Of a stretch of 57,428 bases of DNA, positions 1 through 57,428 are shown in pieces (position 1 is the first letter of the stretch; each line of letters opens with the position of its first letter). The stretch lies in the NCBI GenBank assembly GCA_020860565.1, contig JAJBUA010000096.1:1-57428 (forward strand). Reading direction: 5' to 3'. The position numbers and the translations under genes are program-made. The notes under the pieces were generated by a model, which saw nothing but the letters and a program-made list of their open reading frames with translations, was not told where the DNA came from and did not search any database. Origin of the DNA: Clostridiales bacterium (GTDB lineage Bacteria > Bacillota > Clostridia > Lachnospirales > Lachnospiraceae).

Positions 1-103
1 GACAGTTTGTTAAAGTACGCCATTTTTTGGCTGTCCTCTACTTTCTTTCACAGTAGAAACCTCCTTTGATATGCGCTGTTTCCGGCATCCATAATCCGGG
101 AAC

Positions 104-138
104 TACTACAGAACCTGCCACTGGCAGCTCCTGTAGTA
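104..138. repeat. Hairpin-forming short repeat
   Basis: The arms TACTACAG (104-111) and CTGTAGTA (131-138) pair, and an inner stem TGCCA/TGGCA is nested inside. The core AACCTGCC-C-GGCAGCTC recurs in the ilvD-ilvB gap near 22479-22499, so it may be a small dispersed element. The function is unknown. Confidence 0.5.
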
Positions 139-146
139 TGCTATGA

Positions 147-195
147 CAAAAAAATGCCCGCCTGCATTCTGTTAAACAACAGAAACAGACGGCTA
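147..195 (-). terminator. Possible rho-independent terminator (minus strand)
   Basis: Read on the minus strand, an imperfect stem (GCCGTCTG...CTGTT / AACAG...CAGGCGGGC) is followed by ATTTTTTTG. It could end a minus-strand transcript entering from the structured 201-282 region, or act as an attenuator ahead of a gene running off the left window edge. Confidence 0.4.
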
Positions 196-200
196 TGTAC

Positions 201-290
201 AGCTAAGACCATGATTCCGTTCTGTTAGCAAAACGGAATTTCTCTTAGACAGAGAACAGCTTTCTGCTAACCGGTCTTAGCTCAAGGAGG
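201..290 (+). ncRNA. Structured RNA candidate with pseudoknot and adjacent Shine-Dalgarno
   Basis: A perfect 10-bp stem joins AGCTAAGACC (201-210) to GGTCTTAGCT (273-282). Inside it are a hairpin ATTCCGTT/AACGGAAT (214-221/232-239) and a hairpin TTCTCT/AGAGAA (240-245/251-256). Seven bases of the first loop (224-230, GTTAGCA) are complementary to TGCTAAC at 265-271, which would form a pseudoknot. An AAGGAGG follows at 284-290. After it there are only short reading frames: a CTG-start frame of about 34 codons (297-402) and a TTG-start frame of about 28 codons (304-390). I do not recognise the structure. The sense strand is uncertain, because inverted repeats fold on both strands. Confidence 0.4.
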
Positions 291-360
291 TTTAACTGAA
301 TATTGAAAATTATCAGATTAAATATGTCAGGGAAGATTATCCCTGTTATTCAGAAAAGAA

Positions 361-412
361 AAAGCGGAATCTGTTTTCGTGTCAGCTAACACGATTTCCG
401 TAGATTCCGCTT
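361..412 (-). terminator. Terminator, probably for the HEPN/MNT operon
   Basis: The arms AAGCGGAATCT (362-372) and AGATTCCGCTT (402-412) pair perfectly, with an inner CGTGT/ACACG stem. On the minus strand the stem is followed by TTTTTCTTTT, which suits termination of the operon ending at 489. A weaker T-run on the plus side would allow bidirectional use. Confidence 0.65.
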
Positions 413-488
413 GTTTTATTTCATTTGTTTAACAAACAATAACTATAAATTTCCATTTTGAAAACAATCATTTAGGAGCGACGGTTAT

Positions 489-893
489 TTATACCTGATT
501 GTCAGAAACATTTATTATACTGTCCGCCCAGTGCAAAATCTCTCCCGCATATTGAATCGCTTCTTTGGCATGCCTGTCTTCCAGGAACAATTCATTCGGA
601 TATCTGACTGCAACGCCATAAGGAGCCAGAGTGTCAGCATAGTCATAAAACTTATCTTCTATATCAACCATATTCTTGATCTGATTTAACAGGAATGACA
701 GATCATGAAGTTTGGGAATTCCGCCCTGCGAACCATAATACATGATTATTGCTTTTATCGCTTTTTCGGCTGATTGCTGGCAATGATAACATATAATTTC
801 CAATGGCTTCGGGTAATAGGTTTCATACAAATGTTTCGCAACTCCTAAGTCAGTAACAGCTAAATCATACCACTCCTTCGTTGTCGATGTCAT
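489..893 (-). CDS. HEPN domain protein (toxin partner of MNT)
   Basis: Predicted HEPN-domain protein of 134 residues. I chose the start at MTSTTKEWY, because the 27 codons upstream overlap the partner gene and do not resemble the family. It shows the helix YHCQQSAEKAIKAI, typical of HEPN proteins paired with minimal nucleotidyltransferases, and a later RYPNELF motif in the place of the family's conserved basic residue. HEPN proteins of this class are usually RNases or their inert relatives, and are neutralised by the adjacent nucleotidyltransferase, often through AMP transfer. The gene overlaps the MNT gene by 29 bases and is its distal operon partner. A classical RxxxxH RNase motif is not clear, so catalytic activity is uncertain. 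Confidence 0.8.
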   Translation of the reverse strand: MTSTTKEWYDLAVTDLGVAKHLYETYYPKPLEIICYHCQQSAEKAIKAIIMYYGSQGGIPKLHDLSFLLNQIKNMVDIEDKFYDYADTLAPYGVAVRYPNELFLEDRHAKEAIQYAGEILHWADSIINVSDNQV

Positions 894-1197
894 AAAGCAA
901 AACCCCCTTTTGATACACTTCATTTTCGATAGAAGGCATATCCTTCCGTTCCTCAAACCTGCTTTTTGTCCCAACCAAAATATCTACAGGACGTTGTTTT
1001 ACTCTACGGACAGCTTTATAAGCTTTTGTTGTTTCCGCAGCAAGATCGGTTACGCCATCTTTAACTACGATATAAAAATCGAAATCGCTTTCCGACGTGT
1101 AAGTGTTATTTGCATAAGAACCAAACAAATAGATTCTTAACGGAAGCAGCTGGTCTACAAAATGTTTTTTTAATTCTTCAATTTCCTGTACAGGCAT
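865..1197 (-). CDS. MNT-type nucleotidyltransferase (antitoxin)
   Basis: Minimal nucleotidyltransferase of about 110 residues. The signature GSYA...SDFDFYIVV (about residues 27-46) is the GS-x10-DxD metal and nucleotide site of the DNA polymerase beta-like superfamily, and a third acidic residue is likely in PVDILV. Two in-frame ATGs exist, at 1203 and 1197. The GGGAG at 1207-1211 sits too close to the first, so 1197 is preferred. Family members modify or mask the HEPN partner, and the 29-base overlap with the HEPN gene supports a toxin-antitoxin role. The pair lies directly downstream of the TOTE gene, consistent with a defence island. Cytoplasmic. Confidence 0.82.
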   Translation of the reverse strand: MPVQEIEELKKHFVDQLLPLRIYLFGSYANNTYTSESDFDFYIVVKDGVTDLAAETTKAYKAVRRVKQRPVDILVGTKSRFEERKDMPSIENEVYQKGVLLYDIDNEGVV

Positions 1198-1241
1198 AAT
1201 CATCCACTCCCTTCAAAATTTTTAGGATTGTCCCCGTTTTT

Positions 1242-1270
1242 ATTTTATCATAGTGCAAAAGCATTCGCAA
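1242..1270 (-). promoter_or_regulatory. Promoter of the MNT/HEPN operon
   Basis: TTGCGA (1265-1270) and TAAAAT (1242-1247) on the minus strand are separated by 17 bases, about 40 bases upstream of the MNT start. This is a reasonable sigma-A match judged by eye. Confidence 0.5.
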
Positions 1271-1406
1271 GATGCATACTCTATCGACAATGTAATTATA
1301 TCATTCCCAAATATCCTCGTTACGAATGAAGGTCACCTGCAGCACCTTTTGATACATAAAATACCAAAATATTTCTTGTGACCCTCTGGCCATTTTGGGG
1401 CCTGAA

Positions 1407-4406
1407 TCAAATCATCCTCACTCCCCAATGCTTATCGCTTCCAAATGTCATCCCCAGAAGCTCCGCCGCGATGCTTTTATCCCGGACGCGCATCAGATTA
1501 TCCTCCACGTCTTCTTTCCCAAGGAAATTCATACTGCCATACCATACAAGTTCCCTGTCAATAATACAATAATGTGAACAATAATCTTCCACCAGGTTCA
1601 TTTCAAATCCTGCCTTCCGCATGCGCTCCTGCAATTCCATCCAATACACGCTGTCGCCAAAACCATACATATCCGGTTTCCAGGTGACAATGATCACTTT
1701 CAGACCATTTAACTGTCTTTCCTGCAGAAGACCAATAAGTTCATCCACCTTTTTCCCACTTATCACAGGACTGGAAATAATGATTTCTGTCAGGGCAGCA
1801 CACAAATCCTGAAGAAATCTATCATGGTAAGTGTCTGCATCATAAATCGCACCCGGCAACTCATCTTCTTCCCCTGTGTTTTCTACGCAGACAGCCTCAG
1901 AATACATATCATAGCCGATCAGTTTATACGCTTTCAGACGCTTATAATACATTTTTTCAAACATGTCAATATGGCTGTCCACATAGTCGTATACAATAAC
2001 ATCTTTTTTGCCCTCATAATCCCTGTTCAGGCGGCCGGCGTATTGCTCCACGACATTCCTTCCCGATACGGGCGTCGCCATAATCAAAGTATCCAATCGT
2101 GGAAAATCAAATCCTTCTCCAACTAATTTCCCGGTTCCAATCAAAATCATACTTTCATCTGCCGGAACTTCATTCATCTGAGCAATGATCTCTCTGTGTT
2201 CCTTTTTAGAGTTTTCACCGGAGAGCAAAAATATCTTATCCGCATATCCCTGCAGTCGGTCAAATAATTTTCTGGAATGATCGACATATCTTGACAGAAC
2301 GACCGGCGTCCTGCCGTCATCCACGCATTGTCGGACATCGTGAATGATTATTTCATCGCGGTCATTATTGTTTCTCAGGATTTCATATGCCTCATTCGGA
2401 TGCATCTTTTCACTTCCGAAACGCGGCGCAACCGCTCTGGTAAACCGTGGAATCACCAGATGCGCAATCCCCTGCTCTTTTGCGCGGTCTTTGGCAGTGA
2501 ATTTATAACGAACCGGGCCAAGGAGCATATAATTGATCTTTTCCAAACTATCACCGCGAGCAGGAGTCGCTGTTACCCCGTATACATATTTCGCACATAT
2601 CTCCTGCAAAACATCAACGATCGTATCCGAAGCGGCATGATGGCATTCATCCAGAATCACCATTCCGTATGTCTTCAATCTATCGTGATATTTTCCTTTT
2701 TTACACACGGAACCAACCATGGCAATGTCTATAATCCCTGTGGTAGTATCCTGCGCACCCTGCAGCCTGCCGATCACACTTTTCCGGACTTTAACCCTCC
2801 CGCTCGGAGTCTGATATTCCGGCGGTTTCTCATGAATATCCAGGAATGTCCCTAATGCTTTTTCCCACTGTTCCATCAAAGCAGAAGATTGCAGCAAAAT
2901 CAGGGTATTTACCCGTTTTCTTGCAATCATGTTACAGGCCACTACAGTCTTTCCAAATGCAGTGGCAGCATGTAAAATACCCATGTCATACTTTTCCAAC
3001 ACCTGAACAGCGTTAGTCTGAGACTCTTTTAGTTCTCCGCAAAACTGAACTTCTACCCGCTGTCCCTTGCAGCGTTTATCTTCGATTTCATAGGAAATAC
3101 CCGTACTTTTGCATCGATCTGCAAGCGCATCAAGCAATCCTCTCGGAATCCGGATATATGCATCAACATCTCTTCCCAGATAAATATAACGTGAGTTTTT
3201 AAAATTGGACAGGCCAATTGCCTGGTTCTTATAAAATACCGGATTGCTGAAAGCTGCCAACTCCCGGATCTGATTTCTGATCCTTGCGGTAAGGTTAGAT
3301 CCATCCACATATAAAGCGTCAGCCATTGTGATCCGCAGATTTCCGGTTACATCCTCGGCATGAAACTCCTTCGACTTATTCCACGGCTGTTCCCCGGTTT
3401 TTTCAGAAATTTCATCTAAAGCAACCGACGGCAAAGAGCTGTGAAGGCTCCATTCCTTTATCTTCTGTTCGATAAACTCTCTGGTGAGCTTGCTCTTTGA
3501 TAATAAAACCGACCATTGATCCGGATAGGCATTCCAATATTCGTCCACAAATGCGCTGTTCCCATTCTTAAGCGCCTGTCCCTGCAGAGGCAACGCGATC
3601 AGATTTCCGAATCCCCCTTTCGGCATGTGATCCTGCATCGGTAACATCCGATCATAATATCGAAATGATTTTAAGTCAACGGACTCCGCGCCCTTCTTTA
3701 GAAGCGCATTCCCAAATTTTCTGGCAAGAGCAGCATCAATTTTCCCCTGGAAAAAGATCCACAAATGAGCTCCTTTTCCGGATCTTGATCTTTCCACTAA
3801 TGCGTCGATTCCGTTGATCATGCAGATCTCACGAAGTGCATTCACTTCATCTTTCCATATATCATCCGTATTGGCATAATCGTGCTTATCCGCTCCCTCT
3901 TTATGGTTATCAAAATCATACACGATAAATCGGCAGGTATCATCCGGGAAGAGCGGATATACCCCGATCACATCTTCTGCATCTTTCGATAGACCCTTTA
4001 GATGTGCTATGATTTGTCTTGGTTCCAAAGGAATATATGCCGATGATTTGCACTCCCCGCATTGCTTACGTTTATCTGTTTTCTTCGGACAGTCCGCTTT
4101 CCAGAATTTATAACATTGAGGATAATAATTTGCTGTTCCCTTTGATTTCACAACAGTACGTCTGCTGTAAACGTCCGTTCTTCCCCAGAACATTCTGAAA
4201 AATTTATTGGCGTCCTCTTCCGAAAAATCAGTTCTTGGAATGATGCGGCTCCCCTGATCCGGATCATATGCACCGGCTTTATCAATAAGAGTTTCGGAGT
4301 CAAAACAGATACCCGCTTTTGTGAGTAGCCCTTTCAGGTAGTCGTTTTCTTTTTCTAACTGCTCGATTTTAAGTTTCAGGCTTTCTACTTCATTCATTCT
4401 CTGCAT
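1407..4406 (-). CDS. TOTE conflict system protein: AEP primase - SF2 helicase - PLD fold
   Basis: Protein of 999 residues. Visible in order: a short coiled coil (about 5-30); a four-cysteine zinc site (C98, C106, C116, C119); an archaeo-eukaryotic primase domain with the metal motif YDFDNH (163-168) and SGKGAH (209-214); an SF2 helicase with ATAFGKT (about 481-487), DECH (586-589), GVTATPARGD (about 610) and EQYAGRLNRD (about 795); and a C-terminal phospholipase D-like half (about 860-999) with YGSMNF. This architecture matches the primase-helicase of the TOTE conflict systems proposed for defence against mobile DNA. The PLD motif looks altered: where HxKx4D is expected the chain reads CSHYCIID, so the catalytic His and Lys are not evident. 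The gene starts 18 bases after the broken AlbA_2 gene, so they were probably co-transcribed. Confidence 0.85.
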   Translation of the reverse strand: MQRMNEVESLKLKIEQLEKENDYLKGLLTKAGICFDSETLIDKAGAYDPDQGSRIIPRTDFSEEDANKFFRMFWGRTDVYSRRTVVKSKGTANYYPQCYKFWKADCPKKTDKRKQCGECKSSAYIPLEPRQIIAHLKGLSKDAEDVIGVYPLFPDDTCRFIVYDFDNHKEGADKHDYANTDDIWKDEVNALREICMINGIDALVERSRSGKGAHLWIFFQGKIDAALARKFGNALLKKGAESVDLKSFRYYDRMLPMQDHMPKGGFGNLIALPLQGQALKNGNSAFVDEYWNAYPDQWSVLLSKSKLTREFIEQKIKEWSLHSSLPSVALDEISEKTGEQPWNKSKEFHAEDVTGNLRITMADALYVDGSNLTARIRNQIRELAAFSNPVFYKNQAIGLSNFKNSRYIYLGRDVDAYIRIPRGLLDALADRCKSTGISYEIEDKRCKGQRVEVQFCGELKESQTNAVQVLEKYDMGILHAATAFGKTVVACNMIARKRVNTLILLQSSALMEQWEKALGTFLDIHEKPPEYQTPSGRVKVRKSVIGRLQGAQDTTTGIIDIAMVGSVCKKGKYHDRLKTYGMVILDECHHAASDTIVDVLQEICAKYVYGVTATPARGDSLEKINYMLLGPVRYKFTAKDRAKEQGIAHLVIPRFTRAVAPRFGSEKMHPNEAYEILRNNNDRDEIIIHDVRQCVDDGRTPVVLSRYVDHSRKLFDRLQGYADKIFLLSGENSKKEHREIIAQMNEVPADESMILIGTGKLVGEGFDFPRLDTLIMATPVSGRNVVEQYAGRLNRDYEGKKDVIVYDYVDSHIDMFEKMYYKRLKAYKLIGYDMYSEAVCVENTGEEDELPGAIYDADTYHDRFLQDLCAALTEIIISSPVISGKKVDELIGLLQERQLNGLKVIIVTWKPDMYGFGDSVYWMELQERMRKAGFEMNLVEDYCSHYCIIDRELVWYGSMNFLGKEDVEDNLMRVRDKSIAAELLGMTFGSDKHWGVRMI

Positions 4407-4424
4407 GTACCCTTTATTCGGTCT

Positions 4425-5877
4425 TTAAAAAAACTGATATTTACCTTTTCCTTGTCCGCTTACAGGTTCAATCAAACCAGCCACCCGCATCTTTTTGATC
4501 AGTTCTCCGGCTGAGTAAGATGATACCGAAAGAATATTCATAATCTCTGCCCTGCCGAACGGTTGAAAATAACCTACTGTTTCATAGACCTTCAACATCT
4601 TATCCTTTGTGGGTTGCTTTACATGCAAGCCTGAAATGCAGCCTTGAAAGATAGCTTTTTGTGATTCAAACGTAGCTTTTCCTTCCTCAAACGTAGCTTT
4701 CCCCACTCTTTCAATCGGCACACGATAATTCAAATTATATAATATTACCCAAAACGATGAACTATCTGAATAAAACTTTGGTTCCAGTTCTGGAAGGTAA
4801 TTGGCTGCCGCACGATAATCGCTTTTAATTTTTTTGAAACCACTGCCGCGACGCTCCATATAATTCATCCGGCTGAAAATATCAGCAATAATTGGATTTC
4901 GACGTTTGGAGGGGATCCTGTCTGTGTCCAGATTCTGCACGAAAGTCCCATCACACATGCCACCGGGAGAATAAATCTCCATTCGGTCATCATAAATATC
5001 TATATGAACTTCACTGCCTGTTTCAAGATAATCACGATGAATTAATCCATTGACAAGGCACTCCAGTGCTGCCCTTTCGGGGATATCCGGCATCTCAATT
5101 CTGCCATCAGGTGTTTTTTTTCAGCGTTTTTTTGTGTTATTTTTTATAAACTCTTCTCCATATTGGAGCAGGGAAACCAGACTGCCACTATATTCTTTAT
5201 CGTCCAAAGCTTCCATAACCCCGGAAGCCTTATCCAGACCATACCACCGGGTGCAAAACCAACCGCGAATGACGTATAGGAGCATCATCTGCCAACAATG
5301 CTCCTGCATTTGTGAGTACGCCTGATTCATTCATCAATCCAAAAGAAACAAAATCAGATTCTTCCATTTCCTGACCCGCGCGCAAACGGTAAACCGAACG
5401 CAGTCTTGTAAATGAAAAATCTTTATATTGATAAGGGGACGGCAAACTATCATAGGTTCTTCCTGCTCCTCGCAGAACCAGACGACGAAGATCCGCAGCC
5501 ACTGCCGGAATACTTTCATTCCCAACACGTATAAAAGCAGCTCTCGTCCCGTCGCCCACATAATAATATGGCGTCTCGTCACCAGCAGGTACCCGTAAAA
5601 TGATGAAATCCTTTCCCGCCTCCTGATGTATTTCCAAAATCACCTGAGGAATAGGATCCAGATGCGTCTTGACCGCTTCACTGACTTTTTCAGCAATTAG
5701 CTTGGAATTCTCAAGGCCAATCAGACGCTCATCATCAGAAACTCCGAAAATAAGAACTCCGCCAATTCCATTCGAAAAAGCGCTGACACTTTTCAGCCAG
5801 CTTTTAGGTCGTTTTTCCTCCAGCGACACCTTTTTATCATATTCCGTTGTCTCTCCGATTAATGCTTTGATATTCAA
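4425..5877 (-). pseudogene. Broken AlbA_2 / HATPase_c_4 ATP-binding protein
   Basis: One gene in pieces. The N-terminal part (5877 down to about 5262) carries the AlbA_2 domain (FSNGIGGVLIFGVSDD, IRVGNESIPA). The C-terminal part (to 4425) has the RecG-like HATPase_c_4 region (ALECLVNGLIHRDY, DDRMEIYSPGGM) and a winged helix near the end. An extra base in the CC at 5259-5260 shifts the frame: dropping it joins ...IRHSRL to FCTRWYGLDKASG. Further on, an in-frame TGA at 5121-5123 interrupts NNTKKR-stop-KKTPDGR, where relatives have Trp, consistent with TGG mutated to TGA. The frame after the stop continues unchanged. Intact members are transcription-regulator-like proteins often found with mobile or defence genes. 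The two lesions argue that the gene is dead, unless these are sequencing errors. Confidence 0.88.
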
Positions 5878-6084
5878 TACCCTGCCCCTCCCTCTGTTAT
5901 CATACCATATTGGAAATGACCATTAAGAATCAATTTGCTAAAAAGTCTCACGACGAAAGAATGTCACCTGTGATATTTAATTTTTGTAGTGTTGTCTGCT
6001 CCATAAAGTCCATTCAATCCACAAAATATGGGACAAAAATCATCAAACAACACCAAATATGCCATATTGAAAATTCGTCTCTTA
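5878..6084. other. Gene-free stretch between the broken AlbA_2 gene and the uvrB stub
   Basis: AT-rich DNA with no convincing gene. A minus-strand frame of 33 codons (MAYLVLFDDFC... ending in KIKYHR, about 5964-6065) has no family I recognise and no good ribosome-binding site. The segment begins abruptly where uvrB homology stops, so it is probably one side of a rearrangement junction. Confidence 0.4.
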
Positions 6085-6369
6085 CTAGGACACAAAATAC
6101 TCGACCGCATTCTCAGGGAAAAATTCCTTGAACTCGCTGTACAGCTGCGCGGCAAGGGTTTTATTGTGCGCAATTACCAAAGTGGGCCGGTTGAGCTGTT
6201 CGATGACGTTGGCCATCGTGAAGGTCTTGCCGGAGCCGGTCACGCCTAATAAAGTCTGAAATTGATTGCCTTCCTGGAAGCCTTTGACCAGTTCGGCGAT
6301 CGCCTGGGGCTGGTCGCCGGTGGGCTGGTACTCGCTGTGAAGGATGAAAGGTTTTTGTTCACTTTGCAC
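6085..6369 (-). pseudogene. uvrB: UvrB 5' fragment (excinuclease ABC subunit B)
   Basis: Truncated UvrB of 94 codons, where the full protein has about 660. The start is GTG at 6369, preceded by GGAGG at a spacing of 8. The sequence matches the UvrB N-terminus closely: [17 protein letters not shown], Walker [16 protein letters not shown], and [20 protein letters not shown]. It breaks after NAVEYFVS, where relatives continue YYDYYQPEAY, and runs into TAG TAA. The fragment keeps the Walker A motif but lacks the beta-hairpin and the rest of the helicase, so it cannot work as UvrB. A full copy must exist elsewhere if nucleotide excision repair is intact. Its promoter and leader are preserved, suggesting recent loss or insertion. 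Confidence 0.92.
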
Positions 6370-6417
6370 AAAAGTCACCTCCAAAATCCATAGTAAAAAA
6401 GTTCGTGTATTAGGCAG

Positions 6418-6472
6418 AAATTCGTCCAGGCACATACTCAGTTTTCGATCAAAAGTGCCTTTGGACGAATTT
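6418..6472 (-). other. Long hairpin in the uvrB leader
   Basis: AAATTCGTCCAGGCAC (6418-6433) pairs with GTGCCT-TT-GGACGAATTT (6455-6472), interrupted only by a 2-base bulge. It lies between the promoter and the GTG start of the uvrB stub. There is no T-run, so it is not a simple terminator. No canonical Firmicutes LexA box (CGAAC-N4-GTTCG) is visible. Confidence 0.5.
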
Positions 6473-6558
6473 TGGTCACTAAAATCATTTTCCCGGACTG
6501 TGCGGAAAAGGGGAAATGATACGGAAAATGTAGCGCGCGATCGGTTGCCAATGGGGAT

Positions 6559-6587
6559 ATTATAACAGTTTCCCCTGCGATTGTCTA
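6559..6587 (-). promoter_or_regulatory. Promoter of the uvrB stub
   Basis: On the minus strand TAGACA (6582-6587) and a perfect TATAAT (6559-6564) are 17 bases apart. This gives an untranslated leader of about 180 bases that holds the 6418-6472 hairpin. Confidence 0.65.
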
Positions 6588-6623
6588 CGAGGGCGATCCG
6601 TGACTTTATTTACTTTATACATC

Positions 6624-6648
6624 AAAAAAGGCAGCCGAACTGACTGCC
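6624..6648 (-). terminator. Terminator after the Phd/ParE operon
   Basis: GGCAG-TCAGTTCGG-CTGCC followed by TTTTTT on the minus strand, about 25 bases beyond the toxin gene stop. Confidence 0.75.
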
Positions 6649-6673
6649 ATTACTCTCCCTTACTATCATCCGT

Positions 6674-6985
6674 CTAAATCAAATTTTTATATTCTCTTCT
6701 CCCATCAACGACTGCATATATGGTCACTTCCTTCTTTTCATCATTCACCTTGTAGAACACCAGATGTCTTTCAACAATAAGAACCTTATATCCCTGTTTT
6801 CGCAAAACGGAATATCTCGGCGTGTTGCCTGATAAGGGAAAGTCTCTCAGGCGATTAATTGCTTTTTCTATTTTGTCTAAATAATTCAGAGCTACATCAA
6901 CGCTGCCGGAGTCGTCAGCAATATAAAAAATGATCTCCCTCAACTGTTCATCCGCCTTGTCGGTTCTGAGAATGTTATACTGCAT
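6674..6985 (-). CDS. RelE/ParE family toxin
   Basis: Small toxin of 103 residues. The pattern MQYNILRTDKADEQLREIIFYIA...YLDKIEKAINRLRDFPLSG...GYKVLIVERHLVFYKV...VTIYAVVDGRREYKNLI follows the RelE/ParE fold: N-terminal helices with the DFP loop, then the LVFY and I-Y-V-DGRR strands. Members either cleave mRNA on the ribosome (RelE) or inhibit gyrase (ParE). The C-terminal VVDGRREYKNLI resembles ParE/YoeB-like proteins, but the target cannot be assigned. It overlaps the upstream antitoxin gene by 11 bases, the normal translational coupling for these modules, and a terminator follows. Confidence 0.88.
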   Translation of the reverse strand: MQYNILRTDKADEQLREIIFYIADDSGSVDVALNYLDKIEKAINRLRDFPLSGNTPRYSVLRKQGYKVLIVERHLVFYKVNDEKKEVTIYAVVDGRREYKNLI

Positions 6986-7262
6986 TGCTCTCCCTCTCCA
7001 TCAGCGATTTCCTGATATCAGCAAACGTGTCCTGCACAGGCGCAATTCTGCCAGCCCTTACATCTTCTTCTGCCTCAGCCAGCGTTCTAAGCAGCTCTAA
7101 TTCCGACTTCATCTGATAATAATCCTGTAATCCTAAAATTGCTGTATCTCCACGGCCATTCACTGTAATGATTACCGGTGCCTTTCCTTCTCTGCACTGT
7201 TTGGATATCTCATTGTAATGATTTCTTAAATCAGATGACGGTCTGATCGCTTCCATAATCAT
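6975..7262 (-). CDS. Phd/YefM family antitoxin
   Basis: Antitoxin of 95 residues. The N-terminus (MEAIRPSSDLRNHYNEISKQCREGKAPVIITVNGRGDTAILGLQDY) is the Phd/YefM DNA-binding domain, which normally binds palindromes over its own promoter and represses the operon together with the toxin. The acidic C-terminal tail is the usual toxin-wrapping segment. Two starts are possible, 7262 and 7256. AAGGG lies just upstream of the first ATG, so the second has the better spacing. It is the first gene of a two-gene operon with the RelE/ParE toxin. Confidence 0.88.
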   Translation of the reverse strand: MIMEAIRPSSDLRNHYNEISKQCREGKAPVIITVNGRGDTAILGLQDYYQMKSELELLRTLAEAEEDVRAGRIAPVQDTFADIRKSLMERESNAV

Positions 7263-7368
7263 TCATCCCTTCCTTTTAATAGTCATATTCTATCATAATT
7301 TTCATATCTTTTCAATGGTTATACCCATAATTTCTCTGCTTTTTGATCCTCAAATATGCAATGATCAT

Positions 7369-7707
7369 TTAATCATGTAAAAACTCGTCTACGTCAATCT
7401 CAATCCCTGAAATCGTATCTCCAGCTTCTGTCTCTGACACTTTCTTTGGCATCACATCTTTTATGTAAGCATCCAGTTCCGGTATGTCATCTGGGATAAT
7501 ATTTGCATTGTCACCATACACATCCATAGTGATAAGCTCCTTTGCATGTCCCATCAGCCTCGATACCGCTTTCGGATTAAAGTCACTTTTCAGAAGAAGA
7601 GTACAGTACGAACTCCTCAAGTCATGCCATCGTATATCAGGCAGTCCTGCATCTTTCAACAGCTTCTTATAATGCGGCCAATGAAAATCCTTGCGTCTCC
7701 TGATGAT
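7369..7707 (-). pseudogene. Tyrosine recombinase (integrase) C-terminal remnant
   Basis: The reading frame holds the C-terminal catalytic part of a phage-type integrase: HWPHYKKLLKDAGLPDIRWHDLRSSYC (HxxR box), then LMGHAKELITMDVY with the GH pair and the nucleophile Tyr. The N-terminal arm and core-binding domains and the first catalytic Arg are missing. Homology stops near 7683, and a TAA lies in frame at 7708-7710. Such remnants mark a past integration event. Together with the cut uvrB and cupin genes nearby, it suggests decay of one or more mobile elements here. Unlikely to be functional. Confidence 0.85.
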
Positions 7708-7849
7708 TTATTTCCCCAGTTTTCCTCATATTCCTGAGTAATCATCATCCTTCGAAGCTCACCAGAAGACATAAATGGAACCAGATAAGGATTCCCTCCT
7801 TATTATGATTCCATTTTCTCATATCATCTGTCTCAAAATACACTTTAAA

Positions 7850-8326
7850 TCAATTTTTATCTGCCCAGGCCTTTAGCTCTGCTGAACCGGCATTGGCGGC
7901 AAAACGTCTGCCCTCCTTTAAAACTGCTCCTTTACAGGACGCCTTCAGCTCTTCGTTTGTCCGTCCCATTCCACTGCTGCCTGATGTCGCAAAGGGGATA
8001 ATCTCTTTGCCTGTCAGATTATACTGCTCCAAAAACGTGTTGATGATGGTTGGCGCCACATACCACCAAATCGGAAAACCAAGATATATTTTCTCATACT
8101 CGTCCATATTTGCTACACGATTTGCAACAGGCGGGCGGAAGGACTTATCGTTCATTTCCACGCTGCTGCGGCTGTTTTTATCTGTCCAGTCCAGGTCTGC
8201 TTTCGTGTAAGGAGTCTCCGGCTGTATTTCATACAGATCCGCACCAATCGCATCCGCCAGTCGTTTTGCCAGCGCAGCGGTCACTCCACTTGCCGAAAAA
8301 TATGCCACTAATGTTTTCTTTTCCAT
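7850..8326 (-). CDS. Flavodoxin family protein
   Basis: Flavodoxin-like protein of 158 residues. TLVAYFSASGVTAALAKRLADAIGADLYEI matches the FMN phosphate-binding loop (SASGVTA instead of the usual SxTGNT). IYLGFPIWWYVAPTIINTFLE and IPFATSGSSGMG are hallmark strands of the Flavodoxin_4 group, which binds FMN and serves as a low-potential electron carrier or NAD(P)H-linked reductase partner. The ATG has GGGAG 9 bases upstream. It was probably translated with the upstream cupin gene, now truncated, since only 22 bases separate them. Cupin-flavodoxin pairs are common in Firmicutes, but their physiological role is not fixed. The protein itself looks intact. Confidence 0.9.
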   Translation of the reverse strand: MEKKTLVAYFSASGVTAALAKRLADAIGADLYEIQPETPYTKADLDWTDKNSRSSVEMNDKSFRPPVANRVANMDEYEKIYLGFPIWWYVAPTIINTFLEQYNLTGKEIIPFATSGSSGMGRTNEELKASCKGAVLKEGRRFAANAGSAELKAWADKN

Positions 8327-8348
8327 AGCAAAAATCTCCCTTCTGTCA

Positions 8349-8567
8349 TTATTTCAAAATCCCATACTGGCTCTCATCCACTGCTTCCAGCCACTCATTG
8401 GAACCGTTTTCTCCCGGTACCTCAACCGCCAGGTGTGAGAACCAGCTGTCCGGTGCTGCGCCATGCCAGTGCTTTACGCCAACAGGAATATTAATGCAGT
8501 CACCCGGTTTCATTTCTACCGCGTCCTTGCCCCATTCCTGATAATAGCCGCGCCCGTCGGAAACTTT
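8349..8567 (-). pseudogene. Cupin domain protein, 5' truncated
   Basis: About 72 codons of a small cupin survive: GRGYYQEWGKDAVEMKPGDCINIPVGVKHWHGAAPDSW...LAVEVPGENGSNEWLE, ending with TAA. The second cupin motif (PGD...P..H.W) is present, but the first motif with the metal-binding His residues is gone, and a TGA lies in frame at 8574-8576. The break coincides with a copy of the short terminator-like repeat (8564-8605), so repeat-linked deletion or insertion may have removed the 5' half. Relatives are small metal-binding cupins, often annotated near carboxymuconolactone decarboxylases. Confidence 0.85.
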
Positions 8568-8605
8568 TTTATTTCACAGGACAAACTTTCTTATGAAACA
8601 AAAAT
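8564..8605. repeat. Terminator-like dispersed repeat, copy R1
   Basis: This divergent copy resembles 16268-16320 and 17290-17340: a T-run, a TCACAGGACAAACTTT core and an ATGAAACAAAAA right arm. It forms a weak hairpin flanked by T and A runs, so it could terminate transcription from both sides. It abuts the cupin truncation point. Confidence 0.5.
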
Positions 8606-8648
8606 ACAGGCATAGGCAAAGTACCTGTCAGACTTTCTCCATACCTGT

Positions 8649-8677
8649 ATTATAATTTACTTATGTTATAATTGCAA
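8649..8677 (-). promoter_or_regulatory. Strong sigma-A promoter, now upstream of a truncated gene
   Basis: On the minus strand TTGCAA (8672-8677) and TATAAT (8649-8654) are exactly 17 bases apart. It presumably drove the cupin-flavodoxin operon. The expected transcript starts within an inverted repeat (AATACAGGTAT / ATGCCTGTATT, about 8609-8651) that ends in TTTTTG, so most transcripts may end after about 50 bases. Confidence 0.65.
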
Positions 8678-8732
8678 ATGCTTAATTACTATGATAAATC
8701 TATGCCTCAAAAGCATGAATCCTATTTACGTT

Positions 8733-8782
8733 TCCTGAACCTTCTTGAACCTTTCCTGACCTTTCTTAACCTTTCCTGATCA
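8733..8782. repeat. 10-bp tandem repeat array
   Basis: About five tandem units of 10 bases follow the pattern (C)TTTCCTGAC / CTTTCTTAAC / CTTCTTGAAC between 8733 and 8780, at the 3' end of the DUF2798 gene. One unit per helical turn suggests a protein-binding array. Read on the minus strand the units are GGTTCAGGAAA-like, somewhat reminiscent of LytTR-type half sites. Confidence 0.6.
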
Positions 8783-8784
8783 GG

Positions 8785-9333
8785 CTATCTGGCTTCATGC
8801 TTCCTGAATATCTGCTTAAAAACGGTTCTCACCAGCGGCTGGATGAAAAACAGCTGGCTGAAGAATGCAAATGGGAAATTATAGCATACCAGTTTGAGCC
8901 AGTTGGCCAGAAATGTCAGAATATGGAATCCATTGTAATACGGATAGTAAAATATCGTAGCCAGGAAGCTCATGACAGGAACCATCAAGCCAACGGTTGC
9001 GCAGATGACTGCACTTTCAAAAATGACAGGATGAGTTTCTCTCGGGTTGAAATTCATGCACGCCAGTTTAAAAGAACAGGGACTTCCCATGACACATTCC
9101 AATGCATACGCGAAGCAGAATTCAATCAGGACCAGCGCCCAGATGGGAAGCATACGGCCAAACATATAAACTCCTCCCTGTGCCTGAATCGCATGAAGTA
9201 CGGAATCGGCTCCCGTAACTTCCATAAGTGTCGAACCGTTTACCACGTACAGGCTGTAAAACACATAACCATGTACCGTAACGATTACAGTAAGCAGTGC
9301 GAAAATCATTCGCTGAAATTTGTTTTCCGGCAT
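8785..9333 (-). CDS. DUF2798-like membrane protein
   Basis: Integral membrane protein of 182 residues with about four hydrophobic segments: MIFALLTVIVTVHGYVFY, MLPIWALVLIEFCFAYAL, ICATVGLMVPVMSFLATIFY and LVCYNFPFAFFSQLFFI. The overall pattern matches DUF2798 proteins of Firmicutes, whose function is unknown. I chose MPENKFQ as the start because GAGGAGG lies at good spacing. Sixteen further codons upstream are in frame but overlap a long hairpin. The gene stands alone between the prfA-side terminator hairpin and the 10-bp repeat array. A role in the envelope is likely, but nothing more can be said. Confidence 0.72.
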   Translation of the reverse strand: MPENKFQRMIFALLTVIVTVHGYVFYSLYVVNGSTLMEVTGADSVLHAIQAQGGVYMFGRMLPIWALVLIEFCFAYALECVMGSPCSFKLACMNFNPRETHPVIFESAVICATVGLMVPVMSFLATIFYYPYYNGFHILTFLANWLKLVCYNFPFAFFSQLFFIQPLVRTVFKQIFRKHEAR

Positions 9334-9353
9334 TTTTATTTCCTCCTCTTGAC

Positions 9354-9443
9354 AATAAAAAACACAGGTAGTGCTGCGCATCTAAATCTGATCCGGTCTA
9401 CATAGTCCCGTGATCAGATTTACGTGCGCAGCACTACTTGTGT
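9354..9443 (-). terminator. Unusually long terminator hairpin downstream of prfA
   Basis: The 31-base arms at 9362-9392 and 9413-9443 (ACACAGGTAGTGCTGCGCA... and its complement) pair with about four mismatches around a 20-base loop. On the minus strand the stem is followed by TTTTTTATTG, so it should end the prfA transcript or attenuate the DUF2798 gene 20 bases further on. The arm length is unusual for a terminator. Confidence 0.75.
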
Positions 9444-9562
9444 CGTTCATGTATTTCCCTATGATTCTACAGGTTTTTAAGGAAAAAATCAAAAGATAAA
9501 TTCTCACAAATTTTTCCGTGTACAACCCTGGGAAATCTGTCATATTTGGAAATATAACAGAT

Positions 9563-10642
9563 TTATGATTCTGCGTCGGACATTTTTGCCAGCTTCGCCG
9601 CCTGGTCAGCCGCAATACAGGCGTCCAGAATCTCCTGAATATCGCCGTTGAGAATTTTATCCAATTTATACAAAGTCAGGTTGATCCGGTGATCGGTCAC
9701 GCGGCCCTGTGGGAAATTATACGTACGAATCTTCTCCGAGCGGTCCCCGGTGCCGATCTGGCTGCGGCGCTCTTCTGCCTGTGCGTTCTGTGACTTTTCC
9801 TGCTCCAGTGCGTACAACTTGGCACGCAGCAGCTGGAACGCCTTATCCTTATTCTGGAACTGGGACTTTTCTGTCTGGCTGTAAATCACGATGCCGGTCG
9901 GAATATGAGTCAGCCGCACCGCGGAGTCTGTCGTGTTGACACACTGTCCGCCGCTTCCTGACGCACGCATGACGTCGATCCGGCAGTCATTCATATCGAT
10001 CTGCACGTCGATCTCTTCTGCCTCCGGCATCACCGCCACGGTCGCCGTAGAGGTATGGATCCGGCCGCCGGACTCCGTCTCCGGCACACGCTGAACCCGG
10101 TGAACGCCGCTCTCGTATTTTAACTTCGAGTATGCTCCCTTTCCGGTCACCATCGCCTGCACTTCTTTAAATCCGCCGATCCCGCTCTCGCTCAGATTGA
10201 CGATCTCGACCTTCCAGTGCTGACTCTCCGCATAATTCACATACATCCGGTATAATTCTGACGCAAAAAGCGCCGCTTCCTCTCCGCCGGCGCCCGCCCG
10301 GATCTCCAGGATAATATTTTTGTCATCGTTCGGATCTTTCGGCAGCAACAGGATCTTTAACTCCTGCTCCAGCTCAGCCACGCGTCGGCGCGCGTCGGAA
10401 AGCTCCTCCTTGGCCAGATCACGCATTTCCTCATCATTTTCTTCTTCCAGGATCATCAGGCTCTCCTCAATGTCCTGTTTTGCCCGCTTATATCCGGTAT
10501 AGGTTTCCACAAGCGGAGCCAGATCTGCCTGCTCCTTCATCAGTTTCTGAAAGCGCTTCGTATCATCGGTCACCCCCGGCTCGTTCAGCATCTTCATCAG
10601 TTCCTCATAATGGGCGACAATATCATCCAAACGATCAAACAT
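9563..10642 (-). CDS. prfA: Peptide chain release factor 1
   Basis: Release factor 1, 359 residues, the normal full length. It recognises UAA and UAG and triggers hydrolysis of peptidyl-tRNA on the ribosome. The catalytic GGQ is in [22 protein letters not shown] (about residue 233), and the domain with [14 protein letters not shown] precedes it. The start [15 protein letters not shown] follows GGAGAATATGG. It lies 16 bases after prmC, whose product methylates the Gln of this GGQ, so enzyme and substrate are co-expressed. It is the last gene of the rpmE - DUF1385 - prmC - prfA series and is followed by the long hairpin terminator. Confidence 0.97.
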
Positions 10643-10658
10643 CCATATTCTCCTTCCC

Positions 10659-11513
10659 TTATCGTTCCAAAATCACTACCCGGTCATTTCCTGCCAGATC
10701 CCTGCAGGTTCTGACTGTCCGGTATCCCTCTGCTTTTGCGATGGCAGTCACCGGCTCCGCCTGATCGTATCCGATCTCAAAATAGATCCGGCCATCCGGC
10801 GCAAGGTAATCCCCTGCTTCTGACAAAATCCTTCGATAAAAATACAGCCCGTCCTCATGACCATCCAGCGCCAGCCGCGGTTCATATATCTTTACCTCCG
10901 GTTCCAGACCGCCGATCACATCCGTCGGGATATACGGCGGATTGGCCGTAATCACATCATATTTTTCTCCGCTTTCCGGCAGGGCGTCAAAAAGATCTCC
11001 CTGATAAAAGACCAGCCTGCCCGGAGCATGACGTTCTGCGTTTCTTTTCGCAACCTGCAGCGCACCGTCAGAAAGATCTGTCGCAGTAATTTTTGCGAAA
11101 TCACCATGCACCGCCAGACTTACGGCGATACACCCGGAACCTGTACACAGATCCAGCATAGACAGCCCATGGCAATCCGCCAGGACCTGCTCTACCAGCG
11201 TTTCCGTGTCTTGCCGCGGCACCAGCACCTGATTATCTATCTCAAATTCCAATCCCATAAACTCTGCTTTGCCCAGAATCTGCTGCAACGGGATCCTGCG
11301 GCTCCGCTGTCCGATCATGTCCTGATAACGTTCCCATGCCGTCTGCGATGCCTGATCATCCGGCAGCTCCCTGTCCCGGTTCAGCAGATACTGAGTCATA
11401 CTCATTGAAAACGCCGCAAGCAGCAGCTCCCGCGCATCAATCGCCGCATCGGTTAATATCCCGGCCGCTTCCAGTCGATCCCTGCCTTCTGTATACAGTT
11501 CCAGAAGCGTCAT
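10659..11513 (-). CDS. prmC: Release factor glutamine methyltransferase PrmC
   Basis: SAM-dependent N5-glutamine methyltransferase of 284 residues acting on the GGQ motif of release factors. Visible are an N-terminal helical domain (about 1-80), the SAM-binding [15 protein letters not shown] (motif I), ATDLSDGAL, and the catalytic NPPYIP. The start ATG overlaps the stop of the DUF1385 gene by 4 bases (ATGA), indicating translational coupling, and prfA follows 16 bases downstream. Length and motif order are ordinary for the family. Confidence 0.95.
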
Positions 11514-12520
11514 ATCTGTGCTCCCTTTCCCGTATCCTTTTCCGCCACAATTTCTTCGTCTTCCCCGTCCTCCGGGATCCCGGTCTCCGGGAAATTCTCA
11601 CGCAGATAAGCTTTCCAGTCAAATACCTCATTGACCGCCGCAATCGCCACTTCGATCATACTGTCGTCCGGTTCGCTGGTCGTCAGCCCCTGCATCCATA
11701 GTCCCGGCCTGCTCAACAGATTGACCAGCGCATTATCGCTCCGGCCCGCAAGCCGCAGAAATTCATAAGACACTCCCGCGATCACCGGAATCAGCAGGAT
11801 CCGGCTGAGAATCCGCAGCCACAGATTCGGTACGCGGATCACCATAAAAAAGAGAATGCTGATCATCATGACAATAATCAGAAAGCTCGTTCCACATCGT
11901 TTATGTTCTCTTGAACTCGTTCTCACATGCTCTACCGTCAGCGTCATGCCATGCTCAATACAGTTGATGCATTTGTGCTCCGCTCCATGATACATAAACG
12001 TCCGGCGGATATCCTCCATCCGCGAAATCAGTTTAATATACGTAACAAAGATCACGATCCGGATCACACCCTCCAGAATCGCCATCACCGTCTCCGATGC
12101 AATCACCCTGCGGCAAAGATTCGCCAGAAAAAGCGGAAAGATCATGAAAATCACCACCGCCGCGATCACGGAAAAGACCATCACAAACGACATCAGCGCC
12201 TTCTCCACCTGATCACCAAAGGTCTTATCCAGCCATTTTTCAAATTTTGTCGGTTCCGGATCCTCTCCCTCGTCATCCTCAAAAAAACTTGCAGAAAAGG
12301 TCAGTGTCTTCATCCCCAGGATCATCGAATCCGCAAAGCTGAAAACTCCCCGGATCAGAGGCAGCCCCAGCGCCGGTATCTTCTCTGTCATGCTGACGTA
12401 GCGATCCTTCTGCACCACGATCTCGCCGTCCGGTTTGCGGACAGCGACAGCATAATCATCTTTATTTCTCATCATAATTCCCTCAATGACGGCCTGGCCG
12501 CCGATGCCGGAATATTTCAT
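11510..12520 (-). CDS. DUF1385 family membrane protein (YqhQ-like)
   Basis: Membrane protein of 336 residues. The N-terminus GIGGQAVIEGIMMRNKDDYAVAVRKPDG and the central YHGAEHKCINCIEHG are diagnostic of DUF1385. Hydrophobic segments lie around residues 110-145 (FVMVFSVIAAVVIFMIFPLFLA), 160-180 and 210-260 (FLIIVMMISILFFMVI, ILLIPVIAGVSYEFLRLAG). The HGAEHK histidines and acidic residues suggest metal binding, but the function is unknown. In Clostridia this gene is regularly placed between rpmE and prmC/prfA, as here, and its stop overlaps the prmC start. The C-terminal tail is acidic (EDGEDEEIVAEKD). Confidence 0.92.
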   Translation of the reverse strand: MKYSGIGGQAVIEGIMMRNKDDYAVAVRKPDGEIVVQKDRYVSMTEKIPALGLPLIRGVFSFADSMILGMKTLTFSASFFEDDEGEDPEPTKFEKWLDKTFGDQVEKALMSFVMVFSVIAAVVIFMIFPLFLANLCRRVIASETVMAILEGVIRIVIFVTYIKLISRMEDIRRTFMYHGAEHKCINCIEHGMTLTVEHVRTSSREHKRCGTSFLIIVMMISILFFMVIRVPNLWLRILSRILLIPVIAGVSYEFLRLAGRSDNALVNLLSRPGLWMQGLTTSEPDDSMIEVAIAAVNEVFDWKAYLRENFPETGIPEDGEDEEIVAEKDTGKGAQI

Positions 12521-12540
12521 TCTAAAAACCCCTTTCCATA

Positions 12541-12646
12541 TCCGCCCCTGTGATCGAGTAGGAGGCGGCTTTATGCCTCCTGCTCGCTGCGCCGGGCGGA
12601 TGCAGCGTCAGCTGCAAAATTTCCATATCCGCCCGTGTGCATAAAA
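12541..12646 (+). repeat. Dispersed repeat, copy A (~105 bp)
   Basis: This shares with 25438-25593 the blocks CCGCC(C)CTGTGATCGAGTAG, a CGCCTCCT-CTCGC-GCGCCGG segment, GATGCAGCGT-AGCTGCAAA and TTTCCATATCCGCCCGTG-GCATAAAA, in the same order and orientation. The blocks contain internal inverted repeats (AGGAGGC/GCCTCCT, GCAGC/GCTGC). The copy lies between the rpmE terminator and the DUF1385 gene start. Confidence 0.8.
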
Positions 12647-12675
12647 AAGAAAAGGCTGAGCCGTCAAGCTCAACC
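12643..12675 (-). terminator. Terminator after rpmE
   Basis: GGTTGAGC-TTGACG-GCTCAGCC (12675 to 12654, minus strand) is followed by TTTTCTTTTTT. It should end the rpmE transcript, leaving the DUF1385 - prmC - prfA series dependent on readthrough or on a promoter within the repeat. Confidence 0.75.
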
Positions 12676-12695
12676 CTGTCTCCCTCATGCAGTCC

Positions 12696-12899
12696 TTATG
12701 CCGTGATGCCATATTTTTTGTTGAACTTATCAATACGGCCGCGTGCTGTTGTCGCTTTCTGCTGACCGGTATAGAAAGAATGGCACTTGGAACAAACCTC
12801 AACGTGGATTTCCTTCTTGGTAGAACCGGTTACAAACTCATTACCGCAGTTGCAGGTAACTTTTGCCTGATAATAGGTCGGATGGATTCCCTCTTTCAT
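12696..12899 (-). CDS. rpmE: 50S ribosomal protein L31
   Basis: Ribosomal protein bL31, 67 residues, zinc-binding type. The cysteines in VTCNCGNEF and [10 protein letters not shown] form the C-x-C...C-x-x-C site that distinguishes it from zinc-free paralogues induced in zinc starvation. The start [11 protein letters not shown] and the end FNKKYGITA fit the family. A good promoter lies about 100 bases upstream and a terminator just downstream. Component of the large ribosomal subunit. Confidence 0.97.
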
Positions 12900-12946
12900 G
12901 ATTTCACCTCTCTGCTTTCCCTGTATTTTATGAATGTGTGATCATC

Positions 12947-12969
12947 TAACGATCCCAGGTGTATCGTTA
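12947..12969. promoter_or_regulatory. Inverted repeat in the rpmE leader
   Basis: TAACGAT (12947-12953) and ATCGTTA (12963-12969) flank a 9-base spacer in the 5' leader of rpmE, roughly 25 bases after the predicted transcript start. It could be a protein operator or an RNA hairpin. I cannot tell which. Confidence 0.4.
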
Positions 12970-13000
12970 AAATCACGTCACGTCTATAAAGAGCGTTGTT

Positions 13001-13029
13001 AGTATACCATACAAAAAAGTCATTGGCAA
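13001..13029 (-). promoter_or_regulatory. Promoter of rpmE
   Basis: TTGCCA (13024-13029) and TATACT (13001-13006) on the minus strand, spaced 17 bases. It overlaps the 3' flank of rho, so rpmE can be expressed independently of rho. Confidence 0.65.
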
Positions 13030-13037
13030 GCGCAATT

Positions 13038-14546
13038 TTAATAAAATCTCATTTTCCTCGCGCTTTCCACAAATTCCCGGTTAGTCTTTGTCCGGCTAAA
13101 AAGATCCAGCACCCGCTCCACTGCGTCATCCGGCTTTAAGCTGTTGGTCGCCTTGCGGATATTATCGACAGCTTCAGCCTCATCCTGCGTCAGCAGCAGA
13201 TCATCCCGCCTGGTGCTGGATTTCAGGATATCGATCGCCGGGAAAATACGCTTCTCAGAAAGCTTACGGTCAAGCACAATCTCCATATTGCCGGTTCCCT
13301 TAAACTCCTCGTAGATCACGTCATCCATACGGCTTCCCGTATCCACCAGCGCCGTCGCCAGGATCGTCAGACTGCCGCCTTCCCGGATATTACGCGCTGC
13401 GCCGAAAAACCGTTTTGGCATATGCAGCGCTGCCGGATCCAGACCACCTGACAGCGTACGGCCGCTCGGCGGCACGACCAGATTGTATGCCCGCGCCAGA
13501 CGTGTAATGCTGTCCAGCAGGATCGTCACATCACGCCCATGCTCCACCAGACGTTTCGCACGCTCGATCACCATCTCGGAAACTCTTTTATGACGTTCCG
13601 GCAGCTCATCAAACGTCGAATAAATCACTTCCACCTGATCACCGATCACAGATTCTTTGATATCCGTTACTTCCTCCGGCCGTTCGTCGATCAGCAGGAT
13701 CATCAGATGCATATCCGGGTAATTCGTCGTAATCGCCTGTGCGGCCTGCTTTAAAAGCGTCGTCTTACCGGCCTTTGGCGGAGAGACAATCATTCCTCTC
13801 TGTCCCTTGCCGATCGGCGAGAGCAGATCCAGCACCCGCATTGCTGTCGTTGTTTTTCCCGGCATTTCCAGATGCAGACGCTGATTGGGGAAAATCGGCG
13901 TCAGATTTTCAAAATGCGGCCGACGTTCCACTACGCTGACCGGATATCCGTTGACATTTTTAATATATAACAGCGCTGCAAATTTTTCCGTGGCCGCTTT
14001 GACCCTGCGGCTGCCTGTGATAATATCACCTGTTTTCAGGTTAAACCGCCGGATCTGCGATGGCGCCACATACACGTCATTCTCTCCCGGAAGGAAATTT
14101 TCACAACGGATAAATCCAAAACCGTCCGGCATGACTTCCAGAATCCCGTTTGCCGCGATCCCGCTGTCAAGTTCCGCAACATCCTGAGGCGTCAGCACTT
14201 CCTGCTGACGATTCGGACGCCCACCGGTCTCAGGTCTGCGTTCATTTTCTGTCCTTCTGTCCATATAAGTTCTTCCATTCGTATCCGATTCCCCGCGCCG
14301 GTCTCCATCCGTTCTGCGATCCATCCTGGGTCTCGGATTTGCGTCCTGCTCCACCCGGTGATCAGACTCCGGTGCAGCCGGCCTCGACGGCATTGCCACC
14401 GTACGCATCAGTTCTTCCTGTTCGGCCACTGCACACAGCGCATCGATCAGATCACCCTTGCGCATCGTACTGCACCCCTTAATCCCCTGGCTCTTTGCCA
14501 GTTCCTTCAACTGCGCAAGCGGCAATGTCTGAAGTTTTTCTCTCAT
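13038..14546 (-). CDS. rho: Transcription termination factor Rho
   Basis: Rho ATP-dependent RNA helicase, 502 residues, longer than the roughly 420 of E. coli because of an insert. I chose [21 protein letters not shown] as the start because GGAG lies 8 bases upstream. The domains are a Rho N-terminal helix-extended-loop-helix (about 1-45), a charged insert (about 55-115) rich in Arg/Asp with two DRRT(D/E) copies, a cold-shock RNA-binding domain ([19 protein letters not shown]), and the ATPase with [13 protein letters not shown] (Walker A), [12 protein letters not shown] (Walker B) and the Q- and R-loop regions. The insert type is common in Clostridia and may alter RNA loading or phase behaviour. 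Cytoplasmic hexamer. Confidence 0.96.
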
Positions 14547-14679
14547 AGATTTTTCTCCATTCTCAATCAATACCATTATCAATTATAAAATTTCTTCGGT
14601 CGGTGTTTTATCTTTTATCATCGGTAAGTTTAAATATGGGAATTAAAATTTAGAAATGATGATATCTGGATAACAGATG

Positions 14680-14713
14680 TTGGAGCGATGCAGACGCTCC
14701 AAACATTATTATA
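14680..14713 (-). promoter_or_regulatory. Putative rho promoter and 5'-end hairpin
   Basis: A perfect TATAAT at 14708-14713 (minus) with only a weak -35. Transcription would begin near 14701, directly at the hairpin TTGGAGCG-TCTGCAT-CGCTCCAA (14702-14680), leaving a leader of about 155 bases before the rho start. A hairpin at the extreme 5' end often stabilises mRNA. It could also serve as a weak terminator for rarA. Confidence 0.45.
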
Positions 14714-14820
14714 CCCTATCTTCACAAAAAATGGAAGAGCATTCTGATAAAAAAAGTTATATTATGTTATTTGCGAAGCATCCGTCTCTGCAAGGGACTA
14801 GTTTATTGGCATATAACTTT

Positions 14821-16173
14821 CTATAACTTATATGATTCAGGTTCCTCAGCCGCGCTTCTCCGGATCTCATCCATATGTTCACGGATTTTGCGTTCATATC
14901 CCTGATCGGAAGGCCGGTAAAAGACACTGTCAGCGAGATCATCCGGCAGATACTGCTGTCTGACATAATGATTGGGGTAATCATGCGCATACTTGTATCC
15001 GGTGCCCCGGCCGAGCTTTTCAGCGCCGTGATAATGCGCATCCTGCAGATAGGACGGAACCGGCGATGATTTCCTGCTTTTTACCATATCCATCGCGTCA
15101 TTGATCGCGCAGACCGCCGTATTGCTTTTTGGCGCCGTTGCGACATAAGTCACCGCCTGCGACAAGATTATCTGTGCCTCCGGCATCCCAACCCGCTCCA
15201 CTGCCTGGGCAGCGCTTACCGCCACCGTCAGCGCCATCGGGTCCGCGTTCCCCACATCTTCCGACGCACAGATCATGATCCGCCGCGCGATAAAACGGAT
15301 ATCCTCACCCGCGTAAAGCATCCGTGCAAGATAATAAACCGCGGCATCCGGATCCGATCCCCGCATACTCTTGATAAAAGCCGAAATCGTATCGTAATGA
15401 TTATCGCCATCTTTATCATAACGCACAGCCCGCTTCTGAATGCACTCCTGCGCCACGTCCAGTGTAATATGGATCAGGCCATCCGCAGGATCACGGTCTG
15501 TCGTCAACACTCCCAGCTCCACCGCATTCAGCGCCGCTCTTGCGTCTCCGCCCGAAATATCCGCAAGGAAATCGACAGCATCTTCGTCAATTCTGGCCCG
15601 GTAATTTCCCATGCCCCGCTCCGGATCCTCGATCGCCCGCCGGATCAGTACCTTCACATCGTCCTTCTCCAGCGCCTTCAATTCAAAAACCCGTGACCGG
15701 GAAAGCAGCGCTCCATTCACTTCAAAATAGGGATTCTCCGTTGTCGCGCCGATCAGGATAATCGTCCCGTCTTCCACATAGGGAAGCAAGTAATCCTGCT
15801 GGCTCTTATTAAAACGGTGAATCTCGTCGATAAAGAGAATGGTCTTTTTCCCGTACATTCCCATGGCGTCCTGTGCTTTACGGACGACATCCTCCATATC
15901 CTTTTTCCCCGCTGCCGTCGCGTTAATCTGAGAAAACTCCGCGCTCGTCGTATTGGCAATCACCTTTGCCAGCGTAGTCTTGCCCGTACCGGGAGGACCG
16001 TAAAAAATGATCGACCCCAGCTTGTCCGCCCGGATAGCCCGGTATAAGAGCTTGTCCTTTCCGATCAGATGCTTTTGCCCCACAACCTCATCCAGCGTCC
16101 GGGGACGCATCCGCGATGCCAGCGGAGACTCCCTTTCCTGAAGATTACTTCTCATATAATCAAATAAATCCAT
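14821..16173 (-). CDS. rarA: Replication-associated recombination protein A (RarA/MgsA)
   Basis: AAA+ ATPase of the RarA/MgsA/WRNIP1 family, 450 residues. SPLASRMRPRTLDEVVGQKHLIG, Walker A IIFYGPPGTGKTTLAKVIA, Walker B TILFIDEIHRFNKSQQD, sensor TTENPYFEVNGALLSRS, and the C-terminal tetramerisation part (RRIMICASEDVGNADP, YLQDAHYHGAEKLGRG, YKYAHDYPNHYVRQQYLP) are all present. I set the start at MDLFDYMRSNLQERESP; a frame extends 21 codons further without family similarity. RarA acts at stalled replication forks and interacts with SSB and the clamp loader. It stands alone here, convergent with nothing, about 200 bases from the next gene. Confidence 0.95.
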   Translation of the reverse strand: MDLFDYMRSNLQERESPLASRMRPRTLDEVVGQKHLIGKDKLLYRAIRADKLGSIIFYGPPGTGKTTLAKVIANTTSAEFSQINATAAGKKDMEDVVRKAQDAMGMYGKKTILFIDEIHRFNKSQQDYLLPYVEDGTIILIGATTENPYFEVNGALLSRSRVFELKALEKDDVKVLIRRAIEDPERGMGNYRARIDEDAVDFLADISGGDARAALNAVELGVLTTDRDPADGLIHITLDVAQECIQKRAVRYDKDGDNHYDTISAFIKSMRGSDPDAAVYYLARMLYAGEDIRFIARRIMICASEDVGNADPMALTVAVSAAQAVERVGMPEAQIILSQAVTYVATAPKSNTAVCAINDAMDMVKSRKSSPVPSYLQDAHYHGAEKLGRGTGYKYAHDYPNHYVRQQYLPDDLADSVFYRPSDQGYERKIREHMDEIRRSAAEEPESYKL

Positions 16174-16255
16174 CGTACTTTGTCCTTCTCTGAAACGAAA
16201 ATCATAGTCCTTTTCCCAAACCTGATCTGAGAACAAATAATTCCCTACGCGCGAG

Positions 16256-16320
16256 TGCGCATCCTGCCCGGAGGGCTTTTTATCTTATAGGATGAACTTT
16301 GCAGGCTATAAGACAAAAAC
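16256..16320. repeat. Terminator-like dispersed repeat, copy R2
   Basis: GAGTGCGCATCCTGCCCGGAGGGCTTTTT is followed by a hairpin with ATCTTATAG / CTATAAGA arms ending in CAAAAAC. It matches R3 (17279-17340) over GTGCG-ATCC-GCCCGGAGGGCTTTTT and the AGGA--ACTTT core. Having T-run and A-run on both sides makes it a bidirectional terminator. Confidence 0.7.
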
Positions 16321-16375
16321 AGCGTAAATCTTTTCCTTATATCGTCTCCTGATAAGTATAATCGGATTCCAGCAC

Positions 16376-17149
16376 TCAGTCAATCATCAGTTCATCTGCT
16401 GTGACAAAGGTATAGCCCTCTTGCAAAAATAAATCTGTCAGCTCCAGCGCCGCATCCACAGACTCCGGCAGGATATCATGCATCAGAATGATACTTCCAT
16501 TTTCTGTCTGCCGGCTCACACGGCCGACAATTGCCGTCGTATCCCTCAGCTTCCAGTCCAGAGAATCCACCGTCCAGAATACCGGCGTCAGATCCAGACG
16601 TTCTTCCAGTTCCTCATTCCAGTCCCCATAGGGCGGCCTCAGATACTCCGGACGTTCTCCTGTGATCCCCTCAATCAGCTTTTCATTTTCCTCAATATTG
16701 ACACAGGCCGCTTCGACACCTTCTTTTGTCATCTGGACATGGCGAAACCCATGATTTCCAATGAGATGCCCATCCTCCTGCATCTGCCTGACCAGATCTT
16801 CATTTCCGGCAATATTTTCCCCCATCAGGAAAAAGGTCGCCACCACGCCCCGCTCCCGCAGGCCGTCCAACAAAAGCTTTGTGGTAGCGGCATCCGGCCC
16901 ATCATCGAAGGTCAGCGCAATCACCTTTGCCTCTGTCCGGAGCGCTATTCCCTCATCTTCCGATACCGGAAATGCCGTATCCGTCTCCGGGGAATCCATC
17001 GTCACGGTCTTTGTCTCCTCATCCGGCAGCTGATGACAGTACAGCGCCGACGCGCTCCCCGCAGCAGCACCGAAAAACAGCGCGTCTGCCAGAAGTACCG
17101 CAAATAAAATCCGCGAATCCCGCCGCAGCCCGCGCTCTCTTCGTCTCAT
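16376..17149 (-). CDS. Polysaccharide deacetylase (NodB homology)
   Basis: Exported or membrane-anchored deacetylase of 257 residues. The N-terminus is basic (MRRRERGLRRDSR) followed by a hydrophobic segment (ILFAVLLADALFFGAAAGSASALY), an uncleaved anchor or signal peptide. The NodB domain spans about 70-257: ALTFDDGPD holds the catalytic Asp and metal Asp, GNHGFRH the metal His pair, RPPYGDWN the third motif, and ILMHDILPES the catalytic His. The usual substrate is N-acetylglucosamine in peptidoglycan or a chitin-like polymer. The exact substrate cannot be read. The gene is flanked on both sides by the R2 and R3 repeats, an isolated transcription unit. Confidence 0.92.
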   Translation of the reverse strand: MRRRERGLRRDSRILFAVLLADALFFGAAAGSASALYCHQLPDEETKTVTMDSPETDTAFPVSEDEGIALRTEAKVIALTFDDGPDAATTKLLLDGLRERGVVATFFLMGENIAGNEDLVRQMQEDGHLIGNHGFRHVQMTKEGVEAACVNIEENEKLIEGITGERPEYLRPPYGDWNEELEERLDLTPVFWTVDSLDWKLRDTTAIVGRVSRQTENGSIILMHDILPESVDAALELTDLFLQEGYTFVTADELMID

Positions 17150-17209
17150 CGGCTTCCCCTGCCCCGCCTGTTACTATCAGGTTATTCATAAAGTGGAGTA
17201 ATTATGAAA

Positions 17210-17340
17210 AAGAATCCTGCAAAGCAGGATTCTCCGCCTGCGGCGGGTCGCTTTAGCGACATATTTCCGCTCCGCCGCAGTGCGATCCCGCCCGGAGGGC
17301 TTTTTGTTCCATAGGACGTACTTTCCTATGGAAGAACATA
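17210..17340. repeat. Hairpin cluster with terminator-like repeat copy R3
   Basis: A string of inverted repeats: AGAATCCTGC-AAA-GCAGGATTCT (17210-17232, perfect), GTCGCTTTAGCGAC, GCGGAG-like arms, then CCCGGAGGGCTTTTTGTTCCATAGGA-cgtactt-TCCTATGGAAGAAC. The last part is copy R3 of the repeat also seen at 16256-16320 and 8564-8605. The cluster lies between divergently read genes. It looks like an assembled set of REP-type elements or strong terminators. Confidence 0.65.
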
Positions 17341-17416
17341 ATTTACCGCGGACAGTTCCTGTTCTCCTGTCCGGAATAATATTCTAAATTAATGAATATT
17401 TCCTTCAGGTAACTCT

Positions 17417-18304
17417 ATGAACCATATCCGATCATGGCTTCATGCGGAATATACCGGCGGACTGACCGGCCGCGGCATAGGCATCGCGGTGCTGGATACC
17501 GGATGCTTTCCCCATGAGGATTTTTCTGATAGAATCTCTGCGTTTTACGACATCGTCCACCGTCAGGGACGGATACCCTATGACGACAACGGACACGGCA
17601 CACACGTCTGCGGCATTATCGCAGGGAGCGGTCTGGCATCCGGCGGACGCTTTGCCGGAATTGCTCCCGGCTGTCACCTGATCCCGGTCAAAGTGCTGGA
17701 CCAAAGGGGCAACGGCTTCTCCTCTGATGTGATCACCGGCCTCCGCCTCATCCGTCAGAAACACAGCTTATACAATATCCGCATCATCAATATCTCCATC
17801 GGCTCCCTCTCCGGACAGAAGTTCGGCGAAGACTCAGCTCTGATCAACGGGGTCAACGCCGCCTGGGATGACGGTCTGATCATCGTCGCCGCCGCCGGCA
17901 ATATGGGACCGGACAGAGGCAGCGTCACCGCGCCTGGCATCAGCCGCAAGGTTATCACCGTCGGAAGCTCCGATGACTGTCAGCCCGTCAATGTACAGGG
18001 AAAACGCATGATCCACTACTCCGGCCGCGGACCCACCGGTTCCTGTGTCTGTAAACCGGATATCGTCGCTCCCGGTGCTCTGGTTACGAGCTGCGCAAAC
18101 CGCTCCCGCTCCTACGCAGTCAAAAGCGGAACCTCCATGTCTACTCCGATTGTCAGCGGAGCGATCGCCCTTCTGCTCGAAAAATATCCGGACCTTACCA
18201 ATCGGGACATCAAACTGCTGCTGCGCGAACGGGCCGTCGATCTCGGACTGCCACGGAATCAGCAGGGGTGGGGGATGCTGGATATACACAGGCTGCTGAC
18301 ATGA
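17417..18304 (+). CDS. Subtilisin-like serine protease (S8 family)
   Basis: S8 peptidase of 295 residues without a signal peptide or propeptide, so it is probably intracellular like AprX or ISP-type proteases. The catalytic triad is clear: Asp in GIAVLDTGCFPHEDF, His in DDNGHGTHVCGIIAGSG, and Ser in SGTSMSTPIVSGAIALLLEKYP. The oxyanion Asn is in VAAAGNMGPDRG. The start MNHIRSWLHAEYTGGLTGRG goes almost directly into the catalytic domain. It is the only plus-strand gene in its neighbourhood and ends at a bidirectional terminator shared with serA. Substrates cannot be inferred. Confidence 0.93.
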   Translation: MNHIRSWLHAEYTGGLTGRGIGIAVLDTGCFPHEDFSDRISAFYDIVHRQGRIPYDDNGHGTHVCGIIAGSGLASGGRFAGIAPGCHLIPVKVLDQRGNGFSSDVITGLRLIRQKHSLYNIRIINISIGSLSGQKFGEDSALINGVNAAWDDGLIIVAAAGNMGPDRGSVTAPGISRKVITVGSSDDCQPVNVQGKRMIHYSGRGPTGSCVCKPDIVAPGALVTSCANRSRSYAVKSGTSMSTPIVSGAIALLLEKYPDLTNRDIKLLLRERAVDLGLPRNQQGWGMLDIHRLLT

Positions 18305-18382
18305 AATTTTTAAGTAAGTAATTGCAAAACGTCCGTTTCTGAGAGAAGAATATGGCTTAATCACATCAAAACTTTCAAATTT

Positions 18383-18425
18383 AAAAAACAGGCAAAAGGT
18401 TTTCTCTTCCCTCTGCCTGTTTTTT
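18383..18425. terminator. Bidirectional terminator between protease gene and serA
   Basis: AAAAAACAGGCA (18383-18394) pairs with TGCCTGTTTTTT (18414-18425). It provides a T-run on both strands for the two convergent genes. Confidence 0.85.
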
Positions 18426-18457
18426 ATTTCCCATATTTTCTGTGAGTCTTCTCTTTT

Positions 18458-19630
18458 CTACTCTGCCTGCTGGATCACCCGTACCCGCAGAATGCCGTCT
18501 ACGCTCTTCAGGTTCTGCACGGTAGTCGCATTCGGCACACCGTCCAGATCCATCAGTGTATATGCATATTTATTTTTGCTCTTGTTGGTCATGTCGGAGA
18601 TGTTGATCCCGCCGGCTGCCATCATGCCGGTCACCTGTCCGATCATGTTCGGCACGTTGCGGTGCATGACCGCAACCCGGGCCGCTGCCTTGCAGACTCC
18701 CATATCGCATTCCGGATAATTGACCGAGTTATGGATATTGCCGTTTTCCAGATAATCCATTACCTCGATAACCGCCATCTTCGCGCAGTTGTCCTCGGAC
18801 TCTTCTGTGGATGCCCCCAGATGCGGAATGATGATCGCATTTTCCATATTAGCGCTCTTAGCGTTCGGGAAATCGCTTACATAGCGTCTCACCTTGCCGG
18901 AAGCCAGCGCCTCCGCCATGTCGTCGTCATTCACCAGAAGGTCGCGTGCAAAGTTGAGAATCACCACGCCATCCTTCATCCGTGAGAAGTTTGACTTGTT
19001 TAACATTCCCTTCGTGGAATCCATCAGCGGCACATGGATTGTGATGTAATCACATTCCGCATAGATGATGTCCGCGCTGGTAATATGCTTGACGTCGCGG
19101 GACAGATTCCATGCCGCGTTGACGGAGATGAACGGATCATATCCATATACTTCCATGCCCAGACCGGCCGCCGCGTTAGCTACCTCCGCGCCGATCGCGC
19201 CAAGGCCAATGACACCCAGCTTCTTGCCGCGGATCTCGCCGCCGGCAAAGGCTTTTTTCGCTTTTTCGGCACTCTTACCGATATTTTCATCTGCTTTATT
19301 AGCCTTGCACCAGTCGATGCCGCCGATGACGTCACGCGCTGCCAGCAGAAGGCCGCACAGCACCAGTTCCTTTACGCCGTTGGCATTGGCGCCCGGCGTG
19401 TTGAATACGACGATGCCTTCCTCCGCACAGCGGTCCAGCGGGATGTTATTGACCCCCGCACCGGCTCTGCCGATCGCCAGAACATGCTCCGAGAACTCCG
19501 TCTCATGCAAAGACGCGCTGCGAAGCAGGATCCCGTCTGCATCCTCTATGTTATCCGTTAATTCATATTCCTGAGTCAAAAATCCCAGGCCGTACTTGGA
19601 AATCGCGTTAAGACAATGGATCTTTCTCAT
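18458..19630 (-). CDS. serA: D-3-phosphoglycerate dehydrogenase
   Basis: NAD-dependent 3-phosphoglycerate dehydrogenase of 390 residues, the first step of serine synthesis. The nucleotide fold is marked by LGVIGLGAIGAEVANAA. Catalytic residues lie in LLRSASLHET, NFARDLLV and PHLGASTEESEDNCAKMA (His). The C-terminal ACT domain (VPNMIGQVTGMMAAGGINISDM...YTLMDLDG) is of the short type seen in many gut anaerobes and probably binds serine. Its ATG overlaps the serC stop by 4 bases, so the two are translationally coupled. It is the last gene of the leuB-ilvD-ilvB-serC-serA operon. Confidence 0.95.
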   Translation of the reverse strand: MRKIHCLNAISKYGLGFLTQEYELTDNIEDADGILLRSASLHETEFSEHVLAIGRAGAGVNNIPLDRCAEEGIVVFNTPGANANGVKELVLCGLLLAARDVIGGIDWCKANKADENIGKSAEKAKKAFAGGEIRGKKLGVIGLGAIGAEVANAAAGLGMEVYGYDPFISVNAAWNLSRDVKHITSADIIYAECDYITIHVPLMDSTKGMLNKSNFSRMKDGVVILNFARDLLVNDDDMAEALASGKVRRYVSDFPNAKSANMENAIIIPHLGASTEESEDNCAKMAVIEVMDYLENGNIHNSVNYPECDMGVCKAAARVAVMHRNVPNMIGQVTGMMAAGGINISDMTNKSKNKYAYTLMDLDGVPNATTVQNLKSVDGILRVRVIQQAE

Positions 19631-20712
19631 GCCTGATGTTCCTCCTCAAATTTCTTCATGAATGCAACCAGCTTTTCTACGCCCTCCTGCGGCATCGCAT
19701 TGTAGATGGAGGCGCGCATACCGCCAACCGTCCGGTGGCCCTTAAGATTGATAAAGCCGGCTGCTGCCGCCTCTTTGACAAAGAGCGCGTCCAAGTCCTT
19801 ATCACCCGTGACAAACGGAACATTCATCAGAGAACGGTCTTCCTTCACCACGGTTCCCTTAAACATACTGCTCTGATCAAGGAAATCATACAGGATCTTC
19901 GCCTTTCTTTCATTGCGCTCCTTCATGGCCGCCAGACCGCCCTGCTTCTTTAACCATTTAAATACCTTGCCGCAGATGTAGATGCCGTATGCCGGCGGAG
20001 TATTGTACAGGGATTTCGCGTCTGCATGAATCTTATACTGGCACATCGTAGGCGTTCCCGGCAGGACGTCCTCCGTGATCAGATCCTCACGGATGATCAC
20101 GATTACCACGCCGGCCGGCCCGATATTCTTCTGCACGCCGCCATAGATAATGCCGTATTTCTCGACATCATGCGGCTCTGACAGGAAGCAGGATGAGACA
20201 TCCGCTACCAGAGTCTTGCCCTTGGTATTCGGCAGGGTCTTATACTTGGTTCCGTAGATCGTATTATTCTCGCAGATATAGACATAATCCGCATCTTCAT
20301 CAATCGGCAGATCAGAGCAGTCCGGAATGTACGAAAAGGTCTTGTCCGCACTGGAAGCAACGGCAACCGCCTTGCCGTATTTCTGCGCTTCCTGATAAGC
20401 CTTCTTTGCCCACTGGCCTGTGATAATATAATCAGCGACACCATTTTTCATCAGGTTCTGCGGAATCATTGCGAACTGCAGGCTCGCGCCTCCCTGCAGG
20501 AAAAGTACCTTATAATTGTCCGGGATCTTCATCAGATCTCTCAAGTCCGCCTCTGCTTCATCAATAATCTGCTGATACTCCTTCGAACGATGGCTCATCT
20601 CCATAACCGACTCGCCGGTTCCGTTGTAATTCAGCATCTCTGCCGCCGCTTCCTCCAGCACCTCTACCGGGAGCATTGCCGGACCAGCCGAAAAGTTATA
20701 CACTCTTTCCAT
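19627..20712 (-). CDS. serC: Phosphoserine aminotransferase
   Basis: PLP-dependent phosphoserine aminotransferase of 361 residues, the second step of serine synthesis, also used in pyridoxal phosphate synthesis in some bacteria. VYNFSAGPAMLPVEVLEEAA at the N-terminus, MSHRSKEYQ, and the Schiff-base Lys in YGGVQKNIGPAGVV are diagnostic, with TVGGMRASIYNAMP near the C-terminus. It sits 23 bases after ilvB and overlaps serA by 4 bases. No serB-like phosphatase is visible in the window; the histidine phosphatase at 41.2 kb is far away and not linked. Confidence 0.96.
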   Translation of the reverse strand: MERVYNFSAGPAMLPVEVLEEAAAEMLNYNGTGESVMEMSHRSKEYQQIIDEAEADLRDLMKIPDNYKVLFLQGGASLQFAMIPQNLMKNGVADYIITGQWAKKAYQEAQKYGKAVAVASSADKTFSYIPDCSDLPIDEDADYVYICENNTIYGTKYKTLPNTKGKTLVADVSSCFLSEPHDVEKYGIIYGGVQKNIGPAGVVIVIIREDLITEDVLPGTPTMCQYKIHADAKSLYNTPPAYGIYICGKVFKWLKKQGGLAAMKERNERKAKILYDFLDQSSMFKGTVVKEDRSLMNVPFVTGDKDLDALFVKEAAAAGFINLKGHRTVGGMRASIYNAMPQEGVEKLVAFMKKFEEEHQA

Positions 20713-20735
20713 AATTTTCTCCTCTTTTCCTTCAT

Positions 20736-22445
20736 TTATTGCCCGATCTTCAGATCGGTATCATCAAAGGCGTCCTGAATCGCGTTACCCGGCGAAACCA
20801 TCGGATATACCTTATCGTCACAGTTGATCTGACAGTCGATCACCACCGGACCCTGTGCCTTCATCGCTTCCTCCAGAACAGGACGAAGCTCCTCCCGGCT
20901 CATCACGCGGTACGCTTTCGCACCCATCGCCTCTGACAGCTTAACATAATCCACGGAATCATTCAGCACCGTAGCCGCATATCGTTTTCCGTAGAAAAGC
21001 GTCTGCCACTGACGCACCATGCCCAGTACCTGGTTATTAATAATCACTTCGATGATCGGGACGCCGTAACGCGCCGCCGTTGCCACTTCATTCATATTCA
21101 TACGGAAGCAGCCGTCACCCGCGATATTAAAGACCGGCATCTCCGGCTTTCCCATATCCTCATAAGCCAGCTTTGCCCCGATGGACGCTCCCAGGCCATA
21201 GCCCATCGTCCCCAGACCGCCGGACGTCAGCAGCTGCCTCGGTCTCGCATACTTATAATACTGCGCCGCCCACATCTGATGCTGACCGACCTCCGTGCAG
21301 ATCACCGCATTTCCCTTTGTCAGGTCATAGATCGTCTCCATCACATATGGCCCGGTCAGCTGATTCTTATCATACCGCAGCGGATACATATCCTTCAGGC
21401 GTTCGATATGTGCGACCCACTCGTCATGATGGAGCGGATCCAGACGCGTATTCAGTTTTCTTAATACGGTCTTCAGATCACCGATGATCTTCACATCCGC
21501 TCGGACATTCTTATTGATCTCGGCCGCATCGACATCGATGTGTATCACCTTTGCGTTCTTCGCAAACATCGCCGTATTGCCAGTCACACGGTCACTGAAA
21601 CGCGCTCCCGCCGTGATCAGCAGATCACATTCACTGACGCCGAAGTTCGATGCCTTCGTTCCGTGCATCCCCAGCATACCGGTATAAAGAGCATCCGTCC
21701 CGTCAAAGGCTCCTTTTCCCATCAGAGAATCCGCTACCGGCGCCTGAATCTTATGAGCCAGCGTACGCAGCTCCTCCGAGGCACCGGACAAAACCGCGCC
21801 GCCGCCCGCAAAAACAAACGGCTTCCGCGATCTCTGGATCAGCTCCATGGCTGCTTCCAGATCCTCCTCCCGGATCGTATCTTTCTGACGTCTGACCGGC
21901 TGCGGCTCTTCGGATGTAAACTCACATTTCTCAACTGTCACATTTTTGGTAATATCGATCAGCACCGGCCCCGGCCGGCCGCTCTGCGCGATCTGAAACG
22001 CACGGCGGATGACCTTTGCCAGATTTTTTACATCTTTTACAATAAAGTTATACTTGGTAATCGGCATCGTGATGCCAAGGATATCAATCTCCTGAAAGCT
22101 GTCCTTGCCCAGCAGGCTGACGCCGACGTTACAGGTGATCGCAATGAGCGGGATCGAGTCCATGTACGCGGTCGCGATGCCCGTAACCAGATTGGTCGCT
22201 CCCGGACCCGAAGTGGCCAGACATACGCCGACCTTGCCGGTTGCCCTCGAATATCCGTCTGCGGCATGCGCGGCCCCCTGTTCATGGGAGGTCAGAATAT
22301 GCCGGATCTCATTCTGATGTTTATAAAGTGCGTCGTATATCTCCAATATGGCACCGCCCGGATAGCCAAAAACTGTCTTGACTCCCTGTTCCTTGAGACA
22401 TTCCACAACAATCTCAGAACCGGGAAGAACTCTGGTCTCTGCCAT
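20736..22445 (-). CDS. ilvB: Acetolactate synthase, large subunit
   Basis: ThDP- and FAD-dependent acetolactate synthase catalytic subunit of 569 residues, first common step of valine/leucine and isoleucine synthesis. FGYPGGAILEIYDAL, the catalytic Glu in LTSHEQGAAHAADGYSRATGK, and the ThDP motif GDGCFRMNMNEVATAARYGVP...INNQVLGMVRQWQ are present at normal spacing. No small regulatory subunit (ilvN/ilvH) lies next to it, so feedback control must come from elsewhere or be absent. The 61-base gap to ilvD carries a short hairpin (CTGCCGCCGGCAG), and serC follows after 23 bases. Confidence 0.95.
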   Translation of the reverse strand: MAETRVLPGSEIVVECLKEQGVKTVFGYPGGAILEIYDALYKHQNEIRHILTSHEQGAAHAADGYSRATGKVGVCLATSGPGATNLVTGIATAYMDSIPLIAITCNVGVSLLGKDSFQEIDILGITMPITKYNFIVKDVKNLAKVIRRAFQIAQSGRPGPVLIDITKNVTVEKCEFTSEEPQPVRRQKDTIREEDLEAAMELIQRSRKPFVFAGGGAVLSGASEELRTLAHKIQAPVADSLMGKGAFDGTDALYTGMLGMHGTKASNFGVSECDLLITAGARFSDRVTGNTAMFAKNAKVIHIDVDAAEINKNVRADVKIIGDLKTVLRKLNTRLDPLHHDEWVAHIERLKDMYPLRYDKNQLTGPYVMETIYDLTKGNAVICTEVGQHQMWAAQYYKYARPRQLLTSGGLGTMGYGLGASIGAKLAYEDMGKPEMPVFNIAGDGCFRMNMNEVATAARYGVPIIEVIINNQVLGMVRQWQTLFYGKRYAATVLNDSVDYVKLSEAMGAKAYRVMSREELRPVLEEAMKAQGPVVIDCQINCDDKVYPMVSPGNAIQDAFDDTDLKIGQ

Positions 22446-22478
22446 AATACTAAAAACCCCTTTCTATTTCCAACTACA

Positions 22479-22501
22479 AAACCTGCCGCCGGCAGCTCAT
22501 C
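22479..22501. repeat. Second copy of the short AACCTGCC...GGCAGCTC hairpin repeat
   Basis: ACAAAACCTGCCGCCGGCAGCTC here resembles ACAGAACCTGCCACTGGCAGCTC at 109-131, differing at about three positions. It forms the CTGCCG-C-CGGCAG-type hairpin in the gap between ilvD and ilvB. Confidence 0.45.
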
Positions 22502-22506
22502 AATCA

Positions 22507-24168
22507 TTAATTTCCTTTCAGGATCGCTCCCTTATCTGCGCTGGTTACCAGGCCGGCATAACGCTTCAGATAACCGGATAACTCTTTCGTCTTCGGAGTC
22601 CATTTCGCACGGCGAGCCGCAAGCTCTTCATCCGAAACTTTCAGGTTAATCTTATATGCGTTAATATCAATCTCAATGATATCTCCATCTTCAATCAGGC
22701 CAATCGAGCCTCCGGCAGCTGCTTCCGGACATACATGACCGATCGCCGCGCCGCGGGACGCTCCGCTGAAACGTCCGTCCGTGATCAGCGCCACAGAAGA
22801 CCCCATACCCATGCCGACAATCGCTGACGTCGGATTGAGCATTTCTCTCATACCCGGGCCTCCCTTCGGTCCCTCATAACGGATCACAACAACATCGCCT
22901 GCCTGGATCTTGCCGCCCTTAATCGCGTCAATCGCCTCTTCCTCGCTGTCAAACACTTTGGCAACGCCGGTATTCTTTAACATCTCCGGTGCTACCGCGG
23001 AGCGTTTCACGACGCAGCCGTCCGGCGCGATATTGCCCTTGAGTACCGCCAGTCCGCCTGTCCTGGAATACGGATTATCGATTGTGCGGATGACCTCCGG
23101 ATCACGGTTAACCGCATTTGCAATATTTTCTCCCACAGTCTTACCGGTAACCGTCATGCAGTCCAGATTCAGGAGACCGAGTTTGCTGATCTCTTTCATC
23201 ACCGCGTAGATGCCGCCGGCCTCATTCAGATCCTCCATATAGGTCGGACCCGCAGGCGCCAGATGACACACGTTCGGAGTCTTCTCACTGATCTCATTTG
23301 CGATATCGATATTAATCTCGACGCCCGCTTCATGGGCAATCGCCGGCAGATGCAGCATGCTGTTTGTCGAACAGCCCAGAGCCATATCCATCGTCAGCGC
23401 GTTCATGAACGCTGCCTCTGTCATAATATCTCTCGGACGGATATTCTTCTTTAACATATCCATAACTGCCATGCCCGCATGCTTCGCCAGACGGATACGC
23501 TCAGAATACACAGCCGGGACCGTACCGTTGCCCCGAAGGCCCATGCCGAGCACCTCAGTCAGACAGTTCATGCTGTTGGCCGTATACATACCGGAGCAGG
23601 AACCGCAGGTCGGGCAGACATTATTTGCGAAATCTTCAACCTCTTCCTCTGTCATCGTACCCGCCGCATGAGCGCCGACTGCTTCAAACATACTGGAAAG
23701 GCTTCTCTTTTTTCCTTTGACATGACCGGCCAGCATCGGACCGCCGCTGACAAAGACGGTCGGAATATTCAGACGTGCCGCCGCCATCAAAAGTCCCGGA
23801 ACATTTTTATCACAGTTCGGGATCATGACCAGCGCGTCAAACTGATGCGCCAGTGCCATACACTCCGTAGAATCCGCGATCAGATCACGGGTCACCAGCG
23901 AATACTTCATGCCGATATGACCCATGGCAATGCCGTCGCACACCGCGATCGCCGGAAATACGATCGGAGTTCCTCCCGCCATCGCAACACCCTGCTTGAC
24001 TGCCTCAGTCAGCTTGTCCAGATGCATATGGCCCGGAACGATCTCATTAAAAGAACTAACAACACCTACCAGCGGCTTTGACAGTTCTTCTTCTGTCAGT
24101 CCCAATGCGCGGAACAAAGATCTCGCCGGCGCCTGCTGCATACCGGACTTTGCATTATCACTTCTCAT
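22507..24168 (-). CDS. ilvD: Dihydroxy-acid dehydratase
   Basis: Iron-sulfur dihydroxy-acid dehydratase of 553 residues, the third step in valine and isoleucine synthesis. Cluster cysteines are in NCDKNVPG (about 122), [17 protein letters not shown] (about 190), plus the N-terminal region. [11 protein letters not shown]-like text ([17 protein letters not shown]), the metal Glu/Lys region, and the C-terminal [22 protein letters not shown] with the catalytic Ser are all present. The start [23 protein letters not shown] fits the family. It lies 83 bases after leuB and 61 before ilvB, in one operon. Confidence 0.96.
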
Positions 24169-24251
24169 ATGACTCTCCTCCTGATATATTTTCCACTGCC
24201 AACGTCCGCAAAGCGGGCGAAAACAGGTTTTTCCAAAATTAAATCGTTACT

Positions 24252-25337
24252 TTAACGAATCCGCTCCGCAACCAGATCGCCCATCCGGATCGTACCGACC
24301 TGCTCACAGCCGTCCGCCATGATATCCACCGTGCGGTATCCGTCCGCAAGCACCTGCTTCACCGCGCCCTCGATCGCCAGCGCTTCCTGATCCAGATCAA
24401 ACGAATAGCGCAGCATCATCGCCGCCGACAAAATCGTCGCCAGCGGATTGGCAATGTCCTTGCCCGCAATATCCGGAGCCGATCCGTGGCTCGGCTCATA
24501 CAGGCCAAACTTCGTCTCATTGAGACTCGCGGAAGAAAGCATACCGATCGATCCGGTAATCATGCTTGCCTCATCCGATAAGATATCGCCAAACATATTT
24601 TCTGTCAGGATCACATCAAACTGTCCCGGATTCATCACCAGCTGCATCGCGCAGTTATCAACCAGCATATGCTCAAGAGTTACCTCCGGATAATCCTTCG
24701 CGACCTCTTCGACCACCTTTCTCCACAGGCGGGACGAATCCAGCACATTGGCCTTGTCCACGCTGATCACATGCTTTCTGCGCTTCATCGCGATGTCAAA
24801 CGCCTTGATCGCGATCCTGCGGATCTCATTTTCATTATAAACCAGAGTGTCCGTCGCCTGCAGGACGCCGTTTACCTCCTCGGTGCGGCGTTCTCCGAAA
24901 TACAGGCCGCCGGTCAGCTCGCGCACAATCACCATGTCAAAACCGTCACCGATCAGATCCGGCCGCAGCGGACATACACCGGCCAGTTCATCATACAGAT
25001 ATGCCGGCCGCAGATTGGCAAATAAATTAAGACCCTTACGAATCGCCAGAATTCCTGCCTCAGGTCTCAAATTCGGTGCCACATCGTACCATCTTGAATT
25101 TCCCACTTTTCCTCCGACCGCTCCCAGCAATACTGCGTCGCTCTGCTTTGCCGTCTCCAGCGCTTCCTCCGTAAGCGGTACGCCGTAAGCGTCAATGGAA
25201 CATCCTCCCATCAGGATCTCCTGATAAGAAAACGTATGGCCGTATACCTCTCCGACCCGATCCAGCACCTTACATGCCTCACGGACAATCTCCGGTCCGA
25301 TCCCATCGCCCGGAATCGTAACAATTCTACATTCCAT
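24252..25337 (-). CDS. leuB: 3-isopropylmalate dehydrogenase
   Basis: NAD-dependent 3-isopropylmalate dehydrogenase of 361 residues (leucine synthesis). I set the start at [18 protein letters not shown], six bases after GAGGAG. A frame six codons longer lacks a better site. [14 protein letters not shown] holds substrate residues, the catalytic Tyr and Lys regions follow, and [27 protein letters not shown] with [13 protein letters not shown] forms the metal and NAD sites. It is the first gene of the operon, directly after a strong promoter. leuA, leuC and leuD are not in the window. Confidence 0.95.
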
Positions 25338-25381
25338 ATCTGTCTCCTCTATCATTCAGTATAATTGCCCAGTTGATCTCC

Positions 25382-25410
25382 ATCATAGCTTATTTGCAAT
25401 CATTTTTCAA
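25382..25410 (-). promoter_or_regulatory. Promoter of the leuB-ilvD-ilvB-serC-serA operon
   Basis: TTGAAA (25405-25410) and TATGAT (25382-25387) on the minus strand, 17 bases apart. This gives a leader of about 38 bases, too short for a T-box or leader-peptide attenuator. Control, if any, must act at the promoter itself. Confidence 0.7.
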
Positions 25411-25437
25411 CATTTCACGCAAATTTTTATGAAAAGA

Positions 25438-25593
25438 ATCCGCCTGTGATCGAGTAGAAGGCGAATTTTCGCCTCCTACTCGCCGCGCCGGTTGCTGTGT
25501 GCCAGTGGCACACTTTTAGCAACGACCGAAGCGGAGCGGAGAACAGATGCAGCGTTAGCTGCAAAATTTCCATATCCGCCCGTGCGCATAAAA
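25438..25593 (+). repeat. Dispersed repeat, copy B (~155 bp, with insert)
   Basis: It has the same ordered blocks as copy A (12541-12646), but a segment of about 50 bases (about 25491-25544) interrupts it. The insert forms nested hairpins: GTTGCT...AGCAAC enclosing GTGTGCCA-G-TGGCACAC. It lies upstream of the leu promoter. It may be a REP/BIME-like or MITE-like element. Confidence 0.8.
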
Positions 25594-25627
25594 GCCGGGA
25601 TTTCTCGGAAACCCGAAAAACCCCGGC
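25588..25627 (-). terminator. Terminator after the TIM-barrel gene
   Basis: On the minus strand GCCGGG...CCCGGC (25627-25622 / 25599-25594), with a further internal TTTCGGGTTTCCGAGAAA stem, is followed by TTTTAT. The T-run is short, so strength is uncertain. Confidence 0.6.
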
Positions 25628-25656
25628 AAATACTCCCGCCAATACCATTTCACTGA

Positions 25657-26502
25657 CTATGCCTGCTCGTAGAGTTCTTTCATCCTTGCGCAGCACCACG
25701 CCGCGTTCTCGACGTTGGTATTTTCCAGCGTCGCGTAGCAGAACGGCTTTTCTTTCTTTACATATTGCATGACAATCGAGTAATCCATCTCTCCGGTGCC
25801 GGCGCCGACTGACTGCAGTCCGTATCCCGTATCCACATGGATGTAATCCTTCAAATGAATCATCGCGATATCCGGTCCCAGCAGTTCCAGTGACTTTTTG
25901 AACACCTCTTCCTTGTGATCCACATTGTCCAAATCCAGCAGATTCACCGGATCATACAGGATCTGCAGGTTCGGAGAATCAATCTCATCCAGAACGATGC
26001 GCGCGCGCTCCGCATTGTAAATGATATGGCGCGCTACCGGCTCAATCGCAATTATGACTCCGAACTGCTCCGCACAGCGCACAACCGGCGTCAGGTTCTT
26101 GATAAACGTATACAGAGCTTCCTCTGAACGGCACTCCGGACAGTCCACATACTCCGCGTTCGGCGCCCCGGTCTCCGTGCCGACCATCGCACAGCCTAGG
26201 AGAGATGCGAACCGCAGATGAGCGTAATACCTCTGCTGGAACTCACGGATCGCAGCCGGATCCGGATGGCCCAGATTCTGATAGCAGCCCAACAGCGCGA
26301 TATCCAGCTCATTTTTCTCAAACAGATGCTTCAGATAATGGGCATAACCAGGAGTCAGTGCGGACGGTCCGTAAGCATATTCTTTCATGGCTTTGCTCAG
26401 AGCCAGATGGGCACAACTATACCCCTTCGAGCGCACGATGGGAAGCAATTCTTCCATCGGCACCTTTTCCGCGTCATGCAGACGCAAGCCTAACTGTAAC
26501 AT
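25657..26502 (-). CDS. Sugar phosphate isomerase/epimerase-like TIM barrel protein
   Basis: AP endonuclease 2 / xylose isomerase-like TIM barrel of 281 residues. The start MLQLGLRLHD is preferred over an ATG eight codons earlier because AGGAAGG lies 7 bases upstream of it. Metal-site candidates are Glu in VIIAIEPV, Asp/His in LYDPVNLL and MIHLKDYIHVD, and Glu near the end (ATLENTNV). Relatives isomerise or epimerise free or phosphorylated sugars and inositol derivatives. The substrate cannot be told from sequence. It is a single-gene unit between the Na/Pi symporter gene and the leu promoter. Confidence 0.82.
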   Translation of the reverse strand: MLQLGLRLHDAEKVPMEELLPIVRSKGYSCAHLALSKAMKEYAYGPSALTPGYAHYLKHLFEKNELDIALLGCYQNLGHPDPAAIREFQQRYYAHLRFASLLGCAMVGTETGAPNAEYVDCPECRSEEALYTFIKNLTPVVRCAEQFGVIIAIEPVARHIIYNAERARIVLDEIDSPNLQILYDPVNLLDLDNVDHKEEVFKKSLELLGPDIAMIHLKDYIHVDTGYGLQSVGAGTGEMDYSIVMQYVKKEKPFCYATLENTNVENAAWCCARMKELYEQA

Positions 26503-26659
26503 ATGAAATACCTTCCTTCTATTCATTTTTCAGGAAACTTCCCCAATGTCTGTTTCCCGAAATCTTAGCCCGATTATAACATTTTTCACGCTTTACCGCA
26601 ATCACAAACAGACGCTGCCCGCAAGGTTTTCTCCTGTTGCGGATTGGATGCCTGTCAGA

Positions 26660-28465
26660 TCAATTCCCTGTTTTTAACTGAGAAAAATATTTCTCATGAT
26701 TTTTCCGGAACAGCCGCTGGTATTCCTCATTGGAGGAATGGTGCAGGTTATGGATATACTGGTGTTCCTGACCGGATATCGCGGCATCCTTACGGCTCAG
26801 CATATACACGGCCAGATCCGAACACTGGTCGGAGATCCGCTCCATACTCTGTAAAATATTCTGATATTGGATCCCATTCTGTATATCACAGGTCCCTCTG
26901 ACCATCCGTTTTACATGACGTTCCTTCAGCGTTTCGATCAAATCATCGATAACCTCCTCCACGGGCTCCACCGTCCGCGCCATCTCATAATCTGAATTTT
27001 TATAAGCCTCAGCGGTCACAAAGAGGATGTTGCTTACCGCATCCGCGGCAATACGCAGCTCGCACATGGCTGCCTCCGAAAAAGATTCACTCTTTTCCAG
27101 AAGAATTTTCTCACTGTTCGCAATATTCACAGCCAGATCGCCAATGTGTTCAAAACAGGTAAGCGCCCGGATCTGGAAATTCTGATTCTGGTTATCCGAA
27201 TTCAGCGCTATGTAGGGAGATATGGCAACAATATATTTGTTCGAAGCATCTGCCATCTCGTCGAGCAGATCTTCTCTCTGACGGATGCGGGCCTCCCTTT
27301 TTGCGTCAAATTCGTAAATCTGCCGGATACAGGCGTCATAGTTATGAAGCGCCACATCCGCCATATGGGTGATCAGATGAGCGGTCTGATCCAGAGCCAG
27401 TCCGGGATTGGTAATCAGATGATCGTCCAGCTCGCGGAGATTTTCACGGATATCCGCGTCCTCGGCCTCCACCGGTTTATCCGGCACCAATCTTTCCGCG
27501 ATCGCTGCAAAGCGGTCCGAAACCGGCAGCAGCAGTACAGCAGGGAGCAGCCGGAAAAGTCCATGAATGTTAGCCACACCGCCGGAATTCAGAGACATGT
27601 ACCAGATCCCGTCTCCTATGATCCCCGTACACCTTCCGGCAACCAGCAGCACACCAATCAGGCAGGCGGCACAAACATTATAAATCACATGCACCAGCAC
27701 TGTCCGGATCTGCTCCGGGTTTGCTCCGATCCGGCAGACCAGAAATGTCGTCAGACAGTCTCCGATATTCACACCTACAATTACAGCCACAACAGCACAG
27801 AAACGGACTCCAACCGAACTTGCCAGTGTCTGTAAGATACCGATCACGGCCGAAGAACTCTGGATGACTCCGGTAACGAACACACCTGACAGAAATCCCA
27901 GAGCATAATTACCCTCAAACGCGGTCAGAAGCTGACTCAGCGAATCGCTCATCTCACTGACCGCCTCGCTCATATAGAGCAGCCCCATAAAAAGGATGCC
28001 GAATCCCACGGCAATCACACCCGGATTTTTTGCAGAGCTTCGCCGATTGCTGACAAACATGATCAGTACCACTCCCAGGATCAGGGCAATCGACGCCAGA
28101 TGATCCGCGCTGAAAAGATTTAAAATCGAATTCCCGGCGTCCAGATCCATCAGGCGGATCACCTGAGCGGTGATCGCGGTACCGACATTCGCTCCCAGCA
28201 CGATGCCGACAGACTGCCGGAAGGTGAAAAAACCCGCGCCCACCAGACCTACCGTCAGAACAATCGTCGCCGTGGAGCTCTGTATCATACAGGTAACCAG
28301 CATCCCCAGGATAAAACCGCGTACCGGATTGTCCATCACTCTGGCAAGCGCTGCCTTCATGGCGCCTCCGGAACAGCTTTTCAGGCCTTCCCCCATCAGA
28401 CGCATCCCATACAGGAACATACACAAGCCGCCCAACACCGCAAGAATTCGATAACATGCTTCCAT
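26660..28465 (-). CDS. Na+/phosphate symporter with PhoU-like tail
   Basis: NptA/SLC34-type Na/Pi cotransporter of 601 residues. The two inverted transport repeats carry the signatures MIQSSTATIVLTVGLVG (about 60) and VIQSSSAVIGILQTLASSVG (about 200), with GANVGTAITAQ and GVNIGDCLTTF following each. About eight membrane segments run to residue 320. The C-terminal 260 residues form a PhoU-like helical domain (LTCFEHIGDLAVNIAN, SMERISDQCSDLAVYM), normal for the bacterial branch and thought to regulate transport. Upstream lies an 11-bp-periodic repeat resembling PhoP boxes, consistent with phosphate control. Confidence 0.93.
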   Translation of the reverse strand: MEACYRILAVLGGLCMFLYGMRLMGEGLKSCSGGAMKAALARVMDNPVRGFILGMLVTCMIQSSTATIVLTVGLVGAGFFTFRQSVGIVLGANVGTAITAQVIRLMDLDAGNSILNLFSADHLASIALILGVVLIMFVSNRRSSAKNPGVIAVGFGILFMGLLYMSEAVSEMSDSLSQLLTAFEGNYALGFLSGVFVTGVIQSSSAVIGILQTLASSVGVRFCAVVAVIVGVNIGDCLTTFLVCRIGANPEQIRTVLVHVIYNVCAACLIGVLLVAGRCTGIIGDGIWYMSLNSGGVANIHGLFRLLPAVLLLPVSDRFAAIAERLVPDKPVEAEDADIRENLRELDDHLITNPGLALDQTAHLITHMADVALHNYDACIRQIYEFDAKREARIRQREDLLDEMADASNKYIVAISPYIALNSDNQNQNFQIRALTCFEHIGDLAVNIANSEKILLEKSESFSEAAMCELRIAADAVSNILFVTAEAYKNSDYEMARTVEPVEEVIDDLIETLKERHVKRMVRGTCDIQNGIQYQNILQSMERISDQCSDLAVYMLSRKDAAISGQEHQYIHNLHHSSNEEYQRLFRKNHEKYFSQLKTGN

Positions 28466-28589
28466 CTGATTGTCCTCTTTCTATTCGCAAACCTCACGGC
28501 AAGGATATTTTGTGATTCGTCTGGTCGGATCATCCTTTTCCGGATTCTTATGTAAACAGTTCTTTTTATGTCGATATGATAACGTAGAT

Positions 28590-28617
28590 TTAACGCGCTT
28601 TTTACACGATCTTAACA
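28590..28617. promoter_or_regulatory. Pho-box-like direct repeats
   Basis: TTAACG (28590-28595), TTTACA (28601-28606) and TTAACA (28612-28617) recur exactly every 11 bases on the plus strand. This matches the TT(A/T/C)ACA-N5 direct repeats bound by PhoP in Firmicutes. The array lies about 125-150 bases upstream of the Na/Pi symporter start. A -10-like TATCAT lies just downstream on the minus strand (about 28577). Confidence 0.6.
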
Positions 28618-28703
28618 TAAACAGAGGAAATCATCAACTACTCATTTCATAAAAATATACCCGGAAAAACTCCTTATGCAGCTCTGTGTATAGCATAGAC
28701 AAA

Positions 28704-28745
28704 CAGCGGAAATGACCCCTCTGCTCAAAGGAATCATTTCCGCTG
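28704..28745. terminator. Hairpin between GH105 and symporter genes
   Basis: CAGCGGAAATGA (28704-28715) pairs perfectly with TCATTTCCGCTG (28734-28745). It lies downstream of the GH105 stop on the minus strand. The T-run is imperfect (TTTGTCT), so it is a moderate terminator. Confidence 0.65.
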
Positions 28746-28787
28746 TATTCTGAATTCGCTTCTAAATTATAATTTTAACGTGTCCTC

Positions 28788-29906
28788 TCACATCTGTCCG
28801 GTCTTTTTCTGATACCGGATCTGCTCACTGACTGCCATCATACACCCGGCGCTCCCATGCTGGTTATCCGGCATCTGCAGCTCGCTCACATAATACTCCG
28901 CTTTGCCGCTGCGATCCTTACGGTTATGCGGATCCGGTCCTGCTCCCAGCCCGGCGCTCGCGCAGATCCCGTAAAGACAGATTCCATCCGCCTCCCGCCG
29001 CAGATACGTATCCCGGATTCCGTCGACGACCCCGCTGCCTCTTTCCGCATAAGTCTCATCCAGCATTCCCAGCCGCGCGCCCTTCATCAGCGCGTAAGCG
29101 ACCATGGCGCTCCCGGATGTCTCCGGATAATTGCCCTCCACGTCCGGCCGGTTTACCACCTGCAGAAACATCCGTGAAGCCGTATCCTGATACGGCAGGA
29201 TTCCCTCAATCGCCCGCCGCAGAAGCGGGACCAGCTCCTCTACCCGCTCGGAGCGTCCCTTTGCCAGCTCATACACGTCCGCCAACGCCATCAGATACCA
29301 GCCCTCCGCGCGCAGCCACACCGCCGTACTCTGTCCGGTCTGCGGATCAGCCCAGTCCGCCTTACGGCTCACATCGCAGCCATGGCGATACAGCCGAATC
29401 TGCGAATCCCACAGAAGCTCATGTGCGCTTTCAAACTGATCCACGATATCATCCCAGCGGTCTTCCCCGTTCTCTGTCAGACATTTCGCGTAAAAGGGCA
29501 TCGCCATATACAACCCATCCAGCCACACCTGATTGGGATAAATATCCTTGTGCCAGAAATTGCCCGTTGCCGTCCGCGGGTAGTCAGACAAAAATGCATA
29601 AGCCTTCTGCACCGCCTCCTCATAACGCACATCTCCGGTCAGATCCCGCAGAAGACGCAGCGACTTGCCGAAGCTCACCTTATCAATATTGTGCTCGCCT
29701 TCCCTCCAGTTCACAATCGAACCGTCTTCGCGCATCAGCCAGCCCGCGTTGTCCGTAATCGCCCGGTTCCAGGCCTTGTCTCCTGTGGCTTCCGCCAGAT
29801 ACGCCGCACCGATCATACAGAGATCATCCTTATAATTCCATGCCTTATCGCATAAAAATCGGGGAAACTTCGTTTTCAGATAATCGGAGAAATATTCCAG
29901 CCACAT
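28788..29906 (-). CDS. Unsaturated rhamnogalacturonyl hydrolase (GH105)
   Basis: Glycoside hydrolase of 372 residues, GH88/GH105 (alpha/alpha)6 barrel. It removes the 4,5-unsaturated uronic acid left at the end of pectin fragments by lyases. Typical segments are GEHNIDKVSFGKSLRLL, NQVWLDGLYMAMPFYAKC (catalytic Asp in WLDGLYM), QSTAVWLRAEGWYLMALADV (second Asp/Arg region) and NYPETSGSAMVAYALMKG. No signal peptide is present, so it acts in the cytoplasm on imported oligomers. It is the last gene of the tctCBA - esterase - GH28 operon. Confidence 0.9.
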   Translation of the reverse strand: MWLEYFSDYLKTKFPRFLCDKAWNYKDDLCMIGAAYLAEATGDKAWNRAITDNAGWLMREDGSIVNWREGEHNIDKVSFGKSLRLLRDLTGDVRYEEAVQKAYAFLSDYPRTATGNFWHKDIYPNQVWLDGLYMAMPFYAKCLTENGEDRWDDIVDQFESAHELLWDSQIRLYRHGCDVSRKADWADPQTGQSTAVWLRAEGWYLMALADVYELAKGRSERVEELVPLLRRAIEGILPYQDTASRMFLQVVNRPDVEGNYPETSGSAMVAYALMKGARLGMLDETYAERGSGVVDGIRDTYLRREADGICLYGICASAGLGAGPDPHNRKDRSGKAEYYVSELQMPDNQHGSAGCMMAVSEQIRYQKKTGQM

Positions 29907-29930
29907 CCTGCTGCCTCCTTCTTCGTATGA

Positions 29931-32084
29931 TTATAATCCTGCAAAATCCGCAACGCGGTTTAAGATCTGTATCGTCTCATCTCCTGTAACCGGCCGTCTG
30001 GGCTGGAATTTCCCGTCCGCTTCCAGCTCCATAAACCCGAAATACAGCGCCCGCGCCACATTCGTACCGTAATTATTGCCTACTTCTTTTACGTCCGCGC
30101 ATACCGGCATCGTACTGGAAGCATTGCGGTAATTGACTCCGCAAGCCTGCATCGCGACCGTAGCCATTTCCTGCCGGCTGACCAGTCCGTCCGGACAGAG
30201 TTCCCCACCTTCGGTAAATGCGAGAAATCTCTTCTTCACCGCGATGTCCAGCGCTTTCTCATCTGTAATCATAGTATTTTCTGTATCCGGATCCGCTAAC
30301 GGCATCAGCATCTGCGCAAGCGTCCCGCGCCGGATAGGCTTTTCTTTTTCCAGAATATCCCTTTCCGCAAGGAGCCCCCGGCAAACCAGCCTGCCTGCAT
30401 TCACATCAGCTCCTGCCGCCATACCGGACAAGATCCGATAACAATGACTGAATTCCTGATTCCCATTTTCATCTTCCGCCGCTACACGTATATATACAGA
30501 ACTTTCCGGCATCGTCAAAAGCTCCTCCGCCATCAACGACGGCGAAGTCTCTCCTTTATCGACTCGGTATTCTGTCGGTAAGCCTTCCTCTTCCGGGGGA
30601 ATTACAAAGGTCTCTCCGCTTCCCGCATCGATCCACCTGCCGTCTTCCCCGGCCAGCTGCCAGCGCCAGGACAGCTGCTCCCCGCTGCGGCAGGTTTGGG
30701 CCGTGGCTGTCACCTTCTGCCCTCTCGCGGTAATCCCCAGGATACGAACCTTGTCCGGGCGCGGATAATATTTCCCGTTGATCCTCACATTCTCAATCAC
30801 CGGATCCTGCCAGTTCATGCACCGCATCGGCTGTGTGACGCCGGTAATCTCTATATTGCGCAGCGTCAGCCCCGTGATCGGCACCTCGTCAAACGCCTCC
30901 AGAAATATCCCGTAATCGCCGCCGTAAGCCCAGATATTTTCAATTAAAAGATTGCGAAAAACCGGCAGATCATCGCCATTTCTCCCGTCCTCATACAGCA
31001 TTGTCCCATGCACCGCCGCTCCATGGACACAGTCGATCACCGTATCCGCCAGCACGACGTCTTCCACGATGCCCCCGCGGCGCGCGTTCGTTTTTAACCG
31101 CAGCGCGTAGGTCAGATTCGGACTGCAGAAACGGTTATTCATCGCCGCCACGCACCGGATCCCGCCGCTCATCTCACTTCCGAGCGCAATCCCCCCGTGG
31201 CCGTCCGCAAATTCGTTCTTTTCGATCAATACATGTTCACAGGGAATCTTTGCCTCTCTGCCGTCGCGGTCACGCCCGGACTTCAGACTGATGCAGTCAT
31301 CTCCCGTATCGAAACGGCAGTTCGTAATCAAGACACCGTCACAGCTCTCCGGATCGCAGCCATCGTTATTGGGTCCATGGCTTGATAGCGTCAGTCCGTC
31401 CACCGTCAGGCTCTTACACATCACCGGATTGACCTGCCACATCGGACTATTCTTTAAGGTAAAATCCTGCAGCAGCACCCGTTCACAGCGAATCGTCTGG
31501 ATGAAATTCGGCCGAAGATAATGTCCCGGCCCGAAAATCCGCTCAGATACCGGTACTCCCTCCACATTCATCCGGCGAGTCTCCCGACGGTCCTCCAGCT
31601 GAAGGTCTTTCTTATCCGCAGACCACGCTTTTTCCACCTGATGATGCCAGTTCCACCAATGTTCCGCATCCGCTCCGCCGTCCAGCGTCCCCTCGCCGGT
31701 CAGGGCGATATCCTTCTCATCACAGGCATAGATCAATGCGCTGAAATTATAACAGGGCGTCGCCTCCCAGTGAGAGAAGACCAGCGGATAATGCTTCTCC
31801 GGCTCCTCATTGACAAAGGAAAGGATGGTATCCTTTGTCTGCAGATGCAGTTCGACTCCGCTTTTCAGGCGCAGAGCTCCCGTGCGGTATCGCCCCGCCG
31901 GAATACTCAGCCGGCCGCCGCCCTCCTCACTCACCCGGTCAATCGCCTGCTGAAAAGAGGCGGTCTGAATCTCCCCGCTGTCCGGCCTGACGCCAAATTC
32001 CAGCACGGAATACTCCTGCTCCCGGATGACAGGCAGATCAATTTTACTCAGGATTAATTTTCTCAGCTCTGTCTTATTCATCAT
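29931..32084 (-). CDS. GH28 polygalacturonase-like enzyme with C-terminal extension
   Basis: Protein of 717 residues. The N-terminal 440 residues form a GH28 beta-helix: the catalytic acids in GPNNDGCDPESC and DTGDDCISLKSG, then GHGGIALGSE and RLKTN are the four family motifs. Next come an Ig-like segment (about 450-570) and a tail (about 590-717) resembling SLH repeats (SRQEMATVAMQACGVNY, NVARALYFGFMELEADGKFQP). There is no signal peptide, which is odd for a protein with SLH-like repeats. Exo-acting intracellular GH28 enzymes release galacturonic acid from oligogalacturonides. The start ATGATG follows AGGAG. It overlaps the esterase gene upstream by 11 bases and precedes GH105 by 24. Confidence 0.88.
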   Translation of the reverse strand: MMNKTELRKLILSKIDLPVIREQEYSVLEFGVRPDSGEIQTASFQQAIDRVSEEGGGRLSIPAGRYRTGALRLKSGVELHLQTKDTILSFVNEEPEKHYPLVFSHWEATPCYNFSALIYACDEKDIALTGEGTLDGGADAEHWWNWHHQVEKAWSADKKDLQLEDRRETRRMNVEGVPVSERIFGPGHYLRPNFIQTIRCERVLLQDFTLKNSPMWQVNPVMCKSLTVDGLTLSSHGPNNDGCDPESCDGVLITNCRFDTGDDCISLKSGRDRDGREAKIPCEHVLIEKNEFADGHGGIALGSEMSGGIRCVAAMNNRFCSPNLTYALRLKTNARRGGIVEDVVLADTVIDCVHGAAVHGTMLYEDGRNGDDLPVFRNLLIENIWAYGGDYGIFLEAFDEVPITGLTLRNIEITGVTQPMRCMNWQDPVIENVRINGKYYPRPDKVRILGITARGQKVTATAQTCRSGEQLSWRWQLAGEDGRWIDAGSGETFVIPPEEEGLPTEYRVDKGETSPSLMAEELLTMPESSVYIRVAAEDENGNQEFSHCYRILSGMAAGADVNAGRLVCRGLLAERDILEKEKPIRRGTLAQMLMPLADPDTENTMITDEKALDIAVKKRFLAFTEGGELCPDGLVSRQEMATVAMQACGVNYRNASSTMPVCADVKEVGNNYGTNVARALYFGFMELEADGKFQPRRPVTGDETIQILNRVADFAGL

Positions 32085-33186
32085 GCAAATTCTCCTGACT
32101 CTTCATAACCTCCAGATATTCTTTGAGATGTTCTCCATGCCACTGGTGTGTGCCTTCGCAGATCTCCTGCATCAGCGCCTCTCCGGCTCCGCAGAGCTGA
32201 TAAGCGTTTCTTACAATCTCAGCCTGTTCCATGACATTGGCCAGTCCCCGCGGCCCATTCAGGCGATCCTCAGCGCACGACTGGAGCAGCAGCGGCCGGG
32301 GTGCGATCAGGCTGGCAATATCTCCCATATCCAGATGCTCCCAGAGGTGCGGGACATAGTTGCACGAACAGTTCCGGTTTAACGCCAGCAGCGCGTCCTT
32401 AAACCCATAGAAATACCCGCTGATCACAGCAAAACACACCCGCTCATCCAGTGCCGCAAGCCACAGCGTCTGCATCCCGCCTCCGGAAAAGCCAACGCAT
32501 CCGGTCGCTCTGCTGTCCCACGAACCGCGTTCTCTGATATAATCAAGCACGCGCATCAGATCCCAGGTCAGCATCCCGGCAACCGGGATCCCCAGCGGTT
32601 CTCCCATGTGCGCAAGCCAGTAGCAATCCCCTTTCAGCCCCACAGCCGGATCCTGCGTATCCGCGATGTCCTCCCGCCGCTCGCCAAATCCGCGGCAGTC
32701 CGGGCAGACCGCCACATATCCCAACTTTGCCAGCTGCATCCCATAATCATAATGGTAAAACTCAATTTTCTCCTCAACCGCCTGGTATCCCAGCACACCG
32801 GCGACGGTATATTTCCCGGCTCCATTGTGCCCCGGCGGGCAGATGACCGGACAGGTATCTGTCCCGGCATTCTCCGGGATCAGCACATACATCGGCATCC
32901 ATACACCCGGTTCTGTCTGGATCCGGATATGTTCCCGGCGGATCCCGCCGTCAAGCAGCTCCACATCCTCCAGAACCGGAGTCAGCGGACACTCCTCCAT
33001 CTTATCGAATCCCAGCAATTCCCGCAAAAGGCTCCGCATCCTCGTCTGCCAGATCTGAAAATCTTCTCTGGTGCTTCCGCTGAAAGCATCTTTTCTCGCA
33101 TATCGGTCATACTTTCTGAACATCGAAGGCAGCGTACCATACACCGTGTTAATTCTGGGAAACATTTCTTTTTTCTGCACGGTCAT
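32074..33186 (-). CDS. Alpha/beta hydrolase (acetyl-xylan-esterase-like)
   Basis: Serine hydrolase of 370 residues. The nucleophile is in GCVGFSGGGMQTLWLAALD, the acid is probably Asp in SCAEDRLNGPRG, and the catalytic His is in EGTHQWHGEHL. VICPPGHNGAGKY and YVAVCPDCRGFGER mark the oxyanion region and early strands. This pattern fits the dienelactone-hydrolase/abhydrolase group, including acetyl and methyl esterases of plant polysaccharides. Placed between the TTT transporter and GH28 genes, it probably de-esterifies imported pectin oligomers, though the ester (acetyl or methyl) is not known. Its start overlaps the tctA stop by 4 bases and its stop overlaps the GH28 start. Confidence 0.82.
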   Translation of the reverse strand: MTVQKKEMFPRINTVYGTLPSMFRKYDRYARKDAFSGSTREDFQIWQTRMRSLLRELLGFDKMEECPLTPVLEDVELLDGGIRREHIRIQTEPGVWMPMYVLIPENAGTDTCPVICPPGHNGAGKYTVAGVLGYQAVEEKIEFYHYDYGMQLAKLGYVAVCPDCRGFGERREDIADTQDPAVGLKGDCYWLAHMGEPLGIPVAGMLTWDLMRVLDYIRERGSWDSRATGCVGFSGGGMQTLWLAALDERVCFAVISGYFYGFKDALLALNRNCSCNYVPHLWEHLDMGDIASLIAPRPLLLQSCAEDRLNGPRGLANVMEQAEIVRNAYQLCGAGEALMQEICEGTHQWHGEHLKEYLEVMKSQENLHDE

Positions 33187-34679
33187 TTCGCCTCAGCCGC
33201 TTTTTTCTGCTTTAAATAATCCGACACAAACGGCCAGATCACGCAGACCAGCGACACGATCAGCAGTACGCAGGAAATCGGCCGCGTAAAGAACTCCGCG
33301 TAGCTTCCGTGCGCATAGCTGATGCCCTGACGGAAATACCTCTCCAGCTTGCTCGACAGGATAAACGCCAGCACCAGCGGCGAAGTCGGCAGCCCCGCAA
33401 TGCTCATAAAGACGGACAGCAGGCACAGTGCCAGCATTACATAAATATTGAACATGATATTGGAAATACCATATCCGCCGATATAGCTGATCACCAGAAT
33501 CACCGTATACAGATAATGATACGGCACCTTGAGGATATAGGGGAACCAGCGCTTCGTCAGGATCTGAACCAGATAGGTCACGATCGCAGACACCATGACG
33601 CAGGCGAAGATCAGCATTGCCAGATCCGGCTGCTCCGTCATAAAGAGCGGACCGGCCTGCAGCCCGTGGATCGTCAGACCTGCGATCAGCATCGCCGTGA
33701 TACCGTCTCCCGGGATACCAAGCGCCATCATCGGGATCAGCGCACCGCCGAGGGAGGCGTTATTCGCCGTCTCAGAAGCCCACACGCCCGACGGATTGCC
33801 CTTGCCGAAGGACTCCGGATTCTTGCTGATACTCTTGGCATAACCGTAAGCTACCATATTGGAAATACCGGAACCCATGCCGGGCAGGAAACCGATCCAC
33901 AGACCCACCACGAAGGCAAACGCAATCGTGCGGATATTTTCTATGATATCTTTAATCCCCACGCCCAGACCCTTCATCATACTGACATCCGCATCCGGCA
34001 TCTTGGCCTCGCCTCTCGCGGAGTCACGGATGATCTGACACATGGCGAACATTCCCAGCATCTGCGCCACCGTGCTGATACCGGAGCTTAAGTACACGTT
34101 ACCAAAGGTAAAACGATTCGCGCCGTTGATCGGATCCATGCCGATGCAGCCCATCAGCAGGCCGATGCCTGCCGCCATAATTCCCTTGAAAATATTTCCC
34201 TTTGACAGCGACGCCACCAGCGTGATCGCACAGAAGCACAGGGAGAAATATTCCCATGGCCCCAGATGAAGGGCAAATTCCGCAATCACCGGCGAAAGCA
34301 CCGTAGCAATCGCCACAGAACCCACCGTGCCGATAAAGGACGCCGTCATGCCGATCCCCAGCGCCTTGCCCGCCTGGCCATTCTTAGTCATCGGGAAGCC
34401 GTCAAAACAGGTCGCGATCGCGGAGGAAGAACCGGGGATACCGATCAATACCGCCGAGATAAAGGTGCCGGACACGCCGCCGATCCAGATCGCCAGCAGC
34501 AGGACAAAGGAAGTCTCCGTCGAAAGACCAAACGTAATCGGCAGTAGCAGCGCGATACCCAGCGTCGCCGAAAGTCCGGGAATCGCTCCGAAGACAATTC
34601 CCAGAGAAACCATCGCCACGATTAAGAGCAGATTAATCGGCTGCAAGCAGATCATCAACGCATTGATATATTCTGTCAT
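33183..34679 (-). CDS. tctA: Tripartite tricarboxylate transporter, large permease TctA
   Basis: TctA-family membrane permease of 498 residues with 11-12 hydrophobic segments. GAIPGLSATLGIALLLPITFGLS near the N-terminus and GFLPGMGSGISNMVAYGYAKSISKNPESFGKGNPSGVWASETANNAS are the two conserved TctA motifs. TTT systems use a periplasmic-type binding protein (TctC), a small permease (TctB) and this subunit to import acids with a cation gradient. The best-known substrates are citrate and other carboxylates. Here the operon with GH28 and GH105 suggests uronate oligomers or monomers. Confidence 0.95.
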   Translation of the reverse strand: MTEYINALMICLQPINLLLIVAMVSLGIVFGAIPGLSATLGIALLLPITFGLSTETSFVLLLAIWIGGVSGTFISAVLIGIPGSSSAIATCFDGFPMTKNGQAGKALGIGMTASFIGTVGSVAIATVLSPVIAEFALHLGPWEYFSLCFCAITLVASLSKGNIFKGIMAAGIGLLMGCIGMDPINGANRFTFGNVYLSSGISTVAQMLGMFAMCQIIRDSARGEAKMPDADVSMMKGLGVGIKDIIENIRTIAFAFVVGLWIGFLPGMGSGISNMVAYGYAKSISKNPESFGKGNPSGVWASETANNASLGGALIPMMALGIPGDGITAMLIAGLTIHGLQAGPLFMTEQPDLAMLIFACVMVSAIVTYLVQILTKRWFPYILKVPYHYLYTVILVISYIGGYGISNIMFNIYVMLALCLLSVFMSIAGLPTSPLVLAFILSSKLERYFRQGISYAHGSYAEFFTRPISCVLLIVSLVCVIWPFVSDYLKQKKAAEAK

Positions 34680-34693
34680 CGTCGTTCTCCTCC

Positions 34694-35161
34694 CTACTCA
34701 AAGAATGCCCCGGCCGGCAGCTTCACCTGGAAGCCAAACACAAACATCGCGTACAGCGCTGCCGTCACCAGCACGGAAATGATGATGGACGGAACTAATT
34801 TTACTTTGGAAGTTCCCTTCAGATCATAGATAAACGCTAACGTTGCAAACGGTGTTGTGATCAGGAATCCCAGATATGTCATCGCGATCGCATACACCAC
34901 AAGCATCAGATAGCTTTTTGTAATCTTTAAGATTCCGCCCTTGGGGAAATACGGCTTTTCCTCAATATTGCGATCCTTAAATCCCTTAATAATCAGCGCC
35001 ACGGAACTCAGGGCAATCAGAATGATCGCTACATACGGCAGAAGACGCGGCCCCGGTTCCAGAAGCTTTGCCGGCTGTTTGATCGACTGCGTCTGTACCA
35101 GGAAAAACGCACATCCCAGAAGACCGACGATGCCGGTAATGGTATCTCTTCTCATCTTCAT
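34694..35161 (-). CDS. tctB: Tripartite tricarboxylate transporter, small permease TctB
   Basis: Small membrane subunit of 155 residues with four hydrophobic segments (ITGIVGLLGCAFFLVQ, LPYVAIILIALSSVALII, KSYLMLVVYAIAMTYLGF, LVPSIIISVLVTAALYAMFVFGFQVKLP). Size and topology fit TctB. The gene sits 14 bases before tctA and 156 bases after tctC, the normal order tctC-tctB-tctA. The gap upstream may hold a stem that lowers expression of the membrane subunits relative to the binding protein; I see no perfect hairpin. Confidence 0.9.
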   Translation of the reverse strand: MKMRRDTITGIVGLLGCAFFLVQTQSIKQPAKLLEPGPRLLPYVAIILIALSSVALIIKGFKDRNIEEKPYFPKGGILKITKSYLMLVVYAIAMTYLGFLITTPFATLAFIYDLKGTSKVKLVPSIIISVLVTAALYAMFVFGFQVKLPAGAFFE

Positions 35162-35317
35162 ATGAAATAATCCCCTTTTTCTAAAATGTCCTGGGAGTAA
35201 TCTCCCAGGACTTCTTCTCTTACCATTCAGGCTGATGTCCGTCCCTACTGCTCATACCCCATCGCCCTGAATCGTTACATAATTTACATAATCCGTATTC
35301 TTTTCTCCGCAGAGAGA

Positions 35318-36445
35318 TTAACCCTGCACATACATATCCAGATCCTTCAGAATCTCGACATCCTGGTCATACTCTGCCTGATGAATCTCCTCAGACTCCT
35401 CCAGGTCATGCCAGCCAGGGATGTTGCCGATGCTGGCAATACCCGCGTTAACCGTCTCATCCTCTACGATCGCCTGCATCGCCTTGTTCATGTTTGCGAC
35501 CATCGTCTCATCCATGCCGGCCGGTCCCAGCAGATAGTGATAAACTGCCATCGTGCAGTCCTCAAAGCCCTGCTCCTGCAGTGTCTTGTAGTTGTCCGGC
35601 AGCTCTTCCGGATACTTGTCGATCGTCTGTCCGTCAGAAGCTACGGTGCCGATGACTTTCAGTTTGCCGGCCTTCTCATACTCAACCGCATTTCCTACGC
35701 CTACAACACCGATATCAATGAAGCCGCCGGCCAGGTTGGTCAGACGATCAGACTCAGACGCACACTCCACTGCGTTCAGCTCAATGCCAAGAACCTTGCT
35801 CAGCTTACCGAAAAGCATCGTATTTGCTCCGGAAGCAGGCATACCGGCATTCAGTTCGCCCGGATGAGCCTTTGCATATTCAACGAAACCGGCGAAATCA
35901 TCATACGGAGCGTCTGCCGGAATTGCCAGCGTGGAGAAACCATTGTCCTGCAGGCAGGCAATCAGAGTGAAATCACTCATCGGATCTACTTCTGCATTGC
36001 CGGTGATATACTGAATATTCAGCGCGGAAGTCGCTACCGTGAGGGTTGTCCCATCCGGCTTCGCAGCCGCGACTGTCGCATGGCCTACCGTGTTGCTGTC
36101 GTAGTTGGTTACTGTGGTTTTTAAGCCGTAGATCCGGTTTAAGCCCTCGCTGTAGTAACGGATACCCAGATCGGAACCGCCGCCCGCTTTGCCCGGTACC
36201 ACCAGTGTGATGGTCTCATCTGCCGGGAAGCCGATATCATCCGCAGATGCCTCTGCCGCTGCCTCGGTCTCCTCCGCAGCCTCAGTCTCTTCTGCCGCTT
36301 CGGTCTCTGCCGCTTCTGTCGCCGCCGCCGTCGTAGCCGCCGCTGTGGTAGATGTACTGCTCGAACTGCTGCCGCATGCGGTCATTCCCAGGACTGCGAC
36401 TGCTGCTGCGCCTGCCAGCATCAGCTGATAAAAACTTTTTTTCAT
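35318..36445 (-). CDS. tctC: Tripartite tricarboxylate transporter binding lipoprotein TctC
   Basis: Extracytoplasmic solute receptor of 375 residues, Bug/TctC family. The lipoprotein signal MKKSFYQLMLAGAAAVAVLGMTAC ends in a lipobox with Cys24. A serine-rich, then Thr/Ala/Glu-repeat linker follows (about 25-68, TEAAEETEAAEE pattern), then the receptor domain starting FPADETITLVVPGKAGGGSDLGIRYY, with the TctC ligand loop AGMPASGANTMLFGKL and VGVGNAVEYEKAGKLKVIG. The low-complexity linker probably spaces the receptor from the membrane. First gene of the operon, controlled by the intergenic operator shared with the divergent LysR-LysR gene. Confidence 0.94.
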   Translation of the reverse strand: MKKSFYQLMLAGAAAVAVLGMTACGSSSSSTSTTAAATTAAATEAAETEAAEETEAAEETEAAAEASADDIGFPADETITLVVPGKAGGGSDLGIRYYSEGLNRIYGLKTTVTNYDSNTVGHATVAAAKPDGTTLTVATSALNIQYITGNAEVDPMSDFTLIACLQDNGFSTLAIPADAPYDDFAGFVEYAKAHPGELNAGMPASGANTMLFGKLSKVLGIELNAVECASESDRLTNLAGGFIDIGVVGVGNAVEYEKAGKLKVIGTVASDGQTIDKYPEELPDNYKTLQEQGFEDCTMAVYHYLLGPAGMDETMVANMNKAMQAIVEDETVNAGIASIGNIPGWHDLEESEEIHQAEYDQDVEILKDLDMYVQG

Positions 36446-36514
36446 AACACTTCTCTCCTTTTCTTTTTATGGATTTTGACTTTGATTCGGGTTTCCCCTA
36501 TTGCCTATATTAGA

Positions 36515-36543
36515 ATTATATGATAAAGAAATGCAATTCGCAA
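36515..36543 (-). promoter_or_regulatory. Promoter of the tctCBA-pectin operon
   Basis: On the minus strand TTGCGA (36538-36543) and a perfect TATAAT (36515-36520) are 17 bases apart. The -35 box falls inside the loop of the 36523-36558 inverted repeat, so a regulator bound there would directly affect polymerase. Confidence 0.7.
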
Positions 36544-36558
36544 ACTCCATTTCTTTAT
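36523..36558. promoter_or_regulatory. Palindromic operator, likely LysR-type site
   Basis: ATAAAGAAATG (36523-36533) and CATTTCTTTAT (36548-36558) are perfect 11-base arms with a 14-base centre. It overlaps the tctC promoter and lies about 100 bases from the divergent LysR-LysR start, the normal arrangement for a LysR regulator that senses a substrate or product. Confidence 0.7.
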
Positions 36559-36587
36559 AGATTTCATATCATTTTAGTTATATGTCA

Positions 36588-36616
36588 TTGCTCTTATTTG
36601 TTAAATTTGCTATAAT
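36588..36616 (+). promoter_or_regulatory. Promoter of the LysR-LysR gene
   Basis: TTGCTC (36588-36593), 17-base spacer, TATAAT (36611-36616), with TGC directly ahead of the -10 (extended -10). Confidence 0.65.
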
Positions 36617-36655
36617 CATAGGGAAAATCTGTGTTACGTGAAAGGATGACCGCTC

Positions 36656-38536
36656 ATGACTACCCGGCAAATGTACTATCTCGTCACCATCGCCGATCAG
36701 AGAAATCTCTCGGCAGCCGCCAGCATCCTTGGTATCTCACAGCCCGCGCTGAGCAAATTTCTCACCGAATACGAAGATTCTCTTGGATTTCTTCTTTTTC
36801 TGCGCTATCACCGGCAGCTGACGCCGACAGCAGCCGGCCGCTGTGTCATTGACTACGCGCAGCGTATCCTTGATGAGCAGACGCGCATGCTGCAGACCAT
36901 CCGCACCGTCACCAATAACCAGCATGCTCATATCCGTCTGGCTACCGCCCCCAACCGCGGAGCGATCATCTACAGCCGCATCTATAATGAATTTTCACGC
37001 CGCTACCCCGATATCTCGCTCTCCCTTACTGAGCTCTACGCCAGCGAGCAGCCCGCAGCCATCCAGCACGGCAAGATCGATCTGGCGATCGGCGCCGGCA
37101 AAACGTCCGACAAGGTCACCGATCTGCCCTTCGCCTTCGAGGAGCTCCTCGTATCCCTGCCGGTCTCTCATCCCATGTCATGGGCCAAAAGCATCCGGCT
37201 CTCAGATCTGAAGGACACACCATTTGTCCTCCAGGGGGAACGGCACAGCATCCGCATCCTTGCCGATGAATTATTCCGCGAAGCCGGTTTCAGCCCGCTG
37301 GTCGCCTTTGAATCCAACGACGTGATCCTGATCGACTCCATGCTCCATCAGGCCGTCGGCGCCGGTCTTGTCTCGCAGGCCCATGTATTTCCCTGTCAGG
37401 ATCTGGTGTACCGCCCCCTGGATCCTCCCGTCCACCAGACTCTCCATATCCGCCATCCGCTCGGACATACCCTGACCGAACCGGAACGCTATCTCGCCGC
37501 CCTGCTGATCCGGGAACGTCTGTCTGACCCGCGCTACACCGCCATTCAGACGCCGGAGGTCGAAGAGTTTCTCCACATCGCAGATTCCCCTTCCGGAGAA
37601 GACATTTCTCCGCAGGAAAAGGCAGGAGAAACCGCCCGTGCTCCTGCCATTCACCAGACCGCTCCTGAGATCCAGCTCAATACGCAGATTCTCAAATATA
37701 TCCTCTCCATCGTGGACGAAAAAAGCCTGACGGCAGCGGCCGAGAAAAATTATCTGACCCAGCCGGCCCTCTCCAGACATCTGAGAAATGTAGAAAAGAT
37801 GCTTTGTACCCAGCTCTTTACAAGGGTTCACAATCGTCTGCAGCCCACCAATGCCGGCAAGATCTTTGCCAATTCGGCCAGAAATCTCCTGCGGCTGGAG
37901 GAAGATCTCGCCGAGCAGCTTAAAACCTATCGGCTCGGTCATGGAGGAGGCGTGTATCTGTCATGTGATCCCATCCTTGTGCCCTGTCTTCGGGAATCCG
38001 TGGAAACACAATTTTCCTCACGCTATCCGGATGTCCTTCTGAGTATGATCGAAGGAGACCGGTCACAGACCGAAGAAGCCTTATTGAACGCCTCCGCCGA
38101 TCTCGGTCTCTATTTTTCCTGTGACGTGACGCACCCGATCCTCAATTGTAAGAGTCTGGCACAAAGCGAATTGCTCTACTGTCCGGGTACTTCCCACCAT
38201 CCGGATCCCATGGGACGCCCCGTTATGCTTGCAACTGCGGGCAGTTCTCTGCGCGCGGAACAGGAACGGCTTCTGGATGACATTTCCGGCCCGCCGCCAT
38301 CCATTGTCTGCGAAGCCCGGAGTGATATCCTGAGCCTTCTGGCAAAATCCGGCACTGCCGATACCATCCTGCCGCAAAATCTGCTGCCGCCTGAAGTTCT
38401 CACACGCTGCGTCCCATTCAAGTCTCCGCAGCATTATCACCTGATCCTCGCCCACCATCCCGGCCGCAATCTGCCGAAGCACATCCGGGAACTTGCGCAG
38501 ATGCTGGCAGATACACTTAAAAACTATTTTACATAA
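36656..38536 (+). CDS. Double LysR-type regulator (two full LTTRs in one chain)
   Basis: Protein of 626 residues made of two complete LysR-type regulators in tandem. Copy 1 has a winged HTH (residues 1-60, LSAAASILGISQPALSKFLTEYE) and an effector domain (about 92-295, LATAPNRGAIIYSRIYNEFSRRYPDI). After a linker of about 45 residues, copy 2 has its own HTH (about 342-400, LTAAAEKNYLTQPALSRHLRNVE) and effector domain (about 430-620, SRYPDVLLSMIEGDRS). There is one ATG and no frameshift, so it is a true fusion, far longer than the usual 300 residues. The two HTHs differ, suggesting recognition of unlike half-sites. It is divergent from tctC and 26 bases upstream of an enolase-superfamily gene it probably also serves. 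Confidence 0.95.
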   Translation: MTTRQMYYLVTIADQRNLSAAASILGISQPALSKFLTEYEDSLGFLLFLRYHRQLTPTAAGRCVIDYAQRILDEQTRMLQTIRTVTNNQHAHIRLATAPNRGAIIYSRIYNEFSRRYPDISLSLTELYASEQPAAIQHGKIDLAIGAGKTSDKVTDLPFAFEELLVSLPVSHPMSWAKSIRLSDLKDTPFVLQGERHSIRILADELFREAGFSPLVAFESNDVILIDSMLHQAVGAGLVSQAHVFPCQDLVYRPLDPPVHQTLHIRHPLGHTLTEPERYLAALLIRERLSDPRYTAIQTPEVEEFLHIADSPSGEDISPQEKAGETARAPAIHQTAPEIQLNTQILKYILSIVDEKSLTAAAEKNYLTQPALSRHLRNVEKMLCTQLFTRVHNRLQPTNAGKIFANSARNLLRLEEDLAEQLKTYRLGHGGGVYLSCDPILVPCLRESVETQFSSRYPDVLLSMIEGDRSQTEEALLNASADLGLYFSCDVTHPILNCKSLAQSELLYCPGTSHHPDPMGRPVMLATAGSSLRAEQERLLDDISGPPPSIVCEARSDILSLLAKSGTADTILPQNLLPPEVLTRCVPFKSPQHYHLILAHHPGRNLPKHIRELAQMLADTLKNYFT

Positions 38537-38562
38537 AATTTTTCATATAAAAGGAGTATGTT

Positions 38563-39705
38563 ATGAACCAGCTGTTTTCTTACCCCGATCTCATTTCCAT
38601 CAAAAAGGCCGTGTATTACGACCTTGCTCCCATCCCGCTCCCGGTTCCTTTTAAAGACGGCACCGGTGGCATCCGCCTTGCCTCGTTTTTCCGCGGCTGG
38701 ATGCGCATCTATGATGAAGACGGTTTCTGCGGACAGGGGCCTGCAACTCCCCTGATGACCGATTTCTTTGTTCCCAGACTTCTGAACCATCCGGCAAAGA
38801 CAAATTCTGACTGGATCCGGTATTTCTGGTGGGAAATCCGCAACTTTGGCTATCAGAGCCCTTATGTCTCAGAAATGACCAACCTCGACTGGCTGCTCCT
38901 CGATCTGCTGGCAAACCGTGCCGGAAAACCGCTCCATCGATTTCTCGGCGCCGACAGGGACTGGGCCAGCGTCTATAAAGGCGGCGGTTCCGTGCTGCTT
39001 GATGACGACGGCCTGATCCGGGATCTGCTGCGCTTTCAGGAAGAGGGATACACCACAACCAAATTTAAGATCGGCGGTCACGGCAAAGACATTTCCCACG
39101 ATCTCCGGCGTCTCGCAAAAGCACGCAGAACTCTGGGCGACGACTTCCGGATCGCCGTAGATGCCAACCAGGCCTGGGATGCGGAAACTGCCTTTGCTTT
39201 TGCAAAGGAAGCTGCTCCTCTCGGCGTCGCCTGGCTCGAAGAACCGGTTCATGCCTATGACATGGACGCCCTGCGCCGGCTCCGCGATCTCCTCAATGAG
39301 GCCGGCGTCTCCATGGAGATCGCCATGGGCGAATCCGTCCGCAGTTATCACACACACGTCGCCTACGCGGAACACGGCGTCGACCATCTGCAGCCCGCCC
39401 GGCTTTACTGCCTTGCGGAAAATATGCGTGTCCGCGATTACGCCCACGCGCACGGCTGCAGGATTTCCACCGGCGGCTTCACCTTCCAGAATGTCGCGCT
39501 CGGCACGCTCTACTCCGAAGACGAACCCATCGAATACCACCAGCCGCTGAATGAAGTGCTGGTCAACTACTTCAGCCTGGTCTCCGAGATGCGCGACGGC
39601 CGCTTCTACCTCCCGGATGTGCCGGGACTGCCGGTCCATCTGGACTTTGAAAAGCTGGAGCGGGACGGACTGCTTCGGGCGGTGCGGTATTATTATCGGG
39701 AGTAA
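38563..39705 (+). CDS. Mandelate racemase/muconate lactonizing enzyme family protein
   Basis: Enolase-superfamily enzyme of 380 residues. TTTKFKIGGHG carries the Lys pair on strand 2 (general base). The metal ligands lie in IAVDANQAWD (Asp), AWLEEPVHA (Glu) and AMGESVRSY (Glu). TGGFTFQNVALG marks the end of the barrel. Members abstract a proton alpha to a carboxylate and are typically acid-sugar dehydratases or epimerases. The substrate here is unknown, but linkage to the LysR-LysR gene and the pectin operon suggests a uronate-derived aldonate. It has an AAAGGAG ribosome site and a perfect 18-bp terminator follows. Confidence 0.9.
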   Translation: MNQLFSYPDLISIKKAVYYDLAPIPLPVPFKDGTGGIRLASFFRGWMRIYDEDGFCGQGPATPLMTDFFVPRLLNHPAKTNSDWIRYFWWEIRNFGYQSPYVSEMTNLDWLLLDLLANRAGKPLHRFLGADRDWASVYKGGGSVLLDDDGLIRDLLRFQEEGYTTTKFKIGGHGKDISHDLRRLAKARRTLGDDFRIAVDANQAWDAETAFAFAKEAAPLGVAWLEEPVHAYDMDALRRLRDLLNEAGVSMEIAMGESVRSYHTHVAYAEHGVDHLQPARLYCLAENMRVRDYAHAHGCRISTGGFTFQNVALGTLYSEDEPIEYHQPLNEVLVNYFSLVSEMRDGRFYLPDVPGLPVHLDFEKLERDGLLRAVRYYYRE

Positions 39706-39706
39706 A

Positions 39707-39757
39707 ACAGACAGAAAACTGCCGAAGCCCTTTGAGGCCCGGCAGTTTTCTGTCTGT
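39707..39757. terminator. Bidirectional terminator, 18-bp perfect stem
   Basis: The arms at 39707-39724 and 39740-39757 (ACAGACAGAAAACTGCCG and its complement) enclose a 15-base loop. It separates the convergent enolase-superfamily and GH4 genes. Confidence 0.8.
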
Positions 39758-39776
39758 TGCATTCTCTTATTTCATT

Positions 39777-41180
39777 CTACTTCTTCCACCCATCTCCCAG
39801 ATATCCGGCGGTATTAGCGATCATATCATTTACCAGCGCTCTCACATCGGCTTCCGTACATCGTTTCCCCTTCACCAGAGGATCGTTGAGAAACGCCTGC
39901 ACCACCTTCTCCCGGTCATAATCGAGCGCCGCTTCCAGTATCCGCTCATGATTTTCCAGATGCGGCATCAGCAGTCCCCGGACGCCTTCCGGGACAGCTC
40001 CCGCTATTACCGGATGGATGGCATTGTACTCAAAGACCGCATTCGTCTCCACCAATGCCTCCGGCGGCAGGTTCGTGAGCTGTCTCCCGCTGTTCGGGAT
40101 ATTAACATTGCTCACGACACGCCCAAGTCCGCACAGCGCCTTGATCAGCAGGATGCCTTCCTCTCCGGTCGGCTGCAACTCCATCTCCTCCTGTCCGGAA
40201 TACAGGCGCGCACTCCTCTCCAGACGCTTTCTCAGATCATCCTTTCTCCACTTCACGCTGGTCAGGCCGAACTTCCACGAAGTCACGGTTTCCGGGTCCT
40301 TCAGGTATTCATCTCCCGGCATAAATTCCGCCAGATGACGGTCGCCGGCAGCGGCAATCAGGCCATATCTGCGGAAGAGGTCCATCTTGACCCGATTTGC
40401 GCACTGGAAAGACGAATTCATCCAGTTTTCGCCTTCCAGCGAATAACCCTCATCAAAATGTTTGTCTATGTATTCCCTGTAAACCGGGAACAGGTCAATC
40501 CCCCTGTAAGAAGCGCTGGAAAACCAGGTAAAATGGTTGATCCCCATAACGTTTACATGGATATCTCGCCGGTCGATATTCTTTTCTCCACAGCAAAGTT
40601 CACATATCCCCTTTAACACCTTCTGTGTGCCAAAGACCTCATGGCAGCAGCCAAACGCCTTGATCTCCGGGAATACATGATACAGCGTCTTCACGCAGAG
40701 CGACATGGGGTTGGTATAGTTAATCACCCATGCGTCCGGGGCATAGGTCCGGATCGCCTCGGCAAATGTTACAAACATCGGGATCGTGCGCAGGGCGCGG
40801 ATCATGCCGCCGGGGCCGGCCGTATCGCCTACGGACTGCCAGATGCCCAGCCGTTCCGGCAGATGTACATCCGACTCCATCTCATCAAAGGTTCCCGGCA
40901 GGATCGAAATCACCACAAAGTCGCAGCCGGTCAGAGCCTCCGCCAGCGTCGATTTGGTCTCAAACCTCCAGTCTCCCCGGCTTTCCTTACGCTGCATCAG
41001 GTGATTGCCGATGCTTTCATTAATCCGGGCGGCATTCTCATCGATATCATAGAGACGGATCGTCCCGCTGATCTGCTCCTCCAGCGCCAGATCGGTCATG
41101 AAGGTCCACGCCCATCCGCGCGAGCCTCCGCCGATATACGCGATCTGGATATCGGTTACTTTATTGTCACTGTAATTCAT
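39777..41180 (-). CDS. GH4 family glycosidase (alpha-galacturonidase or alpha-glucosidase-like)
   Basis: NAD- and metal-dependent GH4 enzyme of 467 residues. The Rossmann fold IAYIGGGSRGWAWTFMTDLAL binds NAD; INYTNPMSLCVKTLY holds the substrate Asn; FGCCHEVFG carries the metal-binding Cys; and MGINHFTWF carries the metal His. GH4 enzymes oxidise C3 of the sugar to drive anomer-independent elimination. The CCHEVFG form resembles the alpha-galacturonidase/alpha-glucosidase branch rather than 6-phospho-specific members, and the pectin genes nearby favour galacturonides. Substrate assignment is an inference. It is the last gene of a GH1 - histidine phosphatase - GH4 operon, with a GGAGAAAGGA ribosome site. 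Confidence 0.88.
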   Translation of the reverse strand: MNYSDNKVTDIQIAYIGGGSRGWAWTFMTDLALEEQISGTIRLYDIDENAARINESIGNHLMQRKESRGDWRFETKSTLAEALTGCDFVVISILPGTFDEMESDVHLPERLGIWQSVGDTAGPGGMIRALRTIPMFVTFAEAIRTYAPDAWVINYTNPMSLCVKTLYHVFPEIKAFGCCHEVFGTQKVLKGICELCCGEKNIDRRDIHVNVMGINHFTWFSSASYRGIDLFPVYREYIDKHFDEGYSLEGENWMNSSFQCANRVKMDLFRRYGLIAAAGDRHLAEFMPGDEYLKDPETVTSWKFGLTSVKWRKDDLRKRLERSARLYSGQEEMELQPTGEEGILLIKALCGLGRVVSNVNIPNSGRQLTNLPPEALVETNAVFEYNAIHPVIAGAVPEGVRGLLMPHLENHERILEAALDYDREKVVQAFLNDPLVKGKRCTEADVRALVNDMIANTAGYLGDGWKK

Positions 41181-41214
41181 AATATCCTTTCTCCAAAACT
41201 CATTTTACCGCCTC

Positions 41215-41826
41215 CTACTCGATCAGCACACACTGCTCATCCACCATCTGATACCCGCTCTCATCCAGCCGCAGGATCACGATCCCGCAGTTTTTCTGCA
41301 GATTTCCGTCCCAGTAATGGCTGATATCATGCTGTTTCACATGGCAGAGGATCGCCTTGTTAAGCGCGCCGTGGGCGACGATCATCACGCGCTCCGTCTC
41401 TGCCGCCTGCGGCTCGATCACCTCCCGCATGAACTCTGCCGTGCGTGCACAGACCGTCTCCAGCGATTCCCCCTCAGCCGGTGCCCGGTAAAGCTCCGGC
41501 TGAGTGAAAAAGTATCGAAACGCATCATCCGGATCCGCCAGAATCTCCTCTGCCCGCCGTCCTTCATTGACGCCGAACGAGATTTCTCTCAGACGTTCGT
41601 CCCGGATGATCGGAATGTTGCGGTGCCCGCGCAGCAGACAGGCCGTCTCGTAGGCACGGATCAGCGGAGAACTGTAGATCCGGTCAAAACGCACCGCTTC
41701 CAGCTTCTCTCCCGTCCGCCCGGCAGCCTCCCTGCCCGCCTCATCCAGTTCGATATCCGTACTTCCCTGGAGACGCTTCACTGTATTCCATACCGTTTCT
41801 CCGTGTCTTACCAGATAAATCTCCAT
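41215..41826 (-). CDS. Histidine phosphatase family protein
   Basis: Phosphoglycerate-mutase-like phosphatase of 203 residues. The catalytic motif IYLVRHGETVWNTVKRLQGSTDIELDEAG lies at the N-terminus. RIYSSPLIRAYETACLL, the acid in ISFGVNEGRRAEEIL, and the second His in MIVAHGALNKAIL complete the site. Such enzymes dephosphorylate small metabolites, and the substrate is not visible in the sequence. It lies 5 bases after the GH1 gene and 34 before GH4, so it may process a sugar phosphate produced by the GH1 enzyme. Confidence 0.93.
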   Translation of the reverse strand: MEIYLVRHGETVWNTVKRLQGSTDIELDEAGREAAGRTGEKLEAVRFDRIYSSPLIRAYETACLLRGHRNIPIIRDERLREISFGVNEGRRAEEILADPDDAFRYFFTQPELYRAPAEGESLETVCARTAEFMREVIEPQAAETERVMIVAHGALNKAILCHVKQHDISHYWDGNLQKNCGIVILRLDESGYQMVDEQCVLIE

Positions 41827-41831
41827 ATGTA

Positions 41832-43313
<1,482 letters not shown>

Positions 43314-43319
43314 GGTTCT

Positions 43320-43348
43320 TTTCATTGCATCCTCTTCTGAATTATAGT
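43320..43348 (+). promoter_or_regulatory. Promoter of the AAA/PD-(D/E)XK gene
   Basis: TTTCAT (43320-43325) and TATAGT (43343-43348), 17 bases apart, on the plus strand. The -35 lies only 7 bases beyond the -35 of the divergent GH1 promoter, so the two promoters are back to back. Confidence 0.5.
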
Positions 43349-43393
43349 AAAATGAAGACATCTTCACAGAACCACCATTTCGCAAGGGAGGGA

Positions 43394-44980
43394 ATGTTAT
43401 TGAAATCTTTCAACACGACCGGAGCCTGCTTTCCATCGGTTCACTATATGGTAAATATCGACGGCAAACTCTCTGAAATTCGAAAACTGATCGATAACGG
43501 CAGCTATTTTGTCATGAATCGGCCTCGCCAATACGGAAAAACTACCACACTTGGCCTGCTTGCCGATACTCTGAAAACTTCTTACATTGTAATCTCTCTG
43601 GATTTTCAAGGACTGAGCGACGCAAAATTTAAAAATGAACATGTTTTTTCTGCTGCCTTTGCAAAAGATCTGCTCCGCACAGTCAGGAATCGCAGATTTC
43701 CTGTTCACGGCCTCAATCATGACATTCTGGACAGACTGCAGCAGGACTCTGCCATCGAGAACGAATCTTTCGGCCTTGTAGAATTATTTGTTATTTTAAG
43801 CGAACTATGCGAAACTGCCGAAAAACCGATTGTTTTATTAATTGATGAAGTGGACAGTGCCTCGAATAATCAGGTATTTCTCGATTTTCTTGCCCAGCTT
43901 CGCAATTATTATTTAAAAAGATACACGATAGCGACTTTTCAATCTGTCATTCTGGCTGGTGTTTATGATATTAAAAATCTGAAACTAAAAATACGATCCG
44001 AAACAGAACACCGCTTTAACAGTCCATGGAACATCGCAGAGTCTTTTTCTGTGGACATGAGCTTTTCCGCTGATGATATCGCCGGGATGCTGAAAAATTA
44101 TGAAAATGACCACCAGACCAATATGGATATCCTGCAGATCTCGCAGTGTATTTTTGAATATACGTCCGGCTATCCATTTCTTGTTTCCAGCATCTGTAAG
44201 ATTTTGGACGAACAATTTCAAAAAAATCGTTCTCCCTGGACAACAGCAACGATCGCAAATGCAGTCAATCGGATCTTGACAGAGCGTTCCACTTTGTTTG
44301 ACAGTATGAATCATCAATTGTCCATTTATCCTGACCTGCGTGATATTCTTTACCGAATATTATTTCAGGGGCAACGAATCACTTTTAATCCAGACAATGA
44401 AGCAATCAGTCTCGGCGCCATGTTTGGCTATATTTTTAACGATAAAGGATCCATTTCCATTTCCAATCGAATTTTTGAAATGCGTTTATATAACCTTTTC
44501 CTTTCTGACGAGGAACTCAACAGCATTACTTACCAGGATGCCTTACGTTTACAAAATCAATTCATCCATAATGGTAAATTAAATATGGATCTGGTTTTTC
44601 GTAAATTTATTGATCATTTTTCTGAAGTCTACAGTAATTCTGATCAGAAATTCATTGAAAACCAGGGACGAAAACTATTCCTATTATATTTGAAACCAAT
44701 CATTAACGGAACCGGCCACTATTATGTAGAATCCCAAACGCGTGATATGGAACGCACCGATATTATCGTCGATTACATGGGGGAACAGTTTATTATCGAA
44801 CTGAAAATATGGCGCGGTCTACAATACCACGAAAAAGGGGAAAAACAGCTTTCGGATTATCTTGACCGATATCAAAGCAAAAAAGGATATCTTCTCACCT
44901 TTAATTTCAATAAAGACAAAGAAATCGGTATCAGGGAAGTTTTCTACGAAGACAAAATATTGATTGAGGGAACTGTCTAA
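43394..44980 (+). CDS. AAA-ATPase-like protein with PD-(D/E)XK nuclease fold
   Basis: Protein of 528 residues. The N-terminus (KSFNTTGACFPSVHYMV) and Walker A MNRPRQYGKTTTLGLLAD, with Walker B IVLLIDEVDSASNN, define the AAA-ATPase_like family (PF09820 type). The C-terminal 110 residues (GTGHYYVESQTRDMERTDIIVDYMGEQFIIELKIWRG) are the DUF1703 PD-(D/E)XK domain, with Asp and E-x-K in place. The start is ambiguous: ATG 43394 follows GGGAGGGA almost without spacing, and TTG 43400 has better spacing. These proteins are abundant in gut anaerobes, often many per genome, and are often suspected to be selfish or defence-related; the function is unproven. Codon use is more AT-rich than in the flanking GH genes. 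Confidence 0.88.
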   Translation: MLLKSFNTTGACFPSVHYMVNIDGKLSEIRKLIDNGSYFVMNRPRQYGKTTTLGLLADTLKTSYIVISLDFQGLSDAKFKNEHVFSAAFAKDLLRTVRNRRFPVHGLNHDILDRLQQDSAIENESFGLVELFVILSELCETAEKPIVLLIDEVDSASNNQVFLDFLAQLRNYYLKRYTIATFQSVILAGVYDIKNLKLKIRSETEHRFNSPWNIAESFSVDMSFSADDIAGMLKNYENDHQTNMDILQISQCIFEYTSGYPFLVSSICKILDEQFQKNRSPWTTATIANAVNRILTERSTLFDSMNHQLSIYPDLRDILYRILFQGQRITFNPDNEAISLGAMFGYIFNDKGSISISNRIFEMRLYNLFLSDEELNSITYQDALRLQNQFIHNGKLNMDLVFRKFIDHFSEVYSNSDQKFIENQGRKLFLLYLKPIINGTGHYYVESQTRDMERTDIIVDYMGEQFIIELKIWRGLQYHEKGEKQLSDYLDRYQSKKGYLLTFNFNKDKEIGIREVFYEDKILIEGTV

Positions 44981-45146
44981 ATGAATATGCCTTGCGTCGG
45001 CTCTGTGATCAAACACGAGACTGTGATTAATCTCACAGAGCATTCATGCAGACCTCCCGGGGATTCACACGTTCCCTTGTTTTCGGCTATATTTTTCTCA
45101 CTCACTATCGAACGATTCCGAACCTACGTCGGTTAGTAATATGCGT

Positions 45147-45179
45147 AAACAGGGCGGAGCAATTCACTCCGCCCTGTTT
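45147..45179 (+). terminator. Terminator between convergent genes
   Basis: AAACAGGGCGGAG (45147-45159) pairs with CTCCGCCCTGTTT (45167-45179), followed by TTCTATTTT on the plus strand. It suits the AAA/PD-(D/E)XK gene and may also block the catabolic operon ending at 45189. Confidence 0.8.
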
Positions 45180-45188
45180 TCTATTTTC

Positions 45189-46094
45189 CTACACAAATGC
45201 ACAAAAAGGAGAAGAAAAATTTTCGTCGGCTCCGCTCCCAGCCGGAATTCTATCAAAACCCAAAATGACTCTGCCCGTGTACGATTCTCCTGCTTTCAAA
45301 AATATACCTTTCTCCAGAGAGTTGCTGACAAGAATAGAAACTCCCTTTTCTTCCACCGTAACCATATCCATAGAACTATAAGCAGAAACAGCAAGAGCAG
45401 ACTCCTCATTCACAATCTCCACCATAGGTTTAATCTGTTCATCCTTATAACGAAAACACTGCGCCTCTTTCTCTACCGTCACGAAGGACAATTGATCCCA
45501 CGATGTCTGCTCAACAGGCCTGACAACTCCATCGCAAAAATACTCGGGACAAAACGTACGAACCAAATATTCTGACAACACTGTATCATTCGATAATTGA
45601 AGGAATAAATTACATATTAAATTGATCTCTACCGCTCCATTCGGAGTTAGATACAAATCAATTACAATTCGATTTAAATTAACCCACATGATACGTGCAC
45701 CAATTACAAAAGCAACTCCCTCGCCGCTTTCCTCTTCTGATACTCGAAGCGACAGAAAAACATAATTATCTCCCACCTCATTGACGTCCCATATCTTAGT
45801 ACCCGTGTCTATTTCATATCCTGATATTTTACACGTAACAGAAGAAAAACCAGATGAAATATTTTTTCTACTATCAATAACATTCTTCATATTCCCGTTT
45901 TTATCATGAATATAAATACTGTTAATGAGACATCCTTCATTTGTCAATTCAATATAATCGTCTGTATTATTAGGGATTCGAAAAAGATAAACATCTTTTC
46001 CATTCAGACAATGAGTTTTTCTAACAATAACCTTTTGTTCCAAAATATTATTTCCTTTCTGTTTACCCGAATCCATTTCCCATAAGAGCAACAT
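45189..46094 (-). CDS. Aldose-1-epimerase-fold protein, divergent
   Basis: Protein of about 301 residues with a galactose-mutarotase-like beta fold suggested by DDYIELTNEGCLINSIYIHDKNGNMKNVI at the N-terminus and by LTPNGAVEINLICNLFLQLSND. The usual catalytic His and Glu of mutarotases are not evident, so it may be a binding or atypical epimerase. The start is uncertain: the first ATG overlaps the DUF169 stop (TAATG), a second ATG lies six codons later, and a TTG preceded by AAAGGA lies later still. It is the distal gene of the catabolic island and could process the anomer or conformation of the cluster's sugar acid. Confidence 0.6.
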   Translation of the reverse strand: MLLLWEMDSGKQKGNNILEQKVIVRKTHCLNGKDVYLFRIPNNTDDYIELTNEGCLINSIYIHDKNGNMKNVIDSRKNISSGFSSVTCKISGYEIDTGTKIWDVNEVGDNYVFLSLRVSEEESGEGVAFVIGARIMWVNLNRIVIDLYLTPNGAVEINLICNLFLQLSNDTVLSEYLVRTFCPEYFCDGVVRPVEQTSWDQLSFVTVEKEAQCFRYKDEQIKPMVEIVNEESALAVSAYSSMDMVTVEEKGVSILVSNSLEKGIFLKAGESYTGRVILGFDRIPAGSGADENFSSPFCAFV

Positions 46095-46858
46095 TAAAAC
46101 TCAAGGTAATGTTTCGGCAATCCATCCAGAATATCGCTGGTCAGACTATACGAGGCAATCGGATAACGAAGACCATTCCGGAAGAGTCCCTCTACTCCGT
46201 TCAACGCTCTAACGAGTCCTTTCGGCGTAAATGTTACTCGCAGGTCATTCTCTCCTACTCCAGCAAACTTTCGATCCGCAAAACACGGCAGTGCCAGTGA
46301 CGGCTTCCCTGTCTGAAATGTACGAATCCACGAATCCGAGCATGTAGACTCTCCGACAAATGTAAACTCCAGTTTCTCATATTTTTCATATTGATACCCA
46401 GAAAATAACAAAAATGCCTGCGATGAGTTCATATACAAAACACAAACATCTGGCACAATTCTCCCTGCTGTCAACGGAGACGCAACTATTGCCACATATT
46501 CCGGATCCACACAGTTCAGTGCACGATTATGCGCTTTTGACGCTTCAACATTATTAAACCACACCTTGTTGAACATCTCCCCAGAATACCACTTTACATC
46601 TCTCTCAAACATGCCATGAATTCCTCGGCAATAATTTGCGTGAAAATTGTCAAATTTACAAGCGCTGGTCCAGTTAAATTGCGTCGCATGGCTTACAATC
46701 GTACATGGTGGCAAATGTTTGTTATGAATTCGAACTTTGGGAATAGCCATCAACTCCTCTTCTGTACGGATCCATTTCATTCCTACCGGCGGTGTCGACA
46801 AACGAAGCATTTTTGTCAACCGCGTAACAATATCATTCCAATCATATGTTCTTTCCAC
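46094..46858 (-). CDS. DUF169 domain protein
   Basis: Protein of 254 residues with the DUF169 pattern: LSTPPVGMKWIRTEEEL near the N-terminus, a middle rich in Cys/His (PPCTIVSHATQFNW, SACKFDNFHANYCRG), and the characteristic STCSDSWIRTFQTGKPSLALPCFADRKFAGVGENDLRVTFTP. DUF169 proteins have no firm function; their conserved Cys residues suggest a metal or cofactor site. Soluble, cytoplasmic. It sits between the BKACE gene (51-base gap) and the epimerase-fold gene (1-base overlap). Its co-occurrence with a keto-acid cleavage enzyme is a potentially useful functional clue. Confidence 0.85.
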   Translation of the reverse strand: MERTYDWNDIVTRLTKMLRLSTPPVGMKWIRTEEELMAIPKVRIHNKHLPPCTIVSHATQFNWTSACKFDNFHANYCRGIHGMFERDVKWYSGEMFNKVWFNNVEASKAHNRALNCVDPEYVAIVASPLTAGRIVPDVCVLYMNSSQAFLLFSGYQYEKYEKLEFTFVGESTCSDSWIRTFQTGKPSLALPCFADRKFAGVGENDLRVTFTPKGLVRALNGVEGLFRNGLRYPIASYSLTSDILDGLPKHYLEF

Positions 46859-46909
46859 GATTTCACTTCCTTCTTATTGCCAAAATCACTAATAATAAAC
46901 AACAATCGC

Positions 46910-47839
46910 CTAATAGAGTACTTTGTTTTTTCCTTTTAGTCCCAGAATCTCCCTCGCCTCATCCGGAGTCGCTGGTTCAAGGCCCAAAGTCTGGGCAATC
47001 GTTACCGCCGCCTTGACCTGCTGTGCGTTTGATTCTGCCAACTGGTGTGGGCGAATATAAAGATTATCCTCGAGCCCAACTCTTACATTCCCTCCCATGG
47101 CCATGGCCGCCGCGGCCAAAGGTAGCTGATTTCTTCCAGCCGCAGCCACAGACCATGTAAAATTGTCCCCCAGCATTTTTTCAGCAGAAGCTCGTAAAAA
47201 GACCAAATTGTCAACGCTGGCTGGTATGCCGCCCTGTATCCCCATAACAAACTGAAGATATATAGGCGCTGTCAGAATACCTTTATTGCGAAAATACGCG
47301 ACATTATTGATCATACCCGCATCATATATCTCAAATTCCGGCACTGTTCCATTTTCCTGCATTATTCTTATATATGTTTCCATTCCATAGTAAGTATTTG
47401 TAAACACATTATTATACGTGGCGCTTAAATAGTCGTATTCCCATTTTGGATCGTCCGGCTTTAAATGCGAAACCAGTCCCGACAGTACGAAATTCATAGA
47501 ACCAGCATTACATGACGCGAGCTCTGGCTTTAACGCGGGAATCACCGAAATACGTTCTTCAACCGTCATCATCTGACTCCCTCCCGTGGTAATACAGATA
47601 ATAGCGTCACATTTTTCCTTAATCCCCCCTGCCACTTCCCTGATCAGTTCAATATCAGAAGATGGTTCCCCTGTTTTGCGATCTCGTCCATGAATGTGAA
47701 TTGACGCCGCGCCAGCCGCACATGCGTCCGCCGCCTGACGAATAATATCCTCTGGTTTAACCGGCAGATACGGACTCATGCTCTCCATATGCGCCGTCCC
47801 GACAACCGCGGCAGTAATAATCACCTTTTTCCTTCCCAT
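46910..47839 (-). CDS. Beta-keto acid cleavage enzyme (BKACE, DUF849)
   Basis: BKACE TIM-barrel enzyme of 309 residues. KVIITAAVVGTAHMESMSPYLPVKPEDIIRQA starts the barrel. SIHIHGRDRKTGEPSS carries the zinc His pair, CITTGGSQMMTVEERI the next strand, and GGNVRVGLEDNLYI the catalytic and metal Glu. The family condenses a beta-keto acid with acetyl-CoA, yielding acetoacetate and a new acyl-CoA (for example 3-keto-5-aminohexanoate in lysine fermentation). Substrates differ between subfamilies and cannot be read here. Because the neighbours are a sugar-acid dehydratase and a racemase, the substrate is probably a keto acid made from the imported compound. Confidence 0.9.
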   Translation of the reverse strand: MGRKKVIITAAVVGTAHMESMSPYLPVKPEDIIRQAADACAAGAASIHIHGRDRKTGEPSSDIELIREVAGGIKEKCDAIICITTGGSQMMTVEERISVIPALKPELASCNAGSMNFVLSGLVSHLKPDDPKWEYDYLSATYNNVFTNTYYGMETYIRIMQENGTVPEFEIYDAGMINNVAYFRNKGILTAPIYLQFVMGIQGGIPASVDNLVFLRASAEKMLGDNFTWSVAAAGRNQLPLAAAAMAMGGNVRVGLEDNLYIRPHQLAESNAQQVKAAVTIAQTLGLEPATPDEAREILGLKGKNKVLY

Positions 47840-47930
47840 CCGGCATCTCCTTCCCGTTATTTATGTTTATCTGAACATAGTAATTGCCTTCCCTGAGTCG
47901 AAATAACCTCGTATCTATCATCTATAAATT

Positions 47931-49115
47931 TCATCTCACCGTCACCTTAATCGCAGTATCCATTGCCTTTTGACTTAATTCCTGTCCGACTCCCGGCAAA
48001 TCCGGAACTGTGTAATAGCCGTTTACCGGCTGGTAATCATAAATACCTGTCATGATATTTTCCGGAAGCAACGCTGCCTGATTATGCTCATGAATCAGGA
48101 AATTTGGAATAACAGCTTCCAATTGAAGTGCAGCCGCCGTTGCCTGAGGGCCTCCGCAAATATGTGTCTGAACAGCGATATCATAGGTTCGAGCCATGTC
48201 GCAGATTTTTTTACCTTCCGTAAGACCACCACAATTTCCAAGATCTGGCTGGATCACATGGAGAGCATGCTCTTCAAGGAAAGGACGATATCCCCAACGC
48301 GTATAAATGCGTTCGCCGCTGGCAATCGGGATATTGACTTTCTTCGCAATTTCTAACATATTTCCAACATTCATAGGCATTGTCGGCTCCTCATAATAAA
48401 AAATATTAAATTCCTCCAGCATTTTTCCCAGCTGTATCGCGGAATTCAGATCGGTAAGAGAGTGTACCTCAATGATAATATCCATATTTTCTCCTCCGGC
48501 CTTACGTACCGCTTCCACTCGTCTGTACGCGATCTGCAACTGTTCCTGCTCTAAAATACCATTGCATGGCCATCCCTTATACTTTCCGGCCATATTAAAG
48601 CATAATGGATCCACTTTTACACAATCATAACCGTCCTCCTTCGCTTTCAGGCAGGCCTCCCCATATTCTTCCGGCTGAATTAGAACTTTCGCCTTAGGCC
48701 CCCAGTCAAACTGAATCTGGCTTGCATACGCGCGAAGCTTTGTATTTGTCTTACCTCCCAGCAAATTGTATACCGGAGTGTTTAACGCTTTACCCTTAAT
48801 ATCCCACAAAGCAATATCAATAGCGCTCATCGCTCCATAAACAACCGGACCGCCTCCCAAACCCCAGAATGTATTATGCAGTCGAGCCCAGATCGCCTCA
48901 ATATTCTCTGCGTTCATACCGATAATCAGCTTAGCAAAATCTCTGCACATGCCAAACGGCGCTTCTTTCGTGTCCCCATAACACAGCCCTACTTCTCCAT
49001 AACCGCTGATTTCCTCGTCTGTGTTAATACGAACGACAACCGGATTCCACGGGCTCCCCGGAACAGACGGTTGCCCAATTGTAACAAGAAAAATATCAAC
49101 ACTGGTAATCTTCAT
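47931..49115 (-). CDS. Acid-sugar dehydratase, enolase superfamily (DgoD-like)
   Basis: Mandelate racemase/muconate lactonizing enzyme family protein of 394 residues. The start MKITSVDIFLVTIG follows GGAGGGAGATAAAT; an upstream extension overlaps the LarA-like gene. The barrel shows DCVKVDPLCF, IIIEVHSLTDL (metal acid and catalytic His, equivalent to DFHGR-type text of D-galactonate dehydratase), FYYEEPTMPMN (Glu) and IASGERIYTRWGYRP (Glu), with QTHICGGP closing the site. Such enzymes dehydrate aldonates to 2-keto-3-deoxy acids. The exact sugar acid is unknown. It follows the LarA-like gene by 44 bases and precedes BKACE by 91. Confidence 0.9.
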   Translation of the reverse strand: MKITSVDIFLVTIGQPSVPGSPWNPVVVRINTDEEISGYGEVGLCYGDTKEAPFGMCRDFAKLIIGMNAENIEAIWARLHNTFWGLGGGPVVYGAMSAIDIALWDIKGKALNTPVYNLLGGKTNTKLRAYASQIQFDWGPKAKVLIQPEEYGEACLKAKEDGYDCVKVDPLCFNMAGKYKGWPCNGILEQEQLQIAYRRVEAVRKAGGENMDIIIEVHSLTDLNSAIQLGKMLEEFNIFYYEEPTMPMNVGNMLEIAKKVNIPIASGERIYTRWGYRPFLEEHALHVIQPDLGNCGGLTEGKKICDMARTYDIAVQTHICGGPQATAAALQLEAVIPNFLIHEHNQAALLPENIMTGIYDYQPVNGYYTVPDLPGVGQELSQKAMDTAIKVTVR

Positions 49116-49159
49116 ATTTATCTCCCTCCACATATAAATTAATTTATTTTTTCTAAATC

Positions 49160-50380
49160 TTATCGAAAACAGCAAATCGTTCCATCCGGGATAATTGCCA
49201 CTTCCGCCGTCGGAATATGATTTTTCAGCAGCGTCATTACCTCGTCCCACTCTTTAGCAAAAATAACCTTATCAGGCTCATTTAAGCTCATCTTGCTATT
49301 GATATCCGGATATGGAGTATAGTATATAATTCTTCCTATTTTACTGACCGGACGTTTATCAACAGAGTTCCAGCACCGTCCCCCATAATCGGTTCCAAAA
49401 GCACTGTATAGATAATGAACCACCTGCCCCTGAGGGCAATGATTAATCATTACAACATCTCCTCCATCTTTGAGATCCATTGCCGCAATTCGAACGGCTA
49501 TCAACGCTTCATTGTATTTGGCATTGGCGTTAACAAAAATAACATCCTTTTTCTCACCGCTTCTTTTCATGGTGTTTAATTTCTCTGAGATTTCCACCGC
49601 CTGATAATATTCGTCAATCGGATCTCCGGCGCATAAATCAACAATCTCTAATCTGGAATTAATAATCGCGTCAATTTTAAAAAACGGACGAACCATATCT
49701 GTCATCGTTTCGATATCCTTGCGCAAACCACAGGTTTCGGTTGAAAACGGAGCAAATTCCCTACGCGAATGATTTTGATATGTGGTTTCAATTCCGGCAA
49801 GACCCGGAAATATCAGCTTTCCGCCTCCCCCAAAACCATTCAGCGGATGCGGCGATACCGAGCCAATGCCAATCCGAATATCACACTTCATAAACTCTCG
49901 ATTCACCCAGATATTTTGCCCAAAGGAGTCAACTCCCACTTTAACCAAATGTTCATATGGATTATGATTATAAATCGGATATTTCTCTACAATATCCTCC
50001 CCCAGCTTTTTCACAAAATCAGCCCGCGTCAGTGCTCCATGATTCCCAAGGGCACAAAGGAAACGAATATTTTCCTTTCGAATACCAGCGGACAAAAGTT
50101 CTTCTAATACAATCTCTGCAGGAATTCTCGCCGGGGTTCCCCTGCTTAAATCATCAAATACAATAACAGCATTTTTCCCGTTCTTAGCCATATCGCGAAT
50201 TCTCGGCATATGAACAGGATTTTTGATTCTGGCAGCGATCTCCTCGCGCTCCAAAGGTTTACATGCATCTGCTTTCATTTTATAATTCGTAACAAACCAG
50301 CTATCCGGCAAAATAATATCCACCGTTTCCGCCGAACAGTCCCTCCATGCATTCTGCCAAACCTTATAATGCTGCGCCAT
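49160..50380 (-). CDS. LarA-like nickel-pincer racemase/epimerase
   Basis: LarA-family protein of 406 residues. FDDLSRGTPARIPAEIV (about 75-91) is the family's N-terminal motif. His114 (LGNHGAL), His178 (VSPHPLNG), Lys188 (GGGGKLIFPG) and His204 (YQNHSRR) correspond to the LarA His108, His174, Lys184 and His200 that bind the nickel-pincer nucleotide and move hydride. LarA relatives racemise or epimerise 2-hydroxy acids, including sugar acids. No larB, larC or larE is nearby, so the cofactor must be made elsewhere. Between the DUF6282 hydrolase (23-base gap) and the dehydratase genes, it probably inverts C2 of the imported acid before dehydration. Confidence 0.88.
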   Translation of the reverse strand: MAQHYKVWQNAWRDCSAETVDIILPDSWFVTNYKMKADACKPLEREEIAARIKNPVHMPRIRDMAKNGKNAVIVFDDLSRGTPARIPAEIVLEELLSAGIRKENIRFLCALGNHGALTRADFVKKLGEDIVEKYPIYNHNPYEHLVKVGVDSFGQNIWVNREFMKCDIRIGIGSVSPHPLNGFGGGGKLIFPGLAGIETTYQNHSRREFAPFSTETCGLRKDIETMTDMVRPFFKIDAIINSRLEIVDLCAGDPIDEYYQAVEISEKLNTMKRSGEKKDVIFVNANAKYNEALIAVRIAAMDLKDGGDVVMINHCPQGQVVHYLYSAFGTDYGGRCWNSVDKRPVSKIGRIIYYTPYPDINSKMSLNEPDKVIFAKEWDEVMTLLKNHIPTAEVAIIPDGTICCFR

Positions 50381-50403
50381 ATCTTACCTCCGATTCAATA
50401 CAA

Positions 50404-51282
50404 CTATTCCAGTCCCATCAGGATAGCCGGGTTTTTCTTAGCCATAATGTCAATCTCCTGTTCAGTAATGCCAAATCGCTCCATCATCAAACACATAAAA
50501 CGATACATTCCTTCTACAGGGGAGCCATTTCCTTTCTGACCCATATCCGTATCCAGAACCAACCGATCGTGAGGAATCTCTCTCAACATTTCTTCCAGTA
50601 TGGAAATCGGCAGCGGACCCATTTTGGAACCATCCGAAAAGACACAAACATTCAATTCAATATAAGCTCCCAGCTCCGCCCATTGCCGCATTTGCTCATA
50701 AGTGGCACCGATATGAAAATGCGGATGATTTACCAATATCTTTTTTACTCCCAGCTCAACTGCCTTTCGGACGAGGACATCCACTTCCCGCGCGGAACCA
50801 TGTCCTGTACCCAGAGTTATATTTTTCTCTGCCATATATTTCAGCACCTCTACCGCATCCGGATCCAGCCTGCCTTCGTCATCCACATATACAACCGGAG
50901 TTTCAGGGACTGACATTTTTCCCGCGCCCGCAAAGCCTCCCTTATGGGCATCCATATGATTTTTGCTTGATACTGTAGGGAAATAAATGATCTTGGCTCC
51001 CATCCCATATGCCGCGTCTACTGCGTTTAGATTGAACAATCCCACGGAATGGTTTAAACACATACTCCCAAAAATTTCCACCTTACCATTTCCCAAATGT
51101 TTTTGAATCATCTGGCATCCCATCATACTTGGGAAATAATGATCCTTGACCAAAAAGCCACGATAACCAGCCTCTTGTGCCTCCCGCAACATTTCCGCGG
51201 CATCCAGTTCTCTCTGCGCTACCGACGGCCCCGCATGAATATGGATGTCAATTACTCCATTTAATAACCTAGCTCTGTCCAT
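50404..51282 (-). CDS. DUF6282 family metal-dependent hydrolase
   Basis: Amidohydrolase-like TIM barrel of 292 residues. The start MDRARLLNGVIDIHIHAGPS is set by AGGAGGTTTTT; an upstream frame of 15 codons is ignored. HIHAGP carries the first metal His pair, LVKDHYFP and VNHPHFHIGAT further His residues, and LVLDTDMGQKGNGSP the catalytic Asp. It belongs to the DUF6282 group of putative metallohydrolases, probably lactonases or amidases, without a defined reaction. It is the first gene of the part of the cluster divergent from the sigma-54 activator. Confidence 0.82.
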   Translation of the reverse strand: MDRARLLNGVIDIHIHAGPSVAQRELDAAEMLREAQEAGYRGFLVKDHYFPSMMGCQMIQKHLGNGKVEIFGSMCLNHSVGLFNLNAVDAAYGMGAKIIYFPTVSSKNHMDAHKGGFAGAGKMSVPETPVVYVDDEGRLDPDAVEVLKYMAEKNITLGTGHGSAREVDVLVRKAVELGVKKILVNHPHFHIGATYEQMRQWAELGAYIELNVCVFSDGSKMGPLPISILEEMLREIPHDRLVLDTDMGQKGNGSPVEGMYRFMCLMMERFGITEQEIDIMAKKNPAILMGLE

Positions 51283-51374
51283 AAAAACCTCCTGCTCATA
51301 TTTATAATAGATATGTCTTTTATCCACCCGAAATACTAAAATCGGTTTGTCCTGTGGATATTTTGATTAAATTA

Positions 51375-51383
51375 TGGTATAAT
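51375..51383 (+). promoter_or_regulatory. Extended -10 promoter of the sigma-54 activator
   Basis: TGGTATAAT (51375-51383) on the plus strand is a perfect extended -10. The -35 17 bases upstream (TGGATA) is weak. The activator gene starts about 110 bases downstream. Confidence 0.55.
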
Positions 51384-51490
51384 AATACAATTATCAAAAA
51401 ATTGCCTGTAAATGTTTCATCTGTAGTATAAAAGGGTAACCCTAAAGTCAAATACTTTTTACCTCAAAACTATAAAAAAGGATTAAAATC

Positions 51491-52933
51491 ATGAGTTTAG
51501 ACAACCTCGAAATTAATTACCAGTCCATTCTTGATGCGCTCGGTACTCCCATTCATATCATTGACACGAAGGGCTTTCTTGTTTTCGCGAATATTGCATG
51601 GGAACAAATGATCGGTATCTCACGAACAGACGCAATTGGCCTCCCTATCGATGAAGTGCTTGACGAGCAGCATAAAGGATTTTATTTTTCTGTTGATTTT
51701 GACGCAAAAAATGAAACAGCCAAATTTAACCATTTTGAAGAAAAAATCAATCAGCCCGTTGCATTTACCGCACTCGCGCAGGAAAAACAGGTTTCCATGT
51801 TCGGCTTCTCTAATTCAAATAATCAGGTTATCTTTACCAGTTCCCCTATCTATCAGGGACAGGATATAAAATATATCCTGACCGTCTGCCAGGATTTAAC
51901 GAATTCCTCCCAGCTGTTAGATGAATTAAAGGTCGCTATCGAAAAGAACAATCTGATCTCAGAGGAGTTAAAATTTTATCGCAATATGGCTATATCTCCT
52001 AATATCGTAAGCAAGAGCCCAAAAATGCTGGCCCTCCTTAAAGAAGCTTCTTATGTGGCAAACACTGACGCTACCATCTTGATTACCGGGGAATCCGGCG
52101 TCGGTAAAGAAGTCCTCACAAATGAAATATACCAAAAGAGCAATCGGAAAGGACAACCTTTTATCCGGGTAAACTGTGCCGCCATACCGGAGTCGCTCAT
52201 AGAAAGTGAACTCTTTGGATATGAAAAGGGCGCTTTTACCGGTGCTTCTAAAAATAAACCTGGCATGTTTGAACTGGCAAATAAGGGGACTCTATTATTG
52301 GACGAAATCGGTGAACTCCCAAAACCCCTTCAGCCTAAGCTGCTGCGGGTTCTTCAAAACCACGAGATTTTTCGCGTGGGCGGCACCAGAAACATTCCCA
52401 TTGACGTTCGTCTGATCGCTGCGACCAATCAAGATTTACAGGACATGGTTCAACAGGGAACATTCCGATCCGACCTGTTCTATCGGTTGAATTTAATTTC
52501 CTTTCACATCCCTCCTCTGCGCGAAAGATGTGAAGATATTCCTCTTTTGACAACCCAGTTCCTAAATAAATTTAACAAAAAATACGGAAAAAATAAGCAA
52601 ATCACAACCGGCGCACTGCAAATTTTGCAAAACTACAAATGGCCGGGCAATATACGGGAACTGGAAAATCTACTGGAACGCATGGTTATCATCGGCGACG
52701 ACAACTGGATCTCTGCTTCTAGATTAAGCGCTTATTTGGCCGAAAACAACAAAACGATTTTAGGAACTGAAAATAATAACTCTTCCCTCAAAGAAATGGT
52801 TACAAATTATGAAAAAAATATTCTGTTAGATGCCTTAACCCGTTACGGCACAACCTATAAAGTTGCGGAGGTATTAAATACCCCCCAGCCCACCATAGCG
52901 AGAAAAGCAAAATTGTATGGCCTAAAATGGTAA
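51491..52933 (+). CDS. PAS - AAA - Fis sigma-54-dependent activator
   Basis: Bacterial enhancer-binding protein of 480 residues. A PAS domain (about 10-135, SILDALGTPIHIIDTKGFLVFANIAWEQMIG) probably senses a small ligand. The AAA core has GESGVGKE (Walker A, about 198), ESELFGYEKGAFTGAS (the GAFTGA loop that contacts sigma-54), LLLDEIGELP (Walker B) and RLNLISFHIPPLRER. A Fis-type HTH closes the protein (DALTRYGTTYKVAEVLNTPQPTIARKAKLYGL). It sits inside the catabolic island, divergent from the DUF6282-side operon and convergent with the amidohydrolase gene, so it is the likely local regulator. Unlike the flanking genes, it is on the plus strand. Confidence 0.95.
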   Translation: MSLDNLEINYQSILDALGTPIHIIDTKGFLVFANIAWEQMIGISRTDAIGLPIDEVLDEQHKGFYFSVDFDAKNETAKFNHFEEKINQPVAFTALAQEKQVSMFGFSNSNNQVIFTSSPIYQGQDIKYILTVCQDLTNSSQLLDELKVAIEKNNLISEELKFYRNMAISPNIVSKSPKMLALLKEASYVANTDATILITGESGVGKEVLTNEIYQKSNRKGQPFIRVNCAAIPESLIESELFGYEKGAFTGASKNKPGMFELANKGTLLLDEIGELPKPLQPKLLRVLQNHEIFRVGGTRNIPIDVRLIAATNQDLQDMVQQGTFRSDLFYRLNLISFHIPPLRERCEDIPLLTTQFLNKFNKKYGKNKQITTGALQILQNYKWPGNIRELENLLERMVIIGDDNWISASRLSAYLAENNKTILGTENNNSSLKEMVTNYEKNILLDALTRYGTTYKVAEVLNTPQPTIARKAKLYGLKW

Positions 52934-52941
52934 AATGCCTT

Positions 52942-54123
52942 CTAACGAACCATATCCATAAATTCCACACTGCGATAACAGGTACGACCCGCTTTTAAGG
53001 TCATTTGCGGGACCAGAAGCTGATACGCCGACAGGTGATTTCCATAAGAATCCCGAAAATCAAACTTTCCTTCGATTATTTTCATTATTGAGACGTCCGC
53101 CAGCGCCCCGGGCTTTAAGGTTCCTATCTCTCCTTGCATTCCCATGAGCTCAGCGGGTGTCTCTGTGCAACAGCGGACCACCTCGTTCAGCGTCATTCCC
53201 AACGCCAGAAAGCGCGCCATGGTAACCGGCAATGAAAACAATCGTTCCTGATACGCACTAAACGTAATCAGATCTGTACTTATTACATCTGGAAGAAAGC
53301 CTTGTTCAATCGCTGCGCTCGCTACAGGAAACGCACAGTGAATTCTCCCCTGAGCACTGTCAAAAATCACTCCCCGCTCTCTGGCTTGCCATACCTCCGG
53401 ATGAATTTTTCTGTTTTTATCTAAGATGCTGTATGTTCCCATAGCCTGAAAACTGTGGCATAATACATCGCCTTTCCCCATACAGGAAATAATTTCTGTC
53501 ATTGGTTCGAGCGGAAAAGTGGCATGCAATGATAACCGGGTTTCAAATTTCCGTGCCAATTTCACGCTCTCCACTAACGGCTTCAACCCCTTCCCCTCGG
53601 AAATATCCTTGCCAATCCGCAGCTTTAATCCATAAATATACGACCGGTATCGTTCAAAAAGATACTCCATCGCACGTACATCATAAAGCTCCGGACTGAT
53701 ATTTTCCATATAGCCTGCACCAGCCAGCCCTCCTGTTGTCACATTCACAGAAGCCTTTAACGTCATCATCGCAGGCATAATACGATTACGGACAAAGTTC
53801 TCAAACGCGTTAGTTCCAATACTCCCCGCGTCTACCGCAGCTGTAACTCCGTTGGGAATACAAAACAGATCCGGCTGAATACCGGAAGTATTCCATGAAA
53901 AATGTACATGATGGTCAATCAGGCCAGGAAAAATATAATATCCGGAACAGTTAATAATTTCTTTTACATCTGATTGGTCAATATGACCATTTTCCGGTAA
54001 CTCTACTATTTTACTGTTTCTAATAAGGATGTCTCCTTCACCATCTATACCTCGAGCTGGATCTACGATATGTCCCCCTCTGAGCCAAAAATTATATCTA
54101 CGCTCAGGTTCTATAATTTTCAT
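52942..54123 (-). CDS. Amidohydrolase/deacetylase family metallohydrolase
   Basis: Amidohydrolase-superfamily enzyme of 393 residues. NFWLRGGHIVDPARGIDGEGDILI is the N-terminal beta sandwich. FPGLIDHHVHFSW holds the first metal pair, YGLKLRIGKDISEGKG the likely carboxylated Lys, SLHATFPLE and LCHSFQAMG the later His residues, and ISTDLITFS the catalytic Asp. This resembles the EF_0837-type subgroup of dihydroorotase-like enzymes. The substrate is unknown; hydrolysis of an N-acyl or cyclic amide of the imported compound is plausible. It follows dctM by 92 bases with a GCCATGGC-centred hairpin between, so it probably belongs to the TRAP operon. Confidence 0.86.
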   Translation of the reverse strand: MKIIEPERRYNFWLRGGHIVDPARGIDGEGDILIRNSKIVELPENGHIDQSDVKEIINCSGYYIFPGLIDHHVHFSWNTSGIQPDLFCIPNGVTAAVDAGSIGTNAFENFVRNRIMPAMMTLKASVNVTTGGLAGAGYMENISPELYDVRAMEYLFERYRSYIYGLKLRIGKDISEGKGLKPLVESVKLARKFETRLSLHATFPLEPMTEIISCMGKGDVLCHSFQAMGTYSILDKNRKIHPEVWQARERGVIFDSAQGRIHCAFPVASAAIEQGFLPDVISTDLITFSAYQERLFSLPVTMARFLALGMTLNEVVRCCTETPAELMGMQGEIGTLKPGALADVSIMKIIEGKFDFRDSYGNHLSAYQLLVPQMTLKAGRTCYRSVEFMDMVR

Positions 54124-54215
54124 ACCAGACTCCTCTCTTGTCTCGCATAAAGATCACAGGATATTTTCGATATCAGTGAGAGACGGCCATGGCTGTCTCC
54201 CACCAACACTCATAA

Positions 54216-55496
54216 TTAACCAAACACATTCACAAATACCATGCTGATCGCAGGAACAAAACCAATTATAATCTCCGCAACCACTAATCCTGCGATAAAT
54301 GGCATAGCAGCCTTTGTAATCTTATCAATGCTGATTCCTGTCATTGAAGCACCTACAAACAAATTACTGGCAACCGGAGGCGTTACAAACGCGACCGAAA
54401 GAGCTAAAATAACAATAACACCAAAATGAATCGGATCGATCCCTACTGCCGTCGCAACAGGAAGCAGCAATGGGGAAATAATTACAATCATCGGGCTGGT
54501 CTGTACAAACATACCGGCCACAAACAAAAACGCATACATCAGCAGTACAATAATATATGGGTTGCTTGAAATTCCCAGGAAAAAGTTTTTGATTACCGTG
54601 GTATAACCCAAATACGCAAAAACCGCTCCCATGGCTCCTGCAGGCGCGAAGCAATACATCATACCACCAAGAAAATTCACTTTGCTCTTGAACAACGGAA
54701 CAATATCTCTAGGCTTCATTTCCCGGTATAAAAACAGGCCAACAATCAAACCATATACACAAGAAACCACTCCTGCTTCAGTTGCCGAAAAAACACCCGA
54801 ATAAATGCCACCCAAAATAATCAAAGGCATAAATATTGCCCATTTTCCGTCCCAAACAGCCGCCAGAAATTCTTTGACTCCTGTTTTTCTCGGAATCACG
54901 CTCTTGTATCCATATTTCTTGCTGACAATATAGTTAATAAGAATCAGGATTCCTCCTACCACAATAGAGGGTCCCCAGCCAGCAAGGAACATATCTCCAA
55001 TTGAGACATCATTTGTCACCGCATATAATACCATCGGAAAGGAGGGAGGGACAATAATACCAAGTCCGCCGGCAACACATATAAGACCAACTGCGTATCC
55101 CTTATCGTATCCGTCACGCACCATCGAAGGAATCATGAACATACCGATTGCCGCCACAGTTGCGTTTGCAGATCCGGAAACAGCTCCAAAGAACATACAT
55201 GCCAGAATCGCGACGATCCCCAGCGACCCTGTAACATTTCCTACTAATGAATTGGCAATACGAATCAGTCTTTTAGAAATTCCACCGCGATCCATTATAT
55301 CCCCTGCCAACATAAAAAACGGGATACATAACATTGTAAAATCTGCCATTTTTGTGTACAGAAACTGCGCCAAAAATTCATAACTGGTAATCTTAGTTAC
55401 AGTAACCAGCGCAGCAATCGGCAGACCTATGGAAGTGCCGATCGGAACTCCCAGAAACAGAAGGGCAAACATCAAAACAAATATCATTGCAATCAT
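54216..55496 (-). CDS. dctM: TRAP transporter large permease DctM
   Basis: TRAP large membrane subunit of 426 residues with about 12 hydrophobic segments. LLFLGVPIGTSIGLPIAALV and the conserved FSKRLI-like and GAVSGSANATVAAIGMFMIPSMVRDGYDKGYAVGLICVAGGLGIIVPPS motifs define the family. The last segment ends in MVFVNVFG. It imports a carboxylic acid with Na+ together with DctP and DctQ. Its start immediately follows the dctQ stop (TAAATG), typical coupling. The ligand is probably the sugar acid or hydroxy acid degraded by the neighbouring enzymes. Confidence 0.95.
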   Translation of the reverse strand: MIAMIFVLMFALLFLGVPIGTSIGLPIAALVTVTKITSYEFLAQFLYTKMADFTMLCIPFFMLAGDIMDRGGISKRLIRIANSLVGNVTGSLGIVAILACMFFGAVSGSANATVAAIGMFMIPSMVRDGYDKGYAVGLICVAGGLGIIVPPSFPMVLYAVTNDVSIGDMFLAGWGPSIVVGGILILINYIVSKKYGYKSVIPRKTGVKEFLAAVWDGKWAIFMPLIILGGIYSGVFSATEAGVVSCVYGLIVGLFLYREMKPRDIVPLFKSKVNFLGGMMYCFAPAGAMGAVFAYLGYTTVIKNFFLGISSNPYIIVLLMYAFLFVAGMFVQTSPMIVIISPLLLPVATAVGIDPIHFGVIVILALSVAFVTPPVASNLFVGASMTGISIDKITKAAMPFIAGLVVAEIIIGFVPAISMVFVNVFG

Positions 55497-56117
55497 TTAT
55501 TTTCCTTCCCCCCTTTTCACGTTTACCCCATCCATATATGCTTTCCGCTCCGCAACACCTTCCTCCCAGATAGCATCCAGATCAAAGGCCGACTTCGATT
55601 TTCCAAGCTCCTGCGGCTGTTCTTTTAACAGCTTTATCACTTCCTGAACCGCGCGCAGGATACTAAGTGTCAGCAGGAAAACCATGATTCCGTAAATATA
55701 CACTTTCGGGAGCCGGGTAACCGTATAAACCTGTTTCATTTTCATCATATTCAGGACTATCTGATATAAAAAATATGTCAGAAATCCTGTGAATCCGGCA
55801 TGGATAATTGCGGAAAGAATCATCATGACTTTTTTAATTTTAAATGGCGCTATAGAAAGCAACATGTCAATCCGCATGTTCTGCCGAGTAGTCACCGCAC
55901 CAGAAACACCGCTGTAAATCAGAATAACAAAACCAATGATAGAGGTTTCCTCAATCCATGCCCATGAAATTTTAAAGACATAACGGCCAATAACCTGAAT
56001 CGTCAGTACAATCGTAATATAGATAAAAGCAATCAAACCTATATAAGTTTCGAAATGCATCAATATTTCCCTGCCCCATGTCTTTTCTGTCTTCAACGAA
56101 TCAAACAAGTGCATCAA
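55497..56117 (-). CDS. dctQ: TRAP transporter small permease DctQ
   Basis: TRAP small membrane subunit of 206 residues with four hydrophobic segments (LIAFIYITIVLTIQVIGRYVF, EETSIIGFVILIYSGVSGAV, KVMMILSAIIHAGFTGFLTYFLYQ, VYIYGIMVFLLTLSILRAV). Family marks are VIGRYVFKISWAWIEE and TTRQNMRIDML. The first ATGs (ATGATG) lie just after a poor ribosome site, and a later Met exists, so the exact start is less certain. The charged C-terminal tail of about 45 residues is longer than in many relatives. It lies 58 bases after dctP. Confidence 0.92.
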   Translation of the reverse strand: MMHLFDSLKTEKTWGREILMHFETYIGLIAFIYITIVLTIQVIGRYVFKISWAWIEETSIIGFVILIYSGVSGAVTTRQNMRIDMLLSIAPFKIKKVMMILSAIIHAGFTGFLTYFLYQIVLNMMKMKQVYTVTRLPKVYIYGIMVFLLTLSILRAVQEVIKLLKEQPQELGKSKSAFDLDAIWEEGVAERKAYMDGVNVKRGEGK

Positions 56118-56175
56118 TCCTCCTCGTCTTTCTTTACATGTATAGACTCTGAGTCAATTATACGTACTTTTATAA

Positions 56176-57369
56176 TTAACCTTCGCTCTCCTCGATAGCC
56201 ACCATCAACTTACTCCAGCCCTCCTCGCCGATAATTTCTTCACAGGACGCCCTGGTCTTTGCAGAAGATTCAACAAACGCATTATATTCTTCCTCTGTCA
56301 GATCAGTAATGACAATTCCATAAGCCTCCAACTGAGACCGCAGCGTATTCTGAGTATCAATCAATGCCTGATAACAGGCCTGCGTAGCATCCTGAGACGC
56401 TTCATCAATCCACGCCTGTTCCTCCTCGGACAGAGACTGATAATAATCATCACTGCAGACAAACATTGATATATTCGGCAAATGATTCAGCATAGTAATA
56501 TAACCCTGAACTTCATAAAATTTTCTGGAGACAATCGAAATAATCGGATTGTCCTGTCCATCGCAGAGTTTCTGTTGCAAAGCCGTAAACAACTCAGAAA
56601 AGGAAACTGTCATAGTAGAAGCTCCTAATTCCTCAAACAGCGCCAGCTCCGTAGGATCACTCTGCACACGAATTTTCATACCCTTTAGGTCAGAAGGAAG
56701 ATGAATTTCTTTTGTATTGTTTGTAATTGTGCGCATTCCAAGGTACATAAACCCGGTCGCTCTAATACCCGTATCTTCCAGAAGCTGCCCAATCATTTGA
56801 TCACCTATCTCCCCAGACATAACCTTATAAGTTGTCTCGTCATTAGGGAAGATAAACGGTGTATTGCAAGGAGTAAATGCTGTTGTATAATCACCCCAGT
56901 TGCCGACGCCTACCTCCGCAAACTCAAACGCATTGGTTACCAGACCATTAATGATGTCATCTGTACTGCTTGCCAGCTGATTAGCAGGATACACCTGGGC
57001 AACCATAGTACCTCCGGATAATTCCTCTAATCGATCTACAAAAGTTTTAAACATGACTCCTGAAGCGGAGACACCGTAATCAGAAGCGCCCATTGAAACA
57101 GAAAGACGTACAATCTTGGTTCCTGCCTCTACGTTATTAATATAATCCGGTATTTCGTAAACATCTCTGGCCAATCCCACTGTTACCTCGTTAGCCCCTT
57201 CCTCATTTCCTGCTTCCACCGTCTCTGTTTCCTGCGCTTCATTTGCCGCTGATTCAGCCGCTACAGTAGTTACGGTAATTCCTGTTGTAGAATTGCCAAG
57301 CCCACAGGCTGAACAAAAAAGCATTACCGTCAATGTCGCTGCCAAAACTTTTCTTAACTTACTTTTCAT
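56176..57369 (-). CDS. dctP: TRAP transporter substrate-binding lipoprotein DctP
   Basis: TRAP solute receptor of 397 residues. The signal MKSKLRKVLAATLTVMLFCSAC ends at lipobox Cys22 (the -3 residue is Cys, slightly unusual). An Ala/Glu/Thr-rich linker runs to about residue 65, then the receptor domain begins near VTVGLARDVYEIPDYINN. Family marks are KTFVDRLEELSGGTMVAQVYPANQLASSTDDIINGL, LKGMKIRVQSDPTELALFEELGASTMTVSFSELFTALQQKLCDGQDNPI (with the carboxylate-binding Arg) and LSEEEQAWIDEAS. It binds a carboxylate ligand outside the cell. First gene of the TRAP operon; a good GGAGG site precedes the ATG. Confidence 0.95.
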   Translation of the reverse strand: MKSKLRKVLAATLTVMLFCSACGLGNSTTGITVTTVAAESAANEAQETETVEAGNEEGANEVTVGLARDVYEIPDYINNVEAGTKIVRLSVSMGASDYGVSASGVMFKTFVDRLEELSGGTMVAQVYPANQLASSTDDIINGLVTNAFEFAEVGVGNWGDYTTAFTPCNTPFIFPNDETTYKVMSGEIGDQMIGQLLEDTGIRATGFMYLGMRTITNNTKEIHLPSDLKGMKIRVQSDPTELALFEELGASTMTVSFSELFTALQQKLCDGQDNPIISIVSRKFYEVQGYITMLNHLPNISMFVCSDDYYQSLSEEEQAWIDEASQDATQACYQALIDTQNTLRSQLEAYGIVITDLTEEEYNAFVESSAKTRASCEEIIGEEGWSKLMVAIEESEG

Positions 57370-57400
57370 TTTAATTCCTCCATTATTAAAAATTTTTAAT

Positions 57401-57414
57401 GCTCATTTGTATCC
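57401..57414 (-). promoter_or_regulatory. Weak candidate sigma-54 promoter of dctP
   Basis: On the minus strand GG (57414-57413), ten bases, GC (57402-57401) gives the required -24/-12 spacing. The expected transcript start would leave an untranslated leader of about 20 bases before dctP. The flanking bases match the TGGCAC/TTGCA consensus poorly, so this is only a candidate, raised because a sigma-54 activator lies in the same island. Confidence 0.3.
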
Positions 57415-57428
57415 CATCAAAATTAATC

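What the first reader, a model, noticed from the sequence alone, without database searches (positions are those of the whole stretch)
45189..57369. Undescribed hydroxy-acid/sugar-acid catabolic island
Seen: TRAP transporter, amidohydrolase, sigma-54 activator, DUF6282 hydrolase, LarA-like racemase, DgoD-like dehydratase, BKACE, DUF169 and a mutarotase-fold protein, tightly packed on one strand except for the activator. Known: TRAP systems import carboxylates, LarA homologues racemise or epimerise 2-hydroxy acids, DgoD-like enzymes make 2-keto-3-deoxy acids, and BKACE cleaves beta-keto acids with acetyl-CoA. Inference: hydrolysis of an ester, lactone or amide, C2 inversion, dehydration, then retro-Claisen-like cleavage of the imported acid. 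I know of no described pathway with this exact set.
Basis: partly seen in the sequence, partly recalled or inferred. Interest (0 to 1): 0.75.

Follow-up and report, generated by a model that had tools for sequence, protein, structure and literature searches.

The report
Hydroxy-acid breakdown operon, substrate unknown
A gut-type bacterium carries a compact, apparently imported set of genes that looks built to take up and break down an unidentified hydroxy acid or sugar acid, and the same gene order occurs in two Flavonifractor-group genomes, so it is a real unit whose food is not yet known.

Summary
The gene set is real. Ten genes (dctPQM, amidohydrolase, sigma-54 activator, DUF6282, LarA-like, MR/enolase dehydratase-like, BKACE, DUF169) occur in the same order in a Flavonifractor MAG (L002) and another genome of its family (L081), at 61-93% protein identity. 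The mutarotase-like gene is not in L081 and its fold is unconfirmed.

The window ends inside the island. Contig C40 of the same genome carries the missing front: cupin, HpcH/HpaI aldolase and MBL-fold hydrolase, with two 11/12 sigma-54 sites. G1083 has that front contiguous.

This changes the pathway. A DgoD-like dehydratase makes a 2-keto-3-deoxy acid, which the aldolase rather than BKACE would split. The LarA-like protein keeps six cofactor/catalytic positions but has Ile at LarA K298, and LarB was not found in the host assembly; C2 inversion is plausible, not shown.

Sub-modules recur: MR enzyme + LarA family + TRAP/TTT, and DUF6282 + HpcH/HpaI aldolase (11 of 17 plasmid loci viewed; 0 of 6 host-family loci). 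New combination of known families; substrate unknown.

The parts
56176..57369 (-). DctP, TRAP solute-binding protein
   Evidence: PF03480 3.8e-62; 64% and 61% identical copies in L002 and L081
55497..56117 (-). DctQ, TRAP small permease
   Evidence: ORF between DctM and DctP; 62-63% to L002/L081; no family scan was run on it
54216..55496 (-). DctM, TRAP large permease
   Evidence: PF06808 1.2e-99; TIGR00786 above its cut-off
52942..54123 (-). AHYD, amidohydrolase-superfamily hydrolase (PRK12394 type)
   Evidence: NF009060 408 bits, cut-off 442; residues 14-388 of 393 aligned with PDB 8je0 'Amidase', metal-ligand motifs aligned
51491..52933 (+). Sigma-54-dependent activator with PAS domain
   Evidence: PF00158 2e-70, PAS, HTH; 64-65% copies in the same place and orientation in L002 and L081; rpoN present in 3 of 3 genomes
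50404..51327 (-). DUF6282, metal-dependent hydrolase-like protein
   Evidence: PF19799 3.9e-68; D27, H29, H31, K61, H63, H176, E181, H201, E224 and D261 invariant in 10 aligned sequences
49160..50380 (-). LarA-superfamily protein of a clade without the K298 equivalent
   Evidence: PF09861 2.6e-48; below every NCBIfam LarA-group cut-off; residues checked
47931..49115 (-). MR/enolase-superfamily acid-sugar dehydratase-like protein
   Evidence: PF13378/PF02746 (scanned as the longer ORF 47931-49250); best-scoring NCBIfam model galactonate dehydratase, 221 bits, cut-off 311; PDB 2o56 1.3e-139; 93% and 85% to L002 and L081
46910..47839 (-). BKACE, beta-keto acid cleavage enzyme
   Evidence: PF05853 7.3e-107; NF053538 394.7 bits, cut-off 430; HxH and RVGLED motifs aligned with 8rio
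46094..46858 (-). DUF169 (COG2043) protein, function unknown
   Evidence: PF02596 1.5e-41
45189..46094 (-). 301-aa protein overlapping DUF169 by one base; possible aldose-1-epimerase-like fold (by eye), unconfirmed; accessory
   Evidence: no family or credible PDB match; no counterpart in L081

Best explanation
The island is a sigma-54-activated catabolic operon for an exogenous hydroxylated carboxylic acid. Shown by sequence: the gene set, its conserved order, the sigma-54 promoter-like sites, and the missing front (cupin, HpcH/HpaI aldolase, MBL hydrolase) on contig C40. Inferred: TRAP imports the acid or an acyl/lactone derivative; AHYD, DUF6282 and/or the MBL protein hydrolyse it; the LarA-like protein adjusts C2 of the 2-hydroxy acid; the MR enzyme removes water to give a 2-keto-3-deoxy (4-hydroxy-2-oxo) acid; the HpcH/HpaI aldolase splits that to pyruvate plus an aldehyde. 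BKACE then removes a beta-oxo acid with acetyl-CoA, giving acetoacetate plus an acyl-CoA. If the substrate is a dicarboxylate, the aldehyde product would itself be a 3-oxo acid (a semialdehyde), which would explain why aldolase and BKACE sit together; this last link is a guess.
For: Ten-gene order shared by window, L002 and L081; the L002 contig is cut inside DUF169. Front genes: MBL 83% identical at C40:50-787, then HpcH/HpaI aldolase and cupin; contiguous in G1083 (L153/L081). Sigma-54 sites: 12/12 upstream of MBL in L002 and L081, 11/12 upstream of MBL and of cupin on C40 and of cupin in L153; none above 10/12 in the whole window. Aldolase best resembles GarL/HpaI/YfaU. MR enzyme with a LarA-family gene and TRAP in 4 of 15 MR regions (L136, L139, L141, L143; group 22 in the two scanned) and with TTT on a Sporomusa plasmid. 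DUF6282 with HpcH/HpaI aldolase in 11 of 17 plasmid loci viewed, with a cupin as well in 3. BKACE acting on malonate semialdehyde is published for BKACE15 (passages of PMC11961710).
Against: No substrate evidence. LARA lacks the K298 equivalent and LarB was not found in G000 (assembly 95% complete). No aldehyde dehydrogenase or reductase was seen in the island. The DUF6282-to-DUF169 half has no sigma-54 site of 9/12 or better in the right orientation upstream of DUF6282 in window, L002 or L081, and L081 has an 11/12 site (13643, minus) that precedes no obvious gene, so such sites are not free of background. None of 6 DUF6282 loci sampled from the host family carried the aldolase, and none of 15 MR regions carried BKACE or DUF6282.
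Confidence: 0.55

Rival explanations
1. Two substrates or two halves of a conjugate: a hydrolase splits an imported ester or amide; one half goes through LarA-like and MR enzymes and the aldolase, the other half is a beta-keto (or beta-oxidisable) acid for BKACE.
For: Three genes of hydrolase-type families in one island (AHYD, MBL, and DUF6282 by its residue pattern). The sub-modules occur apart elsewhere: MR+Lar+TRAP without BKACE, BKACE+DUF6282+CoA ester lyase+TRAP in haloarchaea with no annotated MR or Lar gene in the regions viewed.
Against: No direct evidence for a conjugate; in the three islands seen the modules occur together, as far as the contigs reach.
Confidence: 0.22
2. One reading: hydrolysis, C2 inversion, dehydration, then BKACE cleavage of the dehydrated acid.
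For: Adjacent MR and BKACE genes. A BKACE is assigned to a sugar-acid pathway (2-deoxy-3-keto-ribonate; passages of PMC6365646).
Against: There the 3-keto acid is made by an SDR dehydrogenase, and none was seen in this island; a DgoD-type dehydratase gives a 2-keto acid; the island has its own HpcH/HpaI aldolase.
Confidence: 0.1
3. The LarA-like protein is not a C2 racemase but catalyses another hydride-transfer reaction, or is inactive in this host. (Compatible with the best explanation and the other rivals, so its odds are not exclusive of theirs.)
For: K298 equivalent is Ile in the window and in 5 of 8 closer relatives in the alignment, Phe or Cys in the other 3, but Lys in the more distant L090. 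The 2020 LarA survey notes that groups changed at positions such as H174 and K298 may not invert a stereocentre (passage). LarB not found in G000.
Against: D72, R75, H108, H174, K184 and H200 equivalents kept in 10 of 10; LarC in 7 of 7 genomes; LarE, LarB and LarC contiguous in G1083; LarB in G776.
Confidence: 0.3
4. A patchwork of unrelated genes brought together by transfer, without one pathway.
For: GC 0.43 against 0.53 in the flank; the one other same-genus genome shown has no DUF6282 match (G172).
Against: Order kept in L002 and L081 despite 66-74% DNA identity and GC of 0.58-0.61 there.
Confidence: 0.06

Closest known systems
Non-phosphorylative acid-sugar catabolism (galactarate/glucarate, GarD/GarL type; rhamnonate RhmD/YfaU type)
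   Same: A dehydratase makes a 2-keto-3-deoxy acid and an HpcH/HpaI aldolase cleaves it; the island's aldolase is nearest to GarL, HpaI and YfaU models and structures. Pathway outline recalled.
   Different: Adds a LarA-family protein, BKACE, DUF169, DUF6282 and a sigma-54 activator; each enzyme that matches an NCBIfam model scores below that model's cut-off.
Oxidative deoxyribonate pathway with BKACE (Pseudomonas simiae; PMC6365646, passages seen)
   Same: BKACE assigned to a 3-keto sugar acid, in an operon with transporters and a lactonase.
   Different: That pathway has an SDR dehydrogenase making the 3-keto acid; none was seen here, and MR and LarA-like genes are added.
Anaerobic phloroglucinol degradation with TAL/BKACE (Clostridium scatologenes; PMC10470551, passages seen)
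   Same: Uses a BKACE-family triacetate lyase and its cluster is reported from F. plautii; our BKACE scores 394.7 bits against a cut-off of 430 for the 3,5-dioxohexanoate model.
   Different: No phloroglucinol reductase, cyclohydrolase or hydroxy-oxo-hexanoate dehydrogenase among the families found in the island.
LarA family with MR enzyme and TRAP/TTT (L136, L139, L141, L143; Sporomusa termitida plasmid pSPTER)
   Same: LarA-superfamily gene in one cluster with a related MR enzyme (53-59% to the window's) and a carboxylate transporter; DUF169 as well in L139.
   Different: The LarA partner is another branch (group 22, NF052515 above cut-off, in L136, L139 and Sporomusa); other genes are 2-hydroxyacyl-CoA dehydratase subunits (L136, L141, L143) or UxaA (Sporomusa), not BKACE.
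DUF6282 + HpcH/HpaI aldolase (+cupin) + TRAP loci on proteobacterial plasmids
   Same: Same families next to each other, e.g. Gemmobacter fulvus, Agrobacterium leguminum.
   Different: No annotated LarA-like gene or DUF169 in the regions seen (the gene table is incomplete); dihydroorotate dehydrogenase-like or SSADH-like genes in several instead; aldolases only 26-38% identical. An 'enolase C-terminal domain-like' gene lies in the Roseomonas region.

Membership tests
LarA nickel-pincer racemase/epimerase | Lar_N domain | tested here: met
   PF09861 164 bits, cut-off 23.3
LarA nickel-pincer racemase/epimerase | Cofactor and acid/base residues D72, R75, H108, H174, K184, H200 | tested here: met
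   identical in all 10 aligned proteins; residue roles from PMC7583248 passages
LarA nickel-pincer racemase/epimerase | Catalytic K298 | tested here: not met
   Ile in the window; I/F/C in 8 relatives, K only in distant L090 (pairwise alignments agree)
LarA nickel-pincer racemase/epimerase | Member of a characterised LarAH group | tested here: not met
   best model LarAH6 191 bits, cut-off 500
LarA nickel-pincer racemase/epimerase | LarB, LarC, LarE in the host genome | tested here: inconclusive
   G000: LarC yes, LarB not found, LarE not tested; G1083 has all three
Acid-sugar dehydratase of the MR/enolase superfamily | MR_MLE N and C domains with three acidic metal-ligand positions and His-Asp pair | tested here: met
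   query motifs EVHS, YYEEP, SGER, QPDL and QTHICGG align with 2o56 and 4e6m at the E/H, E, E, D and H positions; residue roles recalled
Acid-sugar dehydratase of the MR/enolase superfamily | D-galactonate dehydratase equivalog | tested here: not met
   221 bits, cut-off 311
Acid-sugar dehydratase of the MR/enolase superfamily | Dehydratase activity | not testable with these tools
   needs an assay
BKACE | PF05853 domain with Zn-site HxH and conserved RVGLED | tested here: met
   alignment with 8rio; residue roles recalled
BKACE | Named substrate class (NCBIfam equivalog) | tested here: not met
   below all four matching NCBIfam cut-offs
Amidohydrolase superfamily (AHYD) | HxH, K, H, H, D metal site | tested here: met
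   aligned with 8je0; residue roles recalled
DUF6282 as a metal-dependent hydrolase | HxH plus further His/Asp positions; hydrolase activity | tested here: inconclusive
   residues invariant in 10 of 10; PDB profile search reaches only E 0.029 to a phosphotriesterase homologue; activity not testable
Sigma-54-controlled operon | AAA+ activator, -24/-12 site, rpoN | tested here: met
   the sites lie upstream of MBL and cupin, off the window; inside the window's island the best site is 9/12
Aldose-1-epimerase fold (301-aa gene) | GalM family match or fold | tested here: inconclusive
   no match; model pLDDT 34.7

The most novel reading that the evidence does not exclude
A new fermentative route in which an undescribed LarA clade (both histidines, no K298) works with an MR-superfamily dehydratase and an HpcH/HpaI aldolase on an imported hydroxylated dicarboxylate, and BKACE uses acetyl-CoA to remove the resulting 3-oxo acid (semialdehyde) as acetoacetate plus an acyl-CoA, coupling sugar-acid cleavage to C4 (butyrate-type) metabolism.
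Probability: 0.2. Interest if true: 0.7.

Novelty: new variant of a known kind. Interest (0 to 1): 0.5.

Why it matters
It gives genome context to three poorly described families (DUF6282, DUF169 and a K298-less LarA clade) and a testable gene set: one DctP protein to screen for ligand, one dehydratase and one aldolase to assay. DUF6282 next to HpcH/HpaI aldolases in unrelated bacteria, and near a CitE-like lyase in haloarchaea, offers a first functional hint for a family whose name no paper in the searched library uses.

Tried and rejected
AlphaFold models of DUF169 and of the 301-aa gene from single sequences were unusable (mean pLDDT 32.4 and 34.7); no fold search was run on them. A DUF169 profile found no PDB relative (best E 0.87). 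A genome-collection scan with DUF6282 found one relative only; that tool reaches close relatives only. A first sigma-54 scan had an offset error in its filter and gave no hits; corrected, where GG and GC cores were required. LarA plasmid hits were all under 29% identical and were not followed. Pediococcus and Caballeronia MR-enzyme loci gave no useful neighbours (the Caballeronia record has no gene annotation there). Text search for PDB 8JE0 gave chance hits. Phloroglucinol degradation was considered for BKACE and set aside for lack of its other genes. 4-hydroxybutyryl-CoA dehydratase-like, acyl-CoA dehydrogenase-like and Etf-like genes upstream of the L153 front (named by eye) were not included: C40 has a different gene there. 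A CoA-transferase family was found in G000 on another contig, not linked to the island. Of 41 genomes with an MR match only 13 were looked at in width, of 46 DUF6282 plasmid records 17, of 572 BKACE plasmid records 5, of 30 host-family genomes with DUF6282 six.
Full report
What is there. The window is the whole of contig C82 of its genome, G000. Between 45189 and 57369 it encodes, in the direction of transcription (minus strand), DctP, DctQ, DctM, an amidohydrolase (AHYD), then an oppositely oriented sigma-54 activator, then DUF6282, a LarA-like protein, an MR/enolase-superfamily protein, BKACE, DUF169 and a 301-aa protein. Family scans confirm the labels except DctQ, which was not scanned (position and similarity only), and the mutarotase fold, for which nothing was found.

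The unit is conserved. L002 (uncultured Flavonifractor sp., found from DUF6282) and L081 (G1083, found from the LarA-like protein in the family of L002's genome) carry dctP, dctQ, dctM, AHYD, activator (inverted), DUF6282, LarA-like, MR, BKACE, DUF169 in the same order and orientation. Protein identities to the window run from 61% (DctP, L081) to 93% (MR enzyme, L002); DNA identity is 66-74%. L002 has one extra gene, a Mem_trans-family (PF03547) transporter, between dctM and AHYD, and its contig ends inside DUF169. The 301-aa gene has no counterpart after DUF169 in L081. The island is rare in what was searched: in 397 genomes drawn from the host's family 30 have a DUF6282 match at E 1e-5, G000 included, and the best of the others is 41% identical; in 391 genomes drawn from the class the best-scoring LarA-like relative outside G000 is 33% identical; in 400 genomes drawn from L002's family 12 match the LarA-like protein at E 1e-30, two of them (G776, which is L002's own genome, and G1083) at 67%.

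The window cuts the island. L002 and L081 have an MBL-fold gene before dctP. In G000 its 83% counterpart sits at bases 50-787 of contig C40, on the minus strand. C40 is 4579 bp; its first 2.56 kb hold the MBL gene, an HpcH/HpaI aldolase and a cupin, GC 0.417, and the rest is 0.533. In G1083 (L153 and L081, overlapping stretches of contig C14) cupin, aldolase, MBL and dctP follow one another; the aldolases are 80% identical. Low GC (0.43 against 0.53 in the flank) and the lack of a DUF6282 match in the one other same-genus genome shown (G172) suggest horizontal gain.

Regulation. Sites matching 12 of 12 specified bases of TGGCACGN4TTGCW lie upstream of MBL in L002 (442) and L081 (1403); 11/12 sites lie upstream of MBL (859) and of the cupin (2564) on C40, and upstream of the cupin in L153 (12631); in the window no site exceeds 10/12, and in its island none exceeds 9/12. 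L081 also has an 11/12 site at 13643 and a 10/12 site at 12179, both minus strand and not before an obvious gene, and L153 a 10/12 site at 12602 (minus), so the pattern has some background in these GC-rich stretches. rpoN is present in 3 of 3 genomes. No good site precedes the DUF6282 half, whose control is open.

The LarA-like protein. D72, R75, H108, H174, K184 and H200 equivalents are identical in all 10 aligned proteins, but the K298 position is Ile in the window and in 5 of 8 closer relatives, Phe or Cys in the other 3; the more distant L090 has Lys (the pairwise alignments with Mar2 and a LarA agree). The 2020 LarA survey (PMC7583248) lists K298 among the catalytic residues and says groups changed at positions such as H174 and K298 may do something other than inversion (passages). 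A published single-histidine LarA subfamily (PMC12611868; abstract and sections 2.1, 2.5, 2.6 seen) replaces H174 by Asn, which ours does not. LarC is in 7 of 7 genomes and G1083 has LarE-LarB-LarC in a row, but in G000 the LarB query found only a weak match at 36% identity (E 5.6e-4), which I read as a PurE-like protein. G000 is 95% complete, so this is a warning, not a proof.

Recurring sub-modules. MR relatives: 41 of 330 genomes have a match at E 1e-90; I fetched 15 regions from 13 of them. Labelled with home-made profiles, 7 of 15 have DctM (one, L140, a weak match), 4 have LarA-family genes (NCBIfam group 22 for the two scanned), 2 have DUF169, 4 have 2-hydroxyacyl-CoA dehydratase subunits, none has BKACE or DUF6282. 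Of 13 LarA-like loci, L082 (43% identical) has LarA-like, DUF169 and two MR genes; the other 12 have neither MR nor DUF169, and 1 of 13 (L083) has DctM. On Sporomusa termitida plasmid pSPTER an MR gene (54%) is clustered with a tricarboxylate transporter, a group 22 LarA protein and UxaA genes.

DUF6282. Of 46 plasmid records with a match I viewed 17 regions: 11 have an 'aldolase/citrate lyase family protein' within 6 kb, in 8 of them as the neighbouring annotated gene, and in 3 followed by a cupin; seven of those aldolases were scanned and all seven are PF03328. Three 49-kb control stretches on three of the same plasmids had no feature so named, or named CoA ester lyase, among 156. Many of these records are related alphaproteobacteria, so they are not independent. 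Against this, none of 6 DUF6282 loci of the host's family has the aldolase nearby; 3 of those 6 have DctM. Of 5 BKACE plasmid loci viewed, 3 of 4 from haloarchaea have DUF6282, a CoA ester lyase and a TRAP gene within 7 kb and one does not; the bacterial one (Diaphorobacter) has a CoA ester lyase but neither DUF6282 nor TRAP. One DUF6282 locus also had TRAP, aldolase and BKACE (Pseudosulfitobacter).

Mechanism. From established enzymology (recalled), an MR-type sugar-acid dehydratase yields a 2-keto-3-deoxy acid, and an HpcH/HpaI aldolase splits such acids to pyruvate and an aldehyde. BKACE needs a beta-oxo acid; the deoxyribonate pathway (PMC6365646, passages) and BKACE15 acting on malonate semialdehyde (PMC11961710, passages) show that oxygenated and semialdehyde substrates are possible. 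So I place BKACE after or beside the aldolase rather than directly after the dehydratase. The substrate is unknown.

Literature. Nine text searches were run. DUF6282 gave no paper; BKACE with TRAP transporter none; lactate racemase with mandelate racemase and TRAP transporter none; DUF2088 with mandelate racemase none. Searches (DUF169, 16 papers; BKACE, 18 papers), 62 and 63 were used as listings; from 25 and 27 the papers named above, plus PMC11770544 (passages) and PMC10470551 (passages), were opened in part. No paper was read whole. Subscription journals are mostly not in the library.

Noticed in passing
window 1-8000 and 43300-45188: Two further low-GC blocks (0.42 and 0.39) beside 0.53 sequence; 43325-44980 encodes an AAA-ATPase-like protein with a weak PDDEXK nuclease match, possibly a mobile element at the island's edge.
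   Followed up: no
L136, L141, L143: MR enzyme, TRAP and a LarA-family gene (group 22 in L136) run together with two 2-hydroxyacyl-CoA dehydratase subunits; in L136 and L143 also with what look by eye like a CoA transferase and, in L136, an acyl-CoA dehydrogenase: another operon that I did not find described.
   Followed up: partly
L159, L160, L161: Haloarchaeal plasmid clusters with BKACE, DUF6282, CoA ester lyase, 2-dehydropantoate reductase, LLM flavin oxidoreductase and TRAP genes.
   Followed up: partly
L081:13850-15811: A second sigma-54 activator with a longer N-terminal region lies directly after DUF169 in G1083.
   Followed up: no
G000 genome, C92:26968-28380: LarC is present but no LarB counterpart was found in the assembly.
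   Followed up: partly
L142, L144, L132: MR genes lie on both sides of an amino-acid-permease-like gene (label by eye) in three genomes of L002's family.
   Followed up: no
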